This document shows, piece by piece, positions 1 through 43,585 of a stretch of DNA of 43,585 bases (position 1 is the first letter of the stretch; the number at the start of each line of letters is the position of its first letter). The notes beneath the pieces were generated by a model. It was not told the origin of the DNA, made no database searches, and was given only the letters and a program-made list of their open reading frames with translations. Source of the stretch: Bdellovibrio sp. (GTDB lineage: Bacteria > Bdellovibrionota > Bdellovibrionia > Bdellovibrionales > Bdellovibrionaceae). The stretch covers positions 1-43,585 of the forward strand of contig JABWCO010000012.1 in the NCBI GenBank assembly GCA_013360185.1, written 5' to 3'. Made by a program: the position numbers and the translations under genes.

Positions 1-1139
1 GAAAACGCCGCCACATTCGACGCTGCATCAGAGCCTGCGTTTTGAACAGCTCCTGTTATGCGAGAGTCATTCCCTGCTGCTACCGTGCCTACGCCTGTTC
101 CTACATTGAGAGAAGCGGCACCACCAAGAGCGGTCCATGCCCCATCGCCTCTTAAATAAGTCGTATTGTCCGCTGTTCCCGAGGTTGCTTTAGTAGCAAG
201 AGAACCTAAGCCACTCACGTCGGACGTCGAAAGAGTCACCGCGCCGGTGCGTCCTGCGACGCTTGTCACAGAACTACCCGCACTAACTGTCTGCCAAGTT
301 CCATCACCGCGAAGATAGGTTGTATTATCTGCTGTTCCTGTGGGACTCATTGTTGCTAAAGAACCTAAACCTAAGCTGGTTCTTGCTCCCGATGCCGTCG
401 TAGCCCCCGTACCACCATTCGCAATCGCTACAGTACCGCTAACATTTGTCGCGGTCGTTGCCGTTGAAGCATTCCCGGTGATGTTAATCCCAGCAGATGT
501 ACCACCAGCATTGAAACCATTTAAGATAGCATCAAGTTTTGTGAATCTATCAAAGATGCTTTCCAAGTTCGACTGAACCACGCCTTTTAAGTTGTTCACA
601 TTGATAAAATCTGTATCAGACTTACTGTTGAGCATCTCAGAGTTCACCGCAAAGCCCACAGAGCGCATATTAAAATCTGCAACGATGTCCTCACCTTGAA
701 CATTTAAACGAATACGCAAAACCCTGCGATCTACATTCGAGGGAATATAGCTTTGACCTGAAGAAATAATGTTATTGGCTAAATCTACGCATTTAAGATT
801 AGTGCGCGTTGTTTTATTATCAAGCACCTGACTTAAGGAAAGAACCGGAGAAGGGTTGCGAATACCTGGGGTCGCTGCCGCGCTATCTCCTAAAACTAAA
901 TTTAAATAACCGTTAGAAATATTCTTACCTGAATGTTCTTCTTCACGCAAAACACAGTGATTTTGGGGATCAAGAACTTGTGCTGTCACGCTGATACCAC
1001 TCACTGTCGGATAACTTCCGTCAGATCTTTTCAAAACGGCCTGAAAGCTAATGCCTTTATGTTGTGCATGCCCCTCTATAGAGAACCCTAAAAATAAAAT
1101 TAGTCCTATAACGGATGAACAGACGTACCGCTTATTCAT
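1..1139 (-). CDS. Secreted tail-fibre-like repeat protein (3' part cut by window edge)
   Basis: The reading frame is open from an ATG at 1139 to the window edge, so the C terminus is missing. It starts with a Sec signal peptide (MNKRYVCSSVIGLILFLGFS, then cleavage near GHA-QH). Next comes a domain of about 180 residues with a single mention of cysteine-containing strands, then low-complexity modules. The modules repeat the pattern GTADNTTYLRGDGTW with flanking LGSLAT and INITGNASTATTA segments, as in phage tail fibres and in the large surface 'anchor' proteins of Bdellovibrio. Such proteins often end in an endosialidase-type self-cleaving chaperone domain, but that part is outside the window. 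The start overlaps the stop of the upstream lipoprotein gene by 8 bases, so translation is probably coupled to it. Role in surface attachment is inference from the modules. Confidence 0.85.
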   Translation of the reverse strand, partial: MNKRYVCSSVIGLILFLGFSIEGHAQHKGISFQAVLKRSDGSYPTVSGISVTAQVLDPQNHCVLREEEHSGKNISNGYLNLVLGDSAAATPGIRNPSPVLSLSQVLDNKTTRTNLKCVDLANNIISSGQSYIPSNVDRRVLRIRLNVQGEDIVADFNMRSVGFAVNSEMLNSKSDTDFINVNNLKGVVQSNLESIFDRFTKLDAILNGFNAGGTSAGINITGNASTATTATNVSGTVAIANGGTGATTASGARTSLGLGSLATMSPTGTADNTTYLRGDGTWQTVSAGSSVTSVAGRTGAVTLSTSDVSGLGSLATKATSGTADNTTYLRGDGAWTALGGAASLNVGTGVGTVAAGNDSRITGAVQNAGSDAASNVAAF

Positions 1140-1554
1140 AGAAGACCCCTTCAATTTCCCACTGACTATTATTTACTGCTTTTGTTTTTTCTGAAATTTC
1201 ACCAAAGACCCCAGTAACTTGGTAGTGACCGGACGTTACAACTTCACCGTGGATAAAATCTGGATCTTTGCGATTGAGATGCCCTATAGAGTCGATGCTT
1301 TCAGACAACGATTGAATACTCGCATCCAAGGAGCAAGCACTTAGACTGAAGATCAGCCCACAAAAAATGAAAATTTTTTTTAGATTTATTAAGACGGATT
1401 TATTGCTGAGTTGCTGAGTTGCTGAGTTGCTGAGTTGCTGAGTTGCTGAGTTGCTGAGTTGCTGAGTTGCTGAGTTGCTGAGTATAAACGTACCAGACAG
1501 ATTTCCTCTGTCAAGCACCTCACTCTCGAATGTTAAATCATTTTGCTCACGCAT
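1132..1554 (-). CDS. Phase-variable lipoprotein (octanucleotide tract in 5' coding region)
   Basis: A 140-residue frame opens with ATG at 1554, which has a GGGAG ribosome site about 10 bases upstream. It then passes through ten copies of an 8-bp repeat, read as the octapeptide LSNSATQQ. After the repeats comes a typical lipoprotein signal, NLKKIFIFCGLIFSLSAC, with lipobox LSAC, followed by about 65 residues of unknown function. There is no ATG, GTG or TTG between the tract and the signal sequence. The only usable start is upstream of the tract, so repeat number sets the frame. Both alternative frames stop within eight codons after the tract. The 55-residue extension ahead of the signal sequence is odd; a lost start codon (ATA at the expected position) fused to the repeat-bearing leader is possible. 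The stop overlaps the next gene. Confidence 0.8.
   Translation of the reverse strand: MREQNDLTFESEVLDRGNLSGTFILSNSATQQLSNSATQQLSNSATQQLSNKSVLINLKKIFIFCGLIFSLSACSLDASIQSLSESIDSIGHLNRKDPDFIHGEVVTSGHYQVTGVFGEISEKTKAVNNSQWEIEGVFYE
1403..1482 (-). repeat. Ten perfect tandem copies of an 8-bp repeat (contingency tract)
   Basis: On the plus strand the unit is TTGCTGAG, repeated ten times without a mismatch; on the coding strand it is CTCAGCAA. Eight is not a multiple of three, so gain or loss of one unit shifts the frame of the lipoprotein gene. With ten units (or 7 or 13) the frame is open. Confidence 0.97.
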
Positions 1555-1710
1555 CTTTTTTACGCTCCCGTTACTTTATTTAGAAGCATTAAGCTTATCG
1601 GCATCCGTAAACAAAACTTTAAGAGCGTTCATATTTCCATACGAAAACGTCTCAAAGCAGGACTACCGCTCCAGACAAATGTCGCGGCCTCTTTGAACTA
1701 TAAATTTGCC

Positions 1711-1734
1711 GATTTTTTATACCGCTAAAAAATC
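1711..1734. repeat. AT-rich perfect hairpin between genes
   Basis: GATTTTTTA pairs with TAAAAAATC around a 6-base loop, between the stop of the 185-residue protein gene and the phase-variable lipoprotein. It might slow or end transcription, but the stem has almost no G-C pairs, so its function is uncertain. Confidence 0.35.
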
Positions 1735-1749
1735 AGATAGGATTACCGA

Positions 1750-2307
1750 TCACTGATTTTTAAGCATCGCAAGGAGAAGATAAATAGAAGAAAAAGCTCC
1801 CACCCATGCACCAATAACCGTTAAAAGTATCAACATGACTTTCTTAGACTTCGAGAAGTTCGTATTTTTTAGAATATGCAAGATACCAAACGAGGCTACT
1901 CCAGCAAATCCACCCGCAATTAGTCCTCCGCGTGTCGCCAGTGGGAGTGTCCAGATAAGGCCTAACGCGATATACTTTAAAGCTATCATATCTTTGCTTT
2001 GCGCCAATGAAGACTCTTGAATAGCAGGACCGATGACTTGTTCAATTCTATGCCCCCTATCGGAGACCAATGTCACCTTGGGCATCCACTTTGACCAGTC
2101 CACACCGACAGTTACTGTCACCATAGAATCATCCGACATTTTTAGTTTATACTCACGATGAAGTCGAAAACTAAAAGCGTTATTCATTATGTAACCATTT
2201 ACTTTAACTTCATCCCTACCTGAAAGACCTAAGAATAAATCGACGGAATCAACTTGTTCGTTGCCAAGATATACCTTCCATCGCCAGTCTTGATATTCTG
2301 AAAACAT
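1750..2307 (-). CDS. Membrane protein of unknown function, 185 residues
   Basis: The first 110 residues look soluble and beta-rich (WRWKVYLGNEQVDSVDLFLG and a later VTVTVGVDWSKW segment). The last 75 residues contain two to three membrane segments, including a glycine-rich stretch (GGLIAGGFAGVASFGILHIL). The ATG at 2307 has a good AGGAG site (GCAGAGGAGCCTTAT before ATG). It lies in the minus-strand run of membrane proteins behind the Rhs gene and is the last gene before the phase-variable lipoprotein. I do not recognise the family. An accessory or immunity-like role is only a guess from position. Confidence 0.7.
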   Translation of the reverse strand: MFSEYQDWRWKVYLGNEQVDSVDLFLGLSGRDEVKVNGYIMNNAFSFRLHREYKLKMSDDSMVTVTVGVDWSKWMPKVTLVSDRGHRIEQVIGPAIQESSLAQSKDMIALKYIALGLIWTLPLATRGGLIAGGFAGVASFGILHILKNTNFSKSKKVMLILLTVIGAWVGAFSSIYLLLAMLKNQ

Positions 2308-2456
2308 ATAAGGCTCCTCTGCTTCACTTACAATCAGGTTCAGGAATACGGATTTCTTTTACAAACTCGCCATCGCCGCTCTTTACATTTTCAAAAGACA
2401 TAGGACTCATTCACACCACCCATAACTATGCTAAGAAATAAGATCTGTTTTACTAA

Positions 2457-2666
2457 CTACTTTCTTTTATGCTTGACCGCGCCGGCTACACCAAAAAATA
2501 TTGCTATCGCTAACGCTCTCAACAGGGCGGATTTCAAATTCAAATGAACTAAATCTCCTTTAATGAAGAATACCAGAGACACTTCGATTATAAAGAAAGG
2601 TAAGGACATTAAAATTAATGCCTTCAAAGAAATTATAAGAAACATCTTCATATTATCAATATTCAT
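2457..2666 (-). CDS. Small two-segment membrane protein, 69 residues
   Basis: Two hydrophobic segments (about residues 8-34 and 44-62) with a positively charged tail ending KHKRK suggest an inner-membrane protein with a short loop. The start may be residue 1 or the Met at residue 6; no strong ribosome site is visible for either. Size and layout match the next gene upstream (68 residues), and the two may be diverged duplicates. It is AT-rich by eye. Family unknown. Confidence 0.55.
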   Translation of the reverse strand: MNIDNMKMFLIISLKALILMSLPFFIIEVSLVFFIKGDLVHLNLKSALLRALAIAIFFGVAGAVKHKRK

Positions 2667-2740
2667 ATTACTATCTTAAAAATTTAAGTGCATAATCGGT
2701 GTAGTTAGTATAACTCCTAATTTCTCATAGTCGGTCATGT

Positions 2741-2947
2741 CTAAAATTTAATATGCCTATATTTTTCAAGTGTCATAGCAAAGACCACTCCCGTTACCAA
2801 AAAAATCAAGGTATCGAACTTTGTTAGAAAAAAACTCCATCCTTGCACCATAAGTACAATGCTACCTAGTACCAAAAATGGAGCGCCAAAAAATAAAGAC
2901 ATCTTAAATAGTAGAGATAGAAATTTTCTAACCTTGACAAAAATCAT
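2741..2947 (-). CDS. Small two-segment membrane protein, 68 residues
   Basis: It has a basic N terminus (MIFVKVRKF), a hydrophobic segment at about 10-35 and a second at 45-60, then a basic tail (EKYRHIKF). It starts 2 bases after the stop of the upstream 198-residue protein, and that gene's last codons supply the AAGG ribosome site, so the two are translationally coupled. The layout resembles the 69-residue protein downstream. Unknown family; its coupling suggests it works with the upstream membrane protein. Confidence 0.6.
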   Translation of the reverse strand: MIFVKVRKFLSLLFKMSLFFGAPFLVLGSIVLMVQGWSFFLTKFDTLIFLVTGVVFAMTLEKYRHIKF

Positions 2948-2949
2948 TG

Positions 2950-3546
2950 CTACCCTTGCGATTTTCCTACCAACTCTAAACTTTGCATTAGAGAAATACT
3001 TTTAAGGCCAGAGTCACTCTTTTTATCTAAAGAAATATATACTAATTTATCTAGATTTTTATGACTCTTCTGAATCATATCTACAATATAGCTCCATTCC
3101 TCTTTCTGAATCTTATACACATATCCTTGATCCTGATTCTTTAAAGAGGAGAACTTAAAAAACATTTTCCCGTCAGAAAATAAAACAATTTTATCAAAAT
3201 CGTGAAAAGAATAACTACGCTTCTTGTTTTTTAAATAAATTATTCCTTCGGAAATACATACGTCGAATTTCCATGCTAAAAAATAAATCGAAATAATTCT
3301 AGAAATGTAGGTAAGTAGAAGAAAAAATAAAAAAATCCAAAAAACCTCAATAAGTTGACCAAATAAAACATCTATTGAAAAAGAACGTTGAGAGATAAAA
3401 GGAGCAAAAACTCTCACCGCGAGCGCAATCATCGACAATGCAAATACTGAAAAAAGAGCACTACGCATAGATCTGTATGATACGTTTACTTTTAGAAAAT
3501 TTCCAAAGTTTTGAAATTTTACTTTCGGAGAAAGGTCTATTTCCAT
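2950..3546 (-). CDS. Membrane protein of unknown function, 198 residues
   Basis: The N-terminal 25 residues are soluble, followed by two membrane segments (about residues 29-50 and 65-92). The cytoplasmic-looking C-terminal part (FDVCISEGIIYLKNKKRSYS and onward) resembles the PH-like folds that follow paired membrane helices in some small bacterial membrane proteins. That resemblance is by eye only. The upstream AGGAG lies about 13 bases from the ATG, longer than usual. It is part of the Rhs-downstream run and coupled to the 68-residue gene behind it. No function can be assigned. Confidence 0.65.
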   Translation of the reverse strand: MEIDLSPKVKFQNFGNFLKVNVSYRSMRSALFSVFALSMIALAVRVFAPFISQRSFSIDVLFGQLIEVFWIFLFFLLLTYISRIISIYFLAWKFDVCISEGIIYLKNKKRSYSFHDFDKIVLFSDGKMFFKFSSLKNQDQGYVYKIQKEEWSYIVDMIQKSHKNLDKLVYISLDKKSDSGLKSISLMQSLELVGKSQG

Positions 3547-3575
3547 CTATTGTAATCGTGCTCCTATATTAACAG

Positions 3576-3800
3576 TTATGAAGATTTTTTATTTCTCTTT
3601 GTAGTTTCACTTTTTTCTGAGCGCCACTTAGATATAAGAACGATCGCCGCCACAATTAAAACGACCGCTATTACTAGCACACTTTCTATTTTTTTATAAA
3701 AATCAAATCCTTTCGACAAACTAAGACCGATTACAATAGAGCATGCGATGGTTACGTTTATCAAAGCTTGGCGAAAAGTAAACTTCTCATTCTTTCTCAT
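3576..3800 (-). CDS. Small two-segment membrane protein, 74 residues
   Basis: An open frame extends to 3932, but that would overlap the upstream gene. The ATG at 3800 has a GGAG site 6 bases ahead (GGAGTTTTT before ATG), so I choose it. The product is MRKNEKFTFRQAL, then hydrophobic segments at about residues 13-28 and 40-57, and a strongly basic tail (KWRSEKSETTKRNKKSS). It is the third small two-segment membrane protein in this run. Family unknown. Confidence 0.65.
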   Translation of the reverse strand: MRKNEKFTFRQALINVTIACSIVIGLSLSKGFDFYKKIESVLVIAVVLIVAAIVLISKWRSEKSETTKRNKKSS

Positions 3801-3846
3801 AAAAACTCCATTAGTACGCACTTCGAACAGCACATCCGACAATAAA

Positions 3847-4596
3847 TCAATCCACATTCCATCCCATAATTTTTCTAGGCTTAGCAAACTCAACAATCGG
3901 AGCACCCTGCAATGAATTTGCGTCAATAACATTCCACTGCCGATCTATTTTCTGCCATTTTTGGTTGTAAAAATCGGCATCAGGAAAAAGTTCGTCAATT
4001 AAAGAAAACCTATCGTTCATACTTTTCCGAGTCGTCCTTATTCCAATATATTTGCCAACCCCGATAGTCTGAAAACAGACGCAGATCAAATAACCATCTT
4101 CAGTTTTGAAAGGCTCCATCTTTAAATCCGTGGACCTCCATGACCAATTATTTCTTGCAACCTCTTTATCGGTATCATAACGACCTGCTTGAGACTTTCG
4201 ATACCTTAGAATAAGTTTACGTGAAGATTTCTCTATAGTTTCCCATCTTTGAGTTTCAAGTTTTTTCATAATTTGCTCGGCGGGGAAATCCTTAACTTTT
4301 ATAAAAAAATGGTTATCTGGAGAAAAAAAATAGGGATACCACTTCATTTTCCTATACTCCAAAAAAATATTCGCACATAAAAACCCAACAATTATCGGCA
4401 TTACAACCGTCATGCCGATGATATAAGTTTCCCAATAAGAACGAAGGGGCGAAGATTCATTTCTAAGCTCAATTAAATAGGTAACATACATGATTAAAAA
4501 TGGAAATGTGACAAAACAGACTAAAAAACCAAATAAACCAACGCTGCAAATCTCCTTTAAAAATGTGCGAGGACGCTGAATCACAATCTTTATCAT
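3847..4596 (-). CDS. Membrane protein coupled to the Rhs gene; candidate immunity protein
   Basis: This 249-residue protein has two N-terminal membrane segments (about residues 16-42 and 57-76) and a soluble C-terminal domain of about 165 residues with many aromatic residues (KWYPYFFSPDNHFF, NNWSWRSTDLKMEPF). The ATG shares one base with the TAA of the giant Rhs gene (TAATG), so it is made by re-initiation after the toxin-like protein. In Rhs and other polymorphic toxin systems the gene directly behind the toxin encodes the immunity protein. Here the toxin tip is hydrophobic, and a membrane-bound immunity protein would fit a pore-forming target. I know of no family match; the immunity role is inference from position. 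Confidence 0.7.
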   Translation of the reverse strand: MIKIVIQRPRTFLKEICSVGLFGFLVCFVTFPFLIMYVTYLIELRNESSPLRSYWETYIIGMTVVMPIIVGFLCANIFLEYRKMKWYPYFFSPDNHFFIKVKDFPAEQIMKKLETQRWETIEKSSRKLILRYRKSQAGRYDTDKEVARNNWSWRSTDLKMEPFKTEDGYLICVCFQTIGVGKYIGIRTTRKSMNDRFSLIDELFPDADFYNQKWQKIDRQWNVIDANSLQGAPIVEFAKPRKIMGWNVD

Positions 4597-7500
4597 TATG
4601 GCACCTTCATCGAGTTACAGTTGAGTCCACACGCAGGACTTAAATCTCCTGTAGTTGGTAGAACACTATTCAATAGTATATTGACTCCTCTTTCCAACCA
4701 AAATGAAATCTTAGGTCCATACTCTTTCGCCCCAACAGCTATTGCGGGAGTCGCAAATCCGACTATACCTCCAGCAACAACACCTGTAAGCGCTCCAGCC
4801 CAACCACCAGTCGCTCCGCCGTGAAGTCCTAATACGGCAGCATTGCCAACTGCGAGAGCCGTTCCTAATCCAAATCTTGGTAAAGCCGCCGCAATTCCAT
4901 ACCCAAGCCCCCCACCAGCGACACTCAATAGAAACCCTTGAGTCCAATTCGTCAGAAACACGCTTCCAAAATTAGCCCAGAAATTCCCACCCATGAGAGA
5001 AGCCTGAAGAGAACTAAACAATATTGCGGGAATTAGAGAAGTAATCGCCGCCTCAAATAAAAATCCGATAATAGGAGCTAAAAAGGCAAATTTCCCGTCC
5101 GGGTCCACGTAGTTCACACCATTGTTATTTGCGTAAACGTACTTGTTGATCACACTAAGGGCACTTGAAAGTTTACCCGGATGCGGATCTTGCTGAATAA
5201 ATCTACCCGTCGCTGCATCATAGTACCGAGCCCGATAGTAATATAACCCAGATTCTTCATCAAACTCTCTGCCCGTATAAGCAAAATGCGTTCGTAGCGG
5301 CGGAGCTGAAGAAAGATCGGCGCTATTATCTGGACTTACTAATCCCAGTACCTCTCCAAATGCAGAGTAATGAATACGCTGAACAATATTCCCCGCACTA
5401 TCTGAGACTGCCTTCACTGAGCCTACATGGTCTTTGATAAATTCATAAGTTCCAGAATTCTGAGCGAGCCCAGCGGAAACTCCAGCGCTACTTATATCAA
5501 CACTCAATACATCATCTGTAGTCAGAGCAGAGTGAGTGTATCGCGCAAGTAAATTTCCAGATGCGTCTAGTTCGACAGACATCTCCTCACCATCATAACC
5601 GTAGTTACGCGTGTAATTTTTAATTATGTTACCAGGGCTATTGCTGTCATAAACCTGCTTCCGAATACGTCGGCCCGCCGGATCATAATGATAGCTCGCT
5701 CCCTTGTATGAGTTCGCAGAAAGTGCATTGGCGTAATAAGCCACGGACACAAGTTGATTTTCTGAATTGTGTTCAAACTTAACAACCTGTCCCGAGGACT
5801 TATTAACTTTTTGCATAATATTGCCAGAGTAATCATAAAAATACTGATTTCTGCCATCATCGGTTAAAAGCTGTCCCGTGGAGTCATAGACATAAGCACC
5901 CAGCAAATCAGTTATTCGATTTCCTAAGTTATCGTAAGAATAAGATTCTTGCGCAGGAAGACTTAGTGGTGTCGATCCATTGAGGGATGCAAAGGTTCGA
6001 TTTACACTCGAAACATAGCCAGCTTCATCATATCCGTAACTTTCCGTGGCAGATACCCCCTGACTTCCAGTTACAAAGCCAAGTTGATTATGGCTAAGAG
6101 TTATTGCTTCGACCGATTGGCTGTTTGATGTTTTATTATATATCAAAGATTGCAAATTTCCGGTCGCATAAGAAATCAATTTATTTATTCCCACGCCATG
6201 AACTTGCTTAAGCCTATTCACCCCATCATATCCAAAGTAAAAATTCTCACCTTTCGTATTCTGAAGTTGTCCCAATCTCATCGCTGAATCATAGCCATAT
6301 AAAACTTGACCACCCAGCGAATCTGTCATGCTCGTGCGTTGATCAAAAGAGTTATATGTGTAAGCAGTCGCATAAGAGCTAAACCCAGAGGCTCCATTGA
6401 AGGCTTGAGTCTGAAGACGAGAACCGACATCATAAGTATTTGAAATCGTACCCGTGCTGTTCGAGACTGTTGCCAAATTTCCCCTAATATCATAAGTGAA
6501 GCTATAAGTTTGCTCCGGCGTGACCTTAGAAATCATTTGGTTCAAGTCATCGTAACCAAAGGTGATCGTCTGATTTCTCTCATTAGTCTGACTGATTAAA
6601 TTTCCATTTTGGTCATAAGCCATCGTCACACTATAATTGAGCGGATTCGTTTTCGATGTCAGCCGTCCCAAAGAGTCGTAGACAAAAGACGTTACTTTCC
6701 CCTTAGGATCTGTAACCTCAGTCAATTCACCAGCAAGAGAATACGTGTAAAGAGTTTTCTCTGCTCTCGGGTTCGTTACCGATGTCAGCCTATTGAACAA
6801 GTCGTACTCGTAGGCTTCATTGACGAGCTGCGCTCCATTCACAAGAGTTTTTAAACTCATATTGCCATAGGCATCGTAAGAGAATCTTGTCTCTTTATCA
6901 TCCGTATTGACCTTAACTAAGCGACCTTTATTGTCGTAATCGCGAGTCTCAGTCGTTGAGTCACCATTGGCGCCGACTTTCTGGATCTGAATAGGTAATT
7001 CAAATCCATTGTATGCCACGGTGGTCGATGCCCCTGCGATGTCCGTCGTGCTTAGCAATAACCCCGTCGAACTCGAATAATTTCTGTGGACTGTTTTACC
7101 GTTTGTAGTTTCCGCGATCACATTCCCTAGGGTATCGTACCCCAAGATTTTCTCTTTGCCCGTTGCGGAATCATAACTCCGCACAAGATCACCCGTGCTC
7201 GAGTTATACTCAAACTCTGCATTCGAAGTATCTGGCCTAATGACGGAAACTGGTTTTCCATTTTCATTATAAGCAAACGTTGTCTTTCCACCGCTTGCAT
7301 CAGTTATCACCTGAACAAATCCGTTAAGGTCTTTGTCGATTTTGATCTCAATTCCTTTAGGGTCTATGATCCCATCATAAACTCCTCTCGTCGCTCCCAC
7401 GCGACTTTGCAATTGCCCAGGATTTTCATTAGTTCCAGATGCCAAAGATTTAGAAACTGAGTCTGCTATCTGAATTTGCGAGTTATCTGGCTTAATAACT

Positions 7501-10500
7501 TTTACCAGTCGATTGGCAACGTTATAGAAGTACTGTATCGCACCGTTCTTTTTATTGCCCTCTACCGACATGAGTCCTTTGGCATTGTACTCGTACTCTT
7601 GCCGTGAGCCATCAGGATACTCAACTTCAGAAAGCTCACCTTTCGAATTATAAGAGAATAACGTCAGTCTCCCACCGGGATCACGAATGCTGGAAAGAAG
7701 GTCGCCGGAATATTGGTATAAAACGCTATCACCATTCGGATAGGTAACTTGCGTTAAACGATTATTAGTATCGTAGCTATAATTTACAGATAGCCCAGCT
7801 AAATCAACGCTCTGAGTTTGATAGCCCTTATCATTAAAATGAACTTTAAAGCCATTTCTAAATGTTCTGACCCACGATCCATCTTCATTTTTCACAATAC
7901 TTGAAAGATCTTTATTTCCAGGAACAAATGCCAAACCATTTGCCGAATCGGCAAACGTAATTTTGCGAATCTTATTGTTTCCCGAATCTGAAACGACCAG
8001 CGCACCATCATTCGTTACAAATAATTGCGTCGGACTAAAGAGCTGAGTACTTAGAGGAGGAGTACTATCTCCATTGTCACCAGGTGCTCCAGTACCAGCC
8101 ACAACGACGGCGGCTCTATTGGCAAAGTCAATTCTTACAACTCGATGATGCCCAGTATCTGCGACGTATAAATAGCCCTTGGCATTATCTACCGCTAAAC
8201 CTGATGGCATTGAAAAGAAAGCTTTCTCCGCGGCTACAGAGTTAGCTAATACTCCCCCTTCACTTTGTGAAAGTCCGGCGAAGACAGTCATCTGTCCACT
8301 CCCATCAACTTTCATAATGTGTCCCGCCTCTGTCGCAATAAAGAGATTTCCTGCGGCATCTAATGCGACTGCACGAGGATGAAATAGACCTCCCTCAGTT
8401 GCATTGACAGTACTTCCTACTGGAATATCTGAAGTTCCACCACCACCAGCAAGAGTGCTGATGACGTTATTATCGAAGTCCACCAAACGAACTTGGTTAT
8501 TTCCCGTATCGGCAACAATAAATGTATTTGCTCGAGGACCATAGATAACAGCCGTCGGCTTATTTAATGGACTAGAGTTAACTTGCGAATAAGGGTCCCA
8601 GCCCGCAACGGGAACCACCCCAGAGCCTTGCACCAAGTTTCCACAGGAATTGTTTCCGGTATTTTCACTCGATGTACTGTCTTGAGTTCTATAGCTGCAA
8701 TTCATTCCTGTTCTGTTGTTACATTCCGTCATAACGAAATTCTGGAGATTGAAATCTGGAATCGGATTTGCCAAGTGGGATGCAACTCCCAGACCTTGAG
8801 GATTGATTGAGCCCGCAGTACCCAGCCTACCGGCAAACAACGAAGTTGTTCCGTTTGAAACTCGGATCAATGCATGACGAGTTTGATCTGAGTACACAAC
8901 ATCACCATTGGACAATGGTAAGAATGTCACGGGCTGACTGCCGTAAGTATAGTCAAATTTTTTGACCTCGCAATGAGACTTCGGAGTATATTGAATGACA
9001 GGCTCGTAGTGATCTCGAACGCAGATATTTCCGCCCGGCCACTCCCAACGTTCATCACAAACATAAATATAATCAACGATGTCAGATTGAGTCCAATTGT
9101 AGTTATAGTTACCCGCTACAATGCCTTTCATCTCAGACGCAGTTCCAAATTCTTGTGCTGAAACTGAACTTCCGCTTAAATTCGCTTGATAGAACTTCAT
9201 GCCATCAGATTTTGCGAACTGTACATTTGGATAACCGACTAAGCCGACTCCTTTTTTCAAGTCGCCGCCAAGGGTTCCGATATTGGCAATCGTTTTAATA
9301 GTATCTTTTTGGTAATAACTAGAGACATTTCCATTCGATTCTTCAATCATCAAATGATTGTCGTTTGGATTTACAATTCGCTGTACTCCCGCAATCTTCC
9401 ACCCACGACCTACGGACGATTGAACCTCATTCTGAACAAATAAAGGACCGCCCACGTCTTGATCAAAAGCGTTTTCGATAGTTCTGCGCTCATTGATATT
9501 TACCGGGTCAGCTTTAATCATAGGCTGCTCTGTTTGCGCCGAAACATTTTGATCAGCACCCAAGACACGATACTCTACGGTTCTCGTACCCGTAATCTGC
9601 TCTTTAAAACTTGCTTCGTAATGGACATTGAATGGATAAATACCTGTTGGTAAAAAGCCAGTATCATCCGTTCCTGGCTTTTTCATTTCTACTGCAAAAC
9701 TTACAACAGCCTGATTTGGAACTCCGACCATTTTAAATTTCTCAGTTTGAATATCATTTGAATGAAATTGTGCCGTTATATAATCAGGCTGGATAAGAGA
9801 GCGCACCGTAGTCACCGAAGTGAAGTCGATGGCCGTCAGTGCCTCTACATACGGCTGCTTAATAAGGTCGTTATCCGTTTGAATGGGGCTCTTATCCAAA
9901 CATGCAGGAATAATAAATATTCCCGAACAAAAACGAGTACGAATCTTATATTTTACAACATCAGTTCCCGTTTCAGTATATGTTTGCGCCTCCAGCTCTT
10001 GCAGAGGAAAGTCGAAAAGGTTTGTCACCGCCGCCGTTGGTCGCGCCCAACTAGAGTTATAAATTAAAGACGGTGTAATTGTTTTATTCAAAACTGTAAA
10101 TGATGGTGCATCTATTGATGTCTTAACGCCACCGTCAGCAATATTTGCTCCAGGTTTATCCTGATCCCCGATTTTTTTAACCACGGGAGATAATACTGTT
10201 GCGTATGCAAGAGAGAAATGGCGAATCCCTTGACCAGATTTAGTACGAACCGACTGTCCACCGTTTTCAACAGTACCAACGCCCCCGACTTCCCAGTCGC
10301 CCGTTTTCGAATTATAAAGCATAATCGCAACATCAGTCCCCTGAGGGTACTCACCTACATTCGGCATCGTAACATCTACAGGTTCAGAAAACGTAGTTCC
10401 CGAGGGTTCCAGTGCAATCACTTTCGTTGGCCGCGCAAAAGCGGGAGGCGGAATTGTTGTACGGCTCACCGGGATTTCTACAATCGAAATTTTCCCATCG

Positions 10501-13500
10501 CTACTGCCCGCTGGAAATTGCACGGACTGCGCAGGAATCTCAAGTGTAGTACCGGGTGCATGGGTATCTGTAACCGTTCCGCCTGCCTGGTAATCGACGT
10601 GACCGCCCGTATTATCAAGATACGTTGGGGCTAGATAGATCGGTCTTTGAATAATACTATCATTGCTAACACTCACTGTGACATTAACCAAAGATTGAGA
10701 GAATCTTTTGGTTGCTTCCTCACCCTCTGCCAAAGTTACCGTACTACCATCAACGACAAGGGTACGATCACCGCGAAGTGAGTTGATATTTGTTGTTGAT
10801 CTTCGGAAAACAAACACTCCTCCACTATCGGTCGTTGTCTGCACATCTGTTCCGACAATTTTTACTGTCGCATTAGCCAGCGGCTGCCCGCTTGTATCGA
10901 ATACCGAGCCCGATAAAATGATGTCACTATTGCTTCCTAAGAAAATCTCATGAATTTCAACTTTTCCAGTCAATGGATCTTGCGCTTTTAGACTCGCACT
11001 GGAAAAGGCATCCACTAAAAATTCGAAAGCTCCTTCAAAGTTGGCATTCTTAGTCTCGGAGCTAAAGAATCCCGTACTCAAAGTCACCGAGTATCCTGGT
11101 TTACTTGCTCCAGCGGCACCTTTTACTAAATACTTTGTTCCATCCTGAACCGGGACTATTGTAACCAACTCTGGATACAATGTACGAATAAGGACGCTAA
11201 AACTTACGGTGAGTGAGGTTTCATTTCCAACTTCATCTATTCCTACAACATAGAATTGCTGAAGCCCTTCGGACGCAAAAGTATATGGCATATTGAATGA
11301 TTTTCGATCTGCCGAGAAGTTTGGCACCGATTCACCATTGATAAATACTTCGCTTAGGCGCTTGTCTGATGTTCCTGATATAACTTGATAAGCCGCATCC
11401 AACTGCTGACCTTCCAAGGGATTCGTCATAGTCAAGACTGGTGGCTGCGTATCCATACGGATTGGTCCCGTTTGATAACTAGATTCATTGCCCCAGTCAT
11501 CCACAGCAATAATTTTAATATAATTATCAATTTCAGGATCAAGTGGAACATCCCATGAAATGAAACGCTCAAATGTAGTAAAGACCAAGTTGTCGTTTAC
11601 ATAAACTGATACCGTCGGCAAATGAATATCTTGCGCAGAAATATCAAGACGTATTGAGGGAGTATTCACGTAAGGTTTATAACCCGTCACTGTCAAAACA
11701 GGTGCTTGGAAGTCTGTTTCGATCACGATGTTATTTTCTAGCGTTGATTTATTACCCGCTAAATCAGTAGCAACAAGTTTAATTGTCTTTGTCCCATCGG
11801 TAAGAAACAACAACTGCCCCGCAAAGCTTGTACCCCCTTCATCCAAAGGAAGAGATAAACCATTTGCTGAAATATCCGACAGGGGCTCATCAGAAAATCC
11901 TGAAATCATCACCAACCGCTGATTACTTCTGATTGTTTCGTCAGATGCGGGTAATACGCTATTAAGAACTGGAGGAGTAACATCTACCGTAATTGTATCT
12001 GTAACAATCGAAGAAGAGTTTCCAGAAGCATCTACAGAACTAACAAATACGGTATTTGTCCCTTCAGGCAGGTGAAGGTCTTGAATAATTTTTTTACTCT
12101 TAGACTCAACAGCTGTCATTCCATTTACCTGAACGGTCGTCGTGGTGCTTGCAATATCACGAATATCCAACGACAGGTGGAAATTAGGGTTATTCGTTAA
12201 AGTCGGCTGAGTCGGAAAACCCGTTGCTAAAATTTGTGGCGGCTCTGTATCTGCTACAGGCGCAACTCGATCAACAATAACTTGTAAGTAGGTTGCAGAA
12301 CCGCCCCAAATTTGAACGGAAAGCTTATTTATTTCTTTTAGCTTTACAACACCCTCAAATAAATACTGAAACTTACTTACGTCACCGCTTGCAGTAACCC
12401 TTAGGTCATTCACATAAACGTAAGCATTATTGACTCTATATTGATTCACATACTGTGAGTTCATCCAATTGTTGAACTGGCAAAGTAGATCAAAAATTGA
12501 ATTACAAGGATCATTCGTGGGACGAGGCTCTCCATCTGCATTGAGGATGCGAATTCTATATAATTCATCAAGCTTATCGCTTGGAGCATTAAAGTTCACG
12601 GTATGCATGACCGGGCTCTGAGTATCGGAGCCGTTAAAAGATGTCGGGCCGTAAATCGTCTCTTGTGAATCGAAATAAGGACTTGGACTGACTACAATGG
12701 ATCTTTCAACTTCAGACTTTCCACCACGGTCATCGGTAGCCTTCACCGTCACGATATATGTTCCGGGGGCTGAGTAAACATGATCCGCCGTCCAGGCGCT
12801 CGTCGTTTTTGTTCCATCACCCCAGATAAATTCAAAGCTCGATATGACACCATCTGGATCATATGAACCACTGGTATCTACATAAATATATTCTGGAGTC
12901 CCTCGTATAATATTTGTTTTAATGACCGGAGTTTGATTGGTAGGAAGATTTTGTGCAGGCGGCAAAACTTCAACCGGGATAGATATTTGATCCTCCTGTC
13001 CGGCTGAGTTTTTTACCTTCAGTGTAATTTGATATGTACCCGGACTATTGTAGGTATAGTTAGCACTCAATCCTGAGGCAGTTCCGGTTCCATCTCCAAA
13101 ATCCCAAGTATATGTTAAGGAACGTCCTAAGGGATCAAAGGAATAGCCCGCCTTGACTTGTTGTTGCATCGGAGCTGAACCAACAAGTTTTTTGACTGAA
13201 AAGAAGGCCTTAGGCTTCAAATTAGCAACCACAGTAGACTCAAGAGAGTAGCGCAATTGACTTGTGGGAAATCCTAACTTCGTAAATTCGAAGGTATTGA
13301 TGTCTCTATTGAAATTCAAAGCCACTTCTTTATAAGAACGCAAGTGACCAATCGTTGCACTGGCAATGACAGCCCCATTCAATTTAAAACTATAGTTTTC
13401 AAACTGGGTATAATCTGTCTGAAGTTTCTCAACGGCATTATTTGAAAGGCATTGTCGAACAAGTCCAGCAGGAGTTAACCCCAAACAACTTGGCGCGAGG

Positions 13501-13697
13501 TAAGGCCCCGTAGTTCCATTGTAGACCTTGTAAAGATAATAGCCTTGAGGCATTCCCGTTATATCGACATTTCTGGTAAAAGTATAACTTGCTGTATCTG
13601 GCGTTGTCACAAGCTCCGGCCCGTAGATAACATCAGCGCGAGACGCCACCGAACATAAAGATAATATCAACGTGAAAATAAAATTTGTTCGCAACAT
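4596..13697 (-). CDS. Giant secreted PKD/NHL/Rhs (YD-repeat) protein, candidate toxin carrier
   Basis: The protein has 3033 residues and starts with a Sec signal peptide (MLRTNFIFTLILSLCSVASRA). In order it shows two PKD domains (about 160-340, with WDFGDG and IWGDG), an unassigned part, then about four Ig-like repeats each opening near DxxPPxL (480-850). Next are a carboxypeptidase-regulatory-like fold (about 930-990), a ZU5-like region (1040-1165) and NHL repeats (about 1690-1905, with VADTGNNQVR and VADTGHHRVV). A long YD-repeat shell follows (about 1950-2780), then the Rhs core signature GLYYYRARYYDAATGRFIQQ and VDPDG at about 2866. The last about 165 residues are hydrophobic and glycine-rich, unlike nuclease tips. 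Known Rhs/TcC shells enclose and cleave off such variable tips. There is no PAAR domain, so export is through Sec, not obviously type VI. AAGGA precedes the ATG. The next gene overlaps the stop. Confidence 0.93.
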   Translation of the reverse strand: MLRTNFIFTLILSLCSVASRADVIYGPELVTTPDTASYTFTRNVDITGMPQGYYLYKVYNGTTGPYLAPSCLGLTPAGLVRQCLSNNAVEKLQTDYTQFENYSFKLNGAVIASATIGHLRSYKEVALNFNRDINTFEFTKLGFPTSQLRYSLESTVVANLKPKAFFSVKKLVGSAPMQQQVKAGYSFDPLGRSLTYTWDFGDGTGTASGLSANYTYNSPGTYQITLKVKNSAGQEDQISIPVEVLPPAQNLPTNQTPVIKTNIIRGTPEYIYVDTSGSYDPDGVISSFEFIWGDGTKTTSAWTADHVYSAPGTYIVTVKATDDRGGKSEVERSIVVSPSPYFDSQETIYGPTSFNGSDTQSPVMHTVNFNAPSDKLDELYRIRILNADGEPRPTNDPCNSIFDLLCQFNNWMNSQYVNQYRVNNAYVYVNDLRVTASGDVSKFQYLFEGVVKLKEINKLSVQIWGGSATYLQVIVDRVAPVADTEPPQILATGFPTQPTLTNNPNFHLSLDIRDIASTTTTVQVNGMTAVESKSKKIIQDLHLPEGTNTVFVSSVDASGNSSSIVTDTITVDVTPPVLNSVLPASDETIRSNQRLVMISGFSDEPLSDISANGLSLPLDEGGTSFAGQLLFLTDGTKTIKLVATDLAGNKSTLENNIVIETDFQAPVLTVTGYKPYVNTPSIRLDISAQDIHLPTVSVYVNDNLVFTTFERFISWDVPLDPEIDNYIKIIAVDDWGNESSYQTGPIRMDTQPPVLTMTNPLEGQQLDAAYQVISGTSDKRLSEVFINGESVPNFSADRKSFNMPYTFASEGLQQFYVVGIDEVGNETSLTVSFSVLIRTLYPELVTIVPVQDGTKYLVKGAAGASKPGYSVTLSTGFFSSETKNANFEGAFEFLVDAFSSASLKAQDPLTGKVEIHEIFLGSNSDIILSGSVFDTSGQPLANATVKIVGTDVQTTTDSGGVFVFRRSTTNINSLRGDRTLVVDGSTVTLAEGEEATKRFSQSLVNVTVSVSNDSIIQRPIYLAPTYLDNTGGHVDYQAGGTVTDTHAPGTTLEIPAQSVQFPAGSSDGKISIVEIPVSRTTIPPPAFARPTKVIALEPSGTTFSEPVDVTMPNVGEYPQGTDVAIMLYNSKTGDWEVGGVGTVENGGQSVRTKSGQGIRHFSLAYATVLSPVVKKIGDQDKPGANIADGGVKTSIDAPSFTVLNKTITPSLIYNSSWARPTAAVTNLFDFPLQELEAQTYTETGTDVVKYKIRTRFCSGIFIIPACLDKSPIQTDNDLIKQPYVEALTAIDFTSVTTVRSLIQPDYITAQFHSNDIQTEKFKMVGVPNQAVVSFAVEMKKPGTDDTGFLPTGIYPFNVHYEASFKEQITGTRTVEYRVLGADQNVSAQTEQPMIKADPVNINERRTIENAFDQDVGGPLFVQNEVQSSVGRGWKIAGVQRIVNPNDNHLMIEESNGNVSSYYQKDTIKTIANIGTLGGDLKKGVGLVGYPNVQFAKSDGMKFYQANLSGSSVSAQEFGTASEMKGIVAGNYNYNWTQSDIVDYIYVCDERWEWPGGNICVRDHYEPVIQYTPKSHCEVKKFDYTYGSQPVTFLPLSNGDVVYSDQTRHALIRVSNGTTSLFAGRLGTAGSINPQGLGVASHLANPIPDFNLQNFVMTECNNRTGMNCSYRTQDSTSSENTGNNSCGNLVQGSGVVPVAGWDPYSQVNSSPLNKPTAVIYGPRANTFIVADTGNNQVRLVDFDNNVISTLAGGGGTSDIPVGSTVNATEGGLFHPRAVALDAAGNLFIATEAGHIMKVDGSGQMTVFAGLSQSEGGVLANSVAAEKAFFSMPSGLAVDNAKGYLYVADTGHHRVVRIDFANRAAVVVAGTGAPGDNGDSTPPLSTQLFSPTQLFVTNDGALVVSDSGNNKIRKITFADSANGLAFVPGNKDLSSIVKNEDGSWVRTFRNGFKVHFNDKGYQTQSVDLAGLSVNYSYDTNNRLTQVTYPNGDSVLYQYSGDLLSSIRDPGGRLTLFSYNSKGELSEVEYPDGSRQEYEYNAKGLMSVEGNKKNGAIQYFYNVANRLVKVIKPDNSQIQIADSVSKSLASGTNENPGQLQSRVGATRGVYDGIIDPKGIEIKIDKDLNGFVQVITDASGGKTTFAYNENGKPVSVIRPDTSNAEFEYNSSTGDLVRSYDSATGKEKILGYDTLGNVIAETTNGKTVHRNYSSSTGLLLSTTDIAGASTTVAYNGFELPIQIQKVGANGDSTTETRDYDNKGRLVKVNTDDKETRFSYDAYGNMSLKTLVNGAQLVNEAYEYDLFNRLTSVTNPRAEKTLYTYSLAGELTEVTDPKGKVTSFVYDSLGRLTSKTNPLNYSVTMAYDQNGNLISQTNERNQTITFGYDDLNQMISKVTPEQTYSFTYDIRGNLATVSNSTGTISNTYDVGSRLQTQAFNGASGFSSYATAYTYNSFDQRTSMTDSLGGQVLYGYDSAMRLGQLQNTKGENFYFGYDGVNRLKQVHGVGINKLISYATGNLQSLIYNKTSNSQSVEAITLSHNQLGFVTGSQGVSATESYGYDEAGYVSSVNRTFASLNGSTPLSLPAQESYSYDNLGNRITDLLGAYVYDSTGQLLTDDGRNQYFYDYSGNIMQKVNKSSGQVVKFEHNSENQLVSVAYYANALSANSYKGASYHYDPAGRRIRKQVYDSNSPGNIIKNYTRNYGYDGEEMSVELDASGNLLARYTHSALTTDDVLSVDISSAGVSAGLAQNSGTYEFIKDHVGSVKAVSDSAGNIVQRIHYSAFGEVLGLVSPDNSADLSSAPPLRTHFAYTGREFDEESGLYYYRARYYDAATGRFIQQDPHPGKLSSALSVINKYVYANNNGVNYVDPDGKFAFLAPIIGFLFEAAITSLIPAILFSSLQASLMGGNFWANFGSVFLTNWTQGFLLSVAGGGLGYGIAAALPRFGLGTALAVGNAAVLGLHGGATGGWAGALTGVVAGGIVGFATPAIAVGAKEYGPKISFWLERGVNILLNSVLPTTGDLSPACGLNCNSMKVP

Positions 13698-13846
13698 AAA
13701 AGCATCCTTATCAAGTCAACAAAATATTGTCTGTTTATCGGTTAAAACATGGATTGCTTTATGGTTCGGAATATTTGCTAGACCTTTTTCATATGATCTG
13801 GATATGTAAAACTTTAAAAAGTACAAGTGCGTCCAAAATTGCCAAA

Positions 13847-13852
13847 TATAAT
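13847..13852 (+). promoter_or_regulatory. Candidate -10 box of the pilin operon
   Basis: A perfect TATAAT lies about 75 bases before the pilin ATG in the 226-bp gap between the divergent Rhs and pilin genes. No convincing -35 hexamer sits 16-18 bases upstream, so the call is tentative. Confidence 0.35.
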
Positions 13853-13923
13853 TTTGTTGTATCGGGCTAGTTCCATCAGTAGCATCAATAGGCAACAACA
13901 TTTCAAGCTTTCAAGGAGGAAAG

Positions 13924-14397
13924 ATGAAAACGAAAACTATGCTCTCACTTATCGTCGCTGCGATTCTCGCAGGTGCTTATCAAGCAAATGCCGCTCAAGG
14001 TACAGGACGCGCAACTATTAAAGTTGTTACTGCGATTGCTGTAACTAACGTGTCTGATCTCGTGTTCTCAGAAGCTGCCGCAGGTGCTGCTGCTGAAACT
14101 GTCGATCCTGACCAAACAGAAACTGCGCAAAATGCAAGTTTCGATATAGCTGGAGAGCCAAATCGCGCTATCGCGATCACTCTACCTAGCGATAATACAG
14201 TTTTTATGGTTACTGGTGGCGGCGGAACTCCTGACCAGGAAATCGCTGTAGATCAATTTTTAAGCAATAACCCTGCTCAAATTGATCCTTCTGGCACATC
14301 TCAACTTTTCGTTGGTGCAACTCGCGCTGCTTTGAGTGCAACTCAAGCATCTGGTGACTACGAGGGCAATTTCGCTGTTGACGTAGTATATCAATAG
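13924..14397 (+). CDS. DUF4402 pilin-like subunit (major pilin candidate)
   Basis: The 157-residue product has a Sec signal peptide (MKTKTMLSLIVAAILAGAYQ, cleavage near ANA-AQ) and a DUF4402-type beta-sandwich domain. Conserved features shared with the second copy at 15269-15751 are VSDLxF near the N terminus, NASFxIxGEPxR, a glycine-rich turn, VGATR and the C-terminal GDYxGxFxVxVVY strand. The ribosome site AAGGAGGAAAG is the strongest in the cluster. This fits a highly made structural subunit. It is followed by a PapD-like chaperone and later an usher, so it is probably exported to the surface as a pilus subunit. It is the first gene of the plus-strand cluster, divergent from the Rhs gene. 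Confidence 0.88.
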   Translation: MKTKTMLSLIVAAILAGAYQANAAQGTGRATIKVVTAIAVTNVSDLVFSEAAAGAAAETVDPDQTETAQNASFDIAGEPNRAIAITLPSDNTVFMVTGGGGTPDQEIAVDQFLSNNPAQIDPSGTSQLFVGATRAALSATQASGDYEGNFAVDVVYQ

Positions 14398-14419
14398 TTG
14401 AAAAGCTGAACTCATCTAG

Positions 14420-14452
14420 CTTAACGTCTTTTCATTAAGGAAAGGCGTTAAG
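14420..14452 (+). promoter_or_regulatory. Intercistronic stem-loop between pilin and chaperone
   Basis: CTTAACG pairs with CGTTAAG, then a T.G wobble, then CTTT with AAAG, leaving a 9-base loop. The AAGGAAAG ribosome site for the chaperone is in the loop and 3' arm. With the GTG start downstream this should lower chaperone synthesis relative to pilin, and could protect the 3' end of pilin mRNA after processing. Confidence 0.65.
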
Positions 14453-14457
14453 TACCC

Positions 14458-15285
14458 GTGAAAACCCTCATCTACTTTTTTATTTTCTTTCCCTCGATTG
14501 TTTTGGCCCAAGCTCAAGTTTTCCCCACTCGCCTTACCCTAACCGAAGAAGCACCATCATCATATTTGAATCTTAAGAATACGACGGCATCACCTCAAAA
14601 GTATCGTATTGAACTGGCGCAATACCTCATGAAGAAAGACGGCACTGTCGCTAAAGCCAATGTCGAAAATAATCCACTGACTGAGGTTCTGAAATTCTCT
14701 CCAAAGGTCGTTGAACTTGCCCCAAATGAAAAGCAAGTGGTAAGAGTTATGGCAACCGCATTTGATGATCTTACGGATGGGGACTATTATGTCTACCTTC
14801 ACTTTATTCCAGAATCTGGATCAGCTAGCTCATCTCCCACCAAAGCCAAGTTCTCCCTTCAGGCTCGCATCGCTGTAGCAGTACCCGTCGTTGTTCGCCA
14901 CGGCACTGCTAAAGTAGACGGAAAACTAACCGAGCTAAAAGCCGCTAATGTCAAAAATGGCGACCTCGAAGTGACATTTAAAATTGCCAACTCTACAAAA
15001 TACTTTTTAACAGGAAATTTGGACATTATTGGAGTTACAGATAAAGGCGAAACCGTATTATCTCAAACTATCGGCATCACTTCTTACATCCCCTCCCGTA
15101 CCGTAAAAACCTCGGTCACAACAAAAGATGTCGCTGAAAAGCTCAATGGAGAATCATTAAAGAAAGTAAAAGTTAAATTTGCCTCAAATGAAAATAGCGG
15201 CACTACTTTCGAGCTTCTGGGGGAAGCTACTATTGACAGTAGCTCATCAGCAAAGAAAACGAAAAAGGTTAGTAAACAACGGTAA
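14458..15285 (+). CDS. PapD-like periplasmic pilus chaperone
   Basis: The 275-residue product has a signal peptide (about residues 1-18, FFIFFPSIVLAQA) and the two-domain Ig fold of pilus chaperones. Domain 1 has QVFPTRLTLTEE, then SYLNLKNTTASPQKYRIELA and the LAPNEKQVVRVM strand; domain 2 begins near VAVPVVVRHG. This layout resembles the chaperones of the alternative (Ecp/CFA-like) pathways more than classical PapD. It has a lysine-rich tail (SSAKKTKKVSKQR). The start is GTG. The last 17 bases overlap the convergent second pilin gene. Its role is to bind DUF4402 subunits in the periplasm and pass them to the usher. Confidence 0.85.
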   Translation: MKTLIYFFIFFPSIVLAQAQVFPTRLTLTEEAPSSYLNLKNTTASPQKYRIELAQYLMKKDGTVAKANVENNPLTEVLKFSPKVVELAPNEKQVVRVMATAFDDLTDGDYYVYLHFIPESGSASSSPTKAKFSLQARIAVAVPVVVRHGTAKVDGKLTELKAANVKNGDLEVTFKIANSTKYFLTGNLDIIGVTDKGETVLSQTIGITSYIPSRTVKTSVTTKDVAEKLNGESLKKVKVKFASNENSGTTFELLGEATIDSSSSAKKTKKVSKQR

Positions 15286-15751
15286 CAAAAAATTGCCCAG
15301 TATAGTCTCCAACTTTTTGGCTCGACGAGATTGCTTGCCTGGTCGCTCCTACGAAAACCATTTTTTTACCTGTTTGATTTAACATCCCGACACCTGAAGG
15401 ATTTGAACTAAACTCCTGGATCAAAATCTCTCGATTTGCGCCACCAATTCCATTCACCATTCTCACCGAATTCCTTGCAGGCAAAATGATCTGAAAATTG
15501 CGTAAGGGTTCTCCCTCAATTTCAAAACTTGCATTCTCTCGTGTTTCGATACTATCAGGAAGAACGGTCTTCGGACCATCACCAGGAGAGGCTTCGCCAA
15601 AATCTAGATCTGAGACCTTTTTAATTTTTAGTCGGTGAACAATTTTCTGATTTGCATTTGCAGCAGTCGAATCACCAATGCTTGGATTTGCGAAAGTAGT
15701 ACCAGAAAAGACAAATATTAAAGATAAAACATAAACTTGTTGTAATTTCAT
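15269..15751 (-). CDS. Second DUF4402 pilin-like subunit, inverted inside the cluster
   Basis: The 160-residue product has a signal peptide (YVLSLIFVFSGTTFA) and a DUF4402 domain clearly related to the first pilin: VSDLDFGEASPGDG, ENASFEIEGEPLR, VFVGATRQAI and the C-terminal GDYTGQFFVTVVY. It reads against the other cluster genes, overlaps the 3' end of the chaperone gene by 17 bases, and starts only 28 bases from the usher start. It may be a minor or tip subunit, or an alternative pilin. Any transcript running from pilin 1 and chaperone into the usher would be antisense to it. No clear ribosome site precedes the ATG. Confidence 0.87.
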   Translation of the reverse strand: MKLQQVYVLSLIFVFSGTTFANPSIGDSTAANANQKIVHRLKIKKVSDLDFGEASPGDGPKTVLPDSIETRENASFEIEGEPLRNFQIILPARNSVRMVNGIGGANREILIQEFSSNPSGVGMLNQTGKKMVFVGATRQAISSSQKVGDYTGQFFVTVVY

Positions 15752-15765
15752 AAGATCGAATCTTA
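15751..15765. promoter_or_regulatory. Perfect palindrome between divergent pilin-2 and usher starts
   Basis: TAAGAT and ATCTTA flank a 3-base centre in the 28-base gap, reaching into the first base of the pilin-2 start codon. It could be an operator or an RNA hairpin controlling pilin 2. Function is unproven. Confidence 0.35.
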
Positions 15766-15779
15766 ATAATACTAACCTT

Positions 15780-18239
15780 ATGAAATCAATACTAATCAGC
15801 TACCTATTATTGCTATTTACGCTGAGCGCCTTAGGTGCTGAGTTAGAGGAGCAGGTACTGGAAGTGAGCACCATAGGTGGGGTCATTTTATCTGACCCCA
15901 TTATCGCTCTATCTAAAGGCACAGAAGTATTCTTACCCTTATTAGATACCGCTAAAATTTTGGGCATTCAAGTAGAGCAGCCGGACAAGGGCATCTTCAA
16001 AATTTATAGAACGCCCACAGACCTAGATACAATAGATCTTTCCAACTGCCCCAATTCAAGCCTAAAAGCCTGTAAATCATTAGTAAAACAAAAAGAAAAC
16101 TTCTATCTGAATATTGAATTTTTAAAAGATTCTCTTCAATGGCCTCTGTCTATTAATTTAAAATCCATGGTCCTTTCGGTCAATGTGGACCCAAAATCTA
16201 AAAATATTGTCAGGCAATCAAATGAGCCACGCCCCTATAAAATCATTAGAAAACAATTTGATTACCCCGCCCTCCGGTTGGAGGCCACGGCCTCTTCGGA
16301 AAAAAACAATAATCTTCTGAATGTGTATGAAAGTCAGCCGCTCCTAAATCATGACTCAGATATGGTTGTCTCCACCTCGCCTCAGCAAACGTATTTTCGC
16401 TGGACGATTTCAAAAGAAGTCATTGAATCAACCGCTCCCTATGAAATAAAAAACTATGAGTTAGGCTCCACCCAAACGGTCGATACCAAATACCTCTTCT
16501 CTCCGACTCTAATATCGGGCGTTCATTTTTCGAATATCAAATCTGGAGAAAATATATTCGACACTCAAAATCTTTATGAAAAAGGACCGCCACGATGGAA
16601 GGTTGAAATTTATGTCAACGACATCTATCTCGGAGAAACCTCTATTGATATAAATGGAAATTTCTCTTTTACAAACGTTCCTATTTTCTACGGGCTCAAT
16701 AAAATTCGCTATAGAATGACCAGTCCGATTGGAAACATTGTCGAGATTGACCGAACCCTCAATGTATCCAGTGATTTTCAAGGGGCCGGACGTTTGAAAT
16801 ACCAAGCGTCCTTTGGACAAGCCGTCGGAAACGCCAACTATGTTGGCAGCGGAGCCCTTAGCTATGGGCTCACTTCCAATATGAGTGCGCAGCTCGGACT
16901 TTCCCAATTTGCCTTACCTAACGCCTCCGATATTAAAAGATATTCCACAATGGGATTGAGCTACCTTCAGCCTAGCTTTTCCTTGGGATTACAAAAACTA
17001 ACCTCTTTTGATAATCAAGAAAATGCTTGGATATATACACCTAAGGCCAATGTAGGAAGAGTCCTGATCACTGGGGAATATGCAAATTTCGAAAACCTTA
17101 AAACTGCTCTTATCAACCCGCATAATGGAGACAGTCTAAATTCACTGAAAAAGATTTCTCTTCTGGCACCCATTCAGTTTCAATATCCCGTTACCGCACA
17201 ACTTGCATTTCAGGAGTCTACATTCACCGATATAGCATCAAATCAACAACTTCAAGCCCGTATTTACTCCATGCTACCGTCTTCATCTCTTTTACTTGAA
17301 TCCAATAAATTTTGGCCTTCTGATGCCAAGCCTGACCTTTATGTTGAATACGGAAATTACAACCGATCTTTTCGCGGCAAATACGGAGTTCTTATCCAGA
17401 ATGATAAATATGCGAAAACAAAAATGGAGCTAGAATATCTACTTGAGAATAATCTTTATCTGACGCTTTCTGCGAATCTTCCTCCTGCATTAAAAAATGG
17501 ATCTTACGCAGCCGGAGCAAATAAAATCATCCACGATATTCAATGTGAACTCAATATTTCTTACTCCGAAATTCAAACACTCTACAGCCTGACGCTTTCG
17601 ACAAATATCAAAACAAAACAAGAAGATGGATTCCAACTGAGTCACGAAGAATCCTATCGACAAGCAAATATTGAGGTCTTTGCATTTATTGATGAAAACT
17701 CAAACGGGAAATTTGATATAGGAGAAAAACCTTATCCAAAATTGAGAGTTCTAGAGACCAATAGACAAAAAGACTACATCACCAATGAAAGCGGGATTGC
17801 GACAATTCCATCCCTTAGCCCTTACCAGCGAGTTTCCTTAGAAATTGTAAAAGAGTCGATCACAAATATCTTCTTAACAGCTCAAGACTTCCAAAGTGAT
17901 TTCATACTAACTCCCGCACAACAATTACGGATAGAGCTTCCAATTAAACCATCATTCGATGTTAGAGGGATCATAGTAAATCCATACTTCAAGAAACTCG
18001 TACCTCTTGAAATTCTAGACTCCAATAATAATATTATTGGAACAACGCTCTCTTCATCTTCTGGAAAATACAAATTTACTGATCTTCCCGGAGGTACATA
18101 CTTTATTAGAATCTCTCAAGACTTTTTGGTAAAGAATCACTTACGCTCAAATCCAGAGCTTATAGCTGTTGATCTTCTCGGAAAGGCTGGAGCCAGATCT
18201 GCCGAACAAATATATATAGAAGTTATCAATAAGAACTAG
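15780..18239 (+). CDS. Outer-membrane pilus usher
   Basis: The 819-residue product has a signal peptide (MKSILISYLLLLFTLSALGA). It is organised like the ushers of the alternative (EcpC/CFA-like) chaperone pathways. First comes a plug-proximal N-terminal domain, then a beta-barrel region with alternating strands (about 200-640) that includes the WKVEIYVNDIYLGETSID and NVPIFYGLNKIRYRM segments seen in usher middle domains. A C-terminal region carries two small carboxypeptidase-regulatory-like folds (VFAFIDENSNGKFDIGEKP and GKYKFTDLPGGTYFI). It would secrete and assemble the DUF4402 subunits. No ribosome site is obvious before the ATG, which suggests low expression. No tip adhesin gene follows. 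Confidence 0.85.
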   Translation: MKSILISYLLLLFTLSALGAELEEQVLEVSTIGGVILSDPIIALSKGTEVFLPLLDTAKILGIQVEQPDKGIFKIYRTPTDLDTIDLSNCPNSSLKACKSLVKQKENFYLNIEFLKDSLQWPLSINLKSMVLSVNVDPKSKNIVRQSNEPRPYKIIRKQFDYPALRLEATASSEKNNNLLNVYESQPLLNHDSDMVVSTSPQQTYFRWTISKEVIESTAPYEIKNYELGSTQTVDTKYLFSPTLISGVHFSNIKSGENIFDTQNLYEKGPPRWKVEIYVNDIYLGETSIDINGNFSFTNVPIFYGLNKIRYRMTSPIGNIVEIDRTLNVSSDFQGAGRLKYQASFGQAVGNANYVGSGALSYGLTSNMSAQLGLSQFALPNASDIKRYSTMGLSYLQPSFSLGLQKLTSFDNQENAWIYTPKANVGRVLITGEYANFENLKTALINPHNGDSLNSLKKISLLAPIQFQYPVTAQLAFQESTFTDIASNQQLQARIYSMLPSSSLLLESNKFWPSDAKPDLYVEYGNYNRSFRGKYGVLIQNDKYAKTKMELEYLLENNLYLTLSANLPPALKNGSYAAGANKIIHDIQCELNISYSEIQTLYSLTLSTNIKTKQEDGFQLSHEESYRQANIEVFAFIDENSNGKFDIGEKPYPKLRVLETNRQKDYITNESGIATIPSLSPYQRVSLEIVKESITNIFLTAQDFQSDFILTPAQQLRIELPIKPSFDVRGIIVNPYFKKLVPLEILDSNNNIIGTTLSSSSGKYKFTDLPGGTYFIRISQDFLVKNHLRSNPELIAVDLLGKAGARSAEQIYIEVINKN

Positions 18240-18263
18240 CGATCACTATTTACTTAGTCCGAC

Positions 18264-18413
18264 TTATCTCATAGTAAGCCAGACTAAAATTTTAATAATA
18301 ATCATAATTGGAGACACAATCCAAAGATTCTTCGCACCGAATACCATGCGATAATCTTTGAGTTGTATTCTAAAATTCATCTCGATTGTAATATAATTTT
18401 GATCTTGATTCAT
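18264..18413 (-). CDS. Small membrane peptide, 49 residues
   Basis: A short frame starts with ATG at 18413 behind a perfect AAGGAGG ribosome site 5-6 bases upstream. It encodes an amphipathic N-terminal half (MNQDQNYITIEMNFRIQLKD) and one membrane helix (about residues 30-46, IVSPIMIIIKILVWL). The site is paired with an upstream CCTCCTTG in a hairpin. It converges on the usher gene. I do not recognise it. A membrane-acting peptide whose translation is held off by RNA structure would resemble type I toxins, but no antisense partner can be seen. The strong ribosome site is the main reason to call it a gene. Confidence 0.5.
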   Translation of the reverse strand: MNQDQNYITIEMNFRIQLKDYRMVFGAKNLWIVSPIMIIIKILVWLTMR

Positions 18414-18418
18414 AAGAA

Positions 18419-18456
18419 CCTCCTTGCACCCACCGCGAAAGCGTAAGTCAAGGAGG
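18419..18456 (-). promoter_or_regulatory. Hairpin hiding the ribosome site of the 49-residue peptide
   Basis: Read on the minus strand, CCTCCTTG pairs perfectly over 8 bases with CAAGGAGG, which is the Shine-Dalgarno sequence of the small gene. A smaller CGC/GCG stem lies inside. The fold should block ribosome entry unless melted by temperature, a ligand or an antisense RNA. Confidence 0.55.
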
Positions 18457-18821
18457 GGCTTTTGAATCAGATCTTGCCCATCTCACAGGAAAGATTAAAG
18501 GATTCGCCAAAGGCGAAGCTCAGTCGGTCTTCTACCGACAGAACGCTTTTGCGTTCGTTTTCTGACTTGCACGTCAAAATTTTGGGACCAGTCGCTCTGG
18601 TCCCCTCCAAAGCCATTTCTAGCAAAGCCACGCCAGCCCCTTCGGGACTGTCATGCCCTTGCTTTCCCTAACGGCGAAATGGCTTCTCCGGCTCTCGCCG
18701 CTCCTTCATCTACATTTTCACGCCCCGACATTTCATGACGGGGGATGAAAACGTAGATGCCCCAAAATTTTGACAAGCAAGTTCCTGGGGTGGGGCCGTT
18801 GGCCTAAAAAATGTTTTTTAG
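18457..18821. other. Non-coding array of consecutive hairpins framed by an inverted repeat
   Basis: I see no convincing gene here. Perfect hairpins follow each other: 18503-18517 (TTCGCC), 18523-18539 (GTCGGT), 18541-18556 (GAACGC), 18584-18604 (GGGACCAG), 18689-18700 (CGGC) and 18794-18804 (GGCC). A wider pair, AGCCATTTC at 18611 with GAAATGGCT at 18676, encloses smaller stems. The segment 18707-18759 is one long hairpin of 18 pairs in 21. A 22-base inverted repeat with 19 matches (18566-18587 and 18760-18781, core GTCAAAATTTTGGG) brackets the central part. The palindrome 18804-18821 closes the array just before the J-domain gene. It may be a structured RNA, or a region active as single-stranded DNA on a mobile element. 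Confidence 0.75.
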
Positions 18822-18858
18822 AACAGAAATTTTAACGAATCACAAAGGAGTGAAAAAA

Positions 18859-19365
18859 ATGAATATATACGACGCTTTAAAAGTTCTTGGTGTTATCGAG
18901 TCACCTGTCACTGAAGAGGCTGCCAAAACAGCCTACCGTCAAGCTTGCCTTAAATTTCATCCTGACCGCAATCCCGCAGGCAATGAGATGATGAAACTTA
19001 TTAACGAGGCAAAGGAAGCTCTTAAAGGTGCAACTTATCCTATCGAATATAAAAATGATGATGCCTACAACTATGGCGAAGAAATCAACGAGGCTTTAAA
19101 TAAGATTATTAACCTGCAAGGGCTCGTGATCGAGGTCTGCGGTTCTTGGGTGTGGGTCTCTGGAAGTACAAAAGATCACTGGACACTTTTAAAAGAGGCA
19201 GGCTTTAAATTCTCGCCACCTAAAAAAATGGTTTATTTCCGCCCACACTACGCAAAAACTCGTCGTTTTAAAAAAGATGGTCTTTCTATGGACGAAATTC
19301 GCGGGAAGTACGGCGCAAGTAACATCAAAACAAAAAATCTTTATTACCTCACGGCTCGCGCTTAG
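18859..19365 (+). CDS. J-domain protein with C-terminal mobile-element-type domain
   Basis: I choose the ATG at 18859, which has AAGGAG 8 bases ahead; an upstream frame to 18811 lacks one. The 168-residue product has a J domain at about residues 3-55 with the diagnostic HPD at 34-36 (LKFHPDRNP). This domain would stimulate the ATPase of a DnaK-type Hsp70. The C-terminal half has the pattern VCGSWVWVSGSTKDHW, then FKFSPPKKMVYFRP. From memory, similar domains occur in J-domain and antirestriction-linked proteins of plasmids and genomic islands. It lacks the zinc-finger and client-binding domains of true DnaJ. It follows the hairpin array and ends in its own terminator. Confidence 0.85.
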   Translation: MNIYDALKVLGVIESPVTEEAAKTAYRQACLKFHPDRNPAGNEMMKLINEAKEALKGATYPIEYKNDDAYNYGEEINEALNKIINLQGLVIEVCGSWVWVSGSTKDHWTLLKEAGFKFSPPKKMVYFRPHYAKTRRFKKDGLSMDEIRGKYGASNIKTKNLYYLTARA

Positions 19366-19378
19366 CGAGCCCTTTTTT
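19353..19378 (+). terminator. Rho-independent terminator overlapping the J-domain gene stop
   Basis: GGCTCGC pairs with GCGAGCC around a 5-base loop that contains part of the stop codon, followed by C and six T. The last codons of the J-domain gene form the 5' arm. Confidence 0.85.
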
Positions 19379-19397
19379 CAGTTAGGAGAATTCCTTT

Positions 19398-19937
19398 ATG
19401 AAAACAGAACAACTCAACGAATTTGTCAAAAAAATAGAGCCTTTCTTTCTCGGATATACTGCCGAAGAAAATCGCCTGAAGAACTCTAATGGCATGGAGC
19501 TAATTTTTCGCATAGACTGGAAAAACAAAACCACTGTGAGCGGTCTTAATGCTAAACATCGCCACTCAATCGGCTGCTCTTTCGACAAACCACTCGAAAA
19601 AATTTTTAAAGATATTCGTCGTCGCCTAATTCCTGCCTATCATGCAGATTTTTTTGAAAATAAACGCGAAAAAATGGAACAAGCTGAAGCAGAACATAGC
19701 AATTCTCAAAAACTTAAGGCTCTGGCGTCTGTGATCGAGGGACAAATTGAGCGACATTATGGTCATCGCGGCTCTGCAAATATTGAATATGTCCATTCGG
19801 AATCTGCATCCATTTATCAGACCTATCAGGGAAACTACGAGTTTAATATCGTTCTTGAGTATATCGACGCCATGAGGCTTGCTAAGATACTAAAAGATCT
19901 TGAATTTCTCAAAAAAATTCCAACGACAGAAAACTAA
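19398..19937 (+). CDS. Hypothetical protein, 179 residues
   Basis: ATG at 19398 follows a TTAGGAG site. The product is soluble and charged, with no signal or membrane segment. It has a mixed N-terminal part (FRIDWKNKTTVSGLNAKHRH), a basic helix (KIFKDIRRRLIPAYH), a lysine/glutamate-rich helical linker (FENKREKMEQAEAEHSN), and a C-terminal beta-rich part (NIEYVHSESASIYQTYQGNY). Separate transcription from the J-domain gene is likely because of the terminator between them. I do not recognise the family. Position suggests an accessory-element gene, perhaps of the kind found with antirestriction or mobilisation functions, but nothing in the sequence proves that. Confidence 0.7.
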   Translation: MKTEQLNEFVKKIEPFFLGYTAEENRLKNSNGMELIFRIDWKNKTTVSGLNAKHRHSIGCSFDKPLEKIFKDIRRRLIPAYHADFFENKREKMEQAEAEHSNSQKLKALASVIEGQIERHYGHRGSANIEYVHSESASIYQTYQGNYEFNIVLEYIDAMRLAKILKDLEFLKKIPTTEN

Positions 19938-20005
19938 TTTAATAGTTAAATCAGGCAGTTACACGCCAGAAAACCTGTGATATAACTTTCTTTAAGAGGT
20001 TACTT

Positions 20006-20176
20006 ATGAAATCAGAGAATACTTCCCCAAAAGCAGGGGCCGCCAAAATACTCCGTGAGCAATGGTTTAAACGCAAAGAGGATCTTAAAAAGAAGAACCA
20101 AAACGAAGCAAAGAAGGAACGTGATGCCAATAAAAAAGTAGCACGACCTTTCACTGAAAACGACGCAGGAATTTAA
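20006..20176 (+). CDS. Small basic protein (56 residues) coupled to PIN nuclease; antitoxin candidate
   Basis: ATG at 20006 follows an AAGAGG site. The product is highly charged and mostly helical (KILREQWFKRKEDLKKKNQN), with a disordered-looking tail (KKVARPFTENDAGI). It ends 2 bases before the start of the PIN-domain gene, so the two are made from one message. Small proteins just upstream of PIN toxins are usually antitoxins whose C-terminal tail blocks the nuclease. This one has no recognisable DNA-binding fold such as AbrB, RHH or Phd, so the antitoxin role is inference from position. It is too short for common ORF cut-offs and easily missed. Confidence 0.65.
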   Translation: MKSENTSPKAGAAKILREQWFKRKEDLKKKNQNEAKKERDANKKVARPFTENDAGI

Positions 20177-20178
20177 AA

Positions 20179-20925
20179 ATGAGTATCGGGGGATTTTCAG
20201 CGTTTCCAAGTTTTCTTGAGAGTAGCTTAACAAATTTTTGCTTTGTAGATACCAGCATCTTGTTTTCAGCGACTTATCCTCTGGATAAATTTAATGCTGA
20301 ATCTGAGACCGTATTTGAAAGTCTTGCAAAAAATAATAGATCTATTCTAACAAATCAAAATGTTCGATCTGAATTTCTAGAAAATCATCGCAGAGTCTTA
20401 CTTGCAGAGGCACTCATTGATTTTTATGAGGACCGTTTCGACCTAATACCACAGCCTTGCGCAGAAAAGCTCAAATCCCATCGTACCAACTTCAGACGCA
20501 AAGTCGAAGAAGGAAAAGACTCCAAACTTAACTCAAACCAGATCAAAGAGTTTAGAGAAATTCTTTCGAAATTTGAAATCAAAAATCAGTCAGCGTGGTA
20601 CTTTCTTTGTGAAAAATACCTAGAGCCTCTACTCTCTCCTCTATGGGACTCTGTTGTCTCGGAATTGAGAGTTGATTTTCTATCCTCTAGAGCTTCAGAA
20701 ACAACACCCCTTCTTGATAAAAAGCTAAACTGGTCAGACGCCATTAGTTTAATGGGGCGATATGGAATAGCATCTTCTGATGCTATGATTTTGAATATGT
20801 TTTTATCTTCAAAAATTCCCATTTTAATTACAGCGGACAAAGAAATGGCTCAGTGTATTCGAGCTCAAAACCGCAATGACAAATATGTTTTTATTCCTGA
20901 TTCAATTCTAAAAGAAATTTCATAA
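20179..20925 (+). CDS. PIN-domain nuclease, toxin candidate
   Basis: The 248-residue product has the acidic residues of a PIN ribonuclease: Asp24 in FCFVDTSILFS, Glu65 in NVRSEFLENH, Asp201 in GIASSDAMI and Asp220 in ILITADKEMA. Metal-dependent RNA cleavage is the family function. It is longer than VapC-type toxins (about 130 residues) because a helical insert of roughly 100 residues lies between the second and third acidic motifs. It starts 2 bases after the 56-residue basic protein, giving a two-gene toxin-antitoxin-like unit, and is followed by a terminator. Alternatively it could be a housekeeping-type PIN endonuclease of the element. All catalytic positions seem intact. Confidence 0.85.
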   Translation: MSIGGFSAFPSFLESSLTNFCFVDTSILFSATYPLDKFNAESETVFESLAKNNRSILTNQNVRSEFLENHRRVLLAEALIDFYEDRFDLIPQPCAEKLKSHRTNFRRKVEEGKDSKLNSNQIKEFREILSKFEIKNQSAWYFLCEKYLEPLLSPLWDSVVSELRVDFLSSRASETTPLLDKKLNWSDAISLMGRYGIASSDAMILNMFLSSKIPILITADKEMAQCIRAQNRNDKYVFIPDSILKEIS

Positions 20926-20998
20926 AACGACGATACTTTTAAAAAAATAAAAGTGATATAAAATGAATCCATGCAAAGAATTGGTTCTTAATTTCAAC

Positions 20999-21031
20999 AA
21001 GGGTTTGTATGCCTTTTGCACACAAACCCTT
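20999..21031. terminator. Bidirectional terminator between PIN gene and minus-strand regulator
   Basis: AAGGGTTTGT pairs perfectly with ACAAACCCTT, with an inner TGC/GCA pairing. It lies between convergent genes. The flanking T/A runs are short and imperfect. Confidence 0.7.
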
Positions 21032-21036
21032 TCTAT

Positions 21037-21417
21037 TTATGCCGCAGAAATCACATGACCATGCTCTTTTAGAAATTCAAAATATGCCGGGGTCATAGTA
21101 ATTCCGATAAATTCTTCCATAGTTACCTGTCCATGAATCTCAGAATATTTTTTACGCAATATGTCCTGACGATCTGAGTTTTTCAGGGAGCGTCTTAGAA
21201 GATCTTTGATGTGACTTTCTGTGACCAACTCCAATCCTAATCGAATAATCTGGTCTATTTTAACTTTACGTTTCTTTTGCTTTTTGTTGTCTATTTCCAG
21301 ACCTCTATTTGCAAGCTCCAAAAGAGGAGCTGCTTTCTTTATAGTTTCAGAACTGAGGCGAACTGATTTAGGTGAGTTCTTAGTTGCTGATGTTTTTTTG
21401 ATTCTTTTATTTTCCAT
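21037..21417 (-). CDS. Basic possible ribbon-helix-helix protein
   Basis: The frame can be opened by a TTG at 21429, but the ATG at 21417 has GGAG seven bases ahead, so I use it (126 residues). The N terminus is strongly basic (NKRIKKTSATKNSPK), then SVRLSSETIKKAAPLLELAN resembles a strand-helix of an RHH fold. A second basic helix (KKQKKRKVKIDQIIRLGLEL) and an acidic C-terminal part follow. Such layouts occur in mobilisation accessory proteins and RHH repressors. It is downstream of, and on the same strand as, the XRE regulator and is probably co-transcribed. The fold call is by eye and uncertain. Confidence 0.65.
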   Translation of the reverse strand: MENKRIKKTSATKNSPKSVRLSSETIKKAAPLLELANRGLEIDNKKQKKRKVKIDQIIRLGLELVTESHIKDLLRRSLKNSDRQDILRKKYSEIHGQVTMEEFIGITMTPAYFEFLKEHGHVISAA

Positions 21418-21479
21418 TTGATTCTCCAAAATTGAATTACTTGATACTTTCGGTTTATATTTTGTTGCATTTCATGCAA

Positions 21480-21839
21480 TCAAACTGCGACATCCTGAAT
21501 GACAGGGCTGCGCAAAAACTGAGTTAAAATTGAACGAAGTGCTGCAAGCTGCTCATTATCTAAACGATCAAGCATCGCACGACAGTCATCCTTCAAGTTG
21601 CCTATAGGCTCTCTTCCAATAATCTTATTAAAATCATCCATCTTGAGACCATAAGCTTTCACAAGTTGTTCGATTCTGTATTCGGGAAGGTCTAATTTTC
21701 CATTCTCAAATTGACTAATAGTGACGTGGGACACGCCGATCATAGCGCCGACCTCTCTCATTGTTAAATCGGCGGACTCTCTCATACGGCGTAAAAGGAT
21801 ATAAACTTTTTCTTCTTTCTTTTTGTAACCAACTTTCAT
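21480..21839 (-). CDS. XRE-family HTH regulator
   Basis: The 119-residue product has a clear Cro/C1-type helix-turn-helix at about residues 14-70: RMRESADLTMREVGAMIGVS, then HVTISQFENGKLDLPEYRIE. The C-terminal helical part (about 80-112) would be for dimerisation. GAGGAA precedes the ATG. Upstream lies a nested inverted repeat that could be its own operator. Together with the basic protein downstream it forms a small regulatory pair at the tRNA-proximal end of the accessory segment. Likely role is repression of this segment and autoregulation; targets cannot be read from sequence. Confidence 0.9.
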   Translation of the reverse strand: MKVGYKKKEEKVYILLRRMRESADLTMREVGAMIGVSHVTISQFENGKLDLPEYRIEQLVKAYGLKMDDFNKIIGREPIGNLKDDCRAMLDRLDNEQLAALRSILTQFLRSPVIQDVAV

Positions 21840-21852
21840 AGGTTCCTCACAG

Positions 21853-21895
21853 TTTGTTGTTATTACTTTCCAACAACCAGCGTGGTTACAACAAA
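21853..21895 (-). promoter_or_regulatory. Candidate operator of the XRE regulator
   Basis: TTTGTTGT (21853-21860) and ACAACAAA (21888-21895) are perfect inverted arms around a second palindrome, AACCA GCG TGGTT (21875-21887). It lies 14-56 bases ahead of the regulator start. No regulator binding is shown by the sequence. Confidence 0.4.
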
Positions 21896-21975
21896 AGCCT
21901 TATCTACTGCGGGTTTCAGGGGAGCCTAACCAGATAACCAGACACTCACAAAACCAACCAAAAAAAACAAATCGG

Positions 21976-21997
21976 CTTAGCCCAAACTTAGCCCAAA
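21976..21997. repeat. 11-bp direct repeat, two tandem copies
   Basis: CTTAGCCCAAA occurs twice in tandem in the 320-bp gap between the XRE regulator and tRNA-Asp. The rest of this gap (21840-22159) holds no convincing gene. Short direct repeats beside a tRNA can be arm-type sites of a tyrosine recombinase, but no core duplication was found. Confidence 0.5.
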
Positions 21998-22159
21998 AAC
22001 AGCCAAACTCGGGTGATTTTATGAAATGTCGTGTGACGTTAGATTTACGATGGGATAAAGCAGAATGCTCAAACTCCCTTATATTTTACTTGAGATAACT
22101 AATACTTAGAAAAACACTGTCACTTCTGGCCTTTGCCATTTTCTCAAGGAAGAGAAAAA

Positions 22160-22236
22160 TGGCGGGGTGGACGGGACTCGAACCCGCGGCCTTCCGCGTG
22201 ACAGGCGGACGTTATAACCAACTTAACTACCACCCC
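22160..22236 (-). tRNA. tRNA-Asp (GTC)
   Basis: Read on the minus strand, GGGGTGG at the 5' end pairs with CCACCCC, followed by discriminator G and an encoded CCA. The anticodon arm is TCCGC, loop CTGTCAC, GCGGA, giving anticodon GTC. The T arm has GGTTCGAACCC. It forms the right boundary of the accessory segment; elements often enter at tRNA 3' ends, and the 3' end faces that segment. Confidence 0.97.
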
Positions 22237-22255
22237 ACATCGATTTGGAAGATCT

Positions 22256-22284
22256 TTTATAGCCACACCGACCCCGTATTTCAA
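22256..22284 (-). promoter_or_regulatory. Sigma70-type promoter of tRNA-Asp
   Basis: On the minus strand TTGAAA is followed after exactly 17 bases by TATAAA, about 19 bases ahead of the mature tRNA 5' end. Confidence 0.75.
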
Positions 22285-22309
22285 CACTTTTTTACGATCC
22301 TTTTAAAAT

Positions 22310-22331
22310 ACCCGGGTTTATCCCGGGTTTT
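22310..22331. terminator. Terminator-like GC-rich hairpin
   Basis: ACCCGGG pairs with CCCGGGT around a 5-base loop, followed by T residues on the plus strand and TATTTT on the minus strand. It separates the tRNA promoter from the heavy-metal-binding protein gene. No plus-strand gene precedes it, so its user is unclear. Confidence 0.5.
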
Positions 22332-22430
22332 AAGCATGACAAGGACCATTATGCTCGACTTTTCAGCATTCGCACTGCTTGGAAATCGTAAAAAAGGGGT
22401 ATAATGTGTTCTCACCCTAAGGAGAATGCC

Positions 22431-22706
22431 ATGAAAAAGGCCCTCGTACTCGCTTCCCTGCTGTTATCTCAGATCGCCCTTGCTGACACGACTACTTACA
22501 ATGTCGAAGGCATGCACTGCAACTCTTGCGCGAAATCTATCAGAGCCCAAGTTTGCAAAATTGATGGCCTTGAAAAGTGCGATGTGAGTGTTGGAAAAGT
22601 TGTGGTCTCTACCAAACAAGGCGTAACAATTTCTCAAGACCAGATTCAAGCCGCCATTTCTAAAGCGGGTGAATATAAGATCATCAGCGCAGAAAAAGGC
22701 AAATAG
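22431..22706 (+). CDS. Periplasmic heavy-metal-binding (HMA) protein
   Basis: I choose the ATG at 22431 because AAGGAG lies 8 bases upstream; the frame opens earlier at 22404. The 91-residue product has a signal peptide (MKKALVLASLLLSQIALA) and one HMA domain with the metal-binding loop GMHCNSC (two cysteines in CxxC). Two more cysteines (VCKIDGLEKC) follow. It would bind copper or another soft metal in the periplasm, like CopZ- or MerP-type proteins. It stands alone, with no P-type ATPase or regulator nearby in this window. Confidence 0.88.
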   Translation: MKKALVLASLLLSQIALADTTTYNVEGMHCNSCAKSIRAQVCKIDGLEKCDVSVGKVVVSTKQGVTISQDQIQAAISKAGEYKIISAEKGK

Positions 22707-22759
22707 CTGTTCAAGAAAACTTAACAACTTTCGCTTTTGTAACTAAGAAAAATTAACTG

Positions 22760-22784
22760 CGTCACAGCGCTCTCTGCAGTGACG
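22760..22784 (+). terminator. Hairpin downstream of the HMA gene
   Basis: CGTCAC pairs with GTGACG; one A.A mismatch and a GC/GC pair extend it. A short T-rich stretch (TAGTTTTG) follows further on. It may end the HMA transcript before the receiver gene, but it is not a textbook terminator. Confidence 0.35.
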
Positions 22785-22814
22785 TGAGCGTCTAGTTTTG
22801 TCATAGTATTCCGA

Positions 22815-23225
22815 ATGACATCTGTACACCCAGGAACCCCACAAAAAGGACGCTTGCTGATCATCGATGATGAAAGCGAGCTGCGTGAAGTCTTAGTCGA
22901 TCTGCTGAGTGAGCACGCCTCTGAAATCCAACAAGCCGCCAACGGACTTGAAGGTATTGATTTGCTGAAAGCGCACACTTTCGACGCTGTTCTTTCCGAT
23001 GAAAAAATGCCGAAAAAGTCGGGCCTTGAGGTGCTTAAATGGATGCGCGAAAATAATATCAACATACCCTTCGTAATCCACACCGGGTATGGCCAAAAAG
23101 AGATGGTCCTCGAAGCCCAGCGCTTGGGTGCCTATGCCTTTATCGATAAACCGTGGGATGAAAATGCTTTGATCACGACCGTGCAAAAAGCTCTTCTTTC
23201 CGGCATGGAGCAACAGAAAGGTTAA
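22815..23225 (+). CDS. Stand-alone response-regulator receiver protein
   Basis: The 136-residue product is a single REC domain (about residues 12-130). The acidic pair is Asp18-Asp19 (LLIIDDESE), the phosphorylation site is Asp62 (VLSDEKMP), and the switch residues are Thr90 (IHTGY) and Lys112 (DKPW). There is no output domain, so it should act by protein contact or in a phosphorelay, as in CheY- or SpoOF-like proteins. No histidine kinase is adjacent. A ribosome site ahead of the ATG is weak. Confidence 0.92.
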   Translation: MTSVHPGTPQKGRLLIIDDESELREVLVDLLSEHASEIQQAANGLEGIDLLKAHTFDAVLSDEKMPKKSGLEVLKWMRENNINIPFVIHTGYGQKEMVLEAQRLGAYAFIDKPWDENALITTVQKALLSGMEQQKG

Positions 23226-23302
23226 ACTTTCTTGTCTAGCTCGCCGAGTTCTATCATCATAAGGGTCTTTCCGGGCCCACGGCCCTAGAACAGGATTCTT
23301 TC

Positions 23303-23827
23303 ATGCAAAAACTTTTTTGGCTCGATATGGAGATGACCGGTCTCGATGTCGAAAAAGAAGTAATTATCGAAGTCGCAGCCATCGTCACTGATTTAAACTT
23401 TAAAGAGCTCGACACTTTTGAAACCGTCGTTAAACAACCACAAAAATATCTAGACTCCATGGACGCTTGGAACAAAGAGCACCACAAGAAGTCAGGACTG
23501 ACTGCGAAAGTTCCTAACGGCATGGAGCCTGACCAAGTTGAAGCCAAATTGGTCGACATGGTAAAGAAGCACTTCCCGGATCCAAAAGATCGCCCTGTGC
23601 TTGCTGGCAACTCGATCATGCAAGATCGTTTGTTCATTGATAAATACATGAAGGACTTAGCCGGTCGTCTGCACTATCGCATGGTCGATGTGTCTTCTTG
23701 GAAAGTGATCATCAACAACAAGTACAAATACGTTTACCAAAAAGCGAACAAGCACCGCGCTTTGGAAGACATCCGCGAAAGCATCCAAGAGCTTCGTCAC
23801 TATTGCGATAAGCTGAATTTTAAATAA
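23303..23827 (+). CDS. orn: Oligoribonuclease
   Basis: The 174-residue product matches Orn over its whole length. It is a DEDDh 3'-5' exonuclease that finishes RNA decay by hydrolysing 2-5-nt oligoribonucleotides, including pGpG from cyclic-di-GMP breakdown. Visible motifs are WLDMEMTGLD (Asp8, Glu10), LAGNSIMQDRLFIDKYM, and KANKHRALEDIRESI with the catalytic His and Asp. AGGA precedes the ATG. The TAA stop shares one base with the ATG of the following AlkC-like gene (TAATG), so these are translated together. Confidence 0.96.
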   Translation: MQKLFWLDMEMTGLDVEKEVIIEVAAIVTDLNFKELDTFETVVKQPQKYLDSMDAWNKEHHKKSGLTAKVPNGMEPDQVEAKLVDMVKKHFPDPKDRPVLAGNSIMQDRLFIDKYMKDLAGRLHYRMVDVSSWKVIINNKYKYVYQKANKHRALEDIRESIQELRHYCDKLNFK

Positions 23828-24960
23828 TGCCTCAGAAGCAAAAGCAAGAATCAGACTCAGCATTTAAGAATTGGATAAACGCGGATCTTGTTAAAAGAAT
23901 CGCGGCCCACATCCAAAATCACTGGGCTGATTTCGATGCTAAAAGTTTTGTGAAGGTCAGTAAGGACCTGGCCCCGTTAGAGCTAAAGCCCCGCGTGCAA
24001 CTTTTGCGCGAAGCTTTAAAGGAACACTTGCCAGAGGATTACCCAAAAGCTTTGGCACTTTTATTAAAAGCCGCCAAAAAACCAAAGGCAAACTTAAGCC
24101 CCCTGTCGGGCTTTGACCTGTGGGCTTTCACGGAGTTTATTCAAAAGTACGGACTTGAAGACTTCGACAAGTCTTTAGCAGCCCTGCATGAACTTACCCA
24201 GCTTTTCACAGCCGAGTTTGCGATTCGTCCATTTTTAATTCATCACGAAGCCAAGACACTGAAAGTTCTGCATCAGTGGAGCCAAGATAAAAATGTCCAT
24301 GTCCGTCGTTTAGTTTCAGAAGGATCTCGTCCCCGCCTGCCGTGGGGGGAACAACTAAAATCATTCATCCAAGATCCCACGCCGACCATTGCACTTTTAG
24401 AAAAATTAAAATTCGATGACGAACTTTATGTGCGCAAATCCGTGGCCAATCATCTAAATGATATCTCCAAGGACCACCCTCAGCTTGCGGTGCAAACTGC
24501 AAAAAAGTGGCTTAATGGCGCGCCGAAAGCCCATGAAGAAAAAATCAATTGGATTGTTCGTCACGCTTTACGGACACTTCTAAAAAAAGGCGACCGAGAA
24601 GCTTTAAAACTTTTAGGTTATGAAAACAAAGGTAAGATTCGCCTGCAAGATTTGAAGGTTTCTGCCAAAGCCGTACGCGTGGGAGACTATTTAGAGTTTT
24701 CATTTGTTTTGAATTCAAGCTCTGCCACTCAGATCATGGTGGATTATGTGATTCATCACAAAAAGTCCAACGGCAAAAATGCGCCCAAAGTTTTTAAGCT
24801 TACGACAAAAAAAATGAAGGCCAAAGAAACGCTTGAAATTAAAAAGAAACATTCGTTTAAGCCTATCACCACCCGAGTGTATTATCCCGGGACTCATTAC
24901 TTGGAAATCATGGTGAACGGTCAGTTATTAGAAAAAATCCCTTTCGAACTTAAAAAATAG
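23827..24960 (+). CDS. AlkC-like DNA glycosylase with Ig-like domain
   Basis: The 377-residue product has a HEAT-like helical solenoid (about residues 10-270), including LHQWSQDKNVHVRRLVSEGS and DDELYVRKSVANHLNDISKD, typical of the AlkC/AlkD alkylation-repair glycosylases. The last about 90 residues (from KIRLQDLKVSAKAVRVGDYL) form a beta-rich Ig-like domain, a known feature of one AlkC class. The family removes 3-methyladenine and related damage without base flipping. It overlaps orn by one base and is 9 bases ahead of a DUF1904 gene. Confidence in AlkC rather than AlkD comes from the Ig-like tail. Confidence 0.85.
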   Translation: MPQKQKQESDSAFKNWINADLVKRIAAHIQNHWADFDAKSFVKVSKDLAPLELKPRVQLLREALKEHLPEDYPKALALLLKAAKKPKANLSPLSGFDLWAFTEFIQKYGLEDFDKSLAALHELTQLFTAEFAIRPFLIHHEAKTLKVLHQWSQDKNVHVRRLVSEGSRPRLPWGEQLKSFIQDPTPTIALLEKLKFDDELYVRKSVANHLNDISKDHPQLAVQTAKKWLNGAPKAHEEKINWIVRHALRTLLKKGDREALKLLGYENKGKIRLQDLKVSAKAVRVGDYLEFSFVLNSSSATQIMVDYVIHHKKSNGKNAPKVFKLTTKKMKAKETLEIKKKHSFKPITTRVYYPGTHYLEIMVNGQLLEKIPFELKK

Positions 24961-24969
24961 GAGCTTTCA

Positions 24970-25296
24970 ATGCCACATCTTCGTCTGCGTGCAGTCACGG
25001 CAGAGCACGTTCAAACATTAAGCCAAGAACTTTTACCCCTGCTGGCAACGGCCGTTAATACGGCGGAAGACAATTTTACTTTTGAAAAAATCGAAACAAA
25101 ATTTTTCTTTAAAGGCCAAGAAGTTCGTTCGTTTCCGATGATCGAGGTGTTGTGGTTTCCAAGACCTCAAGAGGTTCAAGACAAAGTCGCAAAAATTATT
25201 ACTGAAAAAGTAAAAGCTCTGATCAATGACGACATCATTGTCATCTTCACAAACCTCAGCAAAGAGGGCTATTACGAAAACGGAACCCACTTCTAA
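24970..25296 (+). CDS. DUF1904 family protein
   Basis: The 108-residue product resembles the small DUF1904 family, which is distantly related to tautomerase-like folds: MPHLRLRAVTAEHVQTLSQE with Pro2, EIxxTKFFFKGQE in the middle, and VIFTNLSKEGYYENG near the end. The AGGAG site lies 5-6 bases ahead of ATG. It is the last gene of the orn-alkC unit. Biochemical function is not known; an N-terminal proline as in tautomerases can be seen but activity is unproven. Confidence 0.75.
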   Translation: MPHLRLRAVTAEHVQTLSQELLPLLATAVNTAEDNFTFEKIETKFFFKGQEVRSFPMIEVLWFPRPQEVQDKVAKIITEKVKALINDDIIVIFTNLSKEGYYENGTHF

Positions 25297-25324
25297 AAAA
25301 AAGGGAGCCAGTAACGGCTCCCTT
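25295..25324 (-). terminator. Rho-independent terminator of ahcY
   Basis: AAGGGAGCC pairs with GGCTCCCTT around a 6-base loop. On the minus strand it is followed by eight T, ideal for ahcY. On the plus strand the T-run is poor, but it may also slow transcription from DUF1904. Confidence 0.88.
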
Positions 25325-25384
25325 ACTTAAGGAGGGCTAAAGCTTTTCGGCTGCAGCCCGTCCTTCGCTATCCCCCTTTAGGGA

Positions 25385-26788
25385 TTAATAGCGGTAGTGA
25401 TCTGGCTTGAACGGACCGTTTTGATCCATGTGCAAGTACTTCGCTTGTTTGCCAGACAACTTAGTCAGTTTAACTCCCAATTTATCCAAATGAAGAGCTG
25501 CCACTTTTTCGTCTAAGTGCTTAGGTAAACGGTATACGATATTTTCTTCGTACTTATCACGGTTCATGTAAAGTTCCATTTGTGCCAATACTTGGTTCGT
25601 GAATGAATTAGACATTACGAAACTTGGATGTCCCGTCGCGCAACCTAAATTCACCAAACGACCTTGCGCCAAAATAATAACTTGGCGACCATTTTTCAAA
25701 GTGTGGATATCCACTTGTGGTTTCACTTCGCGTTTTTTTGAGTTTTTGTTCAACCAAGCCATGTCGATTTCGATATCGAAGTGACCGATGTTACAAACAA
25801 TCGCGTTGTTTTTCATCTTGCTAAAGTGTTTTTCAGTGATGATATCGCAGCAGCCCGTTGCTGTAACAAAGATGTCCGCCATTGGAGCGGCATCATCCAT
25901 AGTCACAACTTCAAAACCTTCCATCGCCGCTTGCAATGCACAGATAGGGTCGATTTCAGTCACGAGAACGCGAGCGCCCAAACCACGCATAGAATGCGCA
26001 GAACCTTTACCTACGTCGCCGTAACCCGCAACCGCAACAATTTTACCAGCGATCATCACGTCCGTAGCACGTTTGATACCGTCCGCAAGTGATTCACGGC
26101 AACCGTATAAGTTGTCGAATTTAGATTTCGTTACAGAGTCATTGATGTTGATTGCCGGAACTTTCAATTTTCCGTTTTTCACCATTTGTTCAAGGTTGTG
26201 CACGCCTGTCGTTGTTTCTTCAGAAATGCCGATAATTTTTTTCATTTCTTTGGCGAAACGTGGTTCATGCATCATGTTGGTTAAGTCACCACCATCATCC
26301 AAGATCATGTTAAATCCATCTTTACCCCAGCCAGTAATCGTTTGTTCGATGCACCAGTTGAAGTCCTTTTCAGACAAACCTTTCCAAGCAAATACCGGAA
26401 TACCCGCTGCCGCCATAGCCACTGCTGCGTGATCTTGAGTTGAAAAGATATTGCAAGAAGACCAACGAATTTCAGCACCCAACTCAACCAGTGTTTCAAT
26501 CAACACCGCTGTTTGAATGGTCATATGCAAACAACCAGAAATTCTAGCGCCTTTAAGCGGTTTTTGTTTGCCGTACTCTTTACGCAAAGCCATCAAGCCT
26601 GGCATTTCAGTTTCAGCGATCTTAATTTCTTCGCGACCCCATTTTGCCAGTTTATCGAAAACTTCTTGGCTTTCCATCGCCTCTTTGCAAACTTTGAAGT
26701 CTCCAGTTGGCATTTTAGCCGTCATTTTTCCTGCGGACTTAATATTTTTTTTCATAGCGGACTTTCCGTTCGTTGTCGTTAGTGACAT
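25385..26788 (-). CDS. ahcY: S-adenosylhomocysteine hydrolase
   Basis: The 467-residue product is full length. It hydrolyses S-adenosylhomocysteine to homocysteine and adenosine and so relieves product inhibition of methyltransferases. Visible are [31 protein letters not shown], the NAD-binding [17 protein letters not shown], and the C-terminal ending [20 protein letters not shown] with DHYRY, typical of the enzyme. The N-terminal 26 residues are Lys/Thr-rich and extend beyond the family start; the real start may be the later Met ([12 protein letters not shown]). No SAH riboswitch is recognisable upstream. An intergenic two-hairpin element lies ahead of it. Confidence 0.97.
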
Positions 26789-26848
26789 TGATAATATCCT
26801 TTGTTGTTTTAATACCTTAAAAAATTAATTTATAAAAATCAGGAGCTG

Positions 26849-26893
26849 CTTCAGCTCCGAGCCTGTGGCTCTGTGCTCTGCCGGCTTATGCCG
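26849..26893. repeat. Two-hairpin intergenic element, copy A
   Basis: Linker CTTCAGCTCC leads to stem GAGCC/GGCTC with a 3-base loop, linker TGTGCTCTGC, and stem CGGC/GCCG with a 4-base loop. The linkers match copy B at 40058-40102, while six stem pairs differ by compensatory change. The element abuts the stop of map. Confidence 0.75.
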
Positions 26894-27655
26894 TTAAGGC
26901 AAAGTCAAAATTTCGTAGCCAGTATCCGTCACAAGTACTGTATGTTCAAACTGTGCGGACAATAGACCATCTGCAGTATGATAGTACTTAATGCTTGAAC
27001 CGGGTATATCAAACTCGACGTATTGATCTGTTCCTTGGTTCACCATGGGCTCGACGGTGATACAATGGAAAGGAACCAGACGTTCGCCTTTGCCTTTTTT
27101 GCCGAAGGCCGGGACGAAAGGCTCTTCGTGGAAACGGCGCCCGACTCCATGACCTCCGATTTCTTTAATCGTCGTATAGCCTTTGCGAGTCACATACTTA
27201 TTTGTTTCAAAGCCGATATCGCCGGTAAAACCGCGGGGCACGATGGCCTCAATACCCAAATCGCGGGCTTGGCGTGCCGTTTCGATGAGGTCCTTGGCAT
27301 CATCAGAGATGTTGCCGATAGCATACATGCGTGATGTATCACCAAAAAAACCGTCAATCCAAGAGGTCACGTCGACGTTGATAATGTCGCCGTCTTTTAA
27401 AACGGTGTCATCAGGAACCCCATGACAGACCACTTCGTTAATCGACGTGCAGGTGTATTTCGGGTAGCCATGATACCCAAGACAAGCGGACTTCGCCCCT
27501 TGAGTCTGCATAAAATCATTAGCCAGCTCATCGATTTCGTTCGTGGTGATGCCAATCTTTATGTACTTTTCTAGGTAGTTTAGAGTGTCGGCCGCTATAC
27601 GACACGCACGAGTCATTTTTTTGATTTCTTCAAGTGATAAAGGCGTAATTCCCAT
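26894..27655 (-). CDS. map: Type I methionine aminopeptidase
   Basis: I choose ATG at 27655 (MGITPLSLEEIKKMTRACRI, 253 residues), where family members begin; a TTG-opened frame reaches 27706. The enzyme removes the initiator Met from new proteins. Metal ligands are visible in INVDVTSWIDGFFGDTSRM (two Asp), GHGVGRRFHEEP (His), VEPM (Glu) and FEHTVLVTD (Glu). No Shine-Dalgarno is present: TATAGT lies only 5 bases ahead of the ATG. This would fit a leaderless message, though the -35 match is poor. The preceding gene on this strand is the SWIB protein, separated by a terminator. Confidence 0.95.
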   Translation of the reverse strand: MGITPLSLEEIKKMTRACRIAADTLNYLEKYIKIGITTNEIDELANDFMQTQGAKSACLGYHGYPKYTCTSINEVVCHGVPDDTVLKDGDIINVDVTSWIDGFFGDTSRMYAIGNISDDAKDLIETARQARDLGIEAIVPRGFTGDIGFETNKYVTRKGYTTIKEIGGHGVGRRFHEEPFVPAFGKKGKGERLVPFHCITVEPMVNQGTDQYVEFDIPGSSIKYYHTADGLLSAQFEHTVLVTDTGYEILTLP

Positions 27656-27743
27656 AGGGGGACTATATAGCACGAGGGTGTACAATTGGATAGGACCTTT
27701 TAGCAAAAGCCCAGAAGGCTAAAGTTCGCCCTCCTAGAAAATG

Positions 27744-27773
27744 CAAAAGCCTAGGTTTGAGCCTAGGCTTTTG
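27744..27773. terminator. Strong terminator after the SWIB gene
   Basis: A perfect 12-base stem (CAAAAGCCTAGG with its complement) has a 6-base loop. The stem carries T-runs on both strands, so it acts in either direction. It ends the SWIB transcript before map. Confidence 0.9.
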
Positions 27774-27804
27774 AAACTTGTTCAGCTTTTCGGCCGACTA
27801 AGGA

Positions 27805-28206
27805 CTATTTCAAGTGCTTAGAAACAAGTTTAGTCATGTCGAACATAGAAACTGTAGTTTTGCCGCCGAAAACTTCTTTAAGTTTTGCGTCTGCATTGAT
27901 GTTTCTTCTGTTTTTAGAATCTTGAAGATTGTTCTTCTTGATGTAAGCCCAAAGTTTTTTAACAACTTCAGTGCGTGGAAGTGGAGAAGCACCAACAACT
28001 GCTGCCAAAGCTGCAGATGGAGTCAACGCTTTCATGAATGCTGCGTTTGGTTTACGAGCAGTTTTTGCTTTTGGAGCAGCTTTTTTTGCAGCGGCTTTTT
28101 TAGGAGCAGCTTTCTTAGTTGTAGCTGCTTTTTTAGGAGCCGCTTTTTTTGTAGTAGCTTTTTTAGGAGCTGCTTTCTTTGTAGTAGCTTTTTTCGCTTT
28201 TGCCAT
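27805..28206 (-). CDS. Histone-H1-like SWIB domain protein
   Basis: The 133-residue product joins a lysine/alanine/proline-rich tail (residues 1-52, repeats of TKKAAPKKA, like histone H1 and AlgP-type proteins) to a SWIB/MDM2-type domain (about 53-133). Seen are NAAFMKALTPSAALAAVVGA, LPRTEVVKKLWAYIKKNNLQ, and KLKEVFGGKTTVSMFDMTKL. SWIB domains come from eukaryotic chromatin remodelling factors and are found in Chlamydiae and Bdellovibrionota. A role as nucleoid-binding protein that compacts DNA is likely but inferred. It has its own strong terminator, and its divergent 5' region contains two perfect hairpins. Confidence 0.93.
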   Translation of the reverse strand: MAKAKKATTKKAAPKKATTKKAAPKKAATTKKAAPKKAAAKKAAPKAKTARKPNAAFMKALTPSAALAAVVGASPLPRTEVVKKLWAYIKKNNLQDSKNRRNINADAKLKEVFGGKTTVSMFDMTKLVSKHLK

Positions 28207-28333
28207 TTGAGTTTCCTCCGTTAGGTTTTTAGTCCTGTTAACTCGAATGAGCTTAGTGTGTATCTAAGTCGAGGGGTTTGTCCAAAAAAAAATGCAGGGT
28301 AAATCATTTTTTTTTCGATGAATTCGCCTTTTT

Positions 28334-28390
28334 CCCCCTAGAAATAGGGGGTTTCACGCGAAAATTGGCTGCGTTTCCCTCGGGAAACGC
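28334..28390. repeat. Two perfect tetraloop hairpins in divergent 5' region
   Basis: CCCCCTA/TAGGGGG closes a GAAA tetraloop (28334-28351). GCGTTTCC/GGAAACGC closes CTCG (28371-28390). Both lie between the divergent SWIB and J-domain starts (28207-28454) and probably fold in a leader RNA. No other feature is visible in this 248-base gap. Confidence 0.6.
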
Positions 28391-28454
28391 GTTTTTCTCG
28401 AGGGGAAATACCTTCTGGACTGCGCTTTTCTCAGACTGAACCGATAGGTTTAGC

Positions 28455-28862
28455 ATGAGTTTTCAAGCGAGTTTCAAACAAATTCTTCGAGAGAAAATGG
28501 GCGCACAGACCCCTTCTGCCCCTCTGAAAGAAGAAACTCTTTTGAACGCGGACCCTGCTCATCTAGCTTATTTGCTTGGACAAATTGGTCGATATGAGTC
28601 CCGCACTCCGCGTGGACACTACCCTGCTCCCCGAGTACGCCCCCAGCGTAAACCCCACACCTTTTCGAGTGAACAGCGTGAAGCCTTTGAGTTTTTAAAG
28701 ATGTGGATTCACGACTTATCAGAGGGCTTCACTGCCGCTGAACTTAGGAAGGCCTTCCGCCAGGCAGCATTGCGCCTGCACCCAGACCAGGGCGGATCCC
28801 CTGAGGAATTTGTTTCATTAAAGAGTCACTATGAGACCCTACAGACGGTCTTACCTTTGTAA
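28455..28862 (+). CDS. J-domain protein (C-terminal J domain)
   Basis: The 135-residue product has a basic, proline-rich N-terminal half (TPRGHYPAPRVRPQRKPH) and a J domain at the C terminus (about residues 75-132). The diagnostic HPD is at 109-111 (LRLHPDQGG), in the order typical of DjlA/TerB-type and other C-terminal J proteins. It would recruit an Hsp70 to an unknown client. It has no zinc finger. It ends at a bidirectional terminator shared with ettA. Confidence 0.85.
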   Translation: MSFQASFKQILREKMGAQTPSAPLKEETLLNADPAHLAYLLGQIGRYESRTPRGHYPAPRVRPQRKPHTFSSEQREAFEFLKMWIHDLSEGFTAAELRKAFRQAALRLHPDQGGSPEEFVSLKSHYETLQTVLPL

Positions 28863-28906
28863 CTTTATATATAGAGAGAATGAGAAAACCATTACAGAGC
28901 TGATAT

Positions 28907-28934
28907 AAAAAGAGCGAGTTACCCCGCTCTTTTT
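28907..28934. terminator. Bidirectional terminator between J-domain gene and ettA
   Basis: AAAAAGAGCG pairs with CGCTCTTTTT around an 8-base loop, with T-runs in both directions. It lies between two convergent stops. Confidence 0.92.
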
Positions 28935-28945
28935 GCTTTAGATTG

Positions 28946-30616
28946 TTAGACCATTTTAAAGCGGATTCGCTTCGGTCCCGCATTTTCTCCAAGGCGCTTC
29001 TTACGATCTTCTTCGTATTCTGAGAAGTTGCCAGGGAAGAACTCAATCTTGGAATCCCCTTCAAAGGCCATGATGTGCGTGCACACACGATCCAAGAACC
29101 AGCGATCATGGGAGATCACAACCGCAGAGCCCCCGAATTCAAGCAGGGCTTCCTCTAGGGCGCGCATCGTATTGACGTCAAGGTCATTGGTCGGCTCATC
29201 CAGCAAAAGAAGGTTGGCACCCTCTTTAAGGATTTTTGCCATGTTCACACGGTTGCGTTCACCGCCTGACAACTGACCGACTTTCTTTTGTTGGTCAGAG
29301 CCTGTGAAGTTAAACCAAGAAACATACTGACGAGCACTGATTTCTCGCGTGCCCAAGTTGATCACGTCCGCACCGCCAGAAAGCTCTTCATAGATGCTCT
29401 TATTCGGATCCAAGGTTTCGCGCGTTTGATCTACGTACGCAATTTTCACTGTCTCGCCGACCTTGAAAGTTCCAGAGTCTGGGGTTTCTTTGCCCGTAAT
29501 CATGCGGAACAAAGTCGATTTACCGACACCATTGGGTCCAATAACACCCACGATCGCGCCGCGCGGAATCGTAAAGCTCACATCGTCCAATAGGACCTTG
29601 TGGTCATAGGCCTTAGTGATGCCCTTCGCTTCCACAACGATATCGCCCAGACGAGGCCCTGGCGGGATATAGATCGACATTTCCTGGATCTTATCCGGAG
29701 TGGCTTCTTTCAATAAATTTTCATAGTTAGAAATACGCGCCTTCGACTTAGCCTGACGAGCTTTTGCGCCCTGGCGGATCCAATCCAACTCTTTTTCCAA
29801 AGTCTTGGCCTTGCGAGCCTGGTCTTTGGCTTCATTGGCCTGGCGTTTATCTTTTTGTTCTAACCAAGAGGTGTAATTGCCTTTCCACGGAATGCCTTCA
29901 CCACGGTCTAACTCTAAGATCCAACCGGCCACATTATCTAAGAAATAACGATCATGCGTAACCGCGATGACCGTACCAGGGAATTTTGAAAGATATTGTT
30001 CTAACCAAGCCACAGATTCCGCATCCAAGTGATTCGTGGGCTCGTCCAACAGCAAAATGTCGGGCTCACTCATGATCAGGCGCGCCAAAGCGACACGGCG
30101 TTTTTCACCACCGGAAAGATTTGTGACGGCTGAATCGCCATCTGGACAACGAAGAGCATCCATGACGATTTCGATCTTTTGATCGACATCCCAAGCGCCC
30201 AAAGCTTCCAATTTTTCTTGGATCACCCCTTGTTTTTCGATCAAGGCATTCATCGCATCAGGGTCTAAATCCGGGTCGCTGAATTTATCGTTGATCGCGT
30301 TGTATTCCTTCATCAGCTTGGGAAGTTCGCCCATACCGGCAAAAATATTTTCCTTAACAGTCAGCGTTTCATCAAGCTTTGGCTCCTGCTCGAAGTAACC
30401 CACCTTCATCGTTTTTGAAGGGAAAGCTTCGCCGATAAAATCCTTATCCACCCCTGCCATAATTCTAAGCAAAGTGGACTTTCCCGATCCGTTCAAACCA
30501 AGAACACCGATTTTTGCGCCGTAAAAGTACGAAAGATAAATGTCTTTTAAAACATATCTTTGCGGAGGATATACTTTACTTACGCCCTTCATTGTGTAGA
30601 TAATCTCTTGAGACAT
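28946..30616 (-). CDS. ettA: Energy-dependent translational throttle protein EttA (ABC-F)
   Basis: The 556-residue product has two ABC cassettes joined by a basic linker and no membrane domain, matching EttA in length. Cassette 1 has GLNGSGKST, LSGGEKRRVALARL and LLLDEPTNHLD; cassette 2 has GPNGVGKST, LSGGERNRVNMAKIL and LLLDEPTNDLD. The tRNA-interacting motif region (WIRQGAKARQAKSKARI) lies between them. EttA binds the ribosomal E site and gates the first elongation step by ATP/ADP level. The start MSQEIIYTMKGVSKVYPP is typical. It is transcribed alone. Confidence 0.96.
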   Translation of the reverse strand: MSQEIIYTMKGVSKVYPPQRYVLKDIYLSYFYGAKIGVLGLNGSGKSTLLRIMAGVDKDFIGEAFPSKTMKVGYFEQEPKLDETLTVKENIFAGMGELPKLMKEYNAINDKFSDPDLDPDAMNALIEKQGVIQEKLEALGAWDVDQKIEIVMDALRCPDGDSAVTNLSGGEKRRVALARLIMSEPDILLLDEPTNHLDAESVAWLEQYLSKFPGTVIAVTHDRYFLDNVAGWILELDRGEGIPWKGNYTSWLEQKDKRQANEAKDQARKAKTLEKELDWIRQGAKARQAKSKARISNYENLLKEATPDKIQEMSIYIPPGPRLGDIVVEAKGITKAYDHKVLLDDVSFTIPRGAIVGVIGPNGVGKSTLFRMITGKETPDSGTFKVGETVKIAYVDQTRETLDPNKSIYEELSGGADVINLGTREISARQYVSWFNFTGSDQQKKVGQLSGGERNRVNMAKILKEGANLLLLDEPTNDLDVNTMRALEEALLEFGGSAVVISHDRWFLDRVCTHIMAFEGDSKIEFFPGNFSEYEEDRKKRLGENAGPKRIRFKMV

Positions 30617-30744
30617 GATGTCATTCTCCTAACAAGTTCGCCGTTATGGCATAGCCCCGGTAATCTATCAGGCTAAAAATACTTGTCAAATGGAGTTCGT
30701 TTTACAACACTATCGCCCTTGTGCATGAAGCACTTCGATAGACA

Positions 30745-30763
30745 CCGATAGCGGAGCTATCGG
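30745..30763. repeat. Perfect hairpin in the ettA/82-residue gene gap
   Basis: CCGATAG pairs with CTATCGG around a 5-base loop, with a small GTGC/GCAC stem 12 bases upstream. It lies 28 bases ahead of the small acidic protein start and may be part of its leader. Confidence 0.5.
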
Positions 30764-30790
30764 CATTCTAAAGATAGCGAATAGAACTGA

Positions 30791-31039
30791 ATGAGTGACG
30801 GCAACCTAGAAAAACAACTCCCTCCTGAAAAGGACTTATCGACCACGGGCGATAAGAAAGAGTCTGCACGCAAGTCGCTCTTCGGAAACCTCAATGAAGA
30901 TCTAAAACAAGCTTTAAATTCCTGGGATACCCTTTCCGAACAGATGGTGCACAAAAAATCCCCAGAAGAAGAACAGCTGCAAGAAGTCAAACGCCTCCTA
31001 GGCGAACTACAATCAAAACTCAAAGAATTCGGCGAATAA
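30791..31039 (+). CDS. Small charged coiled-coil protein, 82 residues
   Basis: The product has a disordered start (SDGNLEKQLPPEKDLSTTGD) and a C-terminal helix with heptad-like spacing (EEEQLQEVKRLLGELQSKLK). It has no signal or membrane segment. A clear ribosome site is missing, but codon use looks coding and the antisense frame does not. It could be a small helical regulator or adaptor. Family unknown. It ends 29 bases ahead of the inverted-repeat element at 31069. Confidence 0.55.
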   Translation: MSDGNLEKQLPPEKDLSTTGDKKESARKSLFGNLNEDLKQALNSWDTLSEQMVHKKSPEEEQLQEVKRLLGELQSKLKEFGE

Positions 31040-31068
31040 TTAAAAAATCGAACACCTAAGGACTAGTT

Positions 31069-31196
31069 CAAGGCCGTTCAAAAAGGTCTATATGCGAGGC
31101 GGAGGGTTCACTCTGCAGCGCAGACGTGCTCCTAGCACGTCGGAGCGAAAGAGGGGGCCTGGCAACGAAGCAGATAAGCCTTTTTCAACGGCCTTG
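31069..31196. repeat. MITE-like inverted-repeat element reaching into bolA
   Basis: Two 27-base ends (31069-31095 and 31170-31196) are inverted with 23 matches, starting CAAGGCCGTT. The centre holds a perfect 8-base hairpin, GACGTGCT CCT AGCACGTC (31123-31141). The right arm supplies the stop codon of the bolA gene. It looks like a mobile or dispersed intergenic element. Confidence 0.75.
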
Positions 31197-31508
31197 CTTG
31201 CTGCCGCCTTGGCATTCTGGCGATTCGAAGTTGAGCTGGGCTTTTTGTTTTTCCCATTCTTCCGAGGTCATTGTTTTTTGCGTCAAGGCATGAAGGCCCG
31301 TCTGCAATTCAGCTTTTAAAAGATCATTGACGAATCTTTGACGGTCGATGCGGGATTTGCCAACAAAGGCAGCAGAGACCGCCAAAACCTTGAAATGCGT
31401 CTCGCTGTTAGCGGGCACAGAGTGCATGTGGCTTTCGTTTTCCACCTCTAGACGGGTGGGATTTAAAGCCTGGTTTAAAATATCCTCTATGCGCTTCTGG
31501 CGAGACAT
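31185..31508 (-). CDS. BolA family protein
   Basis: The 107-residue product has the BolA class II fold: RIEDILNQALNPTRLEVENE, then SHMHSVPANSETHFKVLAVS, FVGKSRIDRQRFVNDLLKAE and LHALTQKTMTSEEWE, with the conserved His residues. BolA proteins bind [2Fe-2S] clusters with monothiol glutaredoxins and affect shape and stress response. The last residues (QGGSKQGR) and the TGA stop lie inside the inverted-repeat element, so the tail is probably altered. It is the last gene of the 33387-31185 operon, 5 bases after the upstream stop. Confidence 0.93.
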   Translation of the reverse strand: MSRQKRIEDILNQALNPTRLEVENESHMHSVPANSETHFKVLAVSAAFVGKSRIDRQRFVNDLLKAELQTGLHALTQKTMTSEEWEKQKAQLNFESPECQGGSKQGR

Positions 31509-31513
31509 TTAGA

Positions 31514-32101
31514 TTACTTCTTTTCGATTTTAGATTTAACGAACTCGAAACCCATTTTGGCCATGGCGATAACGCCCTTTTCTTCGAGCTTCTTTTCGAC
31601 GTCTTTAGCTGTACGCAACGCTTTGGCCGCGGCGATCTGTGCCAAAGGGTTTCCGACCGGCAAGCCTTGGAACTGACCGTCTTTAACCCATTGGTCAGCG
31701 ACTGTGTCTGCAAGCTCCATAACTTTTGGCGCCTTCATGCGAATCAAATCACTGCCATAAAAATCTAAGTGGATTTTTGTCTCATGGTGATGGCCTTCCG
31801 AAGGCTCGTCACCAAATGCCGGGGCCCCTTCAGCGACCATTTCTGCTTCAGCAATAATTTCTGGCTCGACGTGCTCGGGCGCCACACCTTCGTTTTGCGC
31901 TTCGGTGTTGATGGCGTCAGCATCTTCCATCTTCATCTGTGTTCCAGACAAAGTTTCTGCAACTTCAGGGTCGTGATGTTTTGCTTCGCTGTATGGACGG
32001 CGTTTATTTTTATTTTTTGTCACAGGCGCCTCTTTCTTTGCGGGATGACTATTTGCGTGGGATGTCTTCTTTTTACCTTCGTAGTCTTTGATCTCTGGCA
32101 T
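31514..32101 (-). CDS. Conserved acidic hypothetical protein, 195 residues
   Basis: The N-terminal third is basic and disordered (KKKTSHANSHPAKKEA, KNKNKRRPYSEAKHHD). The middle is strongly acidic (EPEIIAEAEMVAEGAPAFGD). The last 90 residues look folded and helical (HLDFYGSDLIRMKAPKVMEL and onward). No known motif is seen. It lies between the ParA-like gene (9 bases upstream) and bolA, so its function is probably tied to the ParA-like protein; a cargo or adaptor is possible. That role is guesswork from gene order. Confidence 0.75.
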   Translation of the reverse strand: MPEIKDYEGKKKTSHANSHPAKKEAPVTKNKNKRRPYSEAKHHDPEVAETLSGTQMKMEDADAINTEAQNEGVAPEHVEPEIIAEAEMVAEGAPAFGDEPSEGHHHETKIHLDFYGSDLIRMKAPKVMELADTVADQWVKDGQFQGLPVGNPLAQIAAAKALRTAKDVEKKLEEKGVIAMAKMGFEFVKSKIEKK

Positions 32102-32110
32102 ATAAACCTC

Positions 32111-33046
32111 TTAGGCAAAGCCTAGCATTTCACGGGTGACCAGATCATAGTCTGCTTTCACTGGCGACTTCCCAGCAAACAGACTTTTCCCGGACCGAAC
32201 CGTGTTTTTGACCTCTGTCGAAGTGCGAATATAACTCTTCATCAGCGAATCCTCAAAAGAATCAATGCATCTCTGTAAAAGTTCATGACTGGTGTTTTCT
32301 CGTCCATCAAACTTTGTGAATAAGATCTTTCTTTCAAAGTCCAAAGCAAAGTCGCGCTTGATGTCCTCAAGCTCTGCCAAATTCTTTTCTAGACCCAAAA
32401 ATGCAAATTTATCCGGGTTCACTGGTAAAATGATTTCATCTGATGCCACAGTCACGGCCGTGTTGGTCGCACTAAGAGCGGGGGCTGTATCAATCAAAAT
32501 CAGGTCATAACGATGTTTGATTTTTTCTAAGGGCCCTTTCACTGCTTGTGCCCAGTTACGGTTGGAGTTTGCAAGCACCCGATCCAGGACGGAATTGTTC
32601 AGTGACGAAGGAATAAGATCCACATGGGGCTCAATAAAGTGCACACATTCATCGATGCTTTTGCGTTTTTCGACAATGTCCACCCACACCGGCAAACTTT
32701 CGTCTTCCACCCCTAGGGCAAAGCTAAGATTGGCTTGCTGATCCAAATCGACAAATAGAACTTTAGCGCCGTACATGGCCGCACGAAGTCCCATGTTCAA
32801 TACCGAAGTGGTTTTCGCAACACCGCCTTTTAACATCTGAATGGAAATAACCTTTTTAGGATATTTGTATCCCTCTGCCAAAAGAACGGTGCGGACTTCT
32901 TCCGGCAACAGCCAAGGAGATTTGAGCTTCTTTTTAAGACGCTTTTCTATGCGCGTTTTACACACGCTCGAGGGAATTTCCATGAAAGAGGCAAGATCAC
33001 TTAAAGTGATGCAGAATTCCTGTTGCGCCAGCGCTGTCGTGGACAT
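32111..33046 (-). CDS. ParA-like ATPase with altered Walker A
   Basis: I choose ATG at 33046, which has a strong AGGAGGT site 5-6 bases ahead; the open frame starts at 33100. The 311-residue product has an N-terminal helical part (about 1-62) that may bind DNA, then a ParA/MinD-type ATPase. The deviant Walker A is KGGVAKTT at 73-80, with Ala where KGGVGKTT has Gly. Seen also are VLFVDLDQQANLSFAL, LILIDTAPALSATNTA and a C-terminal basic tail. No parB or centromere-like site follows; it is flanked by small genes. It could position a cargo on the nucleoid rather than segregate DNA. Confidence 0.9.
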   Translation of the reverse strand: MSTTALAQQEFCITLSDLASFMEIPSSVCKTRIEKRLKKKLKSPWLLPEEVRTVLLAEGYKYPKKVISIQMLKGGVAKTTSVLNMGLRAAMYGAKVLFVDLDQQANLSFALGVEDESLPVWVDIVEKRKSIDECVHFIEPHVDLIPSSLNNSVLDRVLANSNRNWAQAVKGPLEKIKHRYDLILIDTAPALSATNTAVTVASDEIILPVNPDKFAFLGLEKNLAELEDIKRDFALDFERKILFTKFDGRENTSHELLQRCIDSFEDSLMKSYIRTSTEVKNTVRSGKSLFAGKSPVKADYDLVTREMLGFA

Positions 33047-33126
33047 AGGGGACCTCCTGTGAAACTCAAGCCTACCCACAGGATTCTTTAAGCGCAACAA
33101 CAGCGCAGAGAGTTATAGTGTAGTTG

Positions 33127-33387
33127 TTATAGCGGCGGCGGGCTGAAGTCCTCAAGATGCAGCACTTGCGACCGCAACTGCTGGCGCAGTTCCTCCACCT
33201 CAAACTTATAGGTCCACAGCAATTGTTCCCGCATCTTTCGCAGTTGCCAGACTTGTTCCGAGGTCAATGGGCGCATGTTTTCAATCATGTAGTGTAAATG
33301 TAAATCCACCTCGCGCTTAAAATCGCCGACATCGAGATCATCTTCATTTTCTAAAAAATCTAAAAACTCGTGGATCGCTGGATTCAT
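33127..33387 (-). CDS. Small helical protein upstream of ParA-like gene, 86 residues
   Basis: AGGAGGTG ahead of the ATG is a strong ribosome site. The product has an acidic start (NPAIHEFLDFLENEDDLDVG) and a long helix (RKMREQLLWTYKFEVEELRQ) with a proline-rich end (DFSPPPL). It lies 80 bases upstream of the ParA-like gene on the same strand and probably belongs to that operon. Family unknown; it may pair with the ParA-like protein as a small partner. Confidence 0.7.
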   Translation of the reverse strand: MNPAIHEFLDFLENEDDLDVGDFKREVDLHLHYMIENMRPLTSEQVWQLRKMREQLLWTYKFEVEELRQQLRSQVLHLEDFSPPPL

Positions 33388-33538
33388 GGAACACCTCCTG
33401 GACCATTTGCTCTATTTTAGCGATTTGTGCGACAAACTAAAGGTCACTGACTCTTCTTGCTAAAAATCAGTGGGTCGTTGCTCTTTAAGATTTCTTTTTG
33501 TTAAAATAAATAATTCTTTTTCGGCACAAAGGAAGTTT

Positions 33539-34621
33539 ATGAAAATTCTGATGCGCAGTTTGTTTTTCCTGGGGTGCCTCCTGGCTTTAGGAGCTTGCAA
33601 TAAAAGTGATAACAGTGGCGGCGCCGCGAATAGTTGCTCCACCGCCCAACTTGAAACCGAGATGACTGCAAGCTTGGCACAAGCCAGTTCCGAAGTGGAT
33701 TTTACTTATGTGATCGAGCGGGCTGATGGACGACGTTTTTCGTACAACCGCGGCGCTTCTAGTTTGACGACTTCGTATGAATCGGCTTCCACTTCAAAAC
33801 TTGTAACCGCCGCGGTGATTCTTCGCCTGGTGCAAGCTGGCACTCTAACTTTGAGTGATCGCCCCCAAGATCATATCGCGTCCTGGCCTTTAACAAATTC
33901 AGATCCACTTTATAGTCTTACGCTTAAGCAACTTTTAAGTTTTACCTCGGGACTAATGGCCGCGGAACCTGCGTGCTTAAGCGTGGGGATTGCAAACTTT
34001 GAAACCTGTGTCACCAATATCGGCAATGCCAACGCCAACAAAACGGCACCTCCTGGAAACCAGTTCTATTATTCTGGCAACCACATGCAGGTCGCCGGCT
34101 TAATGGCCGTGAAGGCTTTAGGTGTGAGTTCGTGGTCGCAAGTGTTTGCTGATTTTAAAACGGCGACAGGTCTTTTTGCCTCGAGCACTTATGATCTGCC
34201 ATCTAGTTCGAATCCGCGCTTAGGCGGTGGTATGCACTGGACAGCACAAGATTACATGGCCTTTCTTAAGGCGCTGGCCGCGGGCACGCTGCTAAATTCA
34301 GCCATGATGACACAACTTTTAACCGATCAAACGGCCAGCGCCACAATTAGCTATTCCCCCGTCGCCGACGCAATGAATGAAGACTGGCATTATGGCCTTG
34401 GCTTATGGCATGAGTGCCAAAATTCTGTCTATAACTGCACCCCAGCGGTGCGAGTTTCAAGTCCCGGAGCCTATGGTGCCTATCCATTTTGGGATCGTAG
34501 CAAAAATTATTTTGGCATCGTCGCACGCCAAGGAAGCTTTGGCAGTTACCCCAAAGGTATAGCTGTCGAACGCACGGTGCGCGAAAAAGCTGAATCTTGG
34601 GCTGCGTGCACTAACAACTAA
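33539..34621 (+). CDS. Lipoprotein serine hydrolase of the beta-lactamase/DD-peptidase family
   Basis: I choose ATG at 33539 (AAGGAAG site). The 360-residue product is a lipoprotein (MKILMRSLFFLGCLLALGAC, Cys20). It has the penicillin-recognising fold: the SxxK motif STSK at 84-87 and the YxN motif YSGN at 178-181, with a GxG-like region near the end. It resembles class C beta-lactamases and esterase/DD-peptidase relatives. The substrate cannot be read from sequence; cell-wall or ester hydrolysis are both possible. It is followed by a small membrane protein and a pseudouridine synthase. Confidence 0.88.
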   Translation: MKILMRSLFFLGCLLALGACNKSDNSGGAANSCSTAQLETEMTASLAQASSEVDFTYVIERADGRRFSYNRGASSLTTSYESASTSKLVTAAVILRLVQAGTLTLSDRPQDHIASWPLTNSDPLYSLTLKQLLSFTSGLMAAEPACLSVGIANFETCVTNIGNANANKTAPPGNQFYYSGNHMQVAGLMAVKALGVSSWSQVFADFKTATGLFASSTYDLPSSSNPRLGGGMHWTAQDYMAFLKALAAGTLLNSAMMTQLLTDQTASATISYSPVADAMNEDWHYGLGLWHECQNSVYNCTPAVRVSSPGAYGAYPFWDRSKNYFGIVARQGSFGSYPKGIAVERTVREKAESWAACTNN

Positions 34622-34632
34622 AGAGGTTTTCT

Positions 34633-35043
34633 ATGGCTCCAGAAATGGCGGCCTCGTACATCTTCGGCTGGATTCCTTCTGCAATCGTCACCGCCTTGCA
34701 TTTTAAAAAGCATCGACAGAAAGTTGCCTCAGCACCCTATCGACAATTACAAACAAACTTACAAAAAGTGGATCTGATGTGGCGCGAGTCGCATTCGGAT
34801 CTTATGCCCTATTCTACAGGAAAAGAAACTGTCGACTTAAGAGCCTACGAAAAGAATCTGCTGTTGATGGGTACTTTTTTCCTGTTTTTGAGTTGGCTCG
34901 GCTTCTTCTTTAACCTGCTGGTATTAATTTCCGTGCATTCCTTGGCGGTGTCCCGTAAAGAAAGAAAACTATTTTCTAGCGACTTAGCTGGCAAAGATCT
35001 GACCGCCCAACAAGTGCGTGCGATCCTGAAGGAATGTGAATGA
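34633..35043 (+). CDS. Hypothetical membrane protein, 136 residues
   Basis: ATG at 34633 follows a GAGG site. The product has a first hydrophobic stretch (MAAS YIFGWIPSAIVTALHF) and a long second one at about residues 75-105 (LLLMGTFFLFLSWLGFFFNL). Its C-terminal part is soluble (LTAQQVRAILKECE). The TGA overlaps the ATG of the pseudouridine synthase by 4 bases, so the two are coupled. No family recognised. Confidence 0.7.
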   Translation: MAPEMAASYIFGWIPSAIVTALHFKKHRQKVASAPYRQLQTNLQKVDLMWRESHSDLMPYSTGKETVDLRAYEKNLLLMGTFFLFLSWLGFFFNLLVLISVHSLAVSRKERKLFSSDLAGKDLTAQQVRAILKECE

Positions 35044-35729
35044 AGCCCAACAATAATGCCCACAAACTGCCTCTCATTGAAAAGTCGAAAAATTGGGTGG
35101 TCATCAATAAACCTGCGGGGATTTCTGTACACAATGAAGCGGGCGATGTGCGCAGCCTTTTAAAGAAACAACTAGCTCCGGGTACGTTTTCAGATATTTA
35201 TCCCGTACACCGCTTGGATAAAGAGACCAGTGGTATTTTAGTTGTCGCAACTGAAGCGGAAACTGCGGCTTCCTTGGCTGAACAATTTCAAAAACACACA
35301 GCTGAAAAATTCTATTACGCGGTTTTACGTGGCGCGATGCCAGTCGCCAATGAATTTCAAGAGTGGGCAACACCCATTTCTGACAAAGCGGAGGGACGTA
35401 AAAATCCGCAGGGCCTTTTGAAAGATCGTGTGCCCGCAAAAACTCTTTATAAGGTTTTAAAATCGAATAAGTATTTTTCATTAGTTGAGTTTCAATTACT
35501 TACCGGTCGCCAACATCAGATTCGTAAACATGCGGCTTTAGCAAAACACGCCATCGTCGGCGACACTCGTTATGGGGATCAAAAATATAATGATCGTATG
35601 GCGGGCATCTATGGCACGAACAGAATGTTTTTGCACGCGTTCCGCCTAAGGTTGTCATTGGACGGCGGCCAAGCCCAGACTTTTGAAACGCCGATACCAC
35701 CTGAGTTCACTCGGATGTTGCAAGACTAA
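35040..35729 (+). CDS. RluA-family pseudouridine synthase
   Basis: The 229-residue product has the catalytic signature VHRLDKETSG with the nucleophile Asp60, KPAGISVHNE, and the RluA-type GRQHQIRKHAALAKHAIVGD. It converts uridine to pseudouridine in rRNA or tRNA. It lacks an S4 domain, like RluA/TruC-type members; the exact target is unknown. It overlaps the upstream membrane protein gene by 4 bases. Confidence 0.93.
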   Translation: MKPNNNAHKLPLIEKSKNWVVINKPAGISVHNEAGDVRSLLKKQLAPGTFSDIYPVHRLDKETSGILVVATEAETAASLAEQFQKHTAEKFYYAVLRGAMPVANEFQEWATPISDKAEGRKNPQGLLKDRVPAKTLYKVLKSNKYFSLVEFQLLTGRQHQIRKHAALAKHAIVGDTRYGDQKYNDRMAGIYGTNRMFLHAFRLRLSLDGGQAQTFETPIPPEFTRMLQD

Positions 35730-35790
35730 ACGCAAAAATAAGAAGCTATTCCTGAGCCCCCTGGTTTTGGGATTAATAGTGTTTATGAAA

Positions 35791-35812
35791 AGACAGGGAA
35801 CGCTCCCTGTCT
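35791..35812 (+). terminator. Perfect hairpin after the pseudouridine synthase
   Basis: AGACAGGGA pairs with TCCCTGTCT around ACGC. A T-run comes only about 15-20 bases later, so it is a possible but imperfect terminator between 35729 and the next gene at 35904. Confidence 0.5.
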
Positions 35813-35903
35813 AAGCCTTAGACATTATTTTTAATGCGTAATCAAATATATCGGCAGATCAGTGTGGAATGATAATAGCAAAGAAGCGCCTCAGGAGAAC
35901 TTT

Positions 35904-36446
35904 ATGAAAAAATTGAACGTTTTTGCAACGCTGATAGCAGCCGTACTTTTTGTCGGCGCCCTGACAGCTCAGGCTCTTCCGGAAAAAGCCACATCGCAAA
36001 ATATCATTAGAAAAGCCTATTTTTTTTCATTGTCCCAACACGCGATGTTTGAAACTTTAAGTCTTCAATTTGGTGTCGCTCCCCGTGGAACCCGTGGTTA
36101 TGTTTATGATAACTTACAGACGACTCCACCCTTTGAAATGCGCGCTTTTGATGAAAATATGGGCGTGTCTTTTAAGAACTATTCGGCAGCAAAAAAAGCT
36201 GTCAGATACTATGAAGATAAAAAACGCGAAGACGGTTTAAAAATGGTCGCGACAGTTCTTTTTGAAAAGGCGGAACACTCCGTATCTGGAAAAGAAAATC
36301 CATGGGCCATTTTGTTAAGTCGCAAAAGTATTTCTGGCTCTGGCAAAATGACTTTAACTCCCGTGATCATGTATATTATCGATCGTGATTCACGCGGCGA
36401 AAAAATCACACAAGTGGGGCAATCCTTCGACGGCCCTCTTCTTTAG
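35904..36446 (+). CDS. Secreted hypothetical protein, 180 residues
   Basis: I choose ATG at 35904 with AGGAG 5-6 bases ahead. The product has a signal peptide (MKKLNVFATLIAAVLFVGAL, cleavage near AQA-LP). The mature part mixes helices and strands (FFSLSQHAMFETLSLQFGVA, LTPVIMYIIDRDSRGEKITQ) with no cysteine. It ends 3 bases ahead of the convergent helicase gene. Family unknown; periplasmic or secreted location is the only inference. Confidence 0.75.
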   Translation: MKKLNVFATLIAAVLFVGALTAQALPEKATSQNIIRKAYFFSLSQHAMFETLSLQFGVAPRGTRGYVYDNLQTTPPFEMRAFDENMGVSFKNYSAAKKAVRYYEDKKREDGLKMVATVLFEKAEHSVSGKENPWAILLSRKSISGSGKMTLTPVIMYIIDRDSRGEKITQVGQSFDGPLL

Positions 36447-36449
36447 TCC

Positions 36450-38468
36450 TTATTTCTTCGCACCTATCTGGGAATCCAACTTGGATAAAAAATTAGCGAC
36501 CAAATCTTCTCGCTCTTGTCCAACGACGGGGCGAGCTCCTAACGGATACTCTTTATAAAGTTCCTTCGGCAGTTCTAATAAAAATCTGGACGGCGTTACG
36601 GGTCTGACGACGCCGTTCTTTTTTCGCTGCATACAGCGTGACATCACCAAACGTTTTTTTGCGCGCGTCACACCCACGTAAAATAACCGGCGCTCTTCGT
36701 CGATGTCGGAGCCCAAAGTTTTATGTGGCAGCAGGTCTTCTTCAAGGCCCGCTAAAATTACCACCGGGAATTCTAGGCCTTTTGAAGCATGCAAGGTCAT
36801 TAGTTGGACCTTGTTTGGCTCTTCCTCTTCCTGGGACATATCATCACGTAACATCATGGAATCGATAAATGACTTAATACTTTCGACATCGTAAGACCGT
36901 CGCCCTAGGTACGCATCCAGGATGCGACCCAAAATTTCCACGACCACCCACTTTTTTTCTGCACTGGTTGGATCCGCCGCCGTCCCATAGACGTATTCTC
37001 TGTAACCAATATCTTGGAACAACTGCACCATCTTCGCGCCCGGGCTAGAACCCACGTGAAAGTCTAAAATATTTTTTGGCAGGTCTTCGATAAACTTTAA
37101 TAAATTTTCAATCGACTCTCCGGCCTTATCTTGAACTTCGGCTTCCTTCCAATAACGGCAGGCTTCCACGAAGTTAATGCGTTTTTTAAGAGCGAATTCA
37201 CTTAGCTTTTCAATGCTCGTATCACCAATTCCTCGTGAGGGAACATTGATGATGCGACGTAAAGAAACTTCATTGGGAGCCAGGGCTTGTTTTAAATAAG
37301 CCATTAAATCTTTGATCTCGCGACGGTCGAAAATCGATGTCCCACCAGAAATATTGTATTGAATATTGGCCCGACGCAAAGACGACTCGATCAAACCACC
37401 TTGGGTGTTGGAACGATACAAGATTGCAAAGTCTTTATTTTTATAACCTTGACGTTGGAAGTTTAGAATTTCCGTAACCACGAACTCACATTCATCTTCT
37501 TCTCGATCCAGAATAAATAATTCTGGAATTTCCCCCGTGTCTTGGGCCGCTTCTGAGCGCAGCACTTTGCCATGGCGATTTTTATTTTTAGAAATCGCCG
37601 CATTGGCGACCGCTAGAATTTCGGCAGACGATCGGTAATTTCTTTCTAATTTAATCACTTCACAGTTTTTAAAATCTTGCGGGAAATTTAAAATGTTTTT
37701 TACTTCCGCCCCACGCCAGCCGTAAATCGATTGGTCATCATCCCCGACCACCGTCAGGTTGTTGTGGGCCTTGACGATCTGTGCGATCAAATTCATCTGC
37801 ATACGGTTGGTGTCCTGGAACTCGTCCACCATGACTTGACTGAACATCCCTTGGACTTTTTCTAAGATATCTGGATTGTCTTTGAATAACTGCAACGGCT
37901 TGATCAACAAACCCTCAAAATCAACCACTCCCAAGTGCTCAAGGCGTTTGGCAAATTTCGGTGTCAGCACTTCGACCATCTCGTGGTATTCGTCAAACGC
38001 TTCGTTTTGCACGGCCATGCCAGTGCGTCGATCGTTGATCATGGTTAAGATCTTATCGACGTCGAATTTATCTTTGCCGGAGTTTTTAATGTCTTTGATC
38101 AGATCTTTAAGAATGGAATTGCAATCACTCTGATCGACAATCCCAAAGTATGGCGAAAGGCCGGCATGTTTATGGAAACGACGCAGAATTTGCAAACCGA
38201 AGGAATGAAATGTCCCGGCCCAAAGACCTTTACCCGTGTTGCCAAGCTTTACACCCACGCGGTGCTTAAGCTCTTTGGCAGCTTTGTTAGTAAAAGTCAG
38301 AACGCAGATTTCTTGAGCACTTGCCACCCTTTCAGAAATTAAGCGTCCTGTCCTTGAAACAAGCACTGTCGTTTTACCTGAACCCGCCCCTGCTAAAATC
38401 AGCAAGGGTCCGTAATTATGTTTTACGGCTTTTTGTTGCTCGGGGTTCAACCCTTTAAGCCAATCCAT
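36450..38468 (-). CDS. UvrD/PcrA/Rep-type DNA helicase
   Basis: The 672-residue product is a superfamily 1A 3'-5' helicase. Motif I is LILAGAGSGKTT, motif Ia VLTFTNKAAKEL, motif II VDEFQDTN, motif III VVGDDDQSIYGWRGA, motif IV LERNYRSSAEIL, and motif VI LFYVGVTRAKKRL. The RNA/ssDNA-binding TLHASKGLEFPVV is also visible. It fits PcrA or Rep, acting in nucleotide-excision repair, replication restart and removal of RecA. It starts with MDWLKGLNPEQQKAVKH as in PcrA. The next gene on the strand (38555) encodes a zinc-binding protein with a related C-terminal motif. Confidence 0.95.
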   Translation of the reverse strand: MDWLKGLNPEQQKAVKHNYGPLLILAGAGSGKTTVLVSRTGRLISERVASAQEICVLTFTNKAAKELKHRVGVKLGNTGKGLWAGTFHSFGLQILRRFHKHAGLSPYFGIVDQSDCNSILKDLIKDIKNSGKDKFDVDKILTMINDRRTGMAVQNEAFDEYHEMVEVLTPKFAKRLEHLGVVDFEGLLIKPLQLFKDNPDILEKVQGMFSQVMVDEFQDTNRMQMNLIAQIVKAHNNLTVVGDDDQSIYGWRGAEVKNILNFPQDFKNCEVIKLERNYRSSAEILAVANAAISKNKNRHGKVLRSEAAQDTGEIPELFILDREEDECEFVVTEILNFQRQGYKNKDFAILYRSNTQGGLIESSLRRANIQYNISGGTSIFDRREIKDLMAYLKQALAPNEVSLRRIINVPSRGIGDTSIEKLSEFALKKRINFVEACRYWKEAEVQDKAGESIENLLKFIEDLPKNILDFHVGSSPGAKMVQLFQDIGYREYVYGTAADPTSAEKKWVVVEILGRILDAYLGRRSYDVESIKSFIDSMMLRDDMSQEEEEPNKVQLMTLHASKGLEFPVVILAGLEEDLLPHKTLGSDIDEERRLFYVGVTRAKKRLVMSRCMQRKKNGVVRPVTPSRFLLELPKELYKEYPLGARPVVGQEREDLVANFLSKLDSQIGAKK

Positions 38469-38554
38469 GAAATCTCGTCTTCTAAATTACTCTAACGACA
38501 AGGGCCTGCATGTGACTGCAAGCCCATATATGCATTATATTTTACTTAAGTCGC

Positions 38555-38995
38555 TTAAACGCGATTGTGAATCAATGTGCGCACTTCGTCTTCAAAAACC
38601 ACTTCGATTTTATCTGACATCGCTTCTTTGATGAAACCCATACCAAATTTCGGATGATCAAGTTTTGTGTTCTTTTCGAACTTGCCCTTCATGCTATAGG
38701 TCGCCGTTGCTGCCTTTTCGTTCGCCATCAACATGTCATATTCGTTGCGGTGGCTTGATTTACGTGAATTCATTGTTTGTTCGCGTTTTTTCGCTGCCGC
38801 ACCTGTCAAAGGTTTGCCCGTACGAGTTTGTGCTTTAGGAAGTGAAAAAGTTTTCAAAGATCCGCAGATCTCACACTTGATCTTTGCCGACGTTGAAGTT
38901 GTATGCGCCAAAACCACGTGGTAGCGGTCAGCATCACACTTCTTACAGAATGCAAAAAAAGATTTTGCAACGGGTGGCAGAGTATTCATCGTCAT
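38555..38995 (-). CDS. Zinc-finger protein with DUF3553-like C terminus
   Basis: The 146-residue product has two CxxC knuckles (FCKKCDAD and KCEICGSL) for one zinc, a basic middle (KPLTGAAAKKREQTMNSRKS), and a C-terminal HPKFGMGFIKEAMSDKIEVV motif. That last motif matches the pattern HxxFGxGxV seen at the ends of UvrD/PcrA helicases (DUF3553). It is directly upstream of a UvrD/PcrA gene on the same strand. A role in binding nucleic acid or RNA polymerase with the helicase is plausible but inferred. GGAAG precedes the ATG. Confidence 0.82.
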   Translation of the reverse strand: MTMNTLPPVAKSFFAFCKKCDADRYHVVLAHTTSTSAKIKCEICGSLKTFSLPKAQTRTGKPLTGAAAKKREQTMNSRKSSHRNEYDMLMANEKAATATYSMKGKFEKNTKLDHPKFGMGFIKEAMSDKIEVVFEDEVRTLIHNRV

Positions 38996-39008
38996 AGTAT
39001 CTTCCTAT

Positions 39009-39938
39009 CTAGTATTGTTGTTTCAAATTATAAATCATTAATTTTTCATCCAGCTTCTTCTGCGCAATTTCACCAGCGCTTAAGTAAAAGGGCCCTTCAT
39101 TGCGTTCGATACGCTTTTGAAAGGACAACATGCTGGTTTCATCCTTAGGATCAATATACGTACCTGTCGGACCGTAATTTTCCAAGAAAGCCAAATCTGG
39201 TTCTTTGCTAAAGAACTTTTCCCAACAGTGCGTGTTCACTTGCACACGATACGTGATCGTCTTGGCATGAGAGTGCACCGGCGCATAGGCCCCGATGACT
39301 TCCAAGTGGCCATAGTGCGAATGTAACTTCAAAGCTGGGCTTCCCCACTGAGTCATGCCAGAGCACTGCTCGACATTTGCGTACCACAAACCAAAGGCCT
39401 TCGACATAAAGCCTAAGCCATACAATCCACCACTTGGTAAAAGAGAATTCACCGAACACAAGTTGTGGGCGACCCACTCTCCACGATGCATTGTTGGGAT
39501 GATAATGAACAACGACAATGGCACCCAGTCCATGTCATCAAGTGAAGTAACTTCTTTCATCACGCCGGAAGTTTTAATGGGTGAATTCGAAGCCGGGAAT
39601 TTTTTTGGATCAAGGGCTGCGCGCATTTCTGGCGTCAACGCTGAGGGACGTGCGGCGAAGCCCGCAACAAACCCAGGCATCACAGCACAGTCGTAAAACA
39701 CCCAACGAGGCATGGCCATATTGGAAGGACCGAAAGCTCGTTCTTCTAAAGAGTAAATGCGATCGGCAAACGTCACTTCTGCAATGTCTAAGGGATCTTT
39801 AAAGACAGGTTCTTTTTTAAACCAATCCAAGCGATGAACGGAACCAGGTTGGGCAATTTGGTTTTCTGGACGCACAAAAACATAAGGGCGAATATCATCG
39901 CTGTTCATCCAGTCTACTTTTGCCAATAAAGAACTCAT
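39009..39938 (-). CDS. Conserved hypothetical protein, 309 residues
   Basis: The product is soluble with no signal or membrane segment. It is rich in aromatic residues (MSSLLAKVDWMNSDDIRPYV, YGLGFMSKAFGLWYANVEQC) and has several histidines (HSHYGHLEVIGAYAPVHSHA) that could bind metal. No domain is recognised. It is followed 13 bases later by the zinc-finger gene, suggesting one transcript. Its upstream region contains the 27-bp repeats and copy B of the hairpin element. Confidence 0.75.
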   Translation of the reverse strand: MSSLLAKVDWMNSDDIRPYVFVRPENQIAQPGSVHRLDWFKKEPVFKDPLDIAEVTFADRIYSLEERAFGPSNMAMPRWVFYDCAVMPGFVAGFAARPSALTPEMRAALDPKKFPASNSPIKTSGVMKEVTSLDDMDWVPLSLFIIIPTMHRGEWVAHNLCSVNSLLPSGGLYGLGFMSKAFGLWYANVEQCSGMTQWGSPALKLHSHYGHLEVIGAYAPVHSHAKTITYRVQVNTHCWEKFFSKEPDLAFLENYGPTGTYIDPKDETSMLSFQKRIERNEGPFYLSAGEIAQKKLDEKLMIYNLKQQY

Positions 39939-39975
39939 CTCTTACCTAACTCGAACTACGTTCAAAAAAACTTCT

Positions 39976-40069
39976 GCTTCAGCTTCGCTCTGCGCCTGCG
40001 GGCCTTCAGCTGCGCTCTGTGCCTGCCGGCCTTCAGCTGCGCTCTGTGCCTGCCGGCCTTCAGCTCCGG
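39976..40069. repeat. Three tandem 27-bp copies plus a partial fourth
   Basis: The unit CCTTCAGCTGCGCTCTGTGC plus CTGCCGG occurs twice exactly (40003-40029 and 40030-40056). One diverged copy precedes it (39976-40002) and a 13-base partial follows, merging into copy B of the hairpin element. It is not a CRISPR: the repeats are directly tandem, with no spacers. Confidence 0.85.
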
Positions 40070-40102
40070 ACTTGCAGTCCTGCGCTCTGCGCCCTATCGG
40101 GC
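40058..40102. repeat. Two-hairpin intergenic element, copy B
   Basis: The same linkers as copy A (CTTCAGCTCC and TGCGCTCTGC) carry stem GGACT/AGTCC with loop TGC and stem GCCC/GGGC with loop TATC. All changes from copy A keep pairing. It lies just past the fumC stop. Confidence 0.75.
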
Positions 40103-40120
40103 CATCAGCCTCGGTGTCGG

Positions 40121-41509
40121 CTAGACGCCGGTCATCTCCTCTGGTTTTACTATCTTATCAAACTCTGCGCCAGAAAGGAGTCCAAGATTGATAGCTTCTT
40201 CGCGCAGTGTTGTGCCGTTTTTATGGGCAGTTTTCGCGATTTTAGCAGCGTTGTCGTAACCAATATGGGGGTTCAATGCTGTCACGAGCATCAGTGAATT
40301 GTCCAGGTGTTTGCGAATTTGTTTGGCATTCGCCTGAATTCCAATAACACAGTGATCTGTAAACGACTCACACGCATCTGAGAGTAAACGAATTGAATTT
40401 AGCACATTAAAAACAATCAGGGGTTTGAACACATTCAGCTCAAAGTGCCCCGTGGCCCCGCCTATGCTCGCCGCAACATGATTGCCCATCACCTGCGCAC
40501 AGACCATGGTCATGGCCTCGCTTTGAGTCGGATTCACTTTGCCGGGCATGATGGAGCTGCCTGGTTCGTTTTCTGGTAAATGCAGCTCGCCAATCCCGCA
40601 GCGTGGGCCGGAGCCCAACAAACGAATGTCATTTGCGATCTTCATCAAAGACACAGCAATGGTATTTAGGGCCCCACTGACCTCAATCAAGGCGTCATGG
40701 GCGGCCAAGGCTTCAAATTTATTTTCAGCAGAAACAAAGGGTAATTTAGTTTCTTGCGCGATGGCCTTGGCTGCTTCAATTGCAAACTGAGGATGCGTAT
40801 TAAGTCCGGTGCCAACCGCCGTTCCCCCCAGGGCCAACTCGTACAGATGGGGCAAAGTGTTCTGAATGCGCTTTTTCGAATGGCGCATCTGTGTTGCGTA
40901 ACCGGAGAACTCCTGCCCCAAAGTCAGCGGAGTCGCATCCATCAAATGCGTGCGCCCGATTTTCACAATGTCTTTGAATTCGTTTTGTTTGGCCGTCAGC
41001 GCACCGCCAAGTTTGTCTAGCATTGGAAGCAGGCGGTGTTCGATTTGTTCCCCCACCGCAATGTGCATCGCAGTCGGAAATGTGTCGTTAGAACTTTGCC
41101 CCTTGTTCACATCGTCATTGGGATGAATTTCTTTGCTCGGTAATTTTAAACCCAGTATGTCTTGGGCGCGATTGGCAATGACTTCGTTAGCATTCATGTT
41201 GGTTTGTGTGCCCGAACCCGTTTGCCAGACGACCAAAGGAAAGTGCGCATCAAGTTTTCCAGCAATCACTTCGTCCGCAGCCTTCACGATCACGTCTGTT
41301 TTTTTTGCGTCAAGCAGCCCCAACTTATGATTTGTTAAGGCGGCCGCTTTTTTTAGAATCCCTAAAGCACGAATCATTTCCCGAGGAAAACGATCACCGC
41401 CGATGCGAAAATTCTCTGTGGATCTTTGTGTTTGTGCTCCCCAGAATTTATCTGCTGGAACCTTCACTTCACCCATCGTGTCTTTTTCAATGCGGAATTC
41501 TTGACTCAC
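40121..41509 (-). CDS. fumC: Class II fumarate hydratase
   Basis: The 462-residue product interconverts fumarate and malate in the TCA cycle. Visible are [20 protein letters not shown], the [18 protein letters not shown] active-site segment, the [19 protein letters not shown] segment, and the fumarase/aspartase signature [18 protein letters not shown] choose GTG at 41509 ([12 protein letters not shown]), which has AAGGGG five bases ahead; a GTG at 41515 would sit on that site. It follows an SDR gene by only about 3-9 bases, so they share a message. Confidence 0.95.
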
Positions 41510-41518
41510 GTTCACCCC

Positions 41519-42277
41519 TTACTTGCGCGCAACCGCATCGACGTGCGCTTGATCTGTAGGATAAATTACCAACTCTTGAATATTCACATGCGCAGGCCGA
41601 GCCACGCACCAAGCAATCGTGTCGGCAATGTCTTCGGCTGTCAGCGGCGTCATGCCTTCGTAAACTTTGTCAGCGCGGGCTTGGTCGTTAAAGCGCACCA
41701 TGGAAAATTCTGTCGTCACCATGCCCGGCTCAATGTTCGTCACGCGAATTTTTGTGCCCAACAAATCTCGACGCAAGCCTTCGGACAAAGCGCGCACGGC
41801 AAATTTAGTTGCGCAGTATACTCCCCCGCCTGGATAAGTCCAACGGCCCGCGACCGATCCTAGGTTTACAATGTGACCTGAGTTTTTTTGTGTAAGGAAT
41901 GGCAAAATCCCGCGCGTGATAAAAAGCAAACCTTTGACGTTAGTGTCGATCATGGTTTCCCAGTCATCTAGGGACGCTTCGTGCATTTTATCGGTGCCTT
42001 TAGCAAGGCCTGCGTTATTCACCAACACTTCGATCTGTGGCAACAACGCTGCTTCGGCTTTCAAAAACTCACTGACTTCAAAACGATCTGAAACGTCAAA
42101 GCAGGCAAGTTTGACTTGCACTTGAGGAAATTTCGCTTTGATGGCTTTTTCTAATTCTTGCAGTTTTTCGTAACGGCGGCCGGTGGCCAAAATTGAAAAG
42201 CCTTGCCCCGCTAATGCCAAAGAGGTGGCCCAACCGATACCTGCAGTGGCGCCTGTGATCATTGCCCATTTTGCCAT
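41519..42277 (-). CDS. Short-chain dehydrogenase/reductase (SDR)
   Basis: The 252-residue product is a classical SDR: TGATAGIGWATSLAL (dinucleotide-binding GxxxGxG), NNAG in VLVNNAGLAKGT, the catalytic Ser in VNLGSVAGRWTYPGGG and the YxxxK in VYCATKFAVRAL. It resembles YdfG-type enzymes that oxidise serine/3-hydroxy acids with NADP, but substrate is unsure. AGGAG precedes the ATG by 10 bases. It is co-transcribed with fumC and diverges from ychJ across a palindrome. Confidence 0.92.
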   Translation of the reverse strand: MAKWAMITGATAGIGWATSLALAGQGFSILATGRRYEKLQELEKAIKAKFPQVQVKLACFDVSDRFEVSEFLKAEAALLPQIEVLVNNAGLAKGTDKMHEASLDDWETMIDTNVKGLLFITRGILPFLTQKNSGHIVNLGSVAGRWTYPGGGVYCATKFAVRALSEGLRRDLLGTKIRVTNIEPGMVTTEFSMVRFNDQARADKVYEGMTPLTAEDIADTIAWCVARPAHVNIQELVIYPTDQAHVDAVARK

Positions 42278-42365
42278 ACGATGTGGTCTCCTGATTCGTC
42301 TGCAAAGATACCATTCCCCTCGAGGAAAGGGTACCTTGCCGCAAGATGTCGCCCCGCATCCGAAA

Positions 42366-42382
42366 AAGGTACGGCGTACCTT
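42366..42382. promoter_or_regulatory. Palindrome between divergent SDR and YchJ genes
   Basis: AAGGTAC GGC GTACCTT is a perfect 7-3-7 inverted repeat. GTACC occurs again at 42331-42335. It may be an operator for one or both genes, or a leader hairpin of ychJ. Confidence 0.45.
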
Positions 42383-42427
42383 CCGGGGGCTGGCTTCCTT
42401 TGCGGGTTTCTGTTAGCTTCGCGAGCT

Positions 42428-42823
42428 ATGAAATGTCCATGTGGTTCCGAAAAAACTTATGCTCAATGTTGTGGTCTTTATCATTCTGGCAAGATGCTGG
42501 CACCTACGCCCGAGGCCCTGATGCGTTCGCGCTATTCAGCCTTTGCCAAGAATCAAATGCAATACCTGCGTGACACCACGGATCCGCAGACTTTAGGTGG
42601 CATTGATGACGAGGCTAATAAAGAGTGGGCTGAAAATGCCAAATTCTTAAAACTTGAAATTTTGCACTCCGAAGAAAAAGGCACTAAGGGAACGGTCGAG
42701 TTCAAAGCCTATTACAATATTTTGGATGAAGACCATGTTCATCATGAACTGAGCACCTTCCGCAAACAAGCCGGCGAGTGGTTCTTTAAATCTGGCAAAA
42801 TCAAGGGAGAAAAAACAAAATGA
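42428..42823 (+). CDS. YchJ family SEC-C zinc protein
   Basis: I choose ATG at 42428 (MKCPCGSEKTYAQCC), where the family starts; the frame is open to 42281. The 131-residue product begins with the SEC-C zinc motif CPCGSEKTYAQCC, then the YchJ-type NTF2-like domain, seen as LMRSRYSAFAKNQMQYLRDT and VEFKAYYNILDEDHVHHELS. The function is unknown; SEC-C motifs bind zinc. The TGA overlaps the EVE gene ATG by 4 bases. Confidence 0.92.
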   Translation: MKCPCGSEKTYAQCCGLYHSGKMLAPTPEALMRSRYSAFAKNQMQYLRDTTDPQTLGGIDDEANKEWAENAKFLKLEILHSEEKGTKGTVEFKAYYNILDEDHVHHELSTFRKQAGEWFFKSGKIKGEKTK

Positions 42824-43278
42824 AATACTGGTTGATGAAATCAGAGCCTGATGTTTATTCCATTGATAATCTGCACAAGGACAAGACAACTCCTTGGGAA
42901 GGTGTACGCAACTATCAAGCGCGCAACTTTATGATGAACGACATGCAACTGGGCGACTTGGTTTTATTTTATCACTCTAACGCCGAACCACCTGGTGTTG
43001 CTGGTATTGCCAAAGTTTCTAAAGTGGGTGTCGCCGATAAAACTCAGTTCGATAAAAAGTCTGAGTACTATGATGAAAAATCTAAGAAGGAAAAACCGAC
43101 CTGGATTTGTGTTGAAGTTGAATTTGTCGCAAAATTTAAAAACCTGGTAAGCCTGGCTGATCTGCGTGCTAACGAAAAATTGGCTGACATGGTGGTCTTA
43201 CAAAAAGGCTCGCGCCTGTCTGTTCAACCTTGCGATAAAAAGCATTTTAATGTCGTCAAAAAAATGGGCGGCCTTTAG
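42820..43278 (+). CDS. EVE-domain (PUA-like) protein
   Basis: The 152-residue product starts YWLMKSEPDVYSIDNL and has WEGVRNYQARNFM, LGDLVLFYHSN, and PGVAGIAKVSK, matching the EVE domain over its whole length. EVE domains are PUA-like readers of modified bases; some act in RNA modification or in defence against modified DNA. Its neighbours here are housekeeping genes (YchJ and a dihydrouridine synthase), which favours a tRNA-related role. It overlaps the upstream gene by 4 bases and ends 3 bases ahead of the dus gene. Confidence 0.93.
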   Translation: MKYWLMKSEPDVYSIDNLHKDKTTPWEGVRNYQARNFMMNDMQLGDLVLFYHSNAEPPGVAGIAKVSKVGVADKTQFDKKSEYYDEKSKKEKPTWICVEVEFVAKFKNLVSLADLRANEKLADMVVLQKGSRLSVQPCDKKHFNVVKKMGGL

Positions 43279-43281
43279 TTC

Positions 43282-43585
43282 ATGAAGTTGCATTTGGCTC
43301 CGATGGAAGGTGTTGTGGACTGGGTGATGCGCGATACGTTGACTCGCATCGGTGGTATCGACCAGTGCGTGACCGAATTCTTGCGGGTCACTGATCGTCT
43401 GCATCCCGAAAGTGTTTTCTATAAAAATTGTCCTGAATTAAAAACTGGATCGCGCACGCGCTGGGGTACGCCTGTGTTTGTGCAACTTCTAGGAGGACAT
43501 GCCGAGCCCTTGGCTTTGAATGCCCAACGCGCTGTAAAGCTAGGAGCCTTGGGAGTTGATTTAAATTTCGGTTGCCCGGCGAAAA
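43282..43585 (+). CDS. tRNA-dihydrouridine synthase (3' part cut by window edge)
   Basis: Only the first about 101 residues are present. They show [41 protein letters not shown] and [11 protein letters not shown], the FMN-binding barrel and the start of the catalytic NFGCP segment with the active-site Cys. The APMEGVxD form is closest to DusC-like enzymes. It reduces uridine to dihydrouridine in tRNA. It is the third gene of the ychJ-EVE-dus unit. Confidence 0.93.

Follow-up and report, generated by a model that had tools for sequence, protein, structure and literature searches.

Switching of surface proteins by slippage is known mainly from host-adapted pathogens. In Neisseria, the autB gene carries AAGC repeats just past its start codon, with an N-terminally extended ORF when in frame and 2 to 10 units among isolates (PMC5118866). 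In Haemophilus influenzae biogroup aegyptius, the octanucleotide GCATCATC is present at hmwA in 12-15 copies, and the trimeric autotransporters of the same organism contain GCAA repeats in their coding sequence (PMC3309571). Our literature search, with most subscription journals outside its reach, returned no report of phase variation, an SSR or a contingency locus for Bdellovibrio or predatory bacteria. The nearest known event in Bdellovibrio occurs at the hit locus bd0108 of B. bacteriovorus, where 10-bp direct repeats flank a deletion of 42 bp (PMC3013116, PMC3818213). The surface structures of relevance here are the MAT fibres, all 21 of which in B. bacteriovorus HD100 have a signal peptide followed by a conserved beta-rich domain (PMC10769870).

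The locus described here lies near one end of the window, the 43,585-nt stretch of Bdellovibrio sp. DNA that was analysed (Table 1). Ten perfect 8-bp units between the start codon and the signal of a lipoprotein had been noted in the original prediction, and this is confirmed by the 10.1 units found. The tract is situated in frame between ATG1554 and the lipobox, in the 5' part of the ORF, and the length of its perfect unit is not a multiple of three, which matches the architecture of a coding-region contingency locus exactly. The tract is open in all three frames, and each of them encodes (SNSATQQL)n. The layout around the tract is well supported, and we consider it probable that the octamers constitute a functioning slipped-strand translational switch on an operon encoding the lipoprotein and a MAT-family fibre. 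The earlier contingency-locus reading was right as to the architecture and the presence of a real gene 3' of the tract, but it missed the operon with the MAT fibre, the FliA promoter and the alternative starts.

Table 1. Features of the repeat-bearing operon, with positions in the window
Feature	Position	Strand	Remarks
Predicted FliA (sigma-28) promoter: -35 TAAAGTTT (1621-1614), 11-nt spacer, -10 GCCGATAA (1602-1595)	1595..1621	minus	16/16 consensus
Main start ATG, GGAG at 1568-1565	1552..1554	minus	about 34 nt 3' of the transcript start that the promoter predicts
Secondary starts GTG1523 and TTG1514	1512..1523	minus	frame ON at 6, 9, 12 units
Octanucleotide tract, perfect, 10.1 x AACTCAGC	1403..1483	minus	81 bp, period 8
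In-frame ATA (Ile56)	1387..1389	minus	immediately precedes NLKK and the hydrophobic core; no Shine-Dalgarno
Signal core LKKIFIFCGLIFSLSAC, lipobox LSAC	1333..1383	minus	Cys74 codon 1335-1333
Lipoprotein ORF, 140 aa	1132..1554	minus	family alignment, purifying selection
Fibre ribosome site (GAAGGGG + 6 nt)	1140..1152	minus	inside the last lipoprotein codons
MAT-family fibre gene, start ATGAATAA	3..1139	minus	8-nt overlap with lipoprotein stop; cut by contig end

The consequences of unit number were derived by varying it with a script. The frame of ATG1554 enters the lipoprotein (ON) at 7, 10, 13 and 16 units and is off otherwise; at the present 10 units it runs past the tract into NKSVLINLKKIFIFCGLIFSLSAC, a lipoprotein signal, so that the claim that the present frame encodes the lipoprotein holds. 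With 9 units this frame ends at the TAA 1402-1400 directly after the tract, as predicted, and with 11 units at the TAA 1391-1389, about five codons past it rather than the six given earlier. The GGAG 10 nt upstream of ATG1554 had been called a good ribosome site; it is present, but moderate and not strong. ATG1554 had also been regarded as the only usable start codon, which proved incorrect: translation from GTG1523 or TTG1514 would cross the tract in a frame other than that of ATG1554 (which is shared by GTG1518) and reach the lipoprotein at the unit numbers given in Table 1, although their ribosome sites, read by eye, are poor. At 8, 11 and 14 units the lipoprotein is reached from no ATG, GTG or TTG start. 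Hence, the notion that slippage by one unit turns the gene off stands for the ATG1554 frame at both 9 and 11 units, where an early stop follows, and for all starts at 11 units, but is weakened by the partial rescue at 9 units. Since GTG1523 and TTG1514 then read into the lipoprotein, the 9-unit state may be leaky and not a complete OFF. A start downstream of the tract, which the original prediction had named as a route to normal protein regardless of unit number, is not found, there being no in-frame ATG, GTG or TTG between the tract and the lipobox Cys.

The hydrophobic core ending in LSAC characterizes the product as a predicted substrate of signal peptidase II, and its Cys is invariant in the 19 aligned family members, as are one Glu and one Gly. 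When a profile was built from the portion 3' of the tract, it recovered the family in 23 of the 24 genus genomes, the weakest matches being marginal, and at seven places in the source genome. Comparison with the C204 paralogue yields a dN of 0.19 with saturated synonymous sites (pS 0.81), pointing to strong constraint; judged from these sequences, the lipoprotein gene is real and under strong purifying selection. No close relatives of the window lipoprotein were recovered from named genomes and none of the lipoprotein from phages; the nearest named relatives are Bdellovibrio, in agreement with the predatory context assumed previously. Searches of Pfam gave no match for either the lipoprotein or the window fibre. 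A fold model of the lipoprotein was of low confidence (pLDDT 60) and was set aside.

In the product of the gene following the lipoprotein, a conserved domain (alignment A2) comes after a signal peptide, and this N-domain is predicted to be beta-rich (model, pLDDT 85). The downstream gene is accordingly annotated as a putative MAT fibre, with its N-domain matched to the published description of the HD100 MATs. Against the PDB the N-domain gave generic beta-sandwich matches only (best Z 6.1). The stalk of the window fibre, whose tip is lost at the contig end, shows a weak match to phage tail fibres, and full fibre genes in relatives end in a Peptidase_S74 or an FGE-sulfatase-like domain, the latter having a C-type-lectin-like fold. 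The fibres at two loci (L121 and L127) have the FGE-sulfatase-like end, a tip type that merits comparison with Bd2740. The fibre of one relative matches the solved chains 8ojn/8onb/8onc and 8oml, which are listed as Bd3182 and Bd1334 (PMC10769870). In the Bdellovibrio MAG RX1_metabat.bin.37 (L122 3232-3391, the same place as L023), the frame of a MAT gene is lost just past the signal peptide near an A run, which could reflect a sequencing error, a pseudogene or a homopolymer switch.

An overlap of exactly 8 nt with the next gene (ATGARTAR) is seen at 18 of the 23 family loci for which a fibre start was found, a count that includes near-duplicates from sister genomes, and at those 18 loci the fibre ribosome site lies inside the final lipoprotein codons. 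The source genome encodes 11 MAT N-domains, with a small lipoprotein gene upstream of about eight. More generally, at the loci surveyed in one genome (L107-L117, G000) and across the genus (L005-L033), a small lipoprotein gene is located directly 5' of most MAT genes, usually with the 8-nt overlap. This pairing is consistent, often overlaps the fibre start, and is absent from the published account of the MATs (PMC10769870); the small lipoprotein is a candidate anchor or assembly partner of the fibre. In view of the conserved overlap, translational coupling is plausible, such that fibre output may fall too, but coupling may be weak given that a separate ribosome site serves the fibre gene and that no unusual RNA fold hides it. 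An RNA hairpin masking this site was considered and rejected, the fold being no more stable than shuffles (z 0.02).

The predicted FliA promoter, whose boxes include a CCGATA core, is situated 40 nt upstream of ATG1554, a normal promoter-to-ATG spacing. Its 13-base core, TAAAGNNT-N11-GCCGATA, has its sole zero-mismatch match in the 3.54-Mb genome at this position, and one-mismatch matches are hardly more frequent than in a reversed control. Across the family, CCGATA occurs 60-170 nt before the lipobox Cys at 12 of 29 loci, whereas the opposite strand has it at 1 of 29 and a downstream control at 0 of 28; the window copy is farther from the Cys because the tract intervenes. Of the attack-phase promoters mapped in B. 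bacteriovorus, 66% have CCGATA as their -10 core, and the FliA regulon of this species includes cell-surface anchors (PMC3627812). The sigma-28 consensus, the enrichment of CCGATA in the family and its prevalence among attack-phase promoters together suggest that the operon is likely to be expressed in the attack phase.

The preferred reading can be set out as follows. FliA would transcribe the lipoprotein-MAT operon in attack-phase cells, and ribosomes would initiate at ATG1554, presumably the start in use, and then traverse the tract. With 7, 10 or 13 units, translation would proceed into the lipoprotein signal and on to the fibre start (ON); with 11 units (likewise 8 or 14), every frame would be stopped a few codons past the tract, with about 250 nt still to go to the fibre start (OFF); and with 9 units (likewise 6 or 12), the lipoprotein would be made via the weak GTG/TTG starts only (low). 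Slippage at the tract would shift the reading frame before the signal sequence is reached, with units presumably gained and lost often enough for switching. The lipoprotein with its long leader would still have to be exported, as we assume it is, and fibre output may fall with lipoprotein translation, which it presumably follows through coupling or polarity. Counting against such a switch are the long 73-aa leader before the lipobox Cys, the single unit number seen in the one draft assembly and one strain covered, the blurring of a clean OFF at 9 units by GTG1523 and TTG1514, and the octamer tracts elsewhere (in G017 and a phage contig) with no gene at their end.

In the SSR background as sampled, the tract is exceptional and more than chance: no other perfect repeat with a unit of 4-12 bp and at least 4 copies was found in 334 kb of the source genome (a sample of about 9%) and none in 800 kb from four congeneric genomes, and a pattern search for two octamer units plus four bases gave no second occurrence in the 3.54-Mb assembly. 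Apart from the window tract, a pattern search of 24 genus genomes returned nothing but an unrelated (CATCAACT)27, located in G017; no other locus of the lipoprotein family has a tract and the leader region 1484-1760 is unmatched in the genus, indicating that the switch is not conserved. The G017 microsatellites (L047 2296-2605 and 4130-4259) comprise (CATCAACT)27 with 85% match and then (TCTA)23, outside any evident gene and with a 17-bp array nearby; they are atypical for the genus. Among viral contigs, the window octamer was found in a single phage contig (L086 6223-6318), where 12 copies (90%) lie between terminase-like genes. Such gene-free octamer tracts lend support to the chief rival of the switch, namely a neutral microsatellite that expanded recently by chance in a tolerant leader, in a genome with many redundant MATs, where slippage may occur with no switch being maintained. 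The occurrence of the tract in one genome and its absence from relatives are in its favor, as are the 11 MAT N-domains and the small or absent defects of single MAT deletions in HD100 (PMC10769870). Set against this, the tract is unique in the 334 kb sampled and is placed, in frame, 5' of the signal core in a conserved operon for surface proteins, and a tract whose unit is not a multiple of three should be lost from a leader if merely harmful; on balance we regard neutral expansion as unlikely, though to be taken seriously. That the unit number or the tract itself is an artefact of a draft assembly of 227 contigs is very improbable, as its 81 bp are within ordinary short reads, its flanks are unique and it occurs once.

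Two further alternatives concern the point of initiation. The frame table by unit number would also accommodate graded control at three levels, high at 10 units, low at 9 via GTG1523/TTG1514 and nil at 11; multiple starts with graded expression are a property of some Haemophilus lic loci. This variant of the switch reading is rather improbable, given that by eye neither secondary start has a good ribosome site. The tract might instead belong to an untranslated leader, with the lipoprotein initiated after it at the rare codon ATA1389, one base away from ATG. A standard signal peptide would result, and most family members have likely leaders of only 15-30 aa before the Cys; the closest relatives (L005-L007), however, have leaders of 41-48 aa, ATA is a very poor start codon, and the missing Shine-Dalgarno also speaks against initiation there, which we hold to be highly improbable. 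ATA1389 may rather be a lost internal start, the loss of which would account for the present control of translation by the tract. The window leader amounts to about 46 aa when the tract is subtracted, close to the length in L005-L007, which suggests that the tract was inserted into a leader otherwise typical of the subfamily in length.

If the tract controls MAT operons as the switch reading proposes, clonal predators would be mixed in their prey-recognition fibres, with implications for prey range and for deploying predators against resistant bacteria. An adaptive coin flip, in which one tract varies the displayed prey-recognition fibres through the lipoprotein and the coupled MAT, is a tentative suggestion that we think somewhat doubtful; if true, variation of fibres in the attack phase would serve as a wager on the type of prey, or as a means of evading prey resistance or predator-specific phage.

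Elsewhere in the window, positions 4596-13697 (minus strand) encode a surface protein of 3033 aa that contains PKD, NHL and eight RHS repeats; several small ORFs for membrane proteins come after it and are possibly orphan or immunity-like genes. An imperfect repeat of 15/30 bp at 28069-28194 encodes on its minus strand a Lys-Ala-Pro-rich stretch that might be a histone H1-like tail, and a 27-bp repeat is present in 3.3 copies at 39977-40065.

Within Bdellovibrio, the window locus would resemble bd0108 in undergoing a repeat-mediated change of DNA, which at bd0108 alters predatory behaviour; bd0108 undergoes one in-frame deletion and has neither a multi-unit tract nor a reversible frame switch. 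Its downstream gene has in common with the HD100 MATs a conserved, predicted beta-rich domain after the signal peptide and, in relatives, S74 or lectin-like tips, whereas the HD100 study (PMC10769870) mentions neither a paired lipoprotein nor phase variation, and the window copy is cut before the tip. The adhesins of biogroup aegyptius offer an octamer of similar copy number, at hmwA, and trimeric surface adhesins that carry SSRs, but the hmwA octamer lies in a promoter and not in a reading frame, and the trimeric proteins are autotransporters and not MAT fibres. Like Neisseria AutB/AutA, with AAGC in the signal-sequence DNA, the window locus carries, within the reading frame of a surface protein, a repeat that separates the start codon from the signal core; in both cases the unit length is not a multiple of three and the in-frame product is extended at its N-terminus. 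The Neisseria repeat is a tetramer in a single gene of a pathogen, with variation demonstrated (PMC5118866), whereas that of the window is an octamer heading a lipoprotein-fibre operon in a predator.

Follow-up and report, generated by a model that had tools for sequence, protein, structure and literature searches.

A putative phase-variable lipoprotein and mosaic adhesive trimer operon in a Bdellovibrio contig

The window analysed here is a stretch of 43,585 nucleotides from a Bdellovibrio sp. assembly and is an entire contig (C197), so that a gene for a fibre-like protein at its beginning is cut at the contig end. Read along the minus strand, the operon containing this gene runs from a terminator-like hairpin through a sigma28 promoter, a Shine-Dalgarno sequence, the start codon ATG1554, a second hairpin, a tandem repeat array, a lipobox and a start/stop overlap to the fibre gene. 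Its features are:

1727..1760, minus strand: putative terminator-like inverted repeat (AAAATCAG...CTGATTTT, then a T run) at the end of the preceding gene, as read from the sequence
1595..1621, minus strand: sigma28 (FliA) promoter, TAAAGTTT-N11-GCCGATAA, with 16/16 consensus positions; the sole exact match in the window
1565..1569, minus strand: lipoprotein Shine-Dalgarno sequence, GGGAG, 10 nt 5' of ATG1554
1132..1554, minus strand: lipoprotein open reading frame of 140 amino acids, from ATG1554 to TAA at 1134-1132
1480..1527, minus strand: RNA hairpin directly 5' of the array, holding the alternative starts GTG1523, GTG1518 and TTG1514; from folding against shuffles
1403..1483, minus strand: perfect 8-bp array, (CTCAGCAA)x10.1, inside the lipoprotein frame; from repeat search, proposed slippage switch
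1333..1395, minus strand: region coding for the signal peptide and lipobox (LSAC), in which no ATG, GTG or TTG occurs
1146..1152, minus strand: fibre Shine-Dalgarno sequence, GAAGGGG, within the lipoprotein gene and 6 nt 5' of the fibre ATG
1132..1139, minus strand: start/stop overlap of 8 nt, ATGAATAA
1115..1139, minus strand: predicted 7-bp RNA hairpin that pairs the fibre AUG and contains the lipoprotein stop
3..1139, minus strand: fibre gene encoding a signal peptide, a mosaic adhesive trimer N-terminal domain (NF053851) and the start of a stalk

The stem of the terminator-like repeat is A+T-rich, and the repeat is absent from the list given by a scan of the sequence. Upstream of the operon, on the same strand (4596-13697, minus), lies a gene whose 3033-residue product has PKD-like and RHS/YD-like repeats.

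The fibre gene begins with the ATG at 1139-1137, and its frame stays open to the contig end (379 codons, truncated). Residues 15-182 of the product match the NCBIfam profile NF053851, the Bdellovibrio mosaic adhesive trimer N-terminal domain, at 112.4 bits (cut-off 60 bits), and on this match we place the truncated fibre in the mosaic adhesive trimer (MAT) family, with the same N-terminal domain family as the MAT fibres of strain HD100 (PMC10769870). MAT fibres have a long, trimeric, beta-rich stalk and a diversified adhesive tip; here the start of the stalk alone is present, resembling phage tail fibres, and the tip lies off the contig. NF053851 has matches in 62 of 66 family genomes and in none of 14 control genomes; genome G006 (3,782,950 bp) has 21, equal to the count given for HD100 in the MAT study (PMC10769870).

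The lipobox cysteine of the upstream protein (FCGLIFSLSAC, codon at 1335-1333) is invariant in an alignment of 20 sequences. The 73 residues ahead of it form an unusually long stretch, the longest array-free relatives being three with 41-48, and this weighs against the reading that we prefer below. Lipoprotein processing removes whatever precedes the lipobox cysteine, and the repeat-encoded peptide, which is N-terminal to this residue, would be removed at maturation. Relatives of the mature part were found in 18 of 99 genomes, and profile matches, of which the weaker are doubtful, in 43 of 66 family genomes. No match to the lipoprotein was found in Pfam, PHROGs or NCBIfam, no convincing homologue in phages and no DNA match in plasmids; for a profile scan of named genomes none of its sequence proved sufficiently conserved, and the MAT N-terminal domain was scanned for in its place. 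An AlphaFold2 model built from 20 homologues (pLDDT 62, pTM 0.26) was too poor to be used for a fold search.

The array lies between ATG1554, the only well-placed start, and the signal peptide. It can also be written (TTGCTGAG)x10.1, with 100% match, and its 81 nt are far beyond chance, since period-7/8 runs reach at most 17 nt when the window is shuffled 20 times; an exact tandem of two units occurs nowhere else in the genome. The array is known from one assembly and one copy number, and the 10 units assembled are in frame. By computation, the frame from ATG1554 is ON at 7, 10 and 13 units and OFF at 8, 9, 11 and 12, when ribosomes would terminate at 1400 or 1389, some 250 nt before they reach the fibre start; this bears out the proposal of an earlier note on this DNA that a shift of the lipoprotein frame would halt ribosomes far upstream. 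At 8 or 11 units every start codon from the promoter to the array is out of frame, and at 9 and 12 units the frame is open only from GTG1523 and TTG1514, both inside the hairpin and without a well-placed Shine-Dalgarno sequence, which at 9 units could give leaky expression. The stretch from array to lipobox contains no ATG, GTG or TTG, either in the window or in a second array-bearing locus in G037 (the BroJett040 assembly, of another genus), so expression of the lipoprotein must cross the array. We thus find a perfect tandem array with a unit that is not a multiple of 3, inside the reading frame of a surface protein, where a change in unit number closes the frame; the operon is, in our judgement, probably phase-variable. 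Two further tandem repeats in the window, at 28069-28194 and 39977-40065, have units of 15/30/63 bp and 27 bp, all divisible by 3 and therefore frame-neutral.

The promoter was scored against the E. coli FliA consensus, and it also reads TTAAA-N16-CCGATA from 1622. In HD100, TTAAG-N16-CCGATA was mapped in 66% of attack-phase promoters and ascribed to FliA (PMC3627812); the window promoter agrees with this mapped consensus of the B. bacteriovorus attack-phase regulon in both sequence and spacing, and expression of the operon in attack phase is likely on this likeness. FliA-like sites of varying strength lie upstream of several, not all, other family members.

It is conceivable that the array is a regulatory element of the 5′ leader, binding a protein or RNA or setting promoter spacing, and does not switch a frame at all. 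A report on marine Beggiatoaceae (PMC4679880) provides a precedent, in that post-transcriptional roles are proposed there for heptamer arrays near genes. A TTGACA-N22-TATACT sequence also adjoins the array, and the hairpin ahead of it is stable (-20.4 kcal/mol, z -3.9, 0/200 shuffles), a comparable hairpin preceding the G037 array (5' of 247281 in G037:C3). Indeed TTGACA and a stable hairpin stand directly 5' of both arrays, and 11 of 12 array-free relatives have no such hairpin. However, a gap of 22 between TTGACA and TATACT departs widely from 17, the array has no usable lipoprotein start on its downstream side, and a far better FliA promoter, with a Shine-Dalgarno sequence and an ATG, lies upstream of it; we regard a leader element of this kind as improbable, and prefer a frame switch. 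The hairpin before the arrays may promote slippage, may conceal the alternative starts or may be left over from the origin of the arrays.

Most close relatives of the window fibre come after a lipoprotein of this kind, in comparison with none of 19 sampled main-clade MAT genes. An overlap of 8 nt, ATGARTA(A/G), is found in 20 of the 26 lipoproteins with an adjacent MAT gene (a count that includes near-identical orthologues), and a Shine-Dalgarno sequence of the type GAAGG(A/G)G is kept in most pairs. The overlapping stop and start are thus kept in relatives, and across diverged paralogues. Pairwise identities of lipoprotein and MAT protein are correlated over 23 pairs (r 0.87; 0/2000 permutations), in part because neighbours are simply inherited together, and the two genes form a co-inherited module.

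In one G006 pair, which shows the overlap, the fibre tip matches PDB 8ol4 over 271 residues (E 1e-178). The Bd2439 construct (residues 837-1107; PMC10769870) is equally long, and so we take the G006 fibre gene as HD100 Bd2439; it likewise stands behind an overlapping lipoprotein of the same family as that of the window. Bd2439 is a MAT that binds a Proteus glycan, and the only one with a known glycan target (PMC10769870). The MAT study makes no mention of a lipoprotein, an operon or phase variation, and it leaves the surface partner of the N-terminal domain unidentified (PMC10769870); the lipoprotein is a candidate for this partner.

Two MAT-like genes (L058 in G035 and L067 in G013) overlap larger lipoproteins with mature parts of 167-192 residues, unlike that of the window, and the overlap may therefore be wider than the window's family. 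Other MAT genes have no adjoining lipoprotein: at L158 (G000:C216) another large open reading frame ends just upstream, and at L064 (G016:C3) the gene is preceded, on the same strand, by a second MAT gene, a layout that suggests tandem MAT arrays.

The earlier note, whose span of 1-1139 misses the array (1403-1483) and the promoter (1595-1621), had placed the fibre start 8 bases before the lipoprotein stop, and the two genes do overlap by 8 nt, from ATG1139 to the TAA at 1134-1132. Its further suggestion, that translation of the fibre is coupled to that of the lipoprotein, is supported in part: the layout that coupled phase variation requires exists and is kept within the gene family, and another genus has an array at the corresponding place, but the fibre has a strong Shine-Dalgarno sequence of its own and its start is only moderately structured. 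An independent promoter and ribosome site for the fibre had been named as evidence that would count against coupling; the ribosome site, GAAGGGG, is there, whereas no convincing promoter was found (one 9/12 sigma70-like site at 1195-1168, with sites no more numerous than in shuffles). The fibre start region is no more stably folded than its shuffled versions (z +0.8), and the computed cost of opening the start, about 7 kcal/mol, falls within the values for seven other window genes (1.6-8.5) and for the family (4.4-13.8). With a strong Shine-Dalgarno sequence and an ordinary start structure, coupling may be partial.

These same properties, the ideal 6-nt spacing of GAAGGGG and the moderate opening cost, would suit a locus in which the lipoprotein alone varies, the fibre is made steadily from its own Shine-Dalgarno sequence and the overlap is a matter of operon compaction, short overlaps being common in bacterial operons. 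We think this unlikely, as the exact overlap is retained across diverged paralogues, the OFF state leaves about 250 untranslated nt ahead of the fibre, and the joint inheritance of the pair points to a fibre that depends on its lipoprotein in any case. The overlap and this untranslated stretch favour a fibre that follows the lipoprotein. Moreover, loss of the lipoprotein partner alone could silence display even where the fibre is made, a route absent from the earlier note.

We therefore lean towards a slipped-strand phase-variable prey-adhesin operon, the fibre included, as a rather likely account of the locus. Sigma28 (FliA), whose promoter is seen and whose use we infer, would make one attack-phase mRNA for lipoprotein and MAT fibre; ribosomes would begin at ATG1554, there being no other well-placed start, and cross the array to the signal peptide. 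Loss or gain of one unit would put them out of frame, to stop at the computed positions, while signal peptidase II would cut off the repeat peptide, giving the same mature lipoprotein at 7, 10 and 13 units. In the ON state, ribosomes finishing at the lipoprotein stop would pass to the fibre ATG within those 8 nt; when the frame is OFF, this hand-over and the lipoprotein would both be lost, and the fibre would fall through lost coupling and mRNA polarity, and/or because its base would be left without the co-inherited lipoprotein partner. One clone would then consist of cells with and cells without the adhesin, and surface adhesins are the usual targets of repeat switches. That the fibre drops clearly in OFF cells is a point on which we incline, if only narrowly, to the affirmative. 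More tentatively, and with real doubt, we suggest that predatory bacteria diversify their prey-recognition fibres within a clone by repeat slippage, the switch being placed in a dedicated lipoprotein that would anchor a MAT subclass at the surface; as the switch sits in a part lost at maturation, expression would vary and the mature protein would not.

The lipoprotein and MAT loci that we retrieved were searched for perfect arrays (4-12 bp); apart from an unrelated one (L131), those of the window and of G037 were the only ones present. The G037 array, (CTCAGCA)x11.9 with a 7-bp unit, occupies the same place in a MAT operon: it lies downstream of a Shine-Dalgarno-supported start (GTG, with GGAG), is in frame as assembled, and is followed by ATGAATAA and a MAT gene of 978 codons, with the caveats that its start is a GTG and its FliA-like site weak. 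CTCAGCA-type arrays occur in three places in 140 genomes of the order, two of them being those of the window and G037; the third (G090, L131) was rejected as a further switch, as it sits in the tail of an unrelated open reading frame. In the MAT tree the nearest relatives of the two array carriers differ and are array-free, so that the trees disfavour common descent of the arrays; the possibility that they were gained by transfer of a repeat cassette must be kept in view. The two arrays are apparently separate gains at the same functional position, and are the best evidence that the array is retained as a switch. The other sampled pairs, those of HD100 included, differ from the window in having no array, and switching is therefore not a general feature of the module.

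The second locus bears also on the idea that repeat expansion displaced the native start and left the lipoprotein gene as a decaying relic. Most family members start near the signal peptide, where the window gene has no start, as this idea would predict; yet promoter, ribosome site, lipobox, mature region, overlap and fibre frame are all intact, the assembled copy is in frame, and the same layout, again in frame, is found in the second genus. We give a relic very little credence, and retain the switch as our reading.

Phase variation by repeat slippage is already known, and the locus shares with the surface-gene switches of Haemophilus, Neisseria, Moraxella and Campylobacter a perfect short tandem array, of a unit that is not a multiple of 3, placed between the start codon and the gene body. 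It differs from switches of the Haemophilus/Neisseria type in its 8-bp unit, in an array that lies within a part removed with the lipoprotein signal peptide, and in a proposed output that adds a second gene through the start/stop overlap; with its array set in the removable extension encoded by an overlapping partner gene, the putative switch would be a distinct variant. In Bdellovibrio, the 42-bp deletion in bd0108 at the hit locus (PMC3818213) is akin to our proposal as a recurrent repeat-mediated change that affects surface appendages, but it is an in-frame deletion between two 10-bp direct repeats, whereas the window has a multi-copy slippage array. In the open-licence full texts searched we came across neither a case of slippage phase variation in Bdellovibrio nor an account of the lipoprotein-MAT module.

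Deletions of single MAT genes delay predation only slightly (PMC11003981). If single fibres are switched at random, a predator clone would spread its bets over prey surfaces, and the conserved lipoprotein provides a definite candidate for the surface element missing from the account given in the MAT study. As a kindred pair encodes the gene taken as Bd2439, the idea is testable in the standard laboratory strain HD100.

Two resemblances to viral sequences were set aside. An octamer array in an IMG/VR phage contig was rejected as a relative, since it is unrelated and lies in a non-coding stretch: this phage-like contig (L001), in which a terminase-like gene is present, has a degenerate array built of the window's octamer (CAGCAACT) at about 6224-6318, and no link to MAT genes was seen on it. 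A match to the array flank in viral contigs was put down to chance. The end domain of the MAT fibre behind the G037 array (L161; G037:C3, gene from 246950, minus strand) resembles a formylglycine-generating-enzyme or C-type-lectin fold (GNLWEWTS...GFRCARPR), the kind of fold found in targets of diversity-generating retroelements.

What the first reader, a model, noticed from the sequence alone, without database searches (positions are those of the whole stretch)
4596..13697. Sec-exported Rhs giant with a hydrophobic, glycine-rich tip
The YD shell and Rhs core are standard, but the 165 residues after VDPDG are unlike nuclease or deaminase tips. Three hydrophobic stretches (for example FLFEAAITSLIPAILFSSL and GALTGVVAGGIVGFATPAIA, glycine-zipper like) suggest a membrane-inserting toxin. 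The N-terminal Sec signal, PKD and NHL repeats differ from PAAR-tipped type VI Rhs proteins.
Basis: partly seen in the sequence, partly recalled or inferred. Interest (0 to 1): 0.72.

Follow-up and report, generated by a model that had tools for sequence, protein, structure and literature searches.

The report
Teneurin-like toxin with membrane-inserting tip
A Bdellovibrio-type predatory bacterium carries a giant exported protein, built on the same scaffold as the ancestor of animal teneurin receptors, whose exchangeable tip looks like a membrane-puncturing toxin next to a likely immunity gene.

Summary
The gene is real: minus strand, 13697 to 4596, 3033 aa. After VDPDG comes a 165-residue all-helical, hydrophobic tip with a six-glycine zipper. 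The tip has no relative in 368 genomes of the phylum, and its shell orthologs carry other tips, so it is a variable cassette. Two things were missed. (1) The shell's best solved relative is the bacterial teneurin-like protein of Bacillus inaquosorum, whose hydrophobic C-terminus permeabilises E. coli from the periplasm. (2) A ZU5-family domain with an H-F-S motif conserved in 37 of 40 orthologs, a predicted autocleavage site, precedes the NHL and YD regions. The genome lacks two type VI core genes. A 249-aa two-helix membrane protein overlaps the stop codon and is the likely immunity protein. Hydrophobic tips in the family tend to have polytopic membrane neighbours, enzyme-like tips exported or lipoprotein neighbours. 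Main rival: the zipper is a translocation or pre-toxin segment, as in a Clostridia homolog where it precedes a HINT-type domain. Verdict: new variant of a known kind (teneurin-like/Rhs polymorphic toxin). A FN-plug was not detected by sequence, so formal membership stays open.

The parts
4596..13697 (-). rhs/teneurin-like gene, 3033 aa
13635..13697 (-). predicted Sec/SPase I signal peptide (res 1-21)
   Evidence: sequence; hydropathy; no SignalP available
12678..13178 (-). two PKD domains (res ~174-340)
   Evidence: Pfam PF18911/PF00801
11133..12215 (-). Ig-like / Glucodextran_B repeats (res ~495-855)
   Evidence: Pfam PF09136, (outer limits approximate)
10788..10916 (-). transthyretin-like (carboxypeptidase regulatory) domain (res 928-970)
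   Evidence: Pfam PF13620/PF13715, (PF13620 slightly below cut-off)
10143..10640 (-). ZU5-family domain (res ~1020-1185), predicted autopeptidase
   Evidence: PF00791 in 26 of 35 orthologs at E<=0.1, best 5e-7; top PDB hits ankyrin/ZO-1 ZU5 domains, weak E
10212..10220 (-). H-F-S motif (res 1160-1162), predicted autocleavage between F and S
   Evidence: HFS in 37 of 40 orthologs; H and S invariant in A5
8628..10142 (-). conserved region in the position of the teneurin FN-plug (res 1186-1690), with C1257
   Evidence: position; C1257 column invariant in 6 orthologs; no sequence match to the BiTLP FN-plug
7818..8465 (-). NHL beta-propeller (res ~1745-1960)
   Evidence: PF25021 TEN_NHL / PF01436; match to 9ifo NHL
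5370..7745 (-). YD-repeat shell (res ~1985-2776)
   Evidence: PF05593, 11 stretches; PDB 9ifo
5094..5369 (-). Rhs-associated core / C-terminal plug with the Asp pair D2837 (QDPHPG) and D2865 (VDPDG)
   Evidence: TIGR03696 E 6e-21; Asp positions and 28-residue spacing
4599..5093 (-). variable tip, 165 aa, hydrophobic, all-helical
   Evidence: orphan
5007..5063 (-). hydrophobic stretch FLFEAAITSLIPAILFSSL (res 2879-2897)
4758..4820 (-). glycine zipper, 6 Gly in i+4 register (res 2960-2980)
4617..4631 (-). tip tail Cys pair C3023, C3027
3847..4596 (-). candidate immunity gene, 249 aa, two N-terminal TM helices plus soluble domain; ATG overlaps the rhs stop (TAATG)
   Evidence: no homolog in 368 genomes
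3576..3932 (-). small membrane protein gene (118-aa ORF, likely start at 3800, 74 aa), possible orphan immunity gene
2950..3546 (-). 198-aa two-TM protein, possible orphan immunity gene
   Evidence: orphan
2741..2947 (-). 68-aa membrane protein, possible orphan immunity gene
2457..2666 (-). 69-aa membrane protein, possible orphan immunity gene
1750..2307 (-). 185-aa protein with two C-terminal TM helices, possible orphan immunity gene
   Evidence: orphan

Best explanation
The locus encodes a Sec-exported polymorphic toxin with its immunity gene, in a Bdellovibrio-type predator. The shell is teneurin-like: PKD and Ig adhesion modules, transthyretin-like domain, ZU5 domain, plug region, NHL propeller, YD cocoon. 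It is exported to the periplasm or surface. Most likely the ZU5 domain cuts itself at HF|S, and the Asp pair of the Rhs core cuts after VDPDG, leaving the 165-residue tip caged in the YD shell. On release near a target membrane the tip inserts its helices, assembles through the glycine zipper and makes a leak or pore, as proposed for Tse5 and the BiTLP tip. The translationally coupled 249-aa two-helix membrane protein would block the tip in the producer's inner membrane. Shown by sequence: architecture, variable tip, zipper, coupled membrane gene, conserved HFS, conserved Asp pair. Inferred: both cleavages, caging, membrane insertion, toxicity, immunity, the delivery route and the target.
For: Shell: best solved relatives are the bacterial teneurin-like proteins 9ifo/9pt5 (phmmer E 7e-41; profile E 1.5e-84); TEN_NHL in three members; ZU5 in 26 of 35 orthologs and HFS in 37 of 40. 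Tip is a swapped cassette: L037 aligns to residue 2872 and stops at DPxG; two loci in genome G016 share a 247-nt core stretch at 95.5% identity and then carry different tips and neighbours; tips on orthologous shells include zincin-motif, phospholipase-A2-motif and zipper types. The tip and its neighbour have no homolog among 368 phylum genomes (the hits L111 and L112 are unrelated). Zipper p about 0.003. Model is all-helical (low confidence). In the giant-shell set polytopic membrane neighbours follow 13 of 21 hydrophobic tips against 2 of 13 others, p=0.013; across all tips 21 of 33 hydrophobic against 3 of 18 enzyme-motif tips, p=0.003. Published precedents: BiTLP tip hydrophobic, toxic and permeabilising only when exported (PMC13018210); Tse5 tip pore-forming with a two-TM immunity protein (PMC9637101).
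Against: No functional data. An earlier, mostly short-Rhs set gave no significant link between hydrophobic tips and membrane neighbours (10 of 16 against 21 of 45, p=0.38), and the classes were refined after seeing data and ignore relatedness. Related tips rarely have detectably related neighbours (1 of 12 pairs). Both structure models are low confidence (pLDDT 55 and 50) and the fold search found nothing. In a Clostridia homolog a similar hydrophobic glycine-rich segment precedes a HINT-type domain (L155). No dedicated delivery machinery is evident.
Confidence: 0.55

Rival explanations
1. The hydrophobic zipper segment is a translocation or pre-toxin segment that opens a path for another activity; in this protein the terminal enzyme is lost, or is the short tail.
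For: In L155 (Clostridia) a similar segment precedes a HINT-type domain; in L221, L227 and L242 hydrophobic residues precede a zincin-like motif. In Tde1 a glycine zipper drives translocation of a DNase (PMC10240207).
Against: Only about 45 residues follow the zipper, too few for a known enzyme. Many orthologous tips end the same way at about 100-215 aa with no enzyme motif, so this is a recurrent design rather than one truncated gene. There is no toxin remnant between the stop and the coupled next gene.
Confidence: 0.22
2. The tip acts on a membrane protein or lipid target rather than making a pore (a membrane-embedded inhibitor or enzyme of unknown fold).
For: No sequence or fold match; other tips in the family appear to act on envelope targets (Tlde1, YkuD, NlpC/P60, zincin and PLA2-like motifs).
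Against: No conserved polar or catalytic residues are apparent; the composition and zipper match known depolarising toxins.
Confidence: 0.13
3. The giant is a surface adhesin or structural protein and the tip is only a hydrophobic plug or anchor, not a toxin.
For: PKD and Ig adhesion modules; next to divergent fimbrial (chaperone-usher-like) genes; metazoan teneurins are adhesion receptors.
Against: Tip replacement exactly at DPxG on orthologous shells, the coupled neighbour gene, and enzyme-motif tips on the same shell.
Confidence: 0.08

Closest known systems
Bacterial teneurin-like proteins (BiTLP, PDB 9ifo/9pt5; PMC13018210)
   Same: Adhesion modules, TTR, NHL, YD shell, DPxG core, small variable tip, downstream immunity gene; the BiTLP tip is hydrophobic and permeabilises membranes from the periplasmic side.
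   Different: A ZU5 HFS domain lies where TLPs have the TIP domain; FN-plug not detected by sequence; tip unrelated and larger (165 against 92 aa); Bdellovibrionota is not among the six phyla listed in that survey; the plug-tip disulfide tether of BiTLP is not supported by Cys co-occurrence.
Tse5 (P. aeruginosa type VI Rhs pore-forming effector)
   Same: YD shell, Asp-pair cleavage motif, hydrophobic tip of similar size, two-TM immunity protein.
   Different: Tse5 has a PAAR-like N-terminus and type VI delivery; this one has a Sec signal, and two type VI core genes are absent from the genome. No sequence similarity between the tips was found.
EsxX / TelE glycine-zipper depolarising toxins (T7SS)
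   Same: C-terminal extended glycine zipper; membrane immunity proteins.
   Different: Different carrier (LXG) and secretion system; Gram-positive; no Rhs shell.
CDI ionophore toxins (CdiA-CT)
   Same: Helical, polymorphic membrane-depolarising tips with small hydrophobic immunity proteins.
   Different: Filamentous CdiA delivered by a two-partner system.
ZU5-containing RHS polymorphic toxins (Zhang et al. 2012, PMC3482391)
   Same: N-terminal ZU5 autopeptidase on a large RHS protein.
   Different: Those are mostly coupled to SpvB/TcdB-type proteins; here ZU5 sits between TTR and NHL.

Membership tests
Rhs/YD polymorphic toxin | YD repeats plus Rhs-associated core ending in DPxG | tested here: met
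Rhs/YD polymorphic toxin | C-terminal tip variable on a conserved shell | tested here: met
Rhs/YD polymorphic toxin | Small gene directly downstream | tested here: met
   TAATG overlap, 249 aa
Rhs/YD polymorphic toxin | Tip toxic and neighbour protective | not testable with these tools
   needs an assay
Bacterial teneurin-like protein (TLP) | NHL domain followed by YD shell, homologous to BiTLP | tested here: met
Bacterial teneurin-like protein (TLP) | FN-plug domain before NHL | tested here: inconclusive
   A conserved ~500-residue region lies in the right place but has no sequence match to the BiTLP FN-plug; no structural test was run
Bacterial teneurin-like protein (TLP) | TIP domain (present in 96% of TLPs) | tested here: inconclusive
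   A ZU5-family domain sits in that position; its profile does not match full-length BiTLP 9pt5
Bacterial teneurin-like protein (TLP) | TTR domain | tested here: met
   PF13620 E 5e-7 (slightly below the curated cut-off); above the cut-off in L037
ZU5 autopeptidase | ZU5 profile match | tested here: met
   26 of 35 orthologs match, best 5e-7; this protein alone is weak, E 0.026
ZU5 autopeptidase | H-F-S cleavage motif | tested here: met
   37 of 40 orthologs
Type VI Rhs effector (Tse5 type) | PAAR-like N-terminus and a type VI system | tested here: not met
   Sec-like N-terminus; no TssK (PF05936) or VipB/TssC (PF05943) in the genome
Glycine-zipper pore-forming toxin | Extended GxxxG zipper in a hydrophobic helix | tested here: met
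Glycine-zipper pore-forming toxin | Membrane depolarisation or pore formation | not testable with these tools
   needs an assay

The most novel reading that the evidence does not exclude
Predatory Bdellovibrionota carry a distinct clade of ZU5-containing teneurin-like polymorphic toxins whose tips are tuned to envelope targets (zipper ionophores, zincins, phospholipases) with periplasmic or inner-membrane immunity, used between competing predators around or inside the same prey cell.
Probability: 0.3. Interest if true: 0.75.

Novelty: new variant of a known kind. Interest (0 to 1): 0.55.

Why it matters
It places teneurin-like toxins, the likely ancestors of animal teneurin receptors, in a phylum of bacterial predators not listed in the 2026 survey, with a ZU5 autopeptidase where TLPs have the TIP domain. 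It gives a testable tip-immunity pair and a family-wide set of envelope-directed tips exported without a type VI system. How such shells are delivered is an open question (PMC13018210).

Tried and rejected
(a) Tip homologs: the hits L111 (a non-Rhs glycine-rich protein) and, for the neighbour, L112 (another membrane protein) are compositional. (b) Homology of the 249-aa neighbour to a 233-aa gene downstream of the ortholog L034: not above shuffles (Z 0.8). (c) BiTLP-like Cys tether between plug and tip: Cys are concentrated in the last 30 residues of tips (24 of 40 against 7.2 expected) but do not co-occur with plug Cys. (d) Co-inheritance of tips and neighbours: 1 of 12 related tip pairs, weak. 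(e) Tip residues 107-142 resembling the Rhs core (E about 0.02): treated as chance. (f) Foldseek on the low-confidence tip model: nothing significant. (g) Tip against plasmid records: no match. (h) First genome-contig scan with core plus tip: no relative.

Full report
CHECK OF THE OBSERVATION. The gene lies on the minus strand, 13697 down to 4596, 3033 aa. VDPDG ends at residue 2868; 165 residues follow. Pfam and NCBIfam confirm two PKD domains, Ig-like Glucodextran_B repeats, a transthyretin-like domain, NHL/TEN_NHL, RHS repeats and the Rhs core. The tip has no family match. Its glycine zipper, six glycines in i+4 register at residues 2960-2980, exceeds composition (p about 0.003) and occurs nowhere else in the protein. 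A single-sequence AlphaFold model is all-helical (four helices), but with pLDDT 55 it only says that helices are plausible.

WHERE IT IS. The window is a whole contig of a 3.5 Mb, 227-contig genome. A same-genus genome has a chromosome of 3,782,950 bp, which I recall as B. bacteriovorus HD100; the genus is therefore taken as Bdellovibrio (from memory, not looked up). The genome has no TssK or VipB homolog, while E. coli rang as a control, so type VI delivery is unlikely.

THE SHELL IS TENEURIN-LIKE. Against all PDB sequences, the TTR-to-core part hits bacterial teneurin-like proteins 9ifo and 9pt5 first (E 7e-41). A profile of six orthologs scores 1.5e-84, with aligned stretches in the NHL and YD regions to the end of the core; metazoan teneurins follow. 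The BiTLP FN-plug region is not matched by sequence. A further conserved domain (residues about 1020-1185) is ZU5-family: PF00791 matches 26 of 35 orthologs (best 5e-7), the top PDB matches are ankyrin and ZO-1 ZU5 domains although weak, and H-F-S is present in 37 of 40 orthologs. In ZU5 proteins such as PIDD the HF|S site is where the chain cuts itself (from established knowledge); ZU5 autopeptidases in RHS toxins were described in 2012 (PMC3482391).

THE TIP IS A VARIABLE CASSETTE. Querying residues 1000-1750 found 32 of 368 phylum genomes with the shell. The tips on these shells differ: zincin-like motifs (L221, L227, L242, L036), phospholipase-A2-like motifs (L217, L223), and many hydrophobic glycine-rich tips without an enzyme motif. 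L037 aligns to P0001 up to residue 2872 and then carries another tip. In genome G016 two loci share 247 nt of core at 95.5% identity about 35 codons before the tip, then diverge into different tips and neighbours; the second locus follows tyrosine-recombinase genes and precedes an IS3-type transposase. The window tip and the 249-aa neighbour are orphans in 368 genomes, as are two further downstream proteins in 66 family genomes. Shorter Rhs proteins of the family carry Tlde1, YkuD, M91, NlpC/P60, DUF4329 and Gly-zipper tips, mostly envelope-directed activities.

THE NEIGHBOUR. The 249-aa gene starts within the rhs stop (TAATG), has two N-terminal TM helices and a soluble part, and is followed by five small membrane-protein genes. 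The downstream block is AT-rich (36% GC against 43% for the window). This looks like an immunity gene with orphan immunity genes behind it; none is tested. In the giant-shell set, 13 of 21 hydrophobic tips but 2 of 13 others have a polytopic neighbour (p=0.013); over all tips, 21 of 33 hydrophobic against 22 of 57 others (p=0.029), and against enzyme-motif tips 3 of 18 (p=0.003). In an earlier, mostly short-Rhs set the difference was not significant (p=0.38). The classes were refined after the first look and relatedness is not corrected, so this is suggestive only.

MECHANISM. Export by Sec; predicted cuts at HF|S and, by the Asp pair D2837/D2865 (28 residues apart, against 23 in Tse5 from the residue numbers D1141/D1164), after DPDG; caging in the YD shell as seen for BiTLP and Tse5 (PMC13018210, PMC10684867); insertion of the freed tip into a cytoplasmic membrane from the periplasmic side, helped by the zipper; protection by the coupled membrane protein. 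BiTLP is the closest precedent: its hydrophobic tip harms E. coli only with a signal peptide and lets in propidium. Delivery to a target cell is unknown for all teneurin-like toxins. The main rival is that the zipper is a translocation or pre-toxin segment (Tde1; L155).

MEMBERSHIP. It is an Rhs/YD polymorphic toxin by every feature that could be tested. It works like a teneurin-like protein and shares NHL, YD shell, TTR and core, but the FN-plug and TIP tests are inconclusive, so full TLP membership is left open. It is not a type VI Rhs effector. Pore formation is inferred.

Noticed in passing
   Followed up: partly
L083 (same-genus genome G011), 19.9 kb: Tandem array of several rhs genes with different tips in one Bdellovibrio-type genome.
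   Followed up: no
L045, L053, L054, L086 and others: Short Sec-exported Rhs proteins of the family carry Tlde1/YkuD, NlpC/P60 and M91 tips, mostly with exported or lipoprotein neighbours: a largely envelope-directed arsenal.
   Followed up: partly
tips of giant orthologs (e.g. L218, L229, L249, L250; window 4617-4631): Cys residues cluster, often as a pair, in the last 30 residues of tips (24 of 40, expected 7.2); function unknown.
   Followed up: partly
L035 (G016:C2): Orphan rhs core-tip-immunity cassette flanked by three tyrosine recombinases and an IS3-type transposase.
   Followed up: no
window 1403-1483: Perfect 8-bp tandem repeat (TTGCTGAG, 10 copies) inside the small ORF 1132-1554 (-), possibly phase-variable.
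   Followed up: no
window 13924-18239: Fimbrial-type genes beside the rhs gene: DUF4402 proteins, a PapD-like chaperone and an 819-aa exported protein that could be an usher.
   Followed up: no
window 33470-34621 (+): Serine beta-lactamase family protein (PF00144).
   Followed up: no

Follow-up and report, generated by a model that had tools for sequence, protein, structure and literature searches.

To our knowledge, promoters that work on single-stranded DNA are known experimentally from just a few enterobacterial plasmids, and such promoters are usually found by BLAST or by searching hairpins for −35/−10 sequences. The Frpo sequences (Frpo1 and Frpo2 of the F plasmid, together with Frpo-like sequences of ColIb-P9 and other plasmids) consist of structured noncoding DNA placed before leading-region genes such as ssb and antirestriction genes, and their function on single-stranded DNA has been described (PMC9849209; PMC11541004). 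The template strand of Frpo is the structured, transferred strand, and its −35/−10 sequences lie in a stem. Sequences before establishment genes of conjugative elements are also known in pLS20-type plasmids (EGeRS), for which a role as single-stranded DNA promoters was argued against on the grounds of their length, a missing promoter and the strand transferred (PMC8708921). In addition, the STAXI and radC RNA motifs of Rfam are structured and occur near ssb, antirestriction and integrase genes; STAXI, described as repeated pseudoknots, has been considered for a role as single-stranded DNA (PMC2864571).

Here, we describe a folded element of Bdellovibrionota that shares several of these traits. 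As with Frpo, it forms stable stem-loops as a single strand, stands directly before establishment genes, and has a template strand that is the structured one by computation; this strand may also be the transferred one. This predicted transferred strand fits a single-stranded DNA promoter, unlike the situation reported for EGeRS. In contrast to Frpo, the element occurs in what appear to be tRNA-inserted conjugative elements and carries an invariant CATGACAG/CTGGCGTG helix rather than −35/−10 sequences that can be recognized. The two share no sequence similarity, the best score of our model in the F leading region being 9.8 bits (E 3).

A folded element upstream of a J-domain gene

The window, that is the whole stretch of 43,585 nt analysed here, had been the subject of an earlier note, which claimed exceptional secondary structure at 18503-18821, upstream of a J-domain gene. 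For this region as DNA, we computed −76.7 kcal/mol (z −8.6) on the plus strand and −88.0 kcal/mol (z −11.3) on the minus strand, and for the plus strand as RNA −128.8 kcal/mol (z −6.9); no shuffled sequence was as stable in any of the three cases. The structure is thus far beyond that of shuffles, which confirms the observation of the note, but the better fold belongs to the minus strand, which the note had not written out. Both of the larger repeats that it had reported are present, namely an outer repeat at 18565-18586 and 18761-18782 (22 nt, 91% complementary) and a long hairpin with arms at 18707-18731 and 18735-18759 (25 nt each, 84%). The extent of the element needs refinement: the whole region is structured, but the three short perfect hairpins at 18503-18556, the last of which (18541-18556, followed by a T tail) is terminator-like, lie outside the strand-asymmetric part and probably outside the conserved element. 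The latter begins at about 18560, and the asymmetry is confined to it (−72.5 kcal/mol on the minus strand versus −62.0 on the plus strand for 18560-18860).

The block proper, 18560-18828, is best drawn on the minus strand, which is also the predicted travelling strand. A 21-pair outer stem, formed by the two arms of the outer repeat, surrounds four branches, one of them an arm bearing the core. Other parts of the block are a GGGACCAG/CTGGTCCC hairpin (18584-18604), a small CGGC/GCCG hairpin (18689-18700) and the long hairpin (18707-18759), which has 14 unbroken basal pairs on the minus strand. The core arm is closed by stem P1 (18610-18685, with 18610-18619 pairing to 18676-18685) and contains the P3 core helix (18621-18663), which reads CACGCCAG (18629-18636), loop, CTGTCATG (18648-18655) on the plus strand and CATGACAG/CTGGCGTG on the minus strand, where it includes an invariant T.G pair (18653/18631). 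A GGCC hairpin and CTAAAAAATGTTTTTTAG occupy 18794-18821; the same place is taken in relatives by a CCCCCGCC...GGCGGG hairpin together with AAAAATGTTTTT (module B).

The J-domain gene (PF00226, 168 aa) occupies 18859-19365 on the plus strand, with its ribosome-binding site AAAGGAG at 18844-18850, and does not start at 18811. Its orthologues are found in elements of Bdellovibrionota and in conjugative plasmids such as IncX3. It is followed in the same orientation by a gene of unknown function (19398-19937, 179 aa) and by a gene for a PIN-domain-like protein (20179-20925, score under the curated cut-off). On the minus strand, a small-protein gene (21037-21429) that is kept beside the element in at least seven related loci is paired with a gene for an HTH regulator (21480-21839), beyond which lies tRNA-Asp (22160-22236). 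Short direct repeats, TTAGCCCAAACTTAGCCC, are present between the HTH gene and the tRNA (21977-21994), and TAGCACAAA..TAGCA repeats occupy the corresponding interval in four other loci (L222, L225, L227 and L228); they are perhaps integrase or excisionase arm sites. To the left of the element, 4596-13697 encode a very large secreted protein of 3033 aa, which is YD-repeat/RHS-like and contains PKD-like repeats; a chaperone-usher and DUF4402 gene cluster (13924-18239) lies close by.

A family with a conserved fold

When the region was compared by BLAST with 59 related genomes, the core alone was matched, in two genomes, and this led us to the motif; in neither genome is the gene that comes after it related to the J-domain gene. 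The same core is present in the gap upstream of J-domain gene orthologues from other Bdellovibrionota. A pattern search added further copies, while a reversed control pattern matched rarely. At a threshold of E ≤ 0.01, a covariance model of the core (R1) then matched 28 places, distributed over 21 of 368 genomes from the phylum, and it also matched two filamentous-phage contigs in IMG/VR (L063 and L249). Two weak model matches that look false on inspection were discarded, one coding and devoid of asymmetry (L213), the other lacking the core (L220). Plain pattern matches in IMG/VR were mostly chance matches in coding sequence, and a stricter pattern was used together with the model. A BLAST search of plasmids with an idealised 41-nt core gave mostly unrelated matches; one of them lies near the Frpo region of pED208, with just 10.1 bits by the model. 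Tandem GGCCCCTTCGGGGCTGTCATG units are located upstream of that Frpo region (L191, 3440-3560), and in F each of Frpo1 and Frpo2 is preceded, at a distance of about 280 bp, by CTGTCGTG (L196, 10115 and 15503); in both plasmids the model score is at chance level.

On the plus strand, the CACGCCAG-hairpin-CTGTCATG core (18629-18655) corresponds to a helix that covaries among 27 sequences, 25 of them distinct, drawn from Bdellovibrionota and the two phage contigs. The homologues do keep pairing, a check that the earlier note had proposed: in an alignment that was fitted to the covariance model and hence leans towards structure, 97.6% of cells pair, seven of the 12 pairs show double changes, 43 cells are double-changed versus 10.5 in shuffles, and the covariation score is 0.411, compared with 0.145 for shuffled and at most 0.206 for slid alignments. 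An unfitted alignment of nine members (A3), folded independently with RNAalifold, still contains double changes in 6 of 16 pairs. The element is therefore not a one-off but a family with a conserved fold. Rfam scans of the region and of its members at gathering and permissive thresholds matched no family, STAXI included, and the radC motif, which was searched for explicitly, remained below the cut-off. A limited search of the open-access literature did not reveal any description of the element, which is probably a new family within the known class of single-strand DNA promoter or initiation elements.

Strand preference and downstream genes

The minus-strand fold was the better one in all 26 members tested, by a mean of 10.5 kcal/mol. 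The corresponding difference was 0.6 ± 3.4 kcal/mol in random windows of the same loci and 4.5 kcal/mol in windows of similar GC skew; part of the bias is due to GC skew, and the preference exceeds this effect. In the core, the T.G pair of the minus strand, which is an A.C mismatch on the plus strand, is kept in 27/27 sequences, and standard pairs amount to 304/312 on the minus strand versus 271/312 on the plus strand. This structured strand is the template strand of the downstream gene. We computed the same direction of asymmetry for Frpo1 and Frpo2 of F and for the leading region of pED208, in all of which the template is likewise the strand that is transferred.

The gene that follows the element is co-oriented in the members examined and mostly of the establishment type. 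J-domain genes occupy this position in the window and in L174/L175, L179 and L211. Pfam identified ArdA in L177, L178, L206 and L208, ArdC in L171 and DUF6908 in L252, L253 and L255, the DUF6908 gene of L209 being recognized by eye. A RelE-like toxin gene is found in L168, and a conserved zinc-ribbon-like protein is encoded in six loci (L167, L173, L176, L217, L218 and L254). In the phage contigs, the next gene encodes KfrA (L063) or an HTH-like protein (L249). In L198, two elements about 700 bp apart are each followed by their own gene. Most of these genes are of kinds known from plasmid leading regions (PMC11541004).

Carrier elements and the predicted transferred strand

The element is located near the 3′ end of tRNA genes, tRNA-Asp in the window and tRNA-Gly, -Ala or -Ser in related loci, with the conserved HTH and small-protein gene pair in between. 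Within the genus, homology at tRNA-Asp ends exactly at the tRNA 3′ end (22153-22157), the edge of the inserted region; this tRNA gene is therefore an insertion hot spot. The left flank of the tRNA-Asp region (22153-22236) varies among the species compared within the genus. In two genomes (G024 and G046), the contig of the element also encodes an integrase, a PF03432 relaxase, a NikA/MobC-like protein and type IV secretion system proteins, including TraC_F in G024, at distances of 50 and 78 kb. The related loci appear to be conjugative elements that have integrated next to tRNA genes, and by homology the element of the window is probably conjugative too. The window's contig holds the tRNA end of the carrier alone, its oriT and integrase being absent from the contig. 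We searched for att repeats of tRNA-Asp in the window and of tRNA-Ser in G024 and G046 and found none convincing, so that we could only infer the extent of the carrier. A 5.7-kb contig of the same genome (L268; C61 of G000) carries MobC-like, relaxase, excisionase-like and integrase genes and may represent the opposite end of the element to which the window belongs; its match to the tRNA-Asp 3′ end is just 12 nt long and common to another contig.

A candidate oriT was recognized 5′ of the mob operon in G024, G046, G066 and the second module of G082, in the form of an inverted repeat followed by CCCTATCTTG and then CC, an arrangement which we take to resemble the nic site of RP4. It is located at about 8000 in L269 (G024 C1, ~1522996) and at about 4728 in L270 (G046 C1, ~264727), and also occurs in L272 and L273. 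The inverted repeats differ in sequence with pairing kept. The bare 8-mer is expected by chance about 0.7 times per region, and the weight therefore rests on the common position, orientation and repeat. No such site was found in the related relaxase modules with integrases of G087, G084 and G082 C11, nor a convincing candidate in G056 and G308. These nic-like sites 5′ of the MobC-relaxase operon indicate that oriT is not in the folded element.

With the polarity of RP4, the transferred strand would pass through the relaxase and the integrase up to the att site; once the carrier is circular, it would continue from the tRNA end into the element, which in G024 would be reached about 8 kb past nic. 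At the element, transfer of the minus strand is predicted for G024 and of the plus strand for G046, and each of these is the structured strand of its locus; by homology, the transferred strand (T-strand) of the window is predicted to be the minus strand. The main weakness of this argument is that, with the RP4-based polarity, the relaxase genes would be leading, whereas relaxases are as a rule found on the lagging side (PMC11541004); if the rule applied to these elements, the opposite strand would be the one transferred.

The two filamentous-phage contigs share the core but not the conjugation module. They encode Zot-like proteins and replication proteins of the filamentous-phage kind (by Pfam in L063, by eye in L249), and their phage genes are on the structured strand of the element. 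In filamentous phages, the strand bearing the phage genes is the packaged one. The strand would therefore be the same in two carriers that are unrelated and both move in single-stranded form. The complementary-strand origin of the M13 type likewise has hairpins on the packaged strand, where RNA polymerase makes a primer; in contrast to that origin, the element precedes, in both contigs, a gene oriented opposite to the phage genes, encoding KfrA in L063 and an HTH-like protein in L249.

Discussion

The earlier note had offered three options: a large structured RNA, an origin or transfer region, and a promoter working on single-stranded DNA. The third is now the best supported, because of the asymmetry towards the template strand (26/26), the predicted T-strand in two elements, the phage-gene strand and the establishment genes downstream, whereas a 5′-leader RNA is disfavoured and oriT appears to lie elsewhere. 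We thus favour, with a probability of roughly 0.58, an Frpo-like single-strand DNA promoter or initiation site that would be active right after transfer. In the double-stranded donor chromosome, the element would be silent or weak. During conjugation, the T-strand (the minus strand in the window) would enter the recipient as single-stranded DNA and fold into the multi-branched structure with its CATGACAG/CTGGCGTG helix, a duplex-like structure that could recruit RNA polymerase or another host initiation factor. This factor would copy the adjacent T-strand, and the recipient would therefore produce the J-domain protein without delay, or, in the case of relatives, ArdA, ArdC, toxins or DUF6908 proteins. 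The same transcript may serve as a primer for the second strand, and conversion to double-stranded DNA would end the signal. A single-strand-specific promoter is the most likely function in this model, with a primer function being possible.

Alternatively, the element could be a single-strand initiation site only (ssi or sso), the folded travelling strand recruiting a primase, a primosome protein or RNA polymerase for complementary-strand priming, with its place before early genes being secondary. Its occurrence on the phage-gene strand of two filamentous-phage contigs and a core unlike a sigma-70 promoter would suit such a site. We nevertheless consider it rather unlikely, as the consistent position directly before co-oriented establishment genes, and the two elements of L198, about 700 bp apart and each before its own gene, favour gene control. 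A structured regulatory RNA, whether a 5′ leader on the mRNA of the next gene or an antisense transcript of the minus strand, would agree with the very stable RNA fold (−128.8 kcal/mol), the UUCG-type loops and the covariation. However, wobble (G.T) pairs of a leader should favour the plus strand, and those seen here favour the other strand, opposite in sense to the mRNA; a minus-strand RNA would have no constant target upstream, and no Rfam family reached its gathering score, radC being specifically absent. An RNA therefore seems quite improbable to us.

Inverted repeats can also be operators, and the nearby HTH gene might suggest a double-stranded operator with extruded cruciforms for an element-encoded regulator, or an origin from which the excised element replicates. 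A site bound as double-stranded DNA would not be expected to show covariation or strand asymmetry, and phage contigs with the same core lack the conjugation module; we regard this explanation as very unlikely. Even less credence can be given to a mobile hairpin repeat (MITE- or REP-like) without function in the element. Several copies do exist per genome in G082, G086, G046 and G112, but the copies vary in sequence with their pairs kept, each precedes a gene of the same orientation, and they are rare (21/368 genomes, with one to four matches each); the conserved position and the covariation speak against such a repeat.

Returning to the single-strand promoter, a search of the gene strand for a sigma-70-like double-strand promoter gave 0/24 at 9/12 or better. 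No −35/−10 sequence was recognized on the folded strand either, a scan that is uninformative, since it also missed F Frpo (not above shuffles). It is tempting to go further and suggest an undescribed conserved single-stranded DNA signal, read through the CATGACAG/CTGGCGTG helix by a factor other than sigma-70 and common to phylum-wide conjugative elements and filamentous phages, which would keep establishment genes on only while the DNA is single-stranded; we put forward this extension tentatively and find it doubtful as it stands. The presence of a covariance-supported family without similarity to F in predatory bacteria and filamentous phages suggests a wider occurrence of gene expression from single-stranded DNA on entry, with more than one kind of signal behind it. 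The fold asymmetry between strands could serve as a sequence-independent test for such elements and for the anti-defence genes behind them.

Structured gaps with the same strand asymmetry and without the core precede other J-domain orthologues (L007, 5471-5710; L008, 5531-5770; L009, 5671-5910), one such coreless gap being in a Micavibrio MAG, and elements of this kind may thus not all be of a single sequence type. In IncX3 (L013, 4013-5402), a structured gap of 1.4 kb comes before the J-domain orthologue of the plasmid, which points towards nearby ddp1 and relaxase genes, presumably in the leading region.

Follow-up and report, generated by a model that had tools for sequence, protein, structure and literature searches.

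Two short repeats in a 43,585-nt stretch of a Bdellovibrio genome (contig JABWCO010000012.1 of assembly GCA_013360185.1; hereafter the window) raise the question of whether hairpins that have changed sequence while keeping their pairing belong to a wider family of structured elements and, if so, what such elements might do for the genes beside which they lie. The first-pass annotation had described copies A (26849-26893) and B (40058-40102) as 45 nt each, with shared linkers and stems that differ in sequence but pair fully, and this description holds; compared by eye, six pairs (3 + 3) are changed on both sides between the two copies. The unit as originally drawn needed revision, as the minus strand reads better, the element is about 50 nt long, and an outer GC/GC pair joins the supposed linkers. 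The suggestion of an undescribed structured family stands in that the element is multi-copy, with conserved linkers, stems that vary and yet pair, and no Rfam match. A and B belong to a family of ~50-nt structured elements dispersed in Bdellovibrio genomes.

Searches with the linkers and with covariance models returned many copies with conserved linkers and free stems, not only A and B. Across the 39 genomes searched, the pattern CTTCAGC-gap-GCTCTGC gave 0-16 matches per genus genome, versus 0-2 for a reversed control, and background-level counts outside the genus; the gap between the linkers is 13 nt in A and B, and a pattern with a 14-nt gap misses both. Eighty sequence stretches carrying units were collected for analysis, and a covariance model, R1, was built from 29 gapless units (alignment A1). 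Because A and B were not among these 29 units, their recovery by R1 on the minus strand, at 26893-26845 and 40102-40056 respectively, is above chance. R1 matched 21 of 24 genus genomes, and 22 of 140 genomes across the order, 21 of these within the genus; the one match among the 116 genomes of the order outside the genus (G049) is a proper unit of subtype III, where the three subtypes are defined by the pair beside the GNA loop described below (U-A, C-G or none, the third being the type of A and B). A second model, R2, built from more diverse units (alignment A4) and applied at E <= 0.01 with up to 150 candidates scored per genome, yielded 304 matches (0-40 per genome) spread over 22 of the 24 Bdellovibrio genomes, including 17 in the window's own genome (G000; 3.54 Mb in 227 contigs). 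A second subfamily reads GCAGTGC...GCTGRAGC.

When Rfam covariance models were run against the window, the sole match was to tRNA, and against six element loci they gave two sub-threshold, chance-like matches, both in L164. We found no published description of the family in the open-access literature searched. For a comparison with small RNAs, we took G006 to be HD100. None of the G006 family matches among those listed overlapped the eight attack-phase sRNA coordinates in Table 2 of PMC3627812. A stretch at 18517-18556, which had been put forward as a looser relative, is not a family member, as an unfiltered R1 search leaves it unmatched up to E 10. The surrounding region (18400-18800), a succession of small hairpins likewise outside the family, contains a 22-nt inverted repeat (18565-18586 / 18761-18782) and a partial R1 match at 18679-18700 (E 0.42).

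In the sense direction of the upstream gene, the unit runs in the order hp2 (4 bp with a loop of ~4 nt), GC, AGW, GCY, GNA, hp1 (~5 bp), GNA, RGC, UGRA, GC, AGC. The "linkers" partly pair with each other (GCY/RGC) and contain two non-Watson-Crick loops, GNA/GNA and AGW/UGRA. In RNA, a GNA/GNA loop can make sheared G.A pairs; the opposite strand would carry T.C mismatches. The exact GNA/GNA loop is present in 71 of 93 distinct units, the strict parse leaving out the other 22, window copy A included. The position pair 17-44, an A-U in the model, is nonstandard (U.U) in 18 of 21 units that R1 found but that were absent from its build, and is therefore part of an internal loop.

In alignment A4, 99.7% of 588 cells are paired, against 23-48% in slid controls, and 75 cells are changed on both sides, against 16.5 in shuffled and 3-14 in slid controls, with two-sided changes in 10 of 14 pairs. 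The 21 units that R1 found outside its own build likewise show two-sided changes in 10 of 15 pairs, and in two of them the outermost pair, G13-C49, has become A-U. Selection for the structure itself, which the first-pass annotation had read from the six compensatory pairs, is accordingly likely but falls short of proof: compensated changes are almost all from one Watson-Crick pair to another and G.U pairs are scarce (4/472 in the GNA/GNA-parsed units; the working strand shows 4 G.U against 2 A.C, few events in all), so that upkeep of complementary arms at the DNA level may also serve as an explanation.

The stems are moreover renewed at speed. In 19 comparisons, orthologous copies were set against each other whose coding flanks are 92.9-98.7% identical; of the 127 stem pairs parsed, 20 have changed on both sides, a count that takes perfectly parsing stems only and in which one comparison (L101/L131, two changed pairs) aligns different units of one array; by our own arithmetic, independent substitution at 4% would predict ~0.1 such pairs. 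Stems of orthologous copies thus change pairwise faster than their flanks diverge. This turnover, together with the rarity of G.U and the frequent losses described below, is what would be expected if the arms were kept complementary by mutation, through template switching or fold-back repair within the palindrome, and the family were neutral debris. We consider that improbable, as the unpaired GNA/GNA, AGW/UGRA and CAGC positions are conserved across genomes, which fold-back would not preserve, and as intact units are kept at orthologous sites in diverged genomes, for example at metAP in 6 of 23.

Both window copies lie behind genes on the minus strand; genes here and throughout were called from open frames alone. 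The full unit of copy A spans 26845-26893 (R1 E 2.5e-7, R2 E 4.8e-7; subtype III, with no Y-R pair) and comprises hp2 at 26882-26893, GCAGAGC at 26875-26881, hp1 (GAGCC/GGCTC) at 26859-26871, GCTGAAG at 26849-26855 and CAGC at 26845-26848. Its hp2 begins at the base following the TAA stop (26894-26896) of an M24 peptidase/methionine aminopeptidase-like gene, metAP (26894-27706; PF00557, E 3e-44). Copy B, also of subtype III, spans 40056-40102 (R1 E 6e-4), with hp2 at 40091-40102 and hp1 (GGACT/AGTCC) at 40068-40080, and is separated by 18 nt from the stop of fumC, encoding a class II fumarase (40121-41515; PF00206, PF10415). It is the final unit of a tandem array (39977-40102) that also contains three 27-nt tandem units without hairpin 1 (39977-40003, 40004-40030 and 40031-40057, minus strand; TRF period 27, 3.3 copies), and an unfiltered window search gave a further partial R1 match there (39973-40004, E 0.015). 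A like arrangement is seen at G015:C1:480182-480363 (L145), where at least six tandem 23-nt units without hairpin 1 adjoin a full unit. The window protein at 39009-39938 is 82-87% identical to proteins in several Bdellovibrio records. A record titled Streptomyces griseus (CALQIT020000019.1, L073), probably a mislabelled MAG, encodes a protein related to one from Bdellovibrio at 58% identity.

The arrangement at metAP recurs across the family. In a set of 76 distinct first-in-array units with exact GCAGAGC/GCTGAAG linkers, and counting only stops that close a frame of 100 or more open codons, an in-frame stop lies 0-18 nt before GCAGAGC in 59 and at 11-14 nt in 50; as this latter distance is the length of hp2, hp2 begins at the stop. 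In a second set of 40 loci, picked from the matches listed for R1 (one of which, L239, is also in the pattern-search list), hp2 lies -1 to +6 nt from a sense stop at 20 loci, and at six the element's 3' end is equally close to an antisense stop. The other 20 are away from a sense stop, and several of them abut an antisense stop or sit upstream of an antisense gene; at L242, L247 and L249, the element occupies the space between two convergent stops. The most frequent arrangement (56/92) has both flanking genes in the sense direction, and the bias towards sense orientation with the upstream gene is strong. The initial label of "intergenic element" was therefore too generic for a sequence that is mostly sense to the upstream gene and often begins at its stop codon. 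Hosts with matches include flgK, ssb, gspC, lpdA, murD, jag, membrane pyrophosphatase, hutU, a sigma-70 factor, Hsp90, a class II aminoacyl-tRNA synthetase, FliL and CarD, while 5 of the 30 host proteins scanned matched nothing under the limits applied.

GC-rich hairpins 3' of genes could be intrinsic terminators or their decayed remains, and copy A can instead fold a 7-bp hairpin at its 3' end (GGAGCUG-aag-CAGCUCC, 26842-26858, minus strand) that is the RNAfold minimum free energy structure (z -4.2), competes with the outer stem and is followed by a T-rich stretch. TTTT, however, occurs within 20 nt of only 15 of 83 last-in-array units, which indicates that the elements are not terminators. 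Many units also lie between closely spaced codirectional genes, and at several loci (e.g. L109, L096) a separate hairpin and T-run follow downstream, making this explanation very improbable.

Adjoining stops in the first set are TAA in 30 cases, TAG in 25 and TGA in 4, against a background of 157, 93 and 91, so that UGA is depleted (4/59 versus 91/341, Fisher p 0.0004); those in the second set are TAA in 10, TAG in 9 and TGA in 1. One bold reading is that the elements form a new class coupled to translation termination, in which they would be set or kept behind RF1 stops (UAA/UAG), with an RNA whose two non-canonical loops would be recognised by a protein or by the terminating ribosome, and with stems exchanged pair by pair through a dedicated process that outpaces the evolution of neighbouring genes; we think this unlikely.

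The family is also gained and lost. At the metAP site, read by eye in 23 genomes, an intact unit is present in 6, a degenerate one in 2 and none in 15, so the element is dispensable there. Relative to G014, copy A is a clean insertion right behind the TAA; G023 and G002 differ from G006 at metAP by a clean insertion after the stop, and G023 differs from G006 at L109 by one between the TAG and the terminator. Such clean presence/absence is seen at several loci between genomes ~95% identical. At least two of these differences look like losses: in L086 versus L115, G018 and G001 carry the unit, and in L095 versus L222 the 3' end of a unit persists. At fumC, units are present in the window, G006, G023, G018, G001 and kdesi (L065), and absent from L059, L060, L061, L062 and L078. 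Separately, a different hairpin-rich stretch (CGGCTGGTGAAAAAGGCCC...), nearly the same at L206 and L202, lies right after a TAG at the 3' end of metAP in two genomes (G005, G019) without the element there, and is possibly another stop-adjacent repeat.

Precise presence and absence at ~95% identity, along with tandem arrays, degenerate copies, the preference for TAR and almost purely Watson-Crick stems, would suit selfish palindromic DNA whose single-stranded hairpin is recognised and copied in trans, with post-stop sites tolerating insertion or holding a TAR target and any effect on RNA incidental. This has a real though minority share of our confidence, and several results count against it. 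In the window's own genome 15-17 elements occur in the absence of any Y1_Tnp/RAYT match, whereas G011 and G022 have 10 and 12 Y1_Tnp matches but 2-3 elements, so that the RAYT/Y1_Tnp link of the GTAG families shows no tracking of elements here. For 13 of 97 units, against 8.4 expected, the closest non-orthologous unit comes from the same genome, which indicates that near-identical copies have not arisen in a burst; non-orthologous units average 0.684 identity within and 0.667 between genomes, with no recent-copy signal. A palindromic target does not account for the sense-orientation bias, and searches of viral contigs (one pattern) and of phages and plasmids (one query each) returned no match.

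The element has the REP-like trait of a short, dispersed, mostly extragenic palindrome in many copies, and its closest likeness is to the E. coli REP elements near stop codons, to which it is unrelated in sequence. Both are short palindromes repeated on the 3' side of genes, in some cases only a few nt beyond the stop. PMC12306157 reports that E. coli REPs less than 16 nt from the stop reduce translation of the gene before them, and places ~11% of predicted REPs no more than 15 nt from a stop. By comparison, half or more of the Bdellovibrio units tested begin at the stop, and they combine hp2 with a body holding two conserved internal loops. The GTAG/CGTC REPs are described in PMC3733652 as dispersed stem-loops with interchangeable complementary stem bases and frequent G.T pairs, found in clusters and near ORF ends, where GTAG termini can provide TAG stops. 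The Bdellovibrio family is similarly dispersed, clustered, interchangeable in its stem bases and close to ORF ends, but has two hairpins in fixed order and rare G.T. The GTAG/CGTC tetranucleotide at the stem-loop end is absent from the A1, A3 and A4 consensus, and the listing, read by eye, has no conserved G preceding adjoining TAG stops.

Integron attC sites are also folded elements right after a stop codon, conserved in structure beyond sequence and with GTTRRRY / RYYYAAC core sites. The Bdellovibrio elements are likewise folded, often lie directly behind the stop and conserve structure more than sequence; the attC core is absent from the A4 consensus and the hosts are not cassettes but core genes, whose order is conserved at the two sites that were followed.

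On balance, and tentatively, with a little under half of our confidence, we favour Bdellovibrio-specific, dispersed, structured REP-like elements that act in the mRNA of the upstream gene. Once the upstream cistron has been translated, hp2 and the two-loop body would fold right behind the stop codon, and we infer an RNA-level shield or insulator: a compact block that may keep exonucleases from attacking the upstream message at its 3' end and could uncouple translation of that cistron from that of the next gene, as E. coli REPs near stops do, while the element would itself spread and be lost as a dispersed repeat. Weighing against an mRNA role are the G.U count, unusual for RNA under pairing selection, the half of the second set lying off a sense stop, the many metAP sites without the element, and the two genus genomes without any R2 match.

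The family would give the model predator Bdellovibrio a described set of post-stop structured elements at core genes; natural presence/absence pairs at ~95% identity make their effect on operon expression directly testable, and the rapid paired turnover offers a good system for studying how palindromes stay complementary.

Elsewhere in the window, ten perfect copies of the 8-mer TTGCTGAG lie at 1403-1483 inside an ORF (1132-1554, minus strand) and, with a unit length that is not a multiple of three, form a candidate phase-variable tract. A single 3033-aa ORF occupies 4596-13697 on the minus strand. Repeats of 15/30 nt at 28069-28194 fall within the ORF at 27805-28206 (minus strand), with a related stretch at 21325-21345 in the ORF at 21037-21429 (minus strand), both ORFs presumably encoding lysine/alanine-rich histone-H1-like proteins.
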